A stretch of DNA of 36,966 bases from an uncultured Bacilli bacterium (lineage in GTDB: Bacteria > Bacillota_I > Bacilli_A > RF39 > UBA660): NCBI GenBank assembly GCA_947625005.1, contig CANQNA010000002.1, positions 1-36,966 of the forward strand, in the 5' to 3' direction. A model generated the notes under the pieces. The model had not been told where the DNA came from. It made no database searches and saw only the letters and a program-made list of their open reading frames with translations. Positions 1 to 36,966 of the stretch are shown here, one piece after another. The position numbers were made by a program, and so were the translations under genes. Position 1 is the first letter of the stretch; the number at the start of each line of letters is the position of its first letter.

Positions 1-262
1 AGTGACGATAATTGATCACTGATTTTATAAAAAATTTTAATTTTTAAAAAAAATTACACACTTTACTTGACAAAGTCTAAGAATAGTTTTTAAAAATTAA
101 TAATTTTTATTAGTTTATTAATTATGCTCTTTTTAATTAAAAGAATTTAAAAAATAAAAAAATAAGTAAAAAATTTTAAAATAGCTTTGCTTATTTTCTT
201 AAGTTGTTGACATTGGGCTAAGCCGGGGGATTTTTATTTTGTAATTGTATTTTATTAAATAA
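1..262. other. Gene-free AT-rich stretch with an orphan half-terminator
   Basis: No open reading frame of note is visible here. Most of it is A/T runs. The one GC-rich patch, at about 209-240, reads TTGGGCTAAGCCGGGGGA followed by a T-rich run. It resembles the right half of the terminator hairpins at about 7160 and 21430 (GCTAA...GAGAGATTTTTATTTT) and may be a remnant of the same repeated unit. I cannot assign a function. Confidence 0.4.
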
Positions 263-302
263 AAAAGTAGAATTTACTCTTATAAGTAAACTCTACTTTT
301 TT
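263..302 (-). terminator. Rho-independent terminator after glmM
   Basis: Near-perfect hairpin with arms AAAAGTAGA.TTTACT and AGTAAA.TCTACTTTT, short loop and flanking A/T tracts. It lies directly downstream of the glmM stop and is symmetric enough to work in both directions. Confidence 0.85.
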
Positions 303-319
303 TCAATATTTTGTATATT

Positions 320-1684
320 TTATTTTAATTTTTCTTCAATTAAATTTGCTATTTCTGTTGCCTTTTGTGTAATATATTCTTGATCTTCTCCTTCAATCAT
401 TACTCTTACTAATGGTTCTGTTCCTGAAGGTCTTATTAATACTCTTCCATTTCCATCAAATTCTTTTTCTAATTGTTCTATAGCATTTTTTATTTCATTG
501 TCTTTTTCATAATCATATTTTTTATTAGAATCTACTTTAGCATTAACTAGTATTTGTGGATATAGCTTTACTAAACTTGACAATTCAGAAGCTTTTTTAT
601 TTTCTTCTAAAATTGATTTTATAACCATTAGAGATGTTAATATTCCATCTCCTGTTGGATTATAATCTAGTAAAATAATATGACCTGATTGTTCTCCTCC
701 TAAATTATATCCATCTTTTAACATCTTTTCTAATACATATCTATCTCCTACTTTTGTTTGGAATAATTGTAAGTTATTTTCTTTAGCATACTTATTTAAT
801 CCTAAATTACTCATAACAGTTGCAACAATTGTATCTTTTTTTAACATTCCTTTTTTTCTTAGATTTTGTGATATAATTGCAAGTATTTTATCTCCATCTA
901 TTTCATTACCTTTTTCATCAATTAAAAGGCATCTATCTCCATCTCCATCATATGCAATTCCTAAACTTAGATTATTTTCTAAAACAAATTTCTTTATTTG
1001 TTCTAGATGTGTTGAGCCACAATTTCTGTTAATATTAATTCCATCTGGATTATTATTAATTATTTTGTGTTTTATTCCTAATTCTTTAAATACTTTTTCT
1101 GCTATTTTATATGTTGCTCCATTTGCAGTATCAATTCCAACTATAAAATCATCTTTTAAGTTTCTTTCTATACTATCACTAAAATTTTCTTTAAAAAACT
1201 CAACATATTTATCTATTAAATCTAAACTATATTCTGAAATTCCTATTTTATCATTTACTGCCCTTAATTCATCTATTTTTCCAGAATCCATTATTTCTTC
1301 TATTTCTTCTTCTAATTCATCTGAAATTTTAGTTCCTTTATTGCTAAAATATTTAACTCCATTGAATTCATATGTATTATGTGATGCAGAAATAACAACA
1401 CTTGCATCTGCATTTAATTTTCTTGTTAAATATGCTACTGCTGGTGTTGGAATTACTCCCAATAATTTTACATTTGCTCCATAACTTAAAAATCCTGCTA
1501 CCATTGCACTTTCTATTAATGTACCAGAAATACGAGTATCTCTTCCTATTAAAATTGTAGGTGCATGATCTGTATGCTTTGATAACACATATGCTCCTGC
1601 TTTTGCAACTCTATATACTAATTCTGGTGTTAATTCAGTATTAGCAATTCTTCTTATGCCATCAGTTCCAAAGTATTTTCTCAT
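320..1684 (-). CDS. glmM: Phosphoglucosamine mutase GlmM
   Basis: Converts glucosamine-6-phosphate to glucosamine-1-phosphate on the way to UDP-GlcNAc, which feeds peptidoglycan and polysaccharide synthesis in the cytoplasm. The 454-residue length is normal for the family. It begins with the typical MRKYFGTDGIR, has the phosphoserine loop ISASHNTYEFNG (active Ser at about 101), the metal loop DGDGDRC near residue 245 and the phosphate-binding RPSGTEP near the C-terminus. The start has a GAAAGGAAG ribosome binding site. A terminator separates it from cpsB upstream, so it probably has its own promoter. It is the last gene of the minus-strand run and is followed by its own terminator. Assignment is firm. 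Confidence 0.97.
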   Translation of the reverse strand: MRKYFGTDGIRRIANTELTPELVYRVAKAGAYVLSKHTDHAPTILIGRDTRISGTLIESAMVAGFLSYGANVKLLGVIPTPAVAYLTRKLNADASVVISASHNTYEFNGVKYFSNKGTKISDELEEEIEEIMDSGKIDELRAVNDKIGISEYSLDLIDKYVEFFKENFSDSIERNLKDDFIVGIDTANGATYKIAEKVFKELGIKHKIINNNPDGININRNCGSTHLEQIKKFVLENNLSLGIAYDGDGDRCLLIDEKGNEIDGDKILAIISQNLRKKGMLKKDTIVATVMSNLGLNKYAKENNLQLFQTKVGDRYVLEKMLKDGYNLGGEQSGHIILLDYNPTGDGILTSLMVIKSILEENKKASELSSLVKLYPQILVNAKVDSNKKYDYEKDNEIKNAIEQLEKEFDGNGRVLIRPSGTEPLVRVMIEGEDQEYITQKATEIANLIEEKLK

Positions 1685-1718
1685 TTTTTATACTTCCTTT
1701 CATATATTAGAAAATGTT

Positions 1719-1752
1719 AAAAAAGGCTCAATTTTATAACGAGCACTTTTTT
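1719..1752 (-). terminator. Terminator between cpsB and glmM
   Basis: On the minus strand, an A-run and GTGCTC pair with GAGCC and a T-run across an AT-rich loop. The hairpin sits just after the cpsB stop, so it probably ends the polysaccharide regulatory operon. Confidence 0.75.
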
Positions 1753-1770
1753 ATTTTTTAATCTTATTTT

Positions 1771-2589
1771 TTAACTTTTGTTCTTTTTAAATATATTTTT
1801 TATACTATTAAATTTATCTGATAATTCCATTTTTTCTTTTAATGTTAATTCTATTGTATTCGGTTCATCAATATCTATTCTTTTATTTTCTAAAACTAGT
1901 TTTGGATTTATTGTGGTTATTTCTTCTAACTTATCTCTTCCTATTATTTCTTCTATTGCTTCTAATGCATCTGGTATCAACGTATATATTGTATTTTGCC
2001 TATGCACATCGCTTCCTAAAAAATGAACCATATTATTTTCTAATAATTTACTTGCTATTATTTGTGCTTTTCTTCCATATTGACCTAATATACTTCCATA
2101 ATTGCATTGCATTAGTACACCTTTTTTTATTAGTTCACATACTAATTCGGGATTTTGTTGAACAAAGCTATATCTTTCTGGATGTGCTAATATTGGTACT
2201 AATTTATACTGCAACATTAAATATACAATATCATATAAATTAAGTGGCTCATTATTCATAGGTAATTCAAAAAGTACATAGCTAGTATTGTTTATTGTAC
2301 ATGCTTTACCTTCTTCCAATAAATTTATAATATTTTCTGATATGTATATTTCATTTCCTAAGTATAGATTCATATTTATATCTTGTTTTTTTAAATTTTC
2401 AGAAATTGCATTAATCCATACTTCTCTTTCAGATGCATTTGTCTCATAATAACCTTCAATATAATGAGAAGTTGAAATTATCCCTTCAAAGCCTACATTT
2501 TCTGCTTCTTTTATTAAATTAAATGTTTCTTCGATATTGCGAGATCCATCATCTATACTAGGCAATATATGTGAATGAATGTCAATCAT
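1771..2589 (-). CDS. cpsB: CpsB/Wzb-type PHP-family tyrosine phosphatase
   Basis: Mn-dependent protein tyrosine phosphatase of the PHP fold that dephosphorylates the BY-kinase of capsule systems. It opens with MIDIHSHILPSIDDGS, the metal-binding HxH plus D motif of CpsB/YwqE, and carries further metal ligands in STSHY, LAHPERY and GSDVH. At 272 residues it is slightly longer than the typical 245-255, with extra C-terminal residues. It is 23 bp downstream of cpsD and in the same operon, which gives the standard kinase-phosphatase pair. The start is supported by GAGGAGACTAAA before ATG. Confidence 0.92.
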   Translation of the reverse strand: MIDIHSHILPSIDDGSRNIEETFNLIKEAENVGFEGIISTSHYIEGYYETNASEREVWINAISENLKKQDINMNLYLGNEIYISENIINLLEEGKACTINNTSYVLFELPMNNEPLNLYDIVYLMLQYKLVPILAHPERYSFVQQNPELVCELIKKGVLMQCNYGSILGQYGRKAQIIASKLLENNMVHFLGSDVHRQNTIYTLIPDALEAIEEIIGRDKLEEITTINPKLVLENKRIDIDEPNTIELTLKEKMELSDKFNSIKNIFKKNKS

Positions 2590-2612
2590 TTTAGTCTCCT
2601 CTTTGTTATAAA

Positions 2613-3632
2613 TTAGCTTAATTTTTTCTTTTCTTTATCTAAGTATTCATTAATCTGGTTTAAAATATCATTTGTTTTTTCTATTGATATTTCCTCATTT
2701 TTTTCATGTTTTATTTCGTTTTTTAATGCTTTTGGTAATTCTTCTTGTGATTGTTTAGTTTTAGCTGTAGTTTTGTCTGTTGAACTTACATTACTTTTTG
2801 TATTTTGTGGTGTTTTATTGTTGTTTTTATTAGCAGGTGAAGAATTTGAGGTATTTCTTGTTCCCATCATAGAAGAAACTCTATTATAACCATTTTTATT
2901 TGATTTTTTTCCTGTACTTTTAGCTTTAGATGTAGTTTTTGATCCATAATAATATGATTGTTCATATTTTTTAGAAGACATTGAAATTTTATTTACTACA
3001 ATACCTGCTATTTTTCCACCAACATTTTCTATGTTATTAATAATTCTTTTTAAATCATCTTTTTTTGTATCATTACTAGCTGTTACAATTACTGTTGAAT
3101 CTACCAATCTTGCTAATATTAATGAGTCTGTAACTAATTGGCTTGGTGTTCCATCAATAATAACAACATCAAACATTTCTTTTAATTGTTCTAGTAAATC
3201 TACCATTTGTGGGGAAATTAATAATTCAGATGGGTTTGGTGGTATATTTCCTGCTGAAATTAAATATAAATTATCTATTTCTGTTTGTTGTATATAATTA
3301 GCTATATCCTCTGAAGCTTCCCCATCTTCATTTGCACTTATTCCTGATAAATAATTAGAAAGTCCTGGTCTTGGTAATGCATCAAATATTGAATATTGTC
3401 TTCCTTTTCTCATGTCTGCATCAACTATTATAACCTTTTTCTTTGCTTGTGCGAATGTTACTGCTAAGTTTGATGAAACCCAGCTTTTTCCTTCTCCTGG
3501 CAAAGTAGAAGTAACTAATATAGTTTTAAGTTTATTTTTTGTATTCATAAATTGTATATTTGTTCTTAATGTTCTAAAAATTTCTGATATAGGAGATTTT
3601 GGATCTTGATGTACAATTAATTCTTTTCTCAT
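2613..3632 (-). CDS. cpsD: CpsD-type cytoplasmic tyrosine (BY) kinase with long polar tail
   Basis: Autophosphorylating bacterial tyrosine kinase that works with the CpsC membrane adaptor to control polymer length and export. Walker A is at residues 46-50 (GEGKS), Walker A' is VDADMRKG at 70-77 and Walker B is VVIIDG at 156-161. The tyrosine cluster KKYEQSYYYG (221-230) is where such kinases normally end. Here it is followed by about 110 residues rich in Ser, Thr, Asn and Lys with no predicted fold and no further tyrosines until the helical end. Its ATG overlaps the cpsC stop (TAATG), so the two are translationally coupled. The tail is unusual; everything else is standard. Confidence 0.92.
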   Translation of the reverse strand: MRKELIVHQDPKSPISEIFRTLRTNIQFMNTKNKLKTILVTSTLPGEGKSWVSSNLAVTFAQAKKKVIIVDADMRKGRQYSIFDALPRPGLSNYLSGISANEDGEASEDIANYIQQTEIDNLYLISAGNIPPNPSELLISPQMVDLLEQLKEMFDVVIIDGTPSQLVTDSLILARLVDSTVIVTASNDTKKDDLKRIINNIENVGGKIAGIVVNKISMSSKKYEQSYYYGSKTTSKAKSTGKKSNKNGYNRVSSMMGTRNTSNSSPANKNNNKTPQNTKSNVSSTDKTTAKTKQSQEELPKALKNEIKHEKNEEISIEKTNDILNQINEYLDKEKKKLS

Positions 3633-4339
3633 TATCTTCTTCCTCCTTTTGTTTTTTGTGGTTCATTAGTATATATTGGTATTGATGCTAATACTGGTAA
3701 TTTAAATTCTCTTTCTACAGATTCTGCATCTTTTATAGTAGTATCTAACATATTAGTTATTAATACATATATTACAGAAATTACTATTCCTATAAGAATA
3801 AATATAGCAATATCTTTTGTATGGTTTATGTTAGATGGACCATTTGGTACCTCAGCATTATCTACTATTTGTACATTTTCAATATTATAAATTTGTTTTA
3901 CTCTATCAATAAACACTTTTGCTATTTCATTTGCTACTTTAGTAGAATAGCTTGCATCTTCACTTGTTACCGTTATTTCTATTATTTCTGTATCTTTTAC
4001 TGAACTAACTGTTATATTTTTTCTTATTGCATCTTCATCAAGATCTATATTTAAATTTGATTTAACTTGTCTTAATACATTCTTACTTTTTACTAATTCG
4101 CTATATGTAGATACCAATTTTGAGTTAACAGTAATATCTGTTGCTGTTATTGTATTTGTTGCTGCGTTATTATTGTTTGATTGTGCTAATACAAGTGTTG
4201 TTGAAGAAGTATACATAGGAGTTACAAATCCTATTGTATATACTATTCCTATTACTAAAAATATTGCTATGATTAAAAACATTTGTAATTTTTTGTTCCA
4301 AAAAATATTTAATAATTCTTTTAAATCTAACTCTTCCAT
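3632..4339 (-). CDS. cpsC: CpsC/Wzz-type chain-length regulator and kinase adaptor
   Basis: Membrane protein of the polysaccharide co-polymerase family. It starts with the family hallmark MEELDLKELLNIFWNKK, then TM1 (about 18-38), an extracellular domain with the coiled NxIAKVFIDRVKQIYNIENVQIVD segment, a proline-containing stretch (AEVPNGPSN) before TM2 (about 175-195), and a short cytoplasmic tail that activates the kinase. The 235-residue length is typical. The start has AAGGGGGATTT. It is coupled to cpsD. It lies at the 3' end of the whole polysaccharide region rather than at the 5' end as in pneumococcal loci. Confidence 0.92.
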   Translation of the reverse strand: MEELDLKELLNIFWNKKLQMFLIIAIFLVIGIVYTIGFVTPMYTSSTTLVLAQSNNNNAATNTITATDITVNSKLVSTYSELVKSKNVLRQVKSNLNIDLDEDAIRKNITVSSVKDTEIIEITVTSEDASYSTKVANEIAKVFIDRVKQIYNIENVQIVDNAEVPNGPSNINHTKDIAIFILIGIVISVIYVLITNMLDTTIKDAESVEREFKLPVLASIPIYTNEPQKTKGGRR

Positions 4340-4348
4340 AAATCCCCC

Positions 4349-5203
4349 TTAGTTTTCTTCTTCCTCTGTTTTATTTTTACCTTTTACGATACTATGTATC
4401 AAGTTAAATATAATAATTAGTGCAAGTCCGATTGCTAATAAGATACCTCCATATTGATTAATCTTATTTAATATGTCTGCTAATATATTTCTTATTAATT
4501 GTGATATCGTATTATTTAAAATTAATATATTTTGTATTTTTATTTTCATATTTATAAAATTGTTTGTAATTATAAAGAAAATTCCTGTTGATGTTAATGA
4601 TATTCCACATAAAATAAATGCTTTATATATTGATTTTATATTTAATAGTAATAATAGTATAATGCTTACTGCTATTGTAACTAACGCAACTTTTTTGGCT
4701 ATCCCTGCATATTTTACTATTTTTTCATAATTATTATGAATTTTTCCTAAATCATAATATGTAATAGAATTTTTATATTCTTCACATATTTTATTAACAA
4801 AACTATTAATTGCATTCTTTTGCGTTATATTTAATTTTGTATTTCCTAATGTATTTTCTATATTTTTGTTTAAATTATCTTTAATTTCTTGTGTTTCAAA
4901 TTCTTCCTCTGAGCCTTCATATAATTTATTTAAAATTAATTGGCTATCCTTCTTTATTTTTTCTTTTGAAACAATATCTTTTAATACAATTTCATCTAAT
5001 CCAGATTGATGGATATAATTTTCAAAATTTGATTCTACTTGTTTATAAACTTCATCATAGTAATTAATTTCTTCTAATTTTGATAATACATAATTTTTAT
5101 TTAATATAGTAGAAGAGGCTAAATTAATTACTAAAAATAAAATTATAGAAATTGTTAATATAATTGATACTATATATTTTATAATTGTTGTTACTGATTT
5201 CAT
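4349..5203 (-). CDS. Multi-span membrane protein of unknown function
   Basis: I do not recognise a named family. It has an N-terminal membrane segment (about 9-32), a charged, mostly helical extracytoplasmic region of about 135 residues rich in Asn, Lys, Glu and Ile, then about four hydrophobic segments (about 172-190, 193-212, 225-245 and 252-272) and an acidic tail KTEEEEN. It sits 12 bp from the sortase gene and 9 bp from cpsC in one run, so it is probably co-transcribed with both. A role at the envelope, perhaps in surface-protein or polymer attachment, is only inferred from position. Confidence 0.75.
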   Translation of the reverse strand: MKSVTTIIKYIVSIILTISIILFLVINLASSTILNKNYVLSKLEEINYYDEVYKQVESNFENYIHQSGLDEIVLKDIVSKEKIKKDSQLILNKLYEGSEEEFETQEIKDNLNKNIENTLGNTKLNITQKNAINSFVNKICEEYKNSITYYDLGKIHNNYEKIVKYAGIAKKVALVTIAVSIILLLLLNIKSIYKAFILCGISLTSTGIFFIITNNFINMKIKIQNILILNNTISQLIRNILADILNKINQYGGILLAIGLALIIIFNLIHSIVKGKNKTEEEEN

Positions 5204-5215
5204 AATTTCCCCTTT

Positions 5216-5833
5216 CTACTTTTCTAATTCTGCATATACAACATATCTTTGTGTTGCATAGCCTATATTGTTAAATGGATAACATGTGTATACCATTAAT
5301 ATTTCTTTTTCTTTTTGGATTGGTAATTTTTCTGTTTCTGTTTCGTTAATTAATTGCATATCATATATTTTATATTTATATTCTCCATAAGATGTTTTAA
5401 CTGTTATTTCATTTCCAATTTGTAATTCAGAAAATCTGCGGAACATTTTTACAGAATTATGACCCATGAAGATAATAGAACCTCCTTCTCCTGGAAAATA
5501 ACTTCCACTTGAATGTCCTACTCCTTTTTTCAAAATTTCTAATGTGTCTCCAAAATATACTGGTAAGTTTACATCGATTTTTGGAATTTCAATTGTTGCA
5601 TATTGTGTTCCATATTCCGGATAGTTTTTTATTTTATTTTCTTCATTAATAGTAGTTTCTTCTACTTTTTTATTTTCTACATCAATTGCTACTTTATTTA
5701 CTAAAGAAATTGCTTGATCTATCTCTGCCCCAAAAGATAGATAAATGCATCCAATAATTCCTATAGTAATTAATAAAGCAACTATTACGTTTATAATAGT
5801 TGCTTTTATTGCTTTACCTATATATTTACGCAT
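5216..5833 (-). CDS. Sortase, class D-like
   Basis: Membrane-anchored cysteine transpeptidase that cleaves LPXTG-type sorting signals. One N-terminal membrane segment (about 12-34) precedes the sortase barrel. The catalytic His is in FMGHNS (about 125), Cys in VYTCYPF (about 184) and Arg in TQRYVVY (about 196). The 205-residue length fits class D or E; the TCYPF context favours class D. I chose the ATG at 5833, not the TTG two codons upstream, because it forms an 8-bp overlap (ATGCGTAA) with the upstream LPYTG gene, a translational coupling of enzyme to its likely substrate. The neighbours make the LPYTG and LAYTG proteins its obvious clients. Confidence 0.9.
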   Translation of the reverse strand: MRKYIGKAIKATIINVIVALLITIGIIGCIYLSFGAEIDQAISLVNKVAIDVENKKVEETTINEENKIKNYPEYGTQYATIEIPKIDVNLPVYFGDTLEILKKGVGHSSGSYFPGEGGSIIFMGHNSVKMFRRFSELQIGNEITVKTSYGEYKYKIYDMQLINETETEKLPIQKEKEILMVYTCYPFNNIGYATQRYVVYAELEK

Positions 5834-6344
5834 TAGCAAATTTCTTTCTTGCTACGAAAATTGTAGCTAGGGCTACTACTGCTACTGAAGAAACAACTAA
5901 AATTGAATTTACATTATTTCCTGTATAAGGTAATGTACTTGATTCTGTAAGGTTTTCAATTAGTTTACCATCTTTGTAAACATGGATTCCATCAGCTGAA
6001 AAAGTTAATGTTACTCCTGCAACACTTGCTGCTTGGTTTGCTAAACTTTTTAATTGTGCTTTTATATCTGCTGGTAATTTTGTGTAATCTGTTTCTCCAT
6101 TTTCTTTCATAATTTGGTCTGCTTCTTGTGCTAAGGCTAATATTTCATCACATTTTGCATCAGATAGTTTGTTATCAGCTAAATATCTTTCCATCTTTAC
6201 TTTCTCTGATGCTTTCATTCCATATTTTTGTCCTATTGCATATAATTGATCTGCTAAAGTGCTTGATGTTGCAGCATTTACTACTGTTGTAGCAAGTAAT
6301 GCTACCATTACAAATAAAATTGCAATTGAAATTATTTTTTTCAT
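5826..6344 (-). CDS. Small LPYTG cell-wall-anchored protein
   Basis: A secreted 172-residue protein. It has a signal peptide (1-24, ending VVNA), a helical middle domain, a YKDGKLIE segment, LPYTG at 138-142, a hydrophobic span (146-165) and the positive tail RKKFANA. This is a textbook sorting substrate. The mature domain is only about 115 residues and has no recognised fold. It has its own consensus promoter and a GGGAGGAAT ribosome binding site, and overlaps the sortase gene. It is about 60 percent identical by eye to the next gene upstream (6513-7025), so the two are tandem duplicates, and two broken copies lie at 7204 and 21476. Confidence 0.9.
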   Translation of the reverse strand: MKKIISIAILFVMVALLATTVVNAATSSTLADQLYAIGQKYGMKASEKVKMERYLADNKLSDAKCDEILALAQEADQIMKENGETDYTKLPADIKAQLKSLANQAASVAGVTLTFSADGIHVYKDGKLIENLTESSTLPYTGNNVNSILVVSSVAVVALATIFVARKKFANA

Positions 6345-6376
6345 TTTTAAATTCCTCCCTTTTTTAAACTAACCGA

Positions 6377-6405
6377 ATTATATCATTTTTATTTTTTTTA
6401 TGCAA
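6377..6405 (-). promoter_or_regulatory. Sigma-A promoter of the LPYTG-sortase operon
   Basis: On the minus strand, -35 TTGCAT (6405-6400) and -10 TATAAT (6382-6377) are separated by exactly 17 bp. It starts about 30 bp before the GGGAGGAA ribosome binding site. The same arrangement recurs upstream of the paralogue at 7057-7085. Confidence 0.85.
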
Positions 6406-6457
6406 TAGTTTTTTTGAATTTTCTACTTATAATTTTTAAAATTTTTTTGCAATAAAT

Positions 6458-6500
6458 AAAAAAGTAGATATTATACAAATAATAATAACTACTTTTTTTT
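6458..6500 (-). terminator. Terminator after the LAYTG gene
   Basis: Minus-strand hairpin: arms AAAAAGTAG plus TTATTAT pair with ATAATA plus CTACTTTTT, followed by T-rich sequence. It separates the upstream paralogue from the promoter of the LPYTG-sortase operon, so the upstream gene is monocistronic. Confidence 0.8.
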
Positions 6501-6512
6501 ATTTAAAAATGA

Positions 6513-7025
6513 TTATGCTAATTTCTTTTTTGCTACTAATGTAACAGCTAATCCGATTGCCATAACTGAAGAAATAATTACAAGTGTATTTACATTATTT
6601 CCTGTATAAGCAAGTTTATCTGATGAAGTAACTGTATCAATTAGTTTTCCATCTTTGTAAACCTCAATTCCATCAGCTGTGAAAGTTAATTCTACTCCTG
6701 CAGTAGCAGCTGCTCTGTTTGCTAAATCTATTAATTTAGCTTTTACATCAGTTGATAAACTATTAACATCTGTTGTGTTATTTTCAATCATAATTTGTTC
6801 AGCTTGTTTTGCTGATCCTAAGATTTCGTTGCATTCTGCTTCTGTTAATGGGTGATCTGCTAAATATCTTTGCATTTGAACTTTGTTTCCACTTGTCATT
6901 CCATATTTAGATCCAATTGCATATAATTCATCTGCTAAAGTTTCTGATGTTGCAGCGTTTACAACTGTTAAAGCAGCCATCATTATCATAACAAATAATA
7001 TTGCTATTGTTAATGTCTTTTTCAT
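6513..7025 (-). CDS. Small LAYTG cell-wall-anchored protein
   Basis: Tandem paralogue of the LPYTG protein: 170 residues, signal peptide (1-24, VVNA), same middle domain (ELYAIGSKYGM, KVQMQRYLAD) and the shared segment ADGIEVYKDGKLI. The sorting signal reads LAYTG at 138-142, with Ala in place of Pro, then a hydrophobic span and KKKLA. The substitution may alter sortase recognition. It has its own sigma-A promoter, a GGAGGG ribosome binding site and its own terminator, so it is an independent single-gene unit. The mature domain is unrecognised. Confidence 0.88.
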   Translation of the reverse strand: MKKTLTIAILFVMIMMAALTVVNAATSETLADELYAIGSKYGMTSGNKVQMQRYLADHPLTEAECNEILGSAKQAEQIMIENNTTDVNSLSTDVKAKLIDLANRAAATAGVELTFTADGIEVYKDGKLIDTVTSSDKLAYTGNNVNTLVIISSVMAIGLAVTLVAKKKLA

Positions 7026-7056
7026 CTTTTTCCCTCCTTTATTCTTTTATGTGTAT

Positions 7057-7085
7057 ATTATATCATTTTATTTTTTTTTATACAA
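7057..7085 (-). promoter_or_regulatory. Sigma-A promoter of the LAYTG gene
   Basis: Minus strand: -35 TTGTAT (7085-7080), 17-bp spacer, -10 TATAAT (7062-7057). The spacer is nearly identical to the one at 6377-6405, as expected for a duplicated gene. Confidence 0.85.
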
Positions 7086-7154
7086 TAGTTTTTTTAATTT
7101 TTCTTTATTTTTGAAATTTATATGAGTTTAATTATAAAACTATCAATTATATAA

Positions 7155-7367
7155 AAAATAAAAATCTCTTAGCTAAATTGAGAGACTTTTATTTTAAAAA
7201 CAATTATACTAATTTTTTTTTGCTACTAATATAACAGCTAATCCAATTGCCATAACTGAAGAAATAATTACAAGTATATTTACATTATTTCCTGTATAAA
7301 CAAGTTTATCTGCTGAAGTAGCTACTTCAATTAGTTTTCCATCTTTGTATACTTCAATTCCATCAGC
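7155..7367 (-). repeat. Direct repeat DR-left: LPXTG gene 3' end plus terminator
   Basis: This matches 21428-21638 in the same orientation, at roughly 80 percent identity by eye, including the shared AAAATC.CT..GCTAAA.TGAGAGA hairpin just outside the gene end. The terminator hairpins of the intact paralogues do not match, so these two copies are the closest pair. They bracket module B, the switch and the recombinase, about 14.3 kb in all. Confidence 0.7.
7160..7195 (-). terminator. Terminator hairpin downstream of the LPXTG fragment
   Basis: AAAATCTCT and AGAGACTTTT form a stem around TAGCTAAATTG, flanked by A and T tracts. It probably also ends transcription of module B coming from higher coordinates. 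Confidence 0.7.
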
Positions 7368-7490
7368 TGAATAACTTAATTCCACTCCTGCTATTTCTGC
7401 TGCTTGGGTTGCTAAGTTTCTTAAGTTTTTTTTAAATTTTCTTTATCTGATTTTTAGTTTTTTATGATATTTCATTAGTAATTTATTTAT
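7204..7490 (-). pseudogene. Broken LPXTG mini-protein, C-terminal part only
   Basis: Translating the minus strand gives ATQAAEIAGVELSYSADGIE, then VYKDGKLIEV, KLVYTGNN, a hydrophobic span and KKKLV before the stop at 7204. This is the same C-terminal half as the two intact paralogues. Upstream, a run of eight A's at about 7428 breaks the frame (nine would restore it), and the signal peptide and N-terminal domain are absent where the acyltransferase gene begins. The sorting motif would read LVYTG. It has no start or promoter, so it is a relic. Confidence 0.75.
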
Positions 7491-7494
7491 TTCA

Positions 7495-8592
<1,098 letters not shown>

Positions 8593-8603
8593 CTTTTTTC
8601 CTT

Positions 8604-9285
8604 TCAATATTTGTTATTATTTCGTATATTTTCTAAATATTTATTAATGTCATACATTGAAATCAATTGTTCTTCTAATTGTTTCTCTGTTAAATTCCAC
8701 CATTTTTCTTTTAATAATTGTAATTTTTCAATTTCTTCTTTTTTAAATCTATATCTTATATGTCTTGCTGGATTGCCTACTACTATACTATATGGCTCTA
8801 CATCTTTTGTCACAACACTACACGCTCCAATTACTGCTCCATCTCCTATTGTTACCCCTCTTTTTATAAAAGCGTTTAATGCTATCCAAACATCATTGCC
8901 AATCTTAGTAAACTCTTCAGATTTTCCAATATCACATTGATATTCTTCCTTTTCTTTAATTCCTAGTTTTTTTCTCCATATTGGATTATACATAAAAGGA
9001 TGAGTTGATATATTAGACATTTCATGTTCTCCTGGTGCAATTTGCACATTTGGTGCTATTGAACAAAATTTACCTATCTTTACATTTGAATAAATTGAAG
9101 TATTTGAACTTATATATGTACAATCACCAATTGATATATTATTTTCTAGGGACACTTCCCCCCCTTATAATGCAATTTTTACCTATAACTATATTTTTTC
9201 CTATTTTATATGTCTTTATAATAGTTTTATTTTTCATGTATTTACATTTATTTAAAAGATATTTAATTTTCATTTTAAGTTTCAC
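8604..9285 (-). CDS. Phase-variable hexapeptide-repeat O-acetyltransferase (reads OFF)
   Basis: Left-handed beta-helix acetyltransferase of the CatB/XAT-like group. It has hexapeptide turns ([32 protein letters not shown]), the loop [33 protein letters not shown] and the family end [13 protein letters not shown]. The obvious start is GTG 9285, overlapping the upstream glycosyltransferase stop, or ATG 9273. Reading from either, a G7 tract (9158-9164) shifts the frame and a stop follows after RKG-type residues. With six G's the reading becomes [16 protein letters not shown], a perfect hexapeptide continuation, giving 226 residues. As sequenced, only a GTG at 9155 inside the helix could start the rest (183 residues), probably not a stable enzyme. 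Confidence 0.82.
9158..9164 (-). repeat. G7 slippage tract, OFF state
   Basis: Seven G's on the coding strand between the codons for IIR and EVSLENN. Six or nine G's put the gene in frame. Runs of G are very rare in this AT-rich window, so retention of a G run here is notable. Confidence 0.85.
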
Positions 9286-10181
9286 TTTATTAATTTTTCC
9301 TTTCTCTTTTTATATGTATACCCCATATTATTCCTAATGGATAACCAATTATTGTATATATTCTTCCGCTTCCCTTGTTTTAGTTTCCTTTTCTTTTTTA
9401 AAACATATGAATTACCAACATAATGAACTGCTTGTTTAAGTTTATGAATTTTTGTCGCATTAGGTATTTCTAAAATTACTTTCGCAAATTCTATATTTCC
9501 ATTGGGATTTTTAAAATAGTCATCTCTAAAGTGATAGCTTAATCCATCTTCTAAATATTCAACAATACATATAATTTCGTTTAAAATATTTAATTCACAT
9601 ATTTGATCAATTAAATAATATTTGCAAGCAGACGAAACAACCTTTTCTCCTTTAGTTATTTTATATTTAAATTTTTTTGTTAATTCAGTTCTATAAATTA
9701 ACTTTTTATCTCCATGAACATTGTTTTTAAAATATAAATCATATATTTTTGATGTTTTTATATCAGTAGGCATTTTGGTTCCAACTATTTTTCCATTTTT
9801 GTAAGCATCTAATGCTATTATTCCAGCAGTAGTATTTTTATTGCATTTATCCCATTTTTTTAAAATAATTTCTATTGCATTATCAACTAAATAATCATCT
9901 GAATCAACACACATATTAAGTTCTGTGTCAATTACATCATAAGCGGTATTGTGTGCTCCACACATTCCTTGGTTTTCTTGATATATGTAAATAATATTTA
10001 TTTTGTTTTCTTCTTTCCATTTGTTTACTAATTCTCTTGTATTATCTGTAGAACCATCATCTACAATAAGCCACTTAAATTTTTTTACTGTTTGTTTTAA
10101 TAGTGACTTATATAAATTTTCTAATATATAACCTCTATTATATGTTGGCGTAAATATCGTTATCGGTACATCTTCGTACAT
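9282..10181 (-). CDS. Glycosyltransferase family 2
   Basis: Cytoplasmic inverting GT-A transferase that adds a sugar to the lipid-linked repeat unit. It opens with VPITIFTPTYNRGYILENLYKS. The nucleotide-binding VDDGSTDNT and metal-binding DSDDYL motifs are present, and a C-terminal basic region (KKKRKLKQGKRKN) follows. The ATG at 10181 has GGAGG at the correct distance, so I prefer it to ATGs at 10196 or 10187, which overlap the ribosome binding site. The stop TGA overlaps the GTG start of the acetyltransferase. The sugar is not predictable. Confidence 0.9.
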   Translation of the reverse strand: MYEDVPITIFTPTYNRGYILENLYKSLLKQTVKKFKWLIVDDGSTDNTRELVNKWKEENKINIIYIYQENQGMCGAHNTAYDVIDTELNMCVDSDDYLVDNAIEIILKKWDKCNKNTTAGIIALDAYKNGKIVGTKMPTDIKTSKIYDLYFKNNVHGDKKLIYRTELTKKFKYKITKGEKVVSSACKYYLIDQICELNILNEIICIVEYLEDGLSYHFRDDYFKNPNGNIEFAKVILEIPNATKIHKLKQAVHYVGNSYVLKKKRKLKQGKRKNIYNNWLSIRNNMGYTYKKRKEKLIK

Positions 10182-10196
10182 TTTCATTTCCTCCAT

Positions 10197-11615
10197 CTAA
10201 TCAACTGTTCTTTCTATTTTTAAATTTATATTTTTTAATATATATCTATAATTCATTATAAAATAAACTATACTTCCTATTATGATTTGAGTTATTATTA
10301 ATATTATTTTATTATCAATAATTTTTTGAAATGATATTACTATTAAATACATTATCAATCCTGATATAACAAATCTTATAGAAGATTTTATATCTTTTTC
10401 TATTTCAAGCTCATCTTTGACTACATAAGTTTGATAAAACATAACAACTAATTCAGCAAAAATTGTTCCTATTACAGCTCCAAGTGAATTATACTTTGGA
10501 ATTAATATGCTATTTAATATGATATTTATTATAGCTCCAATAAATACAGAAATTATATATTGTTTATCCTCTTCTTCTGGAACTAAATATTGCGTTCTTA
10601 TTACATTAGCCCATGATTTAAATATTATAATTAAAGATAAATATTTTATTAATATCTCTATACCAGAAAAATCATTTCCAAAGAAAATCGGAGTAAAATT
10701 GTCAGTTATTGCAATAATTCCTAAGCACATTGGAATTGATAAAAACATCATAAATTCTAAAGATTTACTTATATATGCTTTTATTTTTTCTTTTTCTCCT
10801 TTAGCTACTAAGTTAGATATTCTTGGTAACATTATTGTTCCTAATGCTGTAATTATACAAGTTGGAAGATTTATAATCTTTTCAGCATTTTCATATAAAC
10901 CAACCTCCTTAGCATTTGTCATACTACCTAACATAATTTTATCCATAATATTGTATAAACTCACTGCTATAATAGGTATAAATAATATTAAATTCGGCTT
11001 TATGTGTTTTTTTATATCATTCCATGTAATCCTAACTAATGTAATATACTTTTTTAAAAATATCCATAATATACTTTGACTTATTAGTGAAGTTACCGCT
11101 AGAATAAAAATATATTTATACAAATCATTCCTATTTTTCACTAATATAAAAATACTTATTGTTGATATTATTTTTATTATCGTATTTCTTGTTACTGTTA
11201 ATTTAAATTCTTCTAATCCAAAAAACAACCAATTGATATCAAAACATATTGATATTAAATAAATTAATTGTATCATAGCATACATTTTATATTCATTTGT
11301 AAATTGAATATAAATACTATAGATAACAATTGATATTATTGAAGTTATTAATTGTAGCGCATATATTGATAAAAAAGTTTTTGATAGTTCTTTTTTATTA
11401 TCCCTAACTTTTGCAATACATCTATTTCCATAATTATTTATGCCTAACATTCTAAACAACATAAAATACTGCATAATTGAATATGTATATGAATATATTC
11501 CTATTCCTTCTGCTCCTATAACTCTCGATAGATATGGAGCTGTTATTAATGGTATAATTAATATTAATATTTGATAAGCTATGTTATATAAAAAGTTTTT
11601 CTTTATGCTACTCAT
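10197..11615 (-). CDS. Wzx-type flippase (module B)
   Basis: Polysaccharide exporter of the MOP/PST family that flips undecaprenol-linked repeat units. It has 472 residues, about 12-14 membrane spans, and the family start KNFLYNIAYQILILIIPLITAPYLSRVIGAEGIGIYSY region seen in Wzx proteins of Firmicutes, plus the conserved DKIMLGSMTNAKEVGLYENAEKI. Standard length. It lies between the wzy-like gene and a GT2 in the module B run. A second, only distantly similar flippase is at 25084. Confidence 0.93.
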   Translation of the reverse strand: MSSIKKNFLYNIAYQILILIIPLITAPYLSRVIGAEGIGIYSYTYSIMQYFMLFRMLGINNYGNRCIAKVRDNKKELSKTFLSIYALQLITSIISIVIYSIYIQFTNEYKMYAMIQLIYLISICFDINWLFFGLEEFKLTVTRNTIIKIISTISIFILVKNRNDLYKYIFILAVTSLISQSILWIFLKKYITLVRITWNDIKKHIKPNLILFIPIIAVSLYNIMDKIMLGSMTNAKEVGLYENAEKIINLPTCIITALGTIMLPRISNLVAKGEKEKIKAYISKSLEFMMFLSIPMCLGIIAITDNFTPIFFGNDFSGIEILIKYLSLIIIFKSWANVIRTQYLVPEEEDKQYIISVFIGAIINIILNSILIPKYNSLGAVIGTIFAELVVMFYQTYVVKDELEIEKDIKSSIRFVISGLIMYLIVISFQKIIDNKIILIITQIIIGSIVYFIMNYRYILKNINLKIERTVD

Positions 11616-11636
11616 AAACTTTTACCTCATTTTTAT

Positions 11637-12761
11637 TTAAAAAGATTTTTTTATTTCATTTATATTTTCCTCATTATCATTTTTAAATTCAGCAATTACT
11701 GCTAAGCAAACAAAATATCCAAACACATTTAACCAAATTAAATTTGTTTCAAAATATCCTACTACTATCATTCCAATAATTCCTGCAAAAGCTATATCAC
11801 TATTTTGAGTTGTCCTTTTAGCATTAATTGATTTTAAAAAATGTAAAAACATAAATATAAAAAACAAAAAATTTATGCCACCATATATTGTAAGTATAGC
11901 AAATAATGAATTATGTACATTTAATTTGTCTTGATCTTCAAATTTAAAATTTGATCCTACACCATACATTGGCTTTTCTTTAAATTCTCTTAGTATCTTA
12001 CTCCATATAACCTGACGTCCTGAGTAAAAATTTTTATCAGAATAATCTATTTGTACTTTTATATTATTATTCCACATATATACATATATTAAAGGAAATA
12101 TTATACTACCAATTACTATGGCATAAACAATGATATTTATAACACTTTTATATTTTACAAATTTTAATATAAATAAAAATAATATAAATACAAAAAAACC
12201 TAACAAAGATCCTCTAGATTCTGTTTGATACATTAGTATAAAATTCATAATTAATATTAATAAGTAAAATAGTTTTAAACTTTTTTTATTAGATTTTATA
12301 TTATTAAAAAATATAACTGTAAATACAGACATTATAAAATACCTATATCCTAAAGTATTAGGATTATAATATTCTTTTGGCATTAATAAATATATAAATT
12401 GTACTACAAAAAAAGTGGATATAATAATATTTAATATTTCTTTTCTAACATAAATTTTATTATAAAATATTATTAGTATATACAAATCAATCATTGTTAA
12501 TAAACTACCAAATCCTGTATTATTTATTAAAGAACCTACTATAAGATTAATAAAAATAATTGCAATTCCTGCAATCGCTCTATCTGATAATTTATTAATA
12601 TTTAGAATAAATATTAATATAATCATAATACTAATTATAATTAAAGAGTATCCACCAATTATAGAATATATATACGGATGTATATACATAATAGCATAAT
12701 AAAAACATATAAATAGTAGTATATATTCGCTTATTTGAATTTTACTTTTTTTATATTCCAT
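11637..12761 (-). CDS. Wzy-like O-antigen polymerase (module B)
   Basis: Multi-span membrane protein with about ten membrane segments and the large loop with VHNSLFAILTIYGG typical of O-antigen ligase/polymerase (Wzy_C) proteins; GSRG-like residues occur in TESRGSLLGFF. It would polymerise module B repeat units on the outer face of the membrane. The start at ATG 12761 is preceded by AAGGAG; an adjacent ATG at 12764 overlaps the stop of the GT4 gene. The assignment to Wzy rather than a ligase follows from the flippase next door and the Gram-positive setting. Confidence 0.87.
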   Translation of the reverse strand: MEYKKSKIQISEYILLFICFYYAIMYIHPYIYSIIGGYSLIIISIMIILIFILNINKLSDRAIAGIAIIFINLIVGSLINNTGFGSLLTMIDLYILIIFYNKIYVRKEILNIIISTFFVVQFIYLLMPKEYYNPNTLGYRYFIMSVFTVIFFNNIKSNKKSLKLFYLLILIMNFILMYQTESRGSLLGFFVFILFLFILKFVKYKSVINIIVYAIVIGSIIFPLIYVYMWNNNIKVQIDYSDKNFYSGRQVIWSKILREFKEKPMYGVGSNFKFEDQDKLNVHNSLFAILTIYGGINFLFFIFMFLHFLKSINAKRTTQNSDIAFAGIIGMIVVGYFETNLIWLNVFGYFVCLAVIAEFKNDNEENINEIKKSF

Positions 12762-12763
12762 CA

Positions 12764-13739
12764 TTACTCCTTTGTACATATATCAAAAAGTTTTTTTGCT
12801 TCATTCTTCCAACTATATTTTTCATAGTCTTCAATATAATTTATTTTTTCATCTTTTTTAATGTATATTTTATTTATTTTTTCCGATATCTCATTAATAT
12901 CTGTATTATCATTTATTATCATATCTTCATCTAAGTTTTTAATAATTGATAAAGCTCCTATGTGTTTAGATAATAAAATTTTACAATTACAAGCAATTGC
13001 TTCACATACTGCTAGTCCAAATGTTTCAAAAGAACTATTTTGTATATATAAATCAGATTGTTTCATTTTTTCTATTACCTCATTATGTTCTAATTTTTCA
13101 TGATATTCTACGAAACTATATTTTTTAATTTGTTCTCCATATTCACTTTTGGGACCAATTACTATAAATTTTATTTCTATATCTTTAATTTTATCAATTG
13201 CTTTACAAATATTTAAACCGCTTTTTACGGGGGTTCCCCCCCCCGACTGAAATAATAGTAAATAACCCTTTTTCTTTTTTTTCTTTATTCCTAAAGTATA
13301 TTTTATCTATTCCATTATTAACAAATTCTATTTTATTACTAAATTGTGGTAATTCTTTTTTTAGATATTTAGAAAAGTATTCAGAAACACAAATTATTTT
13401 ATCTACTTTTTTTAATAACTTATATTCTATCTTTAAATTGTTTACATTCGGATTATTTTGATATTTTTGTTCTTCTTTTAGATATCCGTGCATTAAGTAA
13501 ATTACTTTTTTCCCAAAGAATTTGGATATATATGCAAATAAATAATTCAGCTTTGAAAATCCAGATATTATAATATTTTTTGATAATGGTAAATGTATAA
13601 AAAAGTGTATAATTCTTATTATCTTATTATTAGTGAAACAAAATGTAGTTGTTTTCTCAAAAAATGCTCTATAATTTTTATTAACAATAGCAGGGCCTGT
13701 AGTGCCTATCATATCTCCAACCCAATATATTTTTTTCAT
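12764..13739 (-). CDS. Phase-variable glycosyltransferase family 4 (reads OFF, frameshifted)
   Basis: GT-B retaining transferase interrupted by a frameshift. The first part (13739-13203) has the N-terminal domain with LMHGYLKEE, DKIICVSEYFSKYL and NNGIDKIYF, and ends SVGGGNPRKKRFKYL then stop. The second part (readable from 13202 down to 12764) has SDLYIQNSSFETFGLAVCEAIACNCKILLS, the C-terminal nucleotide-sugar site with its E(x7)E. The frame breaks exactly at a G9 run. With eight G's the junction reads SVGGGTPVKSGLNICKAIDK, matching the usual GG..P.KG loop, and gives 324 residues. ATG 13739 overlaps the preceding GT2 stop (ATGA), so the intact form is translationally coupled. The present sequence is the OFF form or an assembly slip. 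Confidence 0.85.
13236..13244 (-). repeat. G9 slippage tract, OFF state
   Basis: Nine G's on the coding strand, followed two bases later by five C's, in the GT4 gene. Eight G's restore the frame (also 5 or 11). It is the longest G run in the window and sits at the conserved Gly-rich loop of the enzyme. Confidence 0.9.
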
Positions 13740-14542
13740 TTTATATTTTCCTCTTTTTTGTACTTTCTTACTCCCTGAAACATATATTCAATCAATTCTA
13801 ACATTGTTATTTTTTCTTTATATATATTTCTTTTTCTTATTGCAAATTGTAAAATTAATAATGGATACAGCTTTTTTGATATTTCATAATATACTACTCC
13901 TTGTATATTATAGTGTTCCTCAGTTTGTTCTCTACTCCATGTTGATTTTTCATCTTTATACAAAGTAGCAATCTTCTTTGGTATATAATAAATTTTTAGT
14001 CCTTTTCTTAAACACTCTGCTAAAAAAATATTTTCTTCTCCGAATTCATATTTTGCACCCGCTCCAAAGTTTTCTTTAAATTTTATTTCTTTTTCAATTA
14101 TACTTTTCCTTTTAAAAGTTATTTGTACAGAAGATATTTTCATACTTTTAAATAAATTTATTTTTCCTTCTTTCAATATCTTTTTTCTTTTAGCTTTCTC
14201 TTCATTATCTACATCAAAAACTATTATATCTGCATCAACATATTTCTCATAAGCATCTAAAACTATTTTTTTTAAGTTCTTTTCATAATACATATCATCA
14301 TCTGATATTAAACATATATCTGAACTAGCATTTTTAATAGCTATATTTCTACTTTTACTTAGCCCTTTTTCATGATATGATAAAAACTTCATATTTTTTT
14401 TCATATGTTTTTTTGGTAATTCTATATTGGTATTAGGGATTTGATTAATTATAATATATTTATCTAATATCTTCATTTTGCTAATCAATTCTTTACTATT
14501 ACTTTGATTCATAGTGGAAATTAATATTTCTATATTTTTCAT
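13736..14542 (-). CDS. Glycosyltransferase family 2
   Basis: GT-A transferase of 268 residues. The opening IEILISTMNQSNSKELISKMKI and GLSKSRNIAIKNASSDICLISDDDMYYEKN show the GT2 fold with a DDD metal site; FGAGAKYEFGEENIFLAECLRKG is a typical acceptor-side motif. It lacks the common VPxYN start, as in the subgroup seen next to GT4 genes in EPS clusters. Its stop overlaps the ATG of the phase-variable GT4 downstream. Confidence 0.88.
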   Translation of the reverse strand: MKNIEILISTMNQSNSKELISKMKILDKYIIINQIPNTNIELPKKHMKKNMKFLSYHEKGLSKSRNIAIKNASSDICLISDDDMYYEKNLKKIVLDAYEKYVDADIIVFDVDNEEKAKRKKILKEGKINLFKSMKISSVQITFKRKSIIEKEIKFKENFGAGAKYEFGEENIFLAECLRKGLKIYYIPKKIATLYKDEKSTWSREQTEEHYNIQGVVYYEISKKLYPLLILQFAIRKRNIYKEKITMLELIEYMFQGVRKYKKEENIK

Positions 14543-14554
14543 TTTATATCTCCA

Positions 14555-15511
14555 TTATATAAATTTAGATAGTAACCTTGTTATATAATAATTTCTAAAT
14601 ATTGTTTCTAATACAATAAATGACTTAATTTTTCCATATTCATTTCTAAAACTATTTAAACAATATTTATTTTTTTTATATATTTGTATTTTCTTTTTAT
14701 ATTTTATATACAATTCTTTATCAGAATTATAACCAGCTACCAATAGCATTTTTAACATATTATAAAAAATACTATATTGAAAAAAGCTTGACCATTTGTC
14801 TTCTAAATCTGTATTTTTAATGATATCCAATTTAATAATTGCTTTTTCTACGCATTTTTCATGCCAAGCAACATTTTCAAAACTAGAACTCAAGCTTTTT
14901 TGACCGACTCTATAATTATATAGTTCTTTATTAATTGTAACTATTTTTTCTGTTTTTATCAAAGCTATTGTATAAGCTGATTCCCCTATTTTGTCTAACA
15001 ATTCTATTATATTTATTTTTTCTAAATAACTTTTTTTTACAATTTTATTCCATAATAAATTATTCTTATTTACAAATTTGTCATCTACAATTCCTTTATA
15101 TTCATTAAACCATTTCTTTTTATTTTTGACACTTTTAGGATAAAACTTATAGTTGCATATAACAATATCAGCATTTTTATCAATTGCATTATTATATAAT
15201 TCTTCATACATATTGTTTTCTAAAAAATCATCATTATCTACAAACCCAATGTACATACCTGTTGCTACTTTATATCCCTCTATTCTTGCTACTATTGGTC
15301 CTTTGTTTTCTTGTGATATTATTTTTATATTATTATTTATTTTAGCTAATTCTTTTGCTATTTGTAAAGAATTATCTGTTGAACCATCATTTACAATTAT
15401 AATTTCTATTCCATCAATTGTTTGATCTAAGATAGATTTAATACATTTACTTAAGTATTTTTCAGCATTATATACTGGAACTATGACAGATATCTTGTAT
15501 TTTTCTTTCAT
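14555..15511 (-). CDS. Glycosyltransferase family 2
   Basis: Classical GT2: KISVIVPVYNAEKYLSKCIKSI at the start, EIIIVNDGSTDNS for nucleotide binding and VDNDDFLENNMY for metal. The 318-residue protein has a C-terminal extension of helices common in EpsJ/WfgS-like enzymes. In VDNDDF the DxD appears as DND. It is in the contiguous module B run, 21 bp from tagD. The sugar is unknown. Confidence 0.9.
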   Translation of the reverse strand: MKEKYKISVIVPVYNAEKYLSKCIKSILDQTIDGIEIIIVNDGSTDNSLQIAKELAKINNNIKIISQENKGPIVARIEGYKVATGMYIGFVDNDDFLENNMYEELYNNAIDKNADIVICNYKFYPKSVKNKKKWFNEYKGIVDDKFVNKNNLLWNKIVKKSYLEKINIIELLDKIGESAYTIALIKTEKIVTINKELYNYRVGQKSLSSSFENVAWHEKCVEKAIIKLDIIKNTDLEDKWSSFFQYSIFYNMLKMLLVAGYNSDKELYIKYKKKIQIYKKNKYCLNSFRNEYGKIKSFIVLETIFRNYYITRLLSKFI

Positions 15512-15532
15512 ATTTTATACTTTTACCTTTCT

Positions 15533-15964
15533 TTAAATATTAAGTATTTTATTAATATCGTTTTCATTTGCTTGTAAGCCAAGTTCTTTTTTTATTTTAG
15601 TTGTAGAAATTCCTTCTGTTCTGTCCAAATATCTAACTTCACAGAACTCTTTTAAATAATCAAACTTATCACTTCCTGCCCAATCTGATCCCATAACTAC
15701 TATATCTACTTTATATTGTAAAATATCATCCTTTTTCTGTTCCCAGCAAGTTTCTGGTATTACTAAATCTACATATTTAATTGCTTCTAACATTTTCTTT
15801 CTTGTTTCAAAATCATGATATGCTTTCTTTTCCTTTAATCTATTAAACTCATCCGTAGATAATGCCACTATTAAATAGTCCCCTAACTCTTTTGCTCTTT
15901 TTAGAAATCTTATATGACCATAGTGTAGTAAATCAAATGTTCCATATGTTAAAATTCTTTTCAT
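15533..15964 (-). CDS. tagD: Glycerol-3-phosphate cytidylyltransferase TagD
   Basis: Makes CDP-glycerol from CTP and glycerol-3-phosphate. It starts KRILTYGTFDLLHYGHIRFLKRA, with the HxGH nucleotidyl-transfer motif, and ends with the family signature RTEGISTTKIKKEL. The 143-residue length is close to B. subtilis TagD (129) with a short C-terminal addition. It is 10 bp from the CDP-glycerol transferase gene, so the two supply and use CDP-glycerol within module B. Confidence 0.93.
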   Translation of the reverse strand: MKRILTYGTFDLLHYGHIRFLKRAKELGDYLIVALSTDEFNRLKEKKAYHDFETRKKMLEAIKYVDLVIPETCWEQKKDDILQYKVDIVVMGSDWAGSDKFDYLKEFCEVRYLDRTEGISTTKIKKELGLQANENDINKILNI

Positions 15965-15974
15965 TTTTATTTCC

Positions 15975-17126
15975 TCACTTTATAATATTATCTATATATT
16001 GTGTCGCATTTCCATATACTTCTATATATTTTTCTTTAAATTTTCTTGTTTTTATGCATTCTTGTTCATAATTACAACTTAATATTTTTTCCAATAAATC
16101 ATCTTCTGTTTTGCATATTCCATTTGGTAATTCCTTAGTTATATCTATGTATATTCCTCTTTCTTTTATATATTTTTCATAATCATAAGCAAATGAATAA
16201 ATTGGTCTTTCTAAAATTGAAAAATCAAAAATCACGCTAGAATAGTCTGATATTAACACATCTGATATCTTTAATAAATCATTTAGATATTCATAGTTAG
16301 AAACATCACAAATAAAATCATCGTTTTTAATTTTTAAAATTTTATTTATTTCATAATGTGCTCTAAATAATAAAATATAATCATCTTGTAATTTTTTCTT
16401 CCATTTTTGAATATTTATTGGAGGTGATATGTATGTTTCTCCTTTATTTTTATCATACTCTCTAAAAGTTGGCATATACATTATAATTTTTTTATTTGGT
16501 AGTATATTTAATTTATTTATAATTTTTTCTTTATCTGAGTCAGATATTTTCTTACTTAGTTCATCATTTCTCGGTAATCCTACTAGAACAAATCTTTCTT
16601 TTTCTATTTCAAAGGCACTAGAAAGCGTTTTTATATCATATTTTCCTTGTGCATACATTATATCTGGTTTAGTTGTATTAAATTTACAAAGATTATTTTG
16701 TTGATCTTTTCCTAGTTTTTTTATTGTTGTACCATGCCATGTATTAATATATATTGTTTTTTTGTTTTTAAATTTTAACCCTCTTTCTATTCCTGAATTA
16801 GTTATCCAATAAGTAGCTTTCAATGCAATTACAAAATATCTTATGCTATTATTTTTTAATTTTTTTCCTTTTTTTAATTCATATTTCTCAGGATTGTCAA
16901 AACTCCAATATATTTTGTAATTATTATATTTATTATTATTTATAATGTATTCATATATAGCTCTTGTACTGTCATCAAATCTTTGTCCTCCAAAACAGTT
17001 AAATAATATTATATTATCCTTAACATGTATAAAAATTTTACAAAAATTGATAATAAAATTAAAAAATAACCTATAAATACTATAAAATATTTTATTATCC
17101 TTCAATAATATTTTTAATTTGTTCAC
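15975..17126 (-). CDS. CDP-glycerol glycerophosphotransferase (TagB/TagF family)
   Basis: Transfers glycerol phosphate from CDP-glycerol to a sugar or growing chain at the membrane. Family motifs are visible: YINTWHGTTIKKLGKD, ARG-region LVGLPRNDEL, NKKIIMYMPTFREYDKNKG, FRAHYEINK and the SDYSSVIFDFSILERPIYSFAYDYEKY block, with catalytic His residues in WHGT and RAHYE. At 383 residues it has the catalytic domain only, as in TagB-like primases or capsule-modifying enzymes, not the long TagF polymerase. I take GTG 17126 as start; it lies 2 bp after the upstream stop. With tagD it suggests a phosphoglycerol-decorated polysaccharide. Confidence 0.92.
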   Translation of the reverse strand: MNKLKILLKDNKIFYSIYRLFFNFIINFCKIFIHVKDNIILFNCFGGQRFDDSTRAIYEYIINNNKYNNYKIYWSFDNPEKYELKKGKKLKNNSIRYFVIALKATYWITNSGIERGLKFKNKKTIYINTWHGTTIKKLGKDQQNNLCKFNTTKPDIMYAQGKYDIKTLSSAFEIEKERFVLVGLPRNDELSKKISDSDKEKIINKLNILPNKKIIMYMPTFREYDKNKGETYISPPINIQKWKKKLQDDYILLFRAHYEINKILKIKNDDFICDVSNYEYLNDLLKISDVLISDYSSVIFDFSILERPIYSFAYDYEKYIKERGIYIDITKELPNGICKTEDDLLEKILSCNYEQECIKTRKFKEKYIEVYGNATQYIDNIIK

Positions 17127-17128
17127 AA

Positions 17129-17884
17129 CTAAATTCTTCTCCTTACAGCGTTTACAGCATAAAAAATGAAATTATATAAACTGTAGAAAATATTTAAATT
17201 TTCCTGTTTTATATATAAATTCCATATTCTTTTTATTGCATTAAACTTATTAGATGACAAAGTTCCTTTCATTCTTCTATAATATGTTAAGTTTTCATTT
17301 AATCCATAACCTTCATATCCACTTTTTAGAACTTTCCACCATGTTGCAGTATCTTCACTTTTAATATTTGGCATTTGTATTAATTCTTTTCCTAATTTAT
17401 CAACATTAAAAACAACTGTAGATGTAAAAATTGTAGTATTCTTTAAAGCTTGTTTATAATTTATCTTTTTAGGTACTTTAACTATTTTTCCCGTTTTATT
17501 TCCTTCTTTATCTGAAAATTCATAATCTGTAAATGTAAAAATATATTTGTTTTCTTTCATAAACATAATTTGCTTTTCTAATTTTTCTTTTGCCCATAAA
17601 TCATCTGCATCTAAAAATGCAATATATTTTCCATTGCTCTGTTCCATTCCTATATTTCTTGCTATTGCTACACCAAAATTTGTTTTTAGATTTAATAATT
17701 TTATTCTTCCATCTTCTTTTGTGTATTGCTTAATTATTTCTGAACTCCTATCTGTTGAGCAATCATTTACAAGTATCCATTCCCAATTTTCATAAGTTTG
17801 CTCTTGTACCGTTTTTATGGTTTCTTTTATAAATTTTTCACTATTATATACTGGTGTGATTATACTAACTAAATCTGTTTCCAT
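17129..17884 (-). CDS. Glycosyltransferase family 2
   Basis: Compact 251-residue GT2 with VSIITPVYNSEKFIKETIKT, EWILVNDCSTDRSSEII and AFLDADDLWAKEKLEKQ, plus the C-terminal SEDTATWWKVLKSGYEGYGL motif of the WaaE/EpsE-like transferases that work early in repeat-unit assembly. It is the second gene of module B after the initiating sugar transferase, so it probably adds the second sugar. Confidence 0.92.
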   Translation of the reverse strand: METDLVSIITPVYNSEKFIKETIKTVQEQTYENWEWILVNDCSTDRSSEIIKQYTKEDGRIKLLNLKTNFGVAIARNIGMEQSNGKYIAFLDADDLWAKEKLEKQIMFMKENKYIFTFTDYEFSDKEGNKTGKIVKVPKKINYKQALKNTTIFTSTVVFNVDKLGKELIQMPNIKSEDTATWWKVLKSGYEGYGLNENLTYYRRMKGTLSSNKFNAIKRIWNLYIKQENLNIFYSLYNFIFYAVNAVRRRI

Positions 17885-17941
17885 TTACTATACCCCTATA
17901 TCCTAATATTTTTTATTAACTTCAATTTTAATAATTTCCTT

Positions 17942-18589
17942 TTATATTACTTTGTTATATGTACTTTCATCTATCTTTATTTTTTGAATTTTTAATTCTC
18001 TTATTTCTTCCTTAATTCCATTTTCTGTGATTTCTGCATCTGCTTTAGAAAATACAGTTTTTATCGTTTCTATCATCAACTTAACATCTTGTTTAAAGCT
18101 CATATTATCAATATATTGCAAATCATATTCTATTTTTTTAAATATATTTATCCCATTTCTGCCTTTAACTTGTGCCAGGCCAGAAATTCCAGGTAATATA
18201 TCAACTCTTCTTTTTTGTTCATCTGTAAACCATTCATAATACTCTGGTATCCAAGGTCTTGGTCCTATAAAGCTCATTTCTCCCTTAATTATATTTATCA
18301 ATTGAGGCAATTCATCAAGGCTTGTCCTTCTAATAAACTTTCCAACTTTAGTTACCATCTCATCATGTGATAAATTGCTATTTAATTCTTTTCTCTCTGT
18401 CTTCATAGATCTAAATTTATATGCATTGAATTCTTTTAATCCCTTTCCCATTCTTTTAGATTTATATATAATAGGTCCTTTATCTTCTACTTTTATACAA
18501 GTTGCTATAATAATCATTGGAATGGCAAATATAATTAATAATATTATTGCTAAAATTAGGTCTATGCCCCTTTTTATTTTTATGTACAT
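17942..18589 (-). CDS. Undecaprenyl-phosphate sugar phosphotransferase (module B initiator)
   Basis: Monotopic PglC/WcaJ-type phosphoglycosyl transferase that starts repeat units by moving a sugar phosphate to undecaprenyl phosphate. It has an N-terminal re-entrant hydrophobic helix (about 9-32), then KGPIIYKSKRMGKGLKEFNAYKFRSM, the catalytic region RRTSLDELPQLINIIKGEMSFIGPRPW and LPGISGLAQVKGRN. At 215 residues it is the short catalytic form. It is the first polysaccharide gene after the TnpB-like gene, and a second initiator exists at 35445, so modules A and B each have their own. Loss of one would not silence the other. Confidence 0.94.
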   Translation of the reverse strand: MYIKIKRGIDLILAIILLIIFAIPMIIIATCIKVEDKGPIIYKSKRMGKGLKEFNAYKFRSMKTERKELNSNLSHDEMVTKVGKFIRRTSLDELPQLINIIKGEMSFIGPRPWIPEYYEWFTDEQKRRVDILPGISGLAQVKGRNGINIFKKIEYDLQYIDNMSFKQDVKLMIETIKTVFSKADAEITENGIKEEIRELKIQKIKIDESTYNKVI

Positions 18590-18690
18590 TGAATTTCATC
18601 CCTTTTTATATTTCTACTTGTTAAATCTACAAATATCTTGAATATTTTTACTTCTTTACTTATACTTGTATATTTTTTGCATATACTTTT

Positions 18691-18790
18691 ACATATAACG
18701 ATCGCGATATTCAACACAAATACATAAACATATAATTTATGTACTCACCTATATGTTTCCACACAGGATTTTGTTTTTATTTTATTTATC
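18691..18790 (-). ncRNA. Candidate guide RNA (omega-RNA-like) at the 3' end of the TnpB-like gene
   Basis: Two clean hairpins follow the stop codon on the minus strand. Hairpin 1 (18767-18748) has stem CCTGTGTG/CATATAGG closed by a GAAA loop, eight pairs including two G-U. Hairpin 2 (18743-18721) has stem TACATAAA/TTTATGTA and a 7-nt loop. They are followed by TTTGTGTTGA (18720-18711), then sequence that would be the guide, starting ATATCGCGATCGTTAT (18710-18695). TnpB guide RNAs are known to come from exactly this place, overlapping the gene end and the right transposon end. The boundaries, the guide start and expression are inferred. Confidence 0.5.
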
Positions 18791-20011
18791 ATTTGATTTA
18801 TTTAAACAAGCTAAACTTATATTCATTGCAGAATTAAAAAAATAATCTATTTCATGTTCATTTTCACACCTAACTTTAAGTTCATATTTATTTCTTTTTA
18901 TTAACCCATTGCATTTATAACACCTTCTTGCTGTGTCTTTTGAACTTACAGTTTTTATAAGTATGCTTTCTTTAAATGCTTTATATTTTAGATAATTGGT
19001 TATTTTCTTTCTTAAATATATTGGTGTATATTTTTTAATTTTTTTCTCATAGTAATTATTTCTTCCTGTTAAGTTTGCTATAGAAATTACTTGTACGTTG
19101 TTTTCTACACAAAAGTTTATAATTTTTCTGCTAACTTCATGTGCATAATATTCACTAATATTATGCAACTTTCTAAAACAATTTTTATGATCTCCTTCTA
19201 CCATTGTTAAATGCTTACTTTTACATTTATCTTTATAGATTTTTCCTAAAATTGCTTTAGTTCTGTGTCTGTACTCATCTCCACCTGAAATAAAAAGCGT
19301 CTTTAATAATTTCCCTTTGCTATCTATTACTGTACATATTGCAAAATTGTTACTATTAGAAAATGCGATTCCACAAACTCTTATATTTTCATCTTCTAAT
19401 CTGTATTTAATTGGTGTAATATTTTCTACAATTTGTTTTACAGGTATATGAGCCATAACATAATCTTTTTTTATTACTATTGTTGGAGATAAAGTTTCAA
19501 GTCCTTTTAGTTTTTCCCAATCTTTAAATTTTGCATCATACCATTTCCAGTCTTGTCCATTAAACAGTTTAATCTTAAATTTTCCATCATCTTGTATATC
19601 TTTATACATATCATTCCAATATGTCATTGGATAATTAAATTGTTTTGCTTTGCTTGGAGTTCCTATTTTTTCGTTATATTTTGAATTTTCTAAATTTCCC
19701 ATATACGTTTTTACTTCTTTAACAGCACAGGTTATTGCAGCTCTTCTTAAGCTTCTTGGACTATTGTTTTCAAAATATTCTTTTCCTTTTTCTCCTGTTT
19801 TGCTTATAATTGTAATTTTTTCCAATTTTTTTGCACATTCTCTACTTGGATAATCTAAAAATTCCTGATACTTAAATAATAGATTGTAATATTTTAATAC
19901 TAAGTCATTGTATATTTTTGTTGACAATTTTATATATTCTGAATAATTTGTATACAATCTTACCTTATAAGTTGTTATACAATATCCTTGTTTTTCAGTA
20001 TTTTTTAGCAT
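18782..20011 (-). CDS. Nuclease-dead TnpB-family protein (TldR-like candidate)
   Basis: A full-length TnpB-like protein of 409 residues, with N-terminal TYKVRLYTNYSEYIKLSTKIYND and a C-terminal zinc finger (CYKC at 364-367, C382, H386). All three RuvC carboxylates are gone. RuvC-I reads CGIAFSNSNNFAICTV (Ala 216 where GID has Asp), RuvC-II reads VISIANLTG (Ala 312 where E of IED/IEN is expected) and RuvC-III reads DYFFNSAMNI (Phe 391 where D of DxNAAxNI is expected). The frame is otherwise intact and the rest of the fold is conserved, so loss of catalysis without decay suggests selection for binding only. I place the start at ATG 20011 (GGAGAG ribosome binding site), not ATG 20035 inside the inverted repeat. 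No tnpA is present. It is the first gene leftward of the invertible segment. Confidence 0.85.
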   Translation of the reverse strand: MLKNTEKQGYCITTYKVRLYTNYSEYIKLSTKIYNDLVLKYYNLLFKYQEFLDYPSRECAKKLEKITIISKTGEKGKEYFENNSPRSLRRAAITCAVKEVKTYMGNLENSKYNEKIGTPSKAKQFNYPMTYWNDMYKDIQDDGKFKIKLFNGQDWKWYDAKFKDWEKLKGLETLSPTIVIKKDYVMAHIPVKQIVENITPIKYRLEDENIRVCGIAFSNSNNFAICTVIDSKGKLLKTLFISGGDEYRHRTKAILGKIYKDKCKSKHLTMVEGDHKNCFRKLHNISEYYAHEVSRKIINFCVENNVQVISIANLTGRNNYYEKKIKKYTPIYLRKKITNYLKYKAFKESILIKTVSSKDTARRCYKCNGLIKRNKYELKVRCENEHEIDYFFNSAMNISLACLNKSNDK

Positions 20012-20031
20012 TTTAACTCTCCAACTTTCTG

Positions 20032-20055
20032 TCATAAAGTAAGAAACTTTATGAT
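20032..20055 (+). repeat. Inverted repeat left (IRL), recombinase-site-like
   Basis: 24 bp identical in inverted orientation to 20281-20304. Internally it has arms TCATAAAGT and ACTTTATGA around the spacer AAGAA. Paired inverted arms with a short asymmetric spacer is the layout of tyrosine-recombinase core sites. It ends 21 bp before the TnpB-like start codon. Confidence 0.88.
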
Positions 20056-20062
20056 ATTGACA

Positions 20063-20105
20063 AAAAAAAGAAAAAAGCCAATAAAAAATTTGATATTTTT
20101 ATTGG
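20063..20105 (-). terminator. Leftward terminator inside the invertible segment
   Basis: On the minus strand CCAATAAAAA pairs with TTTTTATTGG (10 bp, 8-nt loop; 20105-20078) and is followed by CTTTTTTCTTTTTTTT. This is a complete rho-independent terminator. It would stop transcription from the leftward promoter at 20194-20222 before it reaches the TnpB-like gene. Confidence 0.82.
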
Positions 20106-20193
20106 TTTCCTATATTTATTTCATTATTTTTGATTAATTTATAACGTGTAGACAAATTATAAATTAAATATATATTTACTACACATGAATTTA

Positions 20194-20223
20194 ATTATAA
20201 TATATTTTACATAAAAAAAGTAA
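20194..20223 (-). promoter_or_regulatory. Weak leftward promoter inside the segment
   Basis: Perfect -10 TATAAT (20199-20194) with a poor -35 (TTACTT, 18-bp spacing). A transcript from here would form a GTGTAG/CTACAC stem (20184-20146) and then meet the terminator, giving a short RNA of about 120 nt. Confidence 0.5.
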
Positions 20224-20241
20224 AAAAAATGTAAAAAAATA

Positions 20242-20270
20242 TTGAAAAAAATTTTTTACTATGATAAAAT
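20242..20270 (+). promoter_or_regulatory. Strong rightward promoter inside the segment
   Basis: TTGAAA (20242-20247), 17-bp spacer, TAAAAT (20265-20270): one mismatch per hexamer to the sigma-A consensus. It ends 10 bp from IRR. As oriented it reads through IRR toward the recombinase gene at 20503; if the segment flips it reads through IRL into the TnpB-like gene. Confidence 0.75.
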
Positions 20271-20280
20271 AAATCTTGTA

Positions 20281-20304
20281 ATCATAAAGTTTCTTACTTT
20301 ATGA
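20281..20304 (-). repeat. Inverted repeat right (IRR), recombinase-site-like
   Basis: Exact reverse complement of IRL over 24 bp, spacer TTCTT on the plus strand. Homology stops sharply on both sides, as expected of recombination sites and not of a duplicated gene. Confidence 0.88.
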
Positions 20305-20305
20305 T

Positions 20306-20502
20306 ATTTTTTTATTGCTTATCCAGTTTAATTTTACATTTAAATTATTTTAATTCTTTAAATCCTCCATAACAACTATAAATTTTCTTGTAAATTAATA
20401 TATTATTTTTTTAATAATCTGGTAAATTAAAATAAATTTTATAATTATTACATTTTTTTAGCTTTTTTTGACAAATATATATTTATACGATGGAGGTAAA
20501 GT
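20306..20502. other. Recombinase leader region
   Basis: 197 bp between IRR and the recombinase start with no gene I can support. TTGACA at 20468-20473 has no usable -10, because that position falls on the ribosome binding site TGGAGG. So the recombinase probably depends on a promoter further left, the one in the segment being the best candidate. Confidence 0.5.
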
Positions 20503-21420
20503 ATGAGCATTTTAAAGAAAATAATTTCACTAAAAAAAGTATCAGATGATTGGCTTTTATTTAAAAAGATTTCAATAAAAAACTCTACTTATTGCAGATA
20601 TAAGTATATTATCGAAACATATATACTATCTTATTTTGGAAATAAAAATATATACTATTTTGAAAAATATGATTTTAACATCTATATTAACTACCTATCT
20701 AACTCACTTTCAGCTAAAACAGTAAAAGATATTTTATCTGTTTTCAAATCTATATTGCAATATACACAAAGAAAATATAATACTAATTATATGTTAGATC
20801 TAATATCAATCCCAAAATGTGAACAATATGAAATACAAATATTGAAAGATAATGAAATAAAAAAACTAGAGCAATACTGTTTAGAAAGCAATAATTTAAA
20901 AAATATAGGAATTGTTATTTGTTTAAATACTGGTTTGCGTTTAGGCGAAATTTGTGCATTGACCTGGAACGATATAAATTTGAAAGAAAATGTTTTTATT
21001 ATAAATAAAACTATGCAAAGATTATACAAAGGTAAAGGAGATACTGCTATTCAAATTAGTAGCCCTAAAACAAAAAACTCTACTAGAAAGATACCTATAT
21101 CAAAAAAATTACTTATTATTCTAAAATTATTACAGAGGGTTAATCAATATTCTGGAGATGAGTATTTTCTAACAGGTTGCAAAAAATTTATAGAACCTCG
21201 AAATTATTATGATTCTTTTAAAAAGTGTTTAAAAATATGTAATATTCCTAATTATAAGTTTCATATTTTGAGACATACTTTTGCAACTAATTGTATAAAA
21301 ATTGGTATGGACGCTAAATCTCTAAGTAAAATTCTGGGTCATTCTGATGTTAATATAACTTTGAATAGGTATGTGCATTCATCTTATACTACTCAAAGGA
21401 AATTCTTGAATAAGTTATAG
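20503..21420 (+). CDS. Tyrosine site-specific recombinase
   Basis: Cuts and rejoins DNA at short paired sites. It is 305 residues, the XerC/D-like or DNA-invertase size, with an N-terminal SAM-like core-binding domain (about 8-95) and the catalytic domain after it. Catalytic residues are visible: Arg 146 in NTGLRLGEICALTW, Lys about 189-191 in SPKTKNSTRKIP, His 254 and Arg 257 in HILRHTFATN, His 280 in ILGHSDVNIT and Tyr 290 in LNRYVHSS. It has TGGAGG at the start. It is the only large plus-strand gene in the window and lies beside matching inverted sites. No tRNA or phage genes are near, so a local inversion role is more likely than phage integration. Confidence 0.92.
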   Translation: MSILKKIISLKKVSDDWLLFKKISIKNSTYCRYKYIIETYILSYFGNKNIYYFEKYDFNIYINYLSNSLSAKTVKDILSVFKSILQYTQRKYNTNYMLDLISIPKCEQYEIQILKDNEIKKLEQYCLESNNLKNIGIVICLNTGLRLGEICALTWNDINLKENVFIINKTMQRLYKGKGDTAIQISSPKTKNSTRKIPISKKLLIILKLLQRVNQYSGDEYFLTGCKKFIEPRNYYDSFKKCLKICNIPNYKFHILRHTFATNCIKIGMDAKSLSKILGHSDVNITLNRYVHSSYTTQRKFLNKL

Positions 21421-21429
21421 AAATGAGAA

Positions 21430-21468
21430 AATAAAAATCCCTCGGCTAAACTGAGAGATTTTTATTTT
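21430..21468. terminator. Bidirectional terminator between recombinase and LPXTG fragment
   Basis: AAAAATCCCTC.G and CTGAGAGATTTTT form a stem around GCTAAA with A-rich and T-rich flanks on both sides. It would end recombinase transcription from the left and module A read-through from the right. Confidence 0.75.
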
Positions 21469-21475
21469 AAAGCAA

Positions 21476-21637
21476 TTATGCTAATTTCTTTTTTACTACT
21501 AATGTTACAGCTAATCCAATTGCTATAACTGAAGAAATAATTACAAGTGTATTTACATTGTTTCCTGTATAAGGTAATGTATTTGATTCTGTAACACTTT
21601 CAATTAGTTTTCCATCTTTGTAAATATCAATTCCATA
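21476..21637 (-). pseudogene. LPXTG mini-protein fragment, C-terminal 53 codons
   Basis: The minus strand encodes GIDIYKDGKLIESV, TLPYTGNN, a hydrophobic span and KKKLA before a stop, matching the intact paralogues at 5826 and 6513. Sequence upstream of about 21638 is unrelated, so the signal peptide and main domain are missing. It is a truncated copy without a start. Confidence 0.75.
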
Positions 21638-21739
21638 CAATCAAATTTTTTTACAATGTTGCTTTTAATTTTTAACTAACCTTTTATTTATAAATTTTTT
21701 ATCTCGTTAATACATTCTCTTATTATACTATTTAAATAT

Positions 21740-22553
21740 TTAATAAATATATGAACTTAAATGTTGTCCCGCATTGCAATGTACAATTTCTCCTGAAATA
21801 CACTTACTATAATCACTAGCTAAAAATAGAACTGTTTCTGCAACTTCTTCTGGTATAAAAAATCTACCTGCTACATTTTCAGCATACAAGTCTCCTTCTT
21901 TGTTTATACCTGTCATATTACTAGCAGTTACTCCGAGGTGCAACTGCATTTACTCTAATTCCTGCTTGATAAAACCTTCTTGATAATCCTCTCGTTAAAC
22001 TGTTAATTGCGACTTTAATTAATCCATAAGGTAGATCATCACATTTATTCCCTCTTTCAGATGAAATAAATATTATATTTCCTTGTGCATTGTTTTCTTT
22101 TAATTTTTTTATATAATTTTTACTTAAGAAATAACTACCTTTAAGGTTTATTGAAAACTGTTTATCAAAATTTTCTTCCGTTACTTCTAGTATATTACTT
22201 TCATGTAGTGAAATTCCAGCATTATTTATAAGTATATCAATTCCACCATATTTATTGTATATTTCATCTAATATATTTTTGCCTTTTTTAATATCAGAAA
22301 TATCCCAGCAATAATATACTGTATTATCTCCAATCTTTTCGTATGCTTTTTTCAAATTTTCTTCATTTCTTCCTGTAATTATTACTGTAGCACCTTCTTG
22401 ATGTAATTTTTTAGCTATATAATATCCTAATCCCAAGCTCCCCCAGTTACCATAATTATTTTTTCTTTTAAAATATCACTAGCTTTTTTTTGCACTATTT
22501 CTGCTTTTATTATTTGTGGTTTATGCTCTTATACGATATATTATATTCCTCTT

Positions 22554-22560
<7 letters not shown>
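21740..22560 (-). pseudogene. Short-chain dehydrogenase/reductase, broken by three frameshifts
   Basis: The pieces together give an SDR: IIMVTGG, then GLGYYIAKKLHQEGATVIIT (Rossmann TGxxxGxG), LINNAGISLHE, ISSERG with the Ser, YGLIK (YxxxK) and the C-terminal FLASDYSKCISGEIVHCNAG. Frame breaks occur near 22525-22545, at a G5 run (22440-22444, where six G's give VTGGSLGLGYY) and at 21936 (one extra base; removing it gives NAVAPGVTASNMT). Three separate breaks, two outside any repeat, indicate decay and not phase variation. An original role in sugar or lipid modification for module A is possible. Poor assembly here is the alternative. Confidence 0.75.
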
Positions 22561-23676
<1,116 letters not shown>

Positions 23677-23761
23677 ACTTTTCTCCAATATTAATATTTT
23701 TTATATGTTATTATAATTTTTCTGTATTCAATAAGCTATAATTTATATTTGAACATTTCGT

Positions 23762-23851
23762 TTATTTGTAAAAATTATTTTTTCCAAAATAGTTTCCTGT
23801 CCTATCTTCTAAAATAACAGCATTGTATTTCTCACAAAATTTTTCAATTTT
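23762..23851 (-). pseudogene. Possible remnant of a TPP-binding enzyme C-terminal region
   Basis: About 30 codons on the minus strand read KIEKFCEKYNAVILEDRTGN, then YFGKNNFYK and stop. This resembles a segment of thiamine-pyrophosphate-dependent (acetolactate-synthase-like) enzymes found in EPS clusters, with no start and no more of the gene. It may be a relic of a gene replaced by the acyltransferase. The assignment is weak. Confidence 0.35.
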
Positions 23852-23854
23852 ACT

Positions 23855-24841
23855 TTATAATTCTTTGTTCATCTTAGAATGTGCAACAATAAATATTGCA
23901 AATTTTTTTGCTTTGGAAAGAAGTTTTATTATTTTCCATTTTACTCCATGTTTTCCATATTTATTTATAATTTTATTGAAACTTTTTTTATGATATTCAA
24001 TCCAAAACTTATCTCTCTTTATAGGTTCATCAAAAGGTTTTACTAAAGGAAGTTGTAAACTATTTTCTTCTGTTGTCTTCTTAAAAAAAATATCTTTTTT
24101 TATTTGATCAAATAGTTTTTTTCCTCTTTCATTGTTTATTATAACAATAGATACTCCTTTATCATCTTCAAAATTTTTATCTATTTTTTCTATTCCCCAG
24201 TAATCACCAATGGTTATATCACTTGAACGATTTAAGTTTTTATATGGACAAATAAAGCAAGATGGCCTTAAAATAAGATGACTATAAAATAAATTTGTAT
24301 ATAAAACGTCATCAATTACCTTTGTACCTTCTTTGCTATCTATCTTAAAAGTTTCTATATGAGAACGCCATCCAAATTTTTCTTTATTTCTAAAATCTAT
24401 TTCTACACATTTCCCATTATTTTTCTCTTCTTGCCATTTTATATAATCTCTCAAAATCAAAGGACTAGGAACTCCATGACAAATAATATCTATACAATAT
24501 AAATTTTCATAATCTTTTCCTAAAAATTTTTTTAAACCATCTACTTGACAAGGTGTTCCTGAAAATAAAACCTCTTTATTATCTTCTAAATCTTTTTTTA
24601 CTTTTTTATAGCAATTCCCTATTCTGCTTTGGACATACTTTGAACCTCTCATTTTATTTCTATCTTCAAAATTATTAGTACCAATATGTATAGCTTCCAA
24701 TTTTTCATTTAAAATACAACCATATATTACACCTTTTCTTTTTAATATAAAATCAGTTAATGCTGTAAATATACCACCAGATCTAGATTTCAATCTTGTA
24801 TATTCATTTTTTATTTTGACCGCATAAAACATTTTCTTCAT
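23855..24841 (-). CDS. FrhB-type coenzyme F420 hydrogenase/dehydrogenase beta-subunit family protein
   Basis: Iron-sulfur flavoprotein-like oxidoreductase found in many EPS clusters beside pyruvyl transferases. Landmarks are SRSGGIFTALTDFIL, GSKYVQSRIG, LFSGTPCQVDGLKKFLG, CIDIICHGVPSPLI and a cysteine set with RPSCFICPYKNLNRSSDITIGDYWGI. It is 328 residues. In most relatives a ferredoxin domain is fused at the N-terminus; here that domain is a separate gene 20 bp upstream. Real substrate unknown; reduction of a sugar or a linked group is plausible. Confidence 0.87.
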   Translation of the reverse strand: MKKMFYAVKIKNEYTRLKSRSGGIFTALTDFILKRKGVIYGCILNEKLEAIHIGTNNFEDRNKMRGSKYVQSRIGNCYKKVKKDLEDNKEVLFSGTPCQVDGLKKFLGKDYENLYCIDIICHGVPSPLILRDYIKWQEEKNNGKCVEIDFRNKEKFGWRSHIETFKIDSKEGTKVIDDVLYTNLFYSHLILRPSCFICPYKNLNRSSDITIGDYWGIEKIDKNFEDDKGVSIVIINNERGKKLFDQIKKDIFFKKTTEENSLQLPLVKPFDEPIKRDKFWIEYHKKSFNKIINKYGKHGVKWKIIKLLSKAKKFAIFIVAHSKMNKEL

Positions 24842-24861
24842 AATAATCTTTTCTCCTAATA

Positions 24862-25071
24862 CTAGCCTTTTAACCTATTTTTAAAAGGACATACATACAC
24901 ACACCTTTTACATTGTACACATAACTCATAATTTATTGTAGGATATAAAAAGCCCTCATTATCTTCTTTCATTGTAATTGCATTTTTAGGACATATCGAA
25001 TAACAAGCTCCACATCCACAACATTTCTCTTTACTATCAAATAATGATATTTTTTTATTTTGCTTTTTCAT
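24862..25071 (-). CDS. 2[4Fe-4S] ferredoxin, partner of the FrhB-like protein
   Basis: 69 residues with two cluster motifs: CCGCGACYSICPKNAI and CVQCKRCVYVCPF. It aligns with the N-terminal ferredoxin domain usually fused to FrhB-like EPS proteins and ends just where the fusion would continue, so it is a split partner that delivers electrons. It has a small AGGAA-type ribosome binding site and sits in the tight module A run. Confidence 0.9.
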   Translation of the reverse strand: MKKQNKKISLFDSKEKCCGCGACYSICPKNAITMKEDNEGFLYPTINYELCVQCKRCVYVCPFKNRLKG

Positions 25072-25083
25072 AAATTTCCTTCT

Positions 25084-26535
25084 TTATTTTTTAATTTTCG
25101 CAAATTTTGCGCCTTTTTCAATAATTAAAACTATTATATTTTTATTTAAATATATCGCTATTAGTATTGATAAAGTTAAACTTATTATATTTATAGTAAG
25201 TATGTTTATATAATAAAAACATAAAGCAATTATTAAACTTACTATTATAACAAATATCTTTACCTTATCTAATTTAATATTTATATATTTTTTTATATCA
25301 AACCATCTATATATCATAACAATTAAGTAAGCAATAAAAGTTGACATTGATGCAGCATATAAACCAAATTGTCTAATAAAAACAATATTTATAATTATAT
25401 TAATTATAGCTGCAATTGCAGTTGTTTTTGCTAATTCTTTAGATTTTTTCTTTGCAATATATATAACACCAATCATCCCTACAATAATACTAAGTAATGT
25501 TCCTAATAATAAAATTGGTATCTGATAATATGATTCTTCATAATTTTGGTTTATTAATATACTAAAAATAAACGGCATTGCTGTGATTATTAAAAGACAT
25601 ATTGTTCCAAAAATTTTAATGCCATTATTTATTACTAAACTAAAGTAATTATCTCTATCATCTTCTTTAAAATTTAAAGATGCTTGCTCTGACCAAGCTA
25701 AATAGAAAACATTATAAATACCATTAAGTATTACAGAAAACTTATTTGCAATAGAATATATACCGTTTGCAGAAGTTCCTAAAATTGTAGATATAATAGT
25801 TCTATCTGAAATACTTACTATCCACAAAGACAATTGATTTGGTACTAATGGTACAGAATATTTAAAAAGTTCTTTTGCCATTCTTTTATCTCTATATCCT
25901 AACTTTATCTTTTTTAATATTTTCAATCTAATTATTAAATATAGTGAGCTAGATAAGCTAGAAAATATTATTGATATTAATAGTCCTAATTCACCAAGTC
26001 TAAACTTAATAATTAATACTATATTTAAAATAATAGTTATAATTCCACTAATTATACTTGAAACAGAAAAGTCTAAATTTTTTCCTAGACCTCTTGCAAT
26101 TTGTAACAATACACTTGATATTATATTTGTAAGTATTATTAATAATATAAGCCACGCATATTGAATTTTTAAAACAAATTTTGCTAAAAAAATATAAACT
26201 AATGTGAATATTGCAGTTAATACTATAATGCAAAAAAATATATTACTTATAACTTTCTTTTTTCCATCTTCACTATCTCTATAGTCTAATAAAAACCTAA
26301 ATGCAGCCATATCTAGTTGTACAATAACTACTGTTACTATAAGAGTTGTATAAGTTGTTACTAAATCAACGTAACCATATTCGCCTGTATCTATATAAGA
26401 TGTATATAATGGTAATAACAAAAAGGAAATAAATTGTGTTGATATTTTACCAATAAAGATAATAATTGTATTTTTTATTAATTCTTTTGCTTTTCCTTTC
26501 TTACTATTACTTTTTATTTTTTCTATATTATCCAT
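25084..26535 (-). CDS. Wzx-type flippase (module A)
   Basis: Polysaccharide exporter of the MOP superfamily, 483 residues with about 14 membrane spans: KELIKNTIIIFIGKISTQFISFLLLPLYTSYIDTGEYGYVDL region near the start and PNQLSLWIVSISDRTIISTILGTSANGIYS in the middle. I use ATG 26535 (GGAAGG ribosome binding site), which overlaps the pyruvyl transferase stop by 8 bp, in place of the ATG 18 bp upstream. It differs clearly from the module B flippase at 10197, so it is an independent lineage. Confidence 0.92.
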   Translation of the reverse strand: MDNIEKIKSNSKKGKAKELIKNTIIIFIGKISTQFISFLLLPLYTSYIDTGEYGYVDLVTTYTTLIVTVVIVQLDMAAFRFLLDYRDSEDGKKKVISNIFFCIIVLTAIFTLVYIFLAKFVLKIQYAWLILLIILTNIISSVLLQIARGLGKNLDFSVSSIISGIITIILNIVLIIKFRLGELGLLISIIFSSLSSSLYLIIRLKILKKIKLGYRDKRMAKELFKYSVPLVPNQLSLWIVSISDRTIISTILGTSANGIYSIANKFSVILNGIYNVFYLAWSEQASLNFKEDDRDNYFSLVINNGIKIFGTICLLIITAMPFIFSILINQNYEESYYQIPILLLGTLLSIIVGMIGVIYIAKKKSKELAKTTAIAAIINIIINIVFIRQFGLYAASMSTFIAYLIVMIYRWFDIKKYINIKLDKVKIFVIIVSLIIALCFYYINILTINIISLTLSILIAIYLNKNIIVLIIEKGAKFAKIKK

Positions 26536-27628
26536 TACTACCTTCCCATTCATTAATCATTTTTTTTAATATATCTTTTGACTTTTTTATTTCATTTTCT
26601 ATTTTTAAATTAATTAGTTCGTAATTTATATTTGTTTCTTTTATTTCTTTTTTATCAGTTACATCTTTATTCTTTATATCTAATTTATTCATTAAATCAG
26701 TCATTCTAGAATTTCTTTTATTTGTTTTATTTAAAATATAATAAAAATCTTTATTAAAAATTAATGAAAAGCATATTGCGTGAAAAGAGCCTGTAATCAC
26801 ATATTTTGCGCCATATAAATATTCCAAAAAATCTTTTGGTGATGCAGTTTTTATATCTTTCACTTTATGGCTATTTAAAATATTATTATTTATATATACA
26901 ACCTCTAAATGTTTTTGTTTTGCATATTCCTTAATTCTTTTAATATTTTCCTTATAATTGTCTATAATATAAACTAAAATATAATTTCCTTTTTTAGGAA
27001 CTAAGTTTAATTTTTTTATCCATTCATCTTTTGATAAAAAAAATACTGGGTCTGTTACTGTCTTTACATTTTTTATTCCATTTTCTTCTAATAATTTTTT
27101 TGCACTATCTTCTCTGACATTTATTTGTTGAAATTCACTTATTTTTGTTAATAATTTTTTATTATCTATATTTTCTTTTCCAATACTTGCAGCATAAGAA
27201 CATTTCTTTTTATTGTCCTTAACAAAATCTAGCATATAATTATAATCATTACCTGTTATGTCTGTATTCCAAACTTGATCACTACCCACTAAAAAATAAT
27301 CATATTTATTTTCTATTTGTTCAATATTATATTTGTTATATCTTTCTGTTAGATTCATATATTGACTTCTAAATTCTTCGAATTTATCCCACCTATTATT
27401 TCTTTTTCTTCCTACTAAAAAATACTTTATTATATTTTTTATGCTCTTTTCTTCTAATAATCCAATTCTTCTTTCAACTCCATTTATTTTTTCATTTTCA
27501 TAATTTATAACATCTACTTCTAAATTATTAAATTGTTTTAAGTATTCTTGTAGAGCATAGTTTTGTAATTGTGCACCATAGTTTGTAGTTCTTTGAAATG
27601 TTAAATTTCCGATTTTTATTGTGCTCAT
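26528..27628 (-). CDS. Polysaccharide pyruvyl transferase family protein
   Basis: Adds a pyruvyl ketal from PEP to a sugar of the repeat unit. The N-terminus KIGNLTFQRTTNYGAQLQNYAL is the hallmark of the WcaK/CsaB-related family in Gram-positive EPS loci. YFLVGSDQVWN, ITGSFHAICFSLIFNKDFY and the Asp/His residues around them follow. The 366-residue length is typical. The downstream flippase is translationally coupled to it, and the ferredoxin/FrhB pair after that is its usual companion. Confidence 0.9.
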   Translation of the reverse strand: MSTIKIGNLTFQRTTNYGAQLQNYALQEYLKQFNNLEVDVINYENEKINGVERRIGLLEEKSIKNIIKYFLVGRKRNNRWDKFEEFRSQYMNLTERYNKYNIEQIENKYDYFLVGSDQVWNTDITGNDYNYMLDFVKDNKKKCSYAASIGKENIDNKKLLTKISEFQQINVREDSAKKLLEENGIKNVKTVTDPVFFLSKDEWIKKLNLVPKKGNYILVYIIDNYKENIKRIKEYAKQKHLEVVYINNNILNSHKVKDIKTASPKDFLEYLYGAKYVITGSFHAICFSLIFNKDFYYILNKTNKRNSRMTDLMNKLDIKNKDVTDKKEIKETNINYELINLKIENEIKKSKDILKKMINEWEGSNG

Positions 27629-27643
27629 TTTTTAATCTCCTTC

Positions 27644-28705
27644 TCATATTGTAGTTATATATTTTTCAAAATTAATTTTACTTGCTGTTAAATCTCTATT
27701 CTGAATAGAAACATACCCTTTTTCAGCAATACTAATTCTTAAATCGTTGTCAGATAAGAGTTTATCTATACTTTTATACATTTCATCAGTATCTTTTGGT
27801 TTAGAAATCATTGCATTATTTTCGTTTGCATACTCCATTACCCCTAAGCAATTTGTTGTAACTAAAGCACAGCCACAAGCCATTGCTTCTAAACCAGGTA
27901 AACCAAAACCTTCTACCAAACTTGTACACATATATATTGCACTATTGTTCATTAAGTCAACAACTTGTTCCTCATTTGCTTTATGTATATATTCAATCCA
28001 ATTTGGTAAATCTTTTGGTCTCTTACTAGTACTAAAAAGAGTAACTTTTAAATTAGGGTATTTTTCTTTGAGTTCTTTTAATACTTTTATTCCATATTCA
28101 CTTCCTTTTCTTTTGTCTGTATTTGAATAAAGCATACTTATTGAATATGGATTTCTATTTTTTATAGGATTTTTTATTTTAAAAATATTCAAATCTATTC
28201 CATTTACGATTAATTGTGATTTCTCTTTGCTATATTTATCTACAATTTCTTTTAGCCATTTTGAAATTACAATATTATTCATACCTAAGCTATAAGACTT
28301 CATTACAAGTTCATCTGTTGTTTTTCCCCAATTTTCATAGTCTTGTATAAAATAAAATTTTTTTCCTTTTTTATTTGAAAGTTTAGAAATAGGATTAGCA
28401 GTGCTAAAAGCTGTAGCTATACTAGCATCTGCATCTCTAATATATTTTTCTTCATAATTTCTTACTAACTTTTGTGTTATATTATTATTTAACTTATACC
28501 ATCTAGGATACCCAATAAAAAGTATTCTCCAAATAAATCTCCCAACAAATTTTGGCAAATGCCTAGAATTTTCTCCATTTCTCATAGTATAGTATATTTC
28601 AACATCATGGCCTTTTTCTGCTAAGTAGTTAGCATATTGAAATACAACTTTATATCCTCCAGTAATTCCTATGTAAACTAATGGCATATAAAAATTCACT
28701 TTCAC
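27644..28705 (-). CDS. Glycosyltransferase family 4
   Basis: GT-B retaining transferase, 353 residues. N-terminal YIGITGGYKVVFQYANYLAEKGHDVEIYY holds the acceptor domain glycine loop. C-terminal STSLVEGFGLPGLEAMACGCALVTTNCLGVMEY is the nucleotide-sugar site with the EGFGLPGLE signature. It begins directly after the EpsG-like gene. The sugar is unknown. Confidence 0.92.
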   Translation of the reverse strand: MKVNFYMPLVYIGITGGYKVVFQYANYLAEKGHDVEIYYTMRNGENSRHLPKFVGRFIWRILFIGYPRWYKLNNNITQKLVRNYEEKYIRDADASIATAFSTANPISKLSNKKGKKFYFIQDYENWGKTTDELVMKSYSLGMNNIVISKWLKEIVDKYSKEKSQLIVNGIDLNIFKIKNPIKNRNPYSISMLYSNTDKRKGSEYGIKVLKELKEKYPNLKVTLFSTSKRPKDLPNWIEYIHKANEEQVVDLMNNSAIYMCTSLVEGFGLPGLEAMACGCALVTTNCLGVMEYANENNAMISKPKDTDEMYKSIDKLLSDNDLRISIAEKGYVSIQNRDLTASKINFEKYITTI

Positions 28706-28711
28706 TTATTA

Positions 28712-29800
28712 TCACCTTCTAAAATTTATACTATCAATTATAACATTTAATAGTGGAACATCATAAGCATAAAAAGCACTTCTATACAGTAATAAATAGT
28801 AAACTACAAAAAAACAAATAATTATGCCGACAGATGAACATAAAATAATTTTTTTACCTCGATAATCTTTTTGAATATTATCAATATAATCTGCTACAAA
28901 TGCTGATATTATTATTAATGTATTTCTAATTAATCTAAACATTTCACCATTAAACATTAATAGTGGTATAAACACCATAGTATTTTTTAAAAAGTTTATC
29001 TCTTTTGTATATTTTTCAATACTAATGTGCTTACCAACATTATGGTTTTTAATAAAATGATTTATTAATAAATCTATTACTATAATTGATGCAGAAAATG
29101 TAACAAATGTAATCATACTTGTTCTAGTTTTTAAGTAACCACTATTTTTGAAAATTGTAATACTTCCTACCAGTATCAATATACAACATCCCCACATTGA
29201 AGCAGCTTCTATTTTTAAAAGCTTTTTTACTGAATTTTGGAAAAACATTGGTAAATAAATTAAATATATAAGCGAAGTAGGATGGAACAGTGTAGCTATA
29301 ATAACAAATGTTATAAATAAAATAATGTTTTTCTTATTTGCATTTTTTTGCTCTGTAGATAAAAATATAAACTGAAAAGCAAAAATAATAACAGCTTCAG
29401 CAATAAAGTTTCGTATTTGAATACAATCCATTGTAAATGGAAAAACCATATATAATGAAAGGACAAGGTTAATTCTAGGTGTTAATTTTTTGACAGAAAA
29501 AATTATCAAAAAAATACAACCTAAAAATAAAAATAGTCTAAAAGTGTTAAAATCCAAACCGATGCTAATTGATAGTTTACATATAGCTTTATATAAAAAC
29601 CCGAACCTTTCAAAATGTGATTCATATATTCCACCTTCTATTATAGAATAATATGTACCATAATATCCTTTATAATCAGGGATATCAACGTTAAAGGCAA
29701 ACATAATAGCACATATAGCAATTTGATATATTGTTATTACTTTAGATTTTGGAAATATAATACCAGCAATAATTGCAATTATAAATAAAAATAAAAGCAT
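28712..29800 (-). CDS. EpsG/Wzy-like polysaccharide polymerase (module A)
   Basis: Multi-span membrane protein of 362 residues in the EpsG family. Visible are the N-terminal DIPDYKGYYGTYYSIIEGG motif, FERFGFLYKAICKL, then PFTMDCIQIRNFIAEAVIIF, the polar pair (Gln-Ile-Arg-Asn) characteristic of this family. It would polymerise module A repeat units. It is the functional counterpart of the module B protein at 11637, with which it shares no obvious similarity. Confidence 0.87.
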   Translation of the reverse strand: MLLFLFIIAIIAGIIFPKSKVITIYQIAICAIMFAFNVDIPDYKGYYGTYYSIIEGGIYESHFERFGFLYKAICKLSISIGLDFNTFRLFLFLGCIFLIIFSVKKLTPRINLVLSLYMVFPFTMDCIQIRNFIAEAVIIFAFQFIFLSTEQKNANKKNIILFITFVIIATLFHPTSLIYLIYLPMFFQNSVKKLLKIEAASMWGCCILILVGSITIFKNSGYLKTRTSMITFVTFSASIIVIDLLINHFIKNHNVGKHISIEKYTKEINFLKNTMVFIPLLMFNGEMFRLIRNTLIIISAFVADYIDNIQKDYRGKKIILCSSVGIIICFFVVYYLLLYRSAFYAYDVPLLNVIIDSINFRR

Positions 29801-29880
29801 AATAAAATTCCTCTTTGATCTTTTTAAGTGTTTTTAATATTTTAAATTATTATATAATAATATTTATAAACATCCTTTTT

Positions 29881-30741
29881 TCATCCTTTTACTGTATGTT
29901 TTTTTAATACCTTACGGATAAATAATATAATTTTTCTTAAAAATATATTTGTATGTAAATACTCTTTTAAATATAATTGCTCACTTTCAATAAGGCAATT
30001 ATATGAAAATTCTGTCATTCCTCCAGTAGATTTTCCATGTGCATGTATTATGTGTGTATTTGGAAAAATGTAAACATCATACTGATTTTCTAATCTTACT
30101 CCAATTATATATTCTTCCTCATAAAGAAAAACTCTTTCATCTAATGGATATAAAAACCTAGCACATTCTTTGCTCATAAGAAAACAGCAACCACTAACTC
30201 CAAATACTTTTTTAGGTTCTTCTATCTCCTTATCTATAATAAAATTTTCCTTAAATTTCTTTAAAAAACCTTTTAACGGAGTTTTTAAAAGCATATTTTT
30301 TATTTTTCCTATAGCAGTTAATTTTGTTATCATATAAAATGGTTGTAATATATTTTCTGTATTGTATATAGTTGGTCCAATTATTCCTACATTTTTATTC
30401 TTTTCTAAAAATTCTATCATTTTTTCAATAGAATTGTCTACAAATAAAATATCACTATTACAAATCATAATATATTGACATTCTTCTAATGCCTTTTTTA
30501 TTCCTATGTTATTTCCAGCTGAATATCCTCTATTTTCATTAGAATATATCAGTTCAGTATGTTTAAAATCACTTATAATACTTAATTGTTCCTCACTTGC
30601 ATTTATTTTTGATTTGTTATCTATTAAATATATTTTATAAGGAATATTAGTGTATTTTTCAATTGATTTTATACATTGTATAGATTCTTCCCAAGTATTG
30701 TAGTTCAAAATAATTATTCCTAACTTTACTACATTATTCAT
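29881..30741 (-). CDS. Glycosyltransferase family 2 (rhamnosyltransferase-like)
   Basis: 286-residue GT2: LGIIILNYNTWEESIQCIKSI, YLIDNKSK, RGYSAGNNIGIKKALE, ICNSDILFVDNSI and GVSGCCFLMSKECA, the set seen in WbbL-like rhamnosyltransferases. The donor assignment is tentative. The start codon overlaps the stop of the GT4 upstream (ATGAATAA). Confidence 0.9.
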   Translation of the reverse strand: MNNVVKLGIIILNYNTWEESIQCIKSIEKYTNIPYKIYLIDNKSKINASEEQLSIISDFKHTELIYSNENRGYSAGNNIGIKKALEECQYIMICNSDILFVDNSIEKMIEFLEKNKNVGIIGPTIYNTENILQPFYMITKLTAIGKIKNMLLKTPLKGFLKKFKENFIIDKEIEEPKKVFGVSGCCFLMSKECARFLYPLDERVFLYEEEYIIGVRLENQYDVYIFPNTHIIHAHGKSTGGMTEFSYNCLIESEQLYLKEYLHTNIFLRKIILFIRKVLKKHTVKG

Positions 30742-31885
30742 TTTTCATCATTTCCTCAAAAACATTTTTCCATTTATTTTTTATTGATTCACTAGAAAAT
30801 TTACTTTTTGATAACTCATAAGAATGTTGCTCCATTATTTTTAATTTTTTTTGATTTTCTATCAAATAATTAAGTTTTTGTGTTAAATATATTACTTTTT
30901 GGTTATCAATATAGTTGCTATATAATTTTTTTATATCTTTTGGAGATAATTTCTCATTTCTAGTATTGTCGTCATTCCAGACTTTTATTGTTGGACTAGT
31001 TAAATATCCATTATAATCATCTATTACCATTTCTTTTATTGCATACATTGCTGTAGTGATAAAAGCACATCCAAAATGTAATGCCTCTAAAGTAACTAAC
31101 GAAAAGCTATCATTTCTAGTTAAATTTATAAAAATATTAGCTTTTTTATAAAATTGATTTAGTTCTTCTTTAGAAAATTTAAAATCATATAAACTTACAT
31201 TTTTTAATGTATTTATTATTTTTAGAGTCTCTGGCTCTAAGTCTGATATCTTAGTAATAATATCAAAATGTAAATTTGAATTATTATCCCAGCAGTTATC
31301 TTTTATAGCTTGTAGTAACTCACTTCCTCCTTTTAGATAAAAATTAGAAGATATAAATAAACAATTTATATTGTTACTTTCTAACTTTTTGGAAAATTCT
31401 TCTTTACTTATACAATCTTTTACATAAGGATAAATTTGCATAAGCTTTATATCCTTTGGAATATCATAATAATAGTCCATTGTTGATAAACATGCTTGTG
31501 ATAAGCATACAATTGTTTTTAAATTTTTATTTTTAAATGTTTTTTTTAAATTCATATGACCAATCAAACCTCTTGATAGTTTAGGATGATAATGCACCAT
31601 TGCCGTAGGATTTTCAACTGCTAAAACATAAGAGCGATTAGCTTTTAAAAATCTATTATAACTAAAGTATACATCATAATTATTATCACGAATTTTTATT
31701 TGTTGATAGATTCCTAATAAATCTAAAATTTTCAATTGACTCATTTTCCACAATATTTTTTTAGAATTTTTTCTTATGTCTTCAGTTAAAACAATGTTTT
31801 CTTGTACAAAATTTACATTTGGAATTTTTGTTTCAAATAAATCTTTCCAAAATCCTCTATTAGCCCTAACTATTTTTACGTTCAT
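30734..31885 (-). CDS. Glycosyltransferase family 4
   Basis: 383 residues. The C-terminal half shows LFISSNFYLKGGSELLQAI, KANIFINLTRNDSFSLVTLEALHFGCAFITTAMYAIKEMV and the Glu pair of GT4. The N-terminal half is AT-rich and poorly conserved, and lacks a clear glycine loop, so the acceptor is not guessable. It is followed by an overlapping GT2 in module A. Confidence 0.85.
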   Translation of the reverse strand: MNVKIVRANRGFWKDLFETKIPNVNFVQENIVLTEDIRKNSKKILWKMSQLKILDLLGIYQQIKIRDNNYDVYFSYNRFLKANRSYVLAVENPTAMVHYHPKLSRGLIGHMNLKKTFKNKNLKTIVCLSQACLSTMDYYYDIPKDIKLMQIYPYVKDCISKEEFSKKLESNNINCLFISSNFYLKGGSELLQAIKDNCWDNNSNLHFDIITKISDLEPETLKIINTLKNVSLYDFKFSKEELNQFYKKANIFINLTRNDSFSLVTLEALHFGCAFITTAMYAIKEMVIDDYNGYLTSPTIKVWNDDNTRNEKLSPKDIKKLYSNYIDNQKVIYLTQKLNYLIENQKKLKIMEQHSYELSKSKFSSESIKNKWKNVFEEMMKNE

Positions 31886-31943
31886 TAATTTATTTCTCCA
31901 ATCTTTATAAGTATTATTATTTTTTCATAATAACTCTTCTAAA

Positions 31944-33131
31944 TTAATTTTCTAACAATTCTTTTATTTTTAAATATGTTATTTTTCTATCAAATTTTTC
32001 TTCAGCTAATTTTCTGTTATTCTTTCCAAATTCTTCTCTTAATTTATTATCATTAATTAGTAATTCTATTTTTTCTGCTACTTCTTTTACATTTCCATTT
32101 TCACAATTAAAACCTATTTTATATTGTTCAACAATTTCTCTATATTCTTCAGATTCTTGAGTGCTAATTACAGGTAAGCCAGCCGCTGCATAATCACCCA
32201 ATTTATTTGTAATGCTCTGAGCTGCACCTTTTGAAATTGAATTAATCGCAATATCACAACCACATAAATAACCAATCATTTCTCTATAATCTAATAGTCC
32301 TTTAAATTCTACATTTACACCTTTCGAATACTCCTTTAGTTCTTCTTCCAATGGACCTGTTCCCATTATTAAAAATTTTACTTTATTTCCTCTTTCTTGT
32401 AATATTTTCATTGCATCTATTACAGTTTTTAAATCGTAGCTATGTCCTATTGTTCCTACATATACTAATCTAATGTAATTATCTTTAAATATCTTCTTAT
32501 TTTTTCTACTGTGCATATCAAATGTATCTAAGTCTGTTCCTAAAAATACACTTAACTTATTTCTGCATTTCTTATTAACACTCTCTGCTCTTTTTAAATA
32601 TGTATCAGATACAGCTACTATATCATTTGCCTGTCTATATATATAATCTGCCATTTTTTTAATTGGAAAAAATATAGTATTACTAATAATCGGAATATTA
32701 AATACCATTTTAAATGCTTCTGGCCATAAATCTTGAACATCTATAATAAATTTAATATTATTTTTTTTTGCATATTGAGCCATAACTTTTGCTACACTTA
32801 ATGAAGGAACTGCACAATAAATTACATCAGGTTTTACTTTTATTTTTTTCAAATATTTTTTTAAATTTATAGCCATAATATAATGACTATAAAATCTTTT
32901 TAAAGTCACATTCTTTTTATATCCTGGTTCATATATTGTAGTAAATTTATATTTTAATTTTTCTAATCCTTCTTTCTGTAAATCTCTTTGTTTTTTATTT
33001 CCATGATAAAAACTTGAAGTTATTAATTCTACATTGTTTTTTTTATTTATTATCTCTGCTATATAATTAAATCTATTATTTCCTTTTTCATTTGGTGTTT
33101 CTGTAAAATGTGCTACTATAATTATATTCAT
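31944..33131 (-). CDS. Glycosyltransferase family 4 (WbuB-like)
   Basis: 395 residues: MNIIIVAHFTETPNEKGNNR, DVIYCAVPSLSVAKVMAQYA, IDVQDLWPEAFKMV, VYVGTIGHSYDLKTVIDAM and SKGAAQSITNKLGDYAAAGLPVIST are the WbuB/WbwX-type N-acetylaminosugar transferase landmarks. I chose ATG 33131 (GGGAAG ribosome binding site) over the ATG 18 bp upstream. By position and family it may act second in the repeat unit after the initiating transferase at 35445. It is preceded by a 150-bp gene-free AT-rich gap. Confidence 0.9.
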   Translation of the reverse strand: MNIIIVAHFTETPNEKGNNRFNYIAEIINKKNNVELITSSFYHGNKKQRDLQKEGLEKLKYKFTTIYEPGYKKNVTLKRFYSHYIMAINLKKYLKKIKVKPDVIYCAVPSLSVAKVMAQYAKKNNIKFIIDVQDLWPEAFKMVFNIPIISNTIFFPIKKMADYIYRQANDIVAVSDTYLKRAESVNKKCRNKLSVFLGTDLDTFDMHSRKNKKIFKDNYIRLVYVGTIGHSYDLKTVIDAMKILQERGNKVKFLIMGTGPLEEELKEYSKGVNVEFKGLLDYREMIGYLCGCDIAINSISKGAAQSITNKLGDYAAAGLPVISTQESEEYREIVEQYKIGFNCENGNVKEVAEKIELLINDNKLREEFGKNNRKLAEEKFDRKITYLKIKELLEN

Positions 33132-33296
33132 TTTATACTTCCCATCCATATCATTTTTTCTAATTATTATATTTTGTTCATCTAGACAATTTTCATTTTT
33201 TTAAATCAAATTGCAAATTATTATTTATTTTTATTTTATTGAGTTTTAATGATTATTTACTATCTATTTCTATAAATAATTTTTTATTGTTAACTC

Positions 33297-34271
33297 TCAT
33301 TCACTAAATTTTTTTAACATTTTAATTTCATTATACTTCATCATAATTGTACCTTCTTCATATTTTCCAATTTGCGATTTATTTTCTTTGTTTTCGATGT
33401 TATTTATTATCATCTTAGGTATATTTTCTCCTGATTCATAAGCATGCGGATATCCTCCGCCAAATCTTGGATTCACTTCTGATATATAGTACTTGTCTTG
33501 CACCTTAAATACATCGATGTCAATAATTCCTTTAAATCCTGCCTTTTTTACAAAGTTTTTTATTAATGTTAATAATTCTTCATCTTTTATAGATATAGCT
33601 TTATCTGTTTCTCCTGCTCTCATTTTTATTTTTTCTTTTGCAAATATTGCCACTGGTTCTTCAGAAATCATATCTATATATACATCTACTCCATATTCTT
33701 TTCCGTCCATAAATTCTTGAATCATTAAATTATCACATTTTTTCCAAATAACTTCTAATTCCTCTTTCGTTTGTATTTTATTAATATTTATACTTGCACT
33801 TCCTTTTACTGGTTTTACAAATACAGGGAATCTTATTTTATTTTCATTTAAATCTTTATAAAATTCTTCTTTATCTATATAGCTTTTTGCGGTATCAAAA
33901 TTATTTTGTTCTAGAAACTTGTACATTTCATACTTATCAAAACACATTTCTACTTGAATATAATCTGACATTATTGGCAATATATTTAATTCTTTAAATT
34001 TTTGTATATTTTTTGAAATTAAACTTATTTCTGGATCTATTAAAGTAAATACTGCATTTATTTTTTCTTTTTTGCAGATGTTTAAAATCTGCCCCAAATA
34101 ACCTTCTTCAGATATTTTTGGAACTATATAGTATTTATCCGCTTCGTAAATTGCTGGTGCTAAATTACTACAATCAGTTGCAATAACTTTCCCCTTACCT
34201 TCTAATTCTTTTTTGAAATATTGCACTATTTTATTTCTTGTGCCTACACTTAATATTAATATGTTTATCAT
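33297..34271 (-). CDS. ATP-grasp ligase (carbamoyl-phosphate-synthase-like)
   Basis: 324 residues. An N-terminal Rossmann-like part (INILILSVGTRNKIVQYFKKEL) precedes the ATP-grasp fold: RFPVFVKPVKGSASININK, LMIQEFMDGKEYGVDVYID and the metal-binding ISEVNPRFGGGYPHAYESG. Such enzymes join a carboxyl to an amine; in polysaccharide loci they are thought to add amino-acid groups to sugars. Its start overlaps the stop of the PLP enzyme by 4 bp, so the two probably work in sequence on an amino acid or amine. Confidence 0.88.
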   Translation of the reverse strand: MINILILSVGTRNKIVQYFKKELEGKGKVIATDCSNLAPAIYEADKYYIVPKISEEGYLGQILNICKKEKINAVFTLIDPEISLISKNIQKFKELNILPIMSDYIQVEMCFDKYEMYKFLEQNNFDTAKSYIDKEEFYKDLNENKIRFPVFVKPVKGSASININKIQTKEELEVIWKKCDNLMIQEFMDGKEYGVDVYIDMISEEPVAIFAKEKIKMRAGETDKAISIKDEELLTLIKNFVKKAGFKGIIDIDVFKVQDKYYISEVNPRFGGGYPHAYESGENIPKMIINNIENKENKSQIGKYEEGTIMMKYNEIKMLKKFSE

Positions 34272-35458
34272 ACTTTTTCTCCTATATAACTATTTTGAAT
34301 ATATTGGTATGGAGTCCATGCATCTCTTACCTTTATATATCTATTATTCTCAAATACATAAACATCTGGAAAATATTTTATAAATAATGGAGTAATGCAC
34401 ATAGTATAAGCTCCTACTTTTTTATATATGATTTTATCTCCAACACTTAGCTCTAATCCATTGTTTTCTATAAACATTCTGTCATTTTCCATACAAGTAT
34501 ATCCACATATCACTTGTTTTTTTATTGTTTTTTTGTTTTCATTCGAATAACTATAACTATGAAAGTAATTTGTTTTTTTCATTAATGGGTCTATACTTGT
34601 TCGTGTGCCATCTGTTATAACAAATCTATTAAAAGTTGTGTCTTTCACATCAATAACAGATGTAACATAATTTATTGGCGCACCTATTACTGCCATTCCA
34701 GGTTCGATAATTAAAGTTGTTTGTTTTGGAGACATTTCTTTTTTTAAAATATTTGAAACTAACTTTATATAATCAGCAAATTGTGGCTTATCTGCTATCC
34801 CTCCAAAAAAACCTCCTCCTATGTCTATATAACTTAAATTAAGCTTAAATTCATTTTTTATTTTTATCGCCATAATTGCAATTGCTTTGTAAATATCTAA
34901 ACTTCTTGTTTTTGAACTTGTATGTAAATGTAATCCTGAAATTTTCACATTGTTTTCCTTAAGGAAATTTAATGCCTTACCTAATTCTCCATTTTCATAG
35001 CAAAAGCCAAATCTACCACCCTCTGTACCACATTGTGATTGGTTTGGGCAAAGCTTTTCAATATCAAAATTAACCCTTAATCCTATTTTATAATTTCCTT
35101 TCAATTCAGTTGCCCATTTCAACTCTCTAGCAGAGTCAATATTTACATAGCATCCATTATTTGCAGTTTCTATAAACGATTCTTTAGTTTTTATTGGTCC
35201 ATTATATATGTATTTATTTTTCTCAATACCTAACAATTTTCCAAGTTCATATTCATCATTCGAAACTACCTCAGAAAAACAATTTTTTTTGTTAAAATAT
35301 TCTACTATCCAAGGTAATGAATTTGTTTTATATGAATATCCTATTATATAATTGTTCCAATATAATTTTAAGGCATCAACAAGTTTATTAAAATTATCTT
35401 CTAACTCTTGTTTATCTATTACGTAATAAGGTGTATTCAAAATACTATCTACTTGCAT
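34268..35458 (-). CDS. Fold-III PLP-dependent decarboxylase (LysA/ornithine-decarboxylase-like)
   Basis: 396 residues with the alanine-racemase-type barrel: the PLP lysine in IGYSYKTNSLPWIVEYF, HLHTSSKTRSLDIYKA, YIDIGGGFFGG (phosphate loop), IEPGMAVIGAPINYVTSV and the C-terminal CGYTCMENDRMF cysteine loop. It resembles diaminopimelate and related decarboxylases, but a biosynthetic lysA role is unlikely inside a glycan cluster. An amine or D-amino-acid product for attachment by the ATP-grasp ligase is inferred. The start with AGGAGATAAAAA lies inside the end of the sugar transferase gene. Confidence 0.86.
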   Translation of the reverse strand: MQVDSILNTPYYVIDKQELEDNFNKLVDALKLYWNNYIIGYSYKTNSLPWIVEYFNKKNCFSEVVSNDEYELGKLLGIEKNKYIYNGPIKTKESFIETANNGCYVNIDSARELKWATELKGNYKIGLRVNFDIEKLCPNQSQCGTEGGRFGFCYENGELGKALNFLKENNVKISGLHLHTSSKTRSLDIYKAIAIMAIKIKNEFKLNLSYIDIGGGFFGGIADKPQFADYIKLVSNILKKEMSPKQTTLIIEPGMAVIGAPINYVTSVIDVKDTTFNRFVITDGTRTSIDPLMKKTNYFHSYSYSNENKKTIKKQVICGYTCMENDRMFIENNGLELSVGDKIIYKKVGAYTMCITPLFIKYFPDVYVFENNRYIKVRDAWTPYQYIQNSYIGEKV

Positions 35459-36095
35459 TTTTTATCTCCTGCTTTCTCATTTTATCTAAGTACAATTCAT
35501 CAGTTGTATCAGCTTGTATATCTGTATGTAAAAATACCTTTTTTATGGTTTTTAATATTATTTTTAAATCTTCTACGAATGTTATACTATTTATATAATT
35601 TATATCATATCTAAATCTTTCTTCCCATGTAATTAAATTTCTACCATTTACCTGCGCTAACCCTGTAAGTCCTGGTCTAACATCATGTCTATGTTTTTCT
35701 TTTTCAGTATAATATGGTAAATACTCTACTAGTAATGGTCTTGGTCCAACTATTGCCATATCTCCTTTTAATATATTTACTAATTCTGGAAGTTCATCTA
35801 AACTTGTACTTCTTAACATTTTTCCAAATTTAGTAAGCCTTTTTTCATCTGGTAATAGATTTCCTTCTTCATCTCTTTCATCTGTCATTGTTCTAAATTT
35901 ATATAAAGTAAATATTTTTTCATCTTTCCCTGGTCTCTCTTGTTTAAAAATTACCGGTTTTCCAAGCTTTATTCTAACTAATATAGCAATAATTAACATT
36001 ACTGGACTTAATATTATTAACGCCAATAAACTAAGTATAAAATCTAAAAGTCTTTTTATGTATTTTTCATATATCTCCTTTTTATGTTCCATCAT
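35445..36095 (-). CDS. Undecaprenyl-phosphate sugar phosphotransferase, PglC-like (module A initiator)
   Basis: 216-residue monotopic transferase: re-entrant helix RLLDFILSLLALIILSPVML, KPVIFKQERPGKDEKIFTLYKFRTM, the catalytic LRSTSLDELPELVNILKGDMAIVGPRPL and VRPGLTGLAQVNGRN. It starts module A repeat units. It is only moderately similar to the module B initiator, being closer to PglC/EpsL, which use diamino-sugars; the aminotransferase upstream fits that. Its start overlaps that gene's stop. Confidence 0.94.
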   Translation of the reverse strand: MMEHKKEIYEKYIKRLLDFILSLLALIILSPVMLIIAILVRIKLGKPVIFKQERPGKDEKIFTLYKFRTMTDERDEEGNLLPDEKRLTKFGKMLRSTSLDELPELVNILKGDMAIVGPRPLLVEYLPYYTEKEKHRHDVRPGLTGLAQVNGRNLITWEERFRYDINYINSITFVEDLKIILKTIKKVFLHTDIQADTTDELYLDKMRKQEIKNASR

Positions 36096-36966
36096 TCAAA
36101 ACATCCTTTTATAACTTTTATAATTTTTTCTTGTTGCTCTTCTGTCATTTTGTTATCAGATGGCAAGCATAAACCTCTATCAAATATATCCATTCCTATA
36201 TCTAATGCATTGCCATCTATATAAGCATTTGTATTTGCTCTTCCATTACCAATTTTTGTAACAAATGGATTCATTCTAAATATTGGTTGCATGTGCATTG
36301 GTTTCCATATTGGTCTTCCTTCTGCATTTATTTCTGCTAACTTTTCTAGTATTTCAGTAGGGCAAGACTTTCCTTTTTCACTTATATAAAGACTGTCTTT
36401 TTCTCCTCTTACTTGTTTGCACATAGCTTCTTTATCTATTATTAGGCAAGATAGCCAATAATTTGATTCACATTCTTTTGGAATTGGGTTCATTTTTACT
36501 GGTAAATCTTTCAATCCTTCTTTGTATCTTGCATAAATTACTTTTTTCTGTGCAATATGTTCTTCTAAATATGGGTATTGTCCTCTAACAATTCCTGCTA
36601 TTACATTAGACATTCTATAATTATAGCCGATTTCTTCATGTTGATACCAAGATGCATTTTCTCTGGCTTGTGTTGACCATTTTCTTACTTTATTTGCAGA
36701 TTCTAAATCATCTGTTAATAACATTCCACCAGTTGTTCCTGTAATTATTTTGTTTCCATTAAATGAAATGCAATTAAAGTCTCCAAATGTACCTGCTGCT
36801 TTTCCTTTATATGTTGCTCCTAAAGCTTCTGCTGCATCTTCTATAATTATAACATTATGTTTTTTAGCAATTTGTGTTATTTTTTCTATATTTCCTATTG
36901 TTCCATATAAATGTGCTATCATTATAACTTTTACATCAGGATAAATTTCAAAAGCTTTTTCTAATG
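36092..36966 (-). CDS. DegT/DnrJ/EryC1 sugar aminotransferase, partial at window edge
   Basis: PLP-dependent aminotransferase that makes an amino sugar, PglE/EpsN-like. The reading frame is open to the right edge (LEKAFEIYPDVKVIMIAHLYG), so the N-terminal part lies outside the window. Visible motifs are IIEDAAEALGATYKGKAAG, the PLP lysine in SFNGNKIITGTTGGML, ENASWYQHEEIGYNYRMSN and the C-terminal CLPSDNKMTEEQQEKII. With the PglC-like transferase it suggests a bacillosamine-type first sugar. Confidence 0.9.
   Translation of the reverse strand, partial: LEKAFEIYPDVKVIMIAHLYGTIGNIEKITQIAKKHNVIIIEDAAEALGATYKGKAAGTFGDFNCISFNGNKIITGTTGGMLLTDDLESANKVRKWSTQARENASWYQHEEIGYNYRMSNVIAGIVRGQYPYLEEHIAQKKVIYARYKEGLKDLPVKMNPIPKECESNYWLSCLIIDKEAMCKQVRGEKDSLYISEKGKSCPTEILEKLAEINAEGRPIWKPMHMQPIFRMNPFVTKIGNGRANTNAYIDGNALDIGMDIFDRGLCLPSDNKMTEEQQEKIIKVIKGCFE

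Follow-up and report, generated by a model that had tools for sequence, protein, structure and literature searches.

A predicted promoter inverton ahead of a polysaccharide operon that starts with a nuclease-dead TnpB-like protein and a structured RNA

Introduction

What is a TnpB-like gene doing between a run of polysaccharide genes and a pair of perfect inverted repeats, with a tyrosine recombinase gene on the far side of the repeats? The question was raised by a stretch of 36,966 nucleotides from an uncultured Bacilli bacterium (GenBank assembly GCA_947625005.1, contig CANQNA010000002.1), called the window throughout. Recognition of gut bacteria by phages and by the immune system depends on their coat polysaccharides. 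In Bacteroides fragilis, capsule operons are driven by invertible promoters and carry UpxY/UpxZ at their head, and at operons elsewhere the NusG paralogues UpxY and LoaP do the elongation or antitermination job. A sequence-only reading of the window had proposed an invertible promoter upstream of a capsule module. Our main reading, to which we assign a probability of about 0.7, is that the locus combines an inverton, a polysaccharide operon and a TldR-like ribonucleoprotein (RNP). Sequence comparison establishes the layout of the locus, the occurrence of both orientations among relatives, the matching spacers, the lost nuclease site, a covarying RNA and the operon context. Features of the locus are collected in Table 1.

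Table 1. Features of the window locus (positions are those of the window).
Feature	Position	Strand	Remarks
Rest of polysaccharide gene run: glycosyltransferases, flippase-, polymerase- and acyltransferase-like genes	7495..17884	-	mostly by eye
Initiating bacterial sugar transferase, first gene of the polysaccharide operon	17942..18589	-	PF02397, E 5e-61
Variable 3' region of the RNA, putative guide AAGATATTTGTAGATTTA	18622..18639	-
Conserved structured RNA, omega-RNA-like scaffold	18639..18772	-	84.9 bits, E 4e-16; this copy belongs to the model-building set
Nuclease-dead TnpB/Cas12f-like protein	18782..20011	-	409 aa from ATG 20011; ORF open to 20035
Inverted repeat, predicted recombinase core site, tnpB side	20032..20055	(.)	TCATAAAGT-TTCTT-ACTTTATGA on the - strand; site type recurs in related loci
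Predicted invertible segment, OFF orientation for the capsule operon	20056..20280	(.)	flipped relatives known
Terminator-like hairpin and T-tract, tnpB end	20060..20105	-	toward TnpB-like gene; consensus match
Outward promoter TTGAAA-17-TAAAAT, extended -10	20242..20270	+	toward recombinase; consensus match only
Inverted repeat, predicted recombinase core site, recombinase side	20281..20304	(.)
Tyrosine recombinase, just outside the segment	20503..21420	+	305 aa; Phage_integrase, E 6e-27
Inverted repeat with T-run behind recombinase, terminator-like	21428..21468	+

Core sites and invertible segment

The two arms (20032-20055 and 20281-20304) are 24 nt long, 100% complementary and 225 nt apart, in agreement with the perfect repeats that the sequence-only reading had described. 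Each is laid out as TCATAAAGT + AAGAA + ACTTTATGA (+T), that is, as 9-bp inverted half-sites flanking an asymmetric 5-bp spacer, and the two AAGAA spacers lie in opposite orientation; the core-site layout claimed earlier was thus recovered in both arms. In dinucleotide shuffles of the whole window (n=60), the longest perfect inverted repeat within 1.5 kb had a maximum of 17 and a mean of 15.1; in shuffles of the 2.4-kb region (n=1000) the maximum was 20, and lengths of at least 18 occurred in 6 of 1000. A chance origin of the 24-bp repeats was rejected on these two maxima. The suggestion that the repeats are terminators mistaken for recombination sites was also rejected, because termination offers no explanation for spacers that match within loci and not between them (see below).

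Promoters and terminators were called throughout by consensus matching. The near-consensus promoter claimed at one end of the segment, reading toward the recombinase, was matched at 20242-20270, with TG preceding its -10; by itself this match is not significant, as 164 promoter-like sites were counted in 5000-21900 against 160 expected. The terminator claimed for the other end stands as a hairpin (20105-20078) followed by a T-tract, but it was not flagged by a GC-demanding terminator scan. The promoter of the window segment points away from the operon, which is the OFF orientation.

Loci in related genomes

A single scan of GTDB contigs, many of which are broken at the switch, yielded 27 related loci: 26 from Clostridia genomes (MAGs) named Lapin, which we take to mean rabbit, and one from roe deer cecum. 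Upstream of tnpB, 20 of 28 loci (the window and 19 relatives) have site pairs of the same type; 16 pairs, that of the window included, were found by pattern and four by inverted-repeat search (L003, L015, L022, L023), and the eight loci outside this count are on cut or short contigs with 1-1312 bp upstream. Only a single site was seen at L001, L008, L009, L020 and L024, and no site near tnpB at L025-L027.

Within a locus, the central 7 bp of the two sites are identical in 16 of 16 pairs, although the arms differ in seven of them; between loci, the central 5 bp are common to only 4 of 120 locus pairs. Recombination across a spacer demands identity, so spacer matching within loci is the pattern expected of it. 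Diverging repeats had been named beforehand as what would speak against a working switch; the opposite was seen, the spacers having stayed identical even where the arms have drifted.

Two related MAGs (loci L013 and L016) align collinearly over the proximal site and tnpB, at 88% identity, and the segment bounded by their sites is 81% identical and in opposite orientation; the search of related genomes for a flipped segment, set out in advance, thus found one. The far flanks of this pair gave no alignment within the 4 kb compared. An outward promoter is present near one exit of the segment in 16 of 16 loci scanned (L003, L015, L022 and L023 were left out) against 0.51 expected from shuffles, a contrast that is somewhat flattered because the position range was chosen after the loci had been viewed. 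This promoter is directed away from tnpB in 12 loci, toward it in three (L006, L013, L017) and both ways in L002; L022 was judged ON by eye. The prediction of inversion and not deletion is supported by the opposed segments of L013 and L016 and by promoters pointing both ways among the loci. As far as sequence comparison reaches, the relatives strongly support inversion, and the locus is almost certainly a tyrosine-recombinase promoter inverton.

A further site pair (G003:C37:12552-12736, one mismatch in each site) was noticed, possibly a TnpB-free or decayed inverton.

Recombinase genes

The claim of a complete tyrosine recombinase about 200 bp from the repeats held: the ORF is intact, matches Phage_integrase and has its start 198 bp away from the right repeat, and what we take to be the R..H-x-x-R..H..Y motif of such enzymes was recognised by eye. 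We infer that this enzyme inverts the window sites. That the switch has its own recombinase beside it is correct for the window, but in ten relatives the gene lies inside the segment and in others on a different contig. Segments of about 1.1-1.3 kb enclosing the recombinase gene were found at ten loci, and segments of about 130-290 bp without it at ten; a short segment with the recombinase immediately outside is confined to the window among the loci compared.

The window recombinase was used as query in eight genomes, all of which except the single-contig genome G678 are drafts, so that linkage beyond the contig is possible. Homologues with 63-69% identity lie on another contig in G001, G199 and G302, genomes in which no recombinase adjoins the short-segment loci; homologues were also found in G003 and G299, and G678 holds 11 (26-34% identity). 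No match at E 1e-15 was obtained in two of the eight (G296 and G297), and in G296 the sequence of locus L011 continues for just 105 bp past the far site.

The arrangement of the window, in which the recombinase adjoins a short segment from outside, is unmatched and would suit a locked switch whose repeats are no longer recombined. The perfect arms and spacer and the intact recombinase ORF make this very improbable.

Nuclease-dead TnpB-like protein

The first ATG of the TnpB-like ORF (20035) falls inside the repeat; the likely start, 20011, stands behind GGAG and outside the segment. A TnpB/Cas12f fold and domain were confirmed for the window protein, and the fold matches include the dCas12f structures 9n9c and 9n9m. 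A search of 5.8 billion proteins returned 231 relatives; in the 120 that were listed, the three RuvC positions are without acidic residue, and the same catalytic loss extends down to 30% identity. Two Eubacterium-type proteins were aligned, and P0077 shows a single E close to the second RuvC column, shifted onward by one position. The earlier label "TnpB-like" was right about the fold but incomplete, the protein being nuclease-dead and paired with a conserved RNA. An active nuclease or an IS200/IS605 TnpB was rejected, since the RuvC triad is lost and the guided_TnpB cut-off was exceeded in 0 of 20 genomes. Stops occur in 4 of 15 matched tnpB stretches, most copies being open.

In a family sample of 292 genomes, ten hold the protein, all of them already among the loci of the GTDB scan. 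A class sample of 391 genomes gave four with a protein match, including G001 itself and two weak partial ones; the weak partial matches of G367 and G395 were accompanied by no convincing RNA match (best E 2.8). No close dead TnpB was found in phages and plasmids with P0077 as query. Viral sequences gave no match to the single TnpB-like protein, and the TnpB-like alignment retrieved one distant partial match (L028), which was left out of the counts.

At two loci a second TnpB-like gene with its own RNA copy follows the first (L020, 2697-3911; L021, 3790-5004); that of L021 matches no NCBIfam model, and its kinship was judged by eye.

Structured RNA

The RNA is placed 3' of tnpB in most loci and 5' of it in L014, L017, L018 and L022; it is always in sense and ahead of the polysaccharide genes in the loci examined. 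Its structure comprises four helices and a pseudoknot. Pairing is kept in 93.2% of cells, 24 of 35 pairs have changes on both sides, none of 500 shuffles reached any of five measures and sliding of the partners lowered pairing to 31-55%, the structure having been drawn in part from the same sequences as those tested. A search of 18000-21500 against Rfam returned three weak matches far below the cut-offs, none at the RNA, and nothing below E 0.45 at the locus. With a covariance model, 29 full copies and one partial match were detected in 20 of 20 genomes, which had been chosen for holding the family; by comparison by hand, 28 of the full copies adjoin a TnpB-like gene or a piece of one, and the remaining copy begins 177 bp away from the end of its contig. 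We consider it very probable that the dead TnpB forms an RNP, and the RNA that it would bind is presumably this one.

The block that follows the scaffold is common to groups of loci for 14-18 nt and then diverges sharply; it behaves as a guide would and is treated here as a putative one. The first 12 nt of the putative guide of the window are common to L004 and L026.

Polysaccharide operon

The polysaccharide genes extend from 18589 downwards. The product of 17129-17884 was assigned to glycosyltransferase 2 by Pfam and the other genes of the run were identified by eye; the run 7495-17884 presumably forms one operon. When the first ORF of 90 aa or more downstream was scanned at 25 loci, 22 of the 26 ORFs obtained matched a bacterial sugar transferase; in this count L008 is in two pieces, L020 and L021 are represented by the ORF after their second TnpB-like gene, L005 and L007 have none and L023 ends inside tnpB. 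The remaining first ORFs include aminotransferase and Polysacc_synt_2 matches. Glycosyltransferases (PF00534 in 17 of 66) and sugar-nucleotide enzymes are commonest among the next 66 ORFs, by the 25 of 94 families listed. The position of tnpB relative to the polysaccharide operon is constant across loci.

A TnpB fold beside an RNA is also what an IS200/IS605 element carries, and with stops in some of the copies the gene could be read as a decaying passenger and the RNA as a relic right end. Set against this are open frames in most copies, one and the same catalytic loss down to 30% identity, the strong covariation of an RNA that has moved relative to the gene and is conserved nonetheless, the constant operon position and the result of the guided_TnpB search; we regard such a passenger as extremely improbable.

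Single-contig genome with five loci

Genome G678 consists of a single contig of 4.42 Mb with five dead-tnpB loci (L145-L148 and L181). It probably belongs to Eubacterium, in which it was placed because its proteins begin like homologues named Eubacterium. By eye, L145-L148 each precede a run of polysaccharide genes, and L181 precedes an aminotransferase-like gene. All five have an upstream site pair TCGCAGACT-N6-AGTCTGCGA, 355-362 bp apart and with matching spacers. A pattern built from the loci's own sites recovered, genome-wide and at zero mismatches, 11 sites, namely the five pairs and one solitary site; at up to two mismatches it recovered 13 against four for the reversed control. L147 carries its segment in the reverse orientation to that of the other four loci. 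There, an extended -10 promoter into tnpB was recognised by eye and missed by the consensus scan, so one of the five loci is apparently ON.

The RNA model matched L145-L148 with E values of 2e-7 to 3e-6, and the fifth copy (L181) was found by eye. The 3' end of the RNA is identical in all five copies, and the pseudoknot strands, compared by eye, are TAGCAC/GTGCTA as against GAATAT/ATATTC elsewhere.

Three further observations were made in this genome. The solitary site (G678:C1:2284599), of the same type, may be a TnpB-free or decayed inverton. At G678:C1:800957-802518, two sites with two mismatches flank a tyrosine recombinase homologue (801083-801982), perhaps a self-inverting recombinase locus. 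The segments of L145-L148 contain repeated TGGTCA/TGACCA motifs, seen by eye, to which a regulator or a recombination factor might bind.

Guide-target searches

Perfect matches to 16-nt guides in seven draft genomes were confined to the guides' own RNA genes. With two mismatches, nine extra matches were obtained in G001-G004 against four for the reversed pattern, and two against two in G005-G007. The 12-nt seed AAAGGCRGTARA gave 13 exact matches (five of them known RNAs) against 12 for its reversal. For AGAGATGCCAAA with one mismatch, 55 matches (three known RNAs) were counted in G005-G007 against 10. This single count speaks for targets and stands well above its control; the excess may reflect coding bias. 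Almost all of the seed matches inspected lie in open frames. Two seed sites are common to homologous ORFs of two genomes (L069/L076 and L073/L074) and might likewise be conserved coding sequence. A 12-nt match of the L004 guide falls in an ileS-like ORF. No guide targets were identified within the retrieved loci of relatives, and viral contigs showed no enrichment of guide matches (3 against 10 in the reversed control).

In G678, the 12-nt stretch common to the five RNAs has no other exact site; at up to one mismatch, 31 sites (the five RNAs included) were counted against 38 for the reversed control, and four of 25 one-mismatch sites inspected lie between ORFs. Guide prefixes matched the own locus over a mean of 5.43 against 4.55, with 7 of 500 as high, in a control where mixed base compositions confound the comparison; for whole-locus prefixes the values were 7.52 and 7.29 (48 of 200 as high). 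By the available portion of one report, a 6-nt guide can suffice for TldR (PMC13418256), so targets shorter than the 12-16 nt searched may exist.

An RNP that serves recombination, as a directionality or silencing factor of the switch, and not transcription, would account for the presence of an inverton at 20 of 28 loci (the others being cut or short upstream) and at five of five in G678. The guide matches inside invertible segments are short, however (4-8 nt), and to our knowledge invertons normally need no TnpB-like factor; we hold such a role to be highly unlikely.

The main rival accepts the inverton and lets the dead TnpB act in cis, binding the RNA in its own nascent transcript as a leader-bound elongation or antitermination factor for a long operon. 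An RNA in sense orientation that precedes the polysaccharide genes whether it is 3' or 5' of tnpB is in keeping with this, as are the five RNAs of G678 with their common 3' end and lack of a second exact genomic site. Against it speak the TnpB/Cas12f fold and domain of the protein and the guide-like block of shared sequence with its sharp stop; moreover, only one weak sense-strand terminator was found in 5000-21900, by a scan that misses AT-rich hairpins such as that at 20105. We rate the cis role as unlikely, though it is the most serious of the alternatives. Whether RNA-guided DNA binding is the function of the dead TnpB we judge to be evenly balanced.

Proposed mechanism and comparison with known systems

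The main reading, an inverton with a polysaccharide operon and a TldR-like RNP, would work as follows. The tyrosine recombinase would act on both core sites and invert the DNA between them. In the OFF state the promoter would be directed toward the recombinase and the terminator would guard the operon; in the ON state the flipped promoter would read across 20032 into the dead tnpB, the RNA and the polysaccharide genes. Once the switch is ON, the RNP would be produced and serve as a TldR-like RNA-guided transcription factor on other surface loci, and its action there would help to keep a single coat on. More tentatively, and with rather less than even confidence, we suggest that inversion selects one of several polysaccharide operons whose dead-TnpB RNP silences or tunes rival surface loci in an RNA-guided manner. 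The idea of one coat at a time, which has very few genomes behind it, may apply.

Flagellar systems are the nearest relatives of such a switch. The hin recombinase belongs to the serine family. In csrA-tldR loci of gut Clostridia (Oscillibacter/Flavonifractor), as described in the accessible part of the report, hin, promoter inversions of about 120 bp and guides that cross-target fliC occur together (Walker et al. 2026, PMC13418256). As far as that part goes, the two systems share a dead TnpB with an adjacent RNA (a guide there, a putative one here), surface-structure loci in several copies per genome and an invertible promoter segment with a recombinase gene next door. They differ in that csrA-tldR has hin, flagellin and CsrA, whereas the present loci have a tyrosine recombinase, often inside the segment, and polysaccharide operons, with no csrA noticed; and the guides there cross-target fliC, whereas no target was found here at 12-16 nt. 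The fliC-associated TldR, known to us through the same portion of PMC13418256, likewise combines the TnpB superfamily, a dead nuclease, a guide RNA and an alternative surface structure alongside, but its guides have an identified promoter target, in contrast to the searches at 12-16 nt here.

Switching of capsule loci by inversion, several per genome, is shared with Bacteroides fragilis capsules and with the Akkermansia cps1 inverton, as given in the available part of that paper (PMC13343947), in whose main text the word TnpB does not occur. RecV switches of Clostridioides difficile resemble the present loci as site-specific inversions in one gut species of the Clostridia, one of them upstream of the flgB operon; they concern flagellar and other switches, and the portions of the RecV literature at hand do not mention a dead TnpB. 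The dCas12f structures (9n9c/9n9m) share the fold and are likewise named as nuclease-dead, but neither a sigma factor nor a CRISPR array was noticed beside the window locus. The Bacteroides operon head is formed by UpxY/UpxZ, whereas the head protein here is TnpB/Cas12f-like.

Our literature search found an invertible promoter together with a TnpB-derived RNA-guided regulator only for flagellin, and no paper joining TnpB, capsule and invertible promoter. The inverton is of a known kind; what is new is an inverton operon headed by a dead TnpB together with a structured RNA of a new kind. The locus would join invertible promoters with RNA-guided TnpB-derived regulators, and a dead TnpB clade that keeps a covarying RNA moved relative to its gene is a good case of transposon nucleases becoming regulators. 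If the more tentative reading is true, Clostridia would show a phase variation that is guided by RNA and leaves one coat on at a time, with a structured RNA of a new family. With the family defined by protein, RNA, sites and five loci in one single-contig genome, this is directly testable.

Further observations in the window

A C-terminal fragment of an LPXTG-like protein (21464-21640, - strand) lies between two polysaccharide modules. It resembles 5826-6344, which is just under the Pfam anchor cut-off, and 6513-7025, and is presumably left over from a duplication or from an inserted module. An SDR-like gene (21700-22560, - strand), with which the upstream module ends, is split over frames and is probably a pseudogene. 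Perfect dinucleotide repeats, (GT)14 at 8515-8542 and (TG)17.5 at 23601-23635, lie near the start of two ORFs (7495-8607 and 22554-23645), which by eye are acyltransferase-like and in which the repeats give HTHTHT runs; slipped-strand phase variation of coat acylation, as a second type of switch in the same clusters, is likely.
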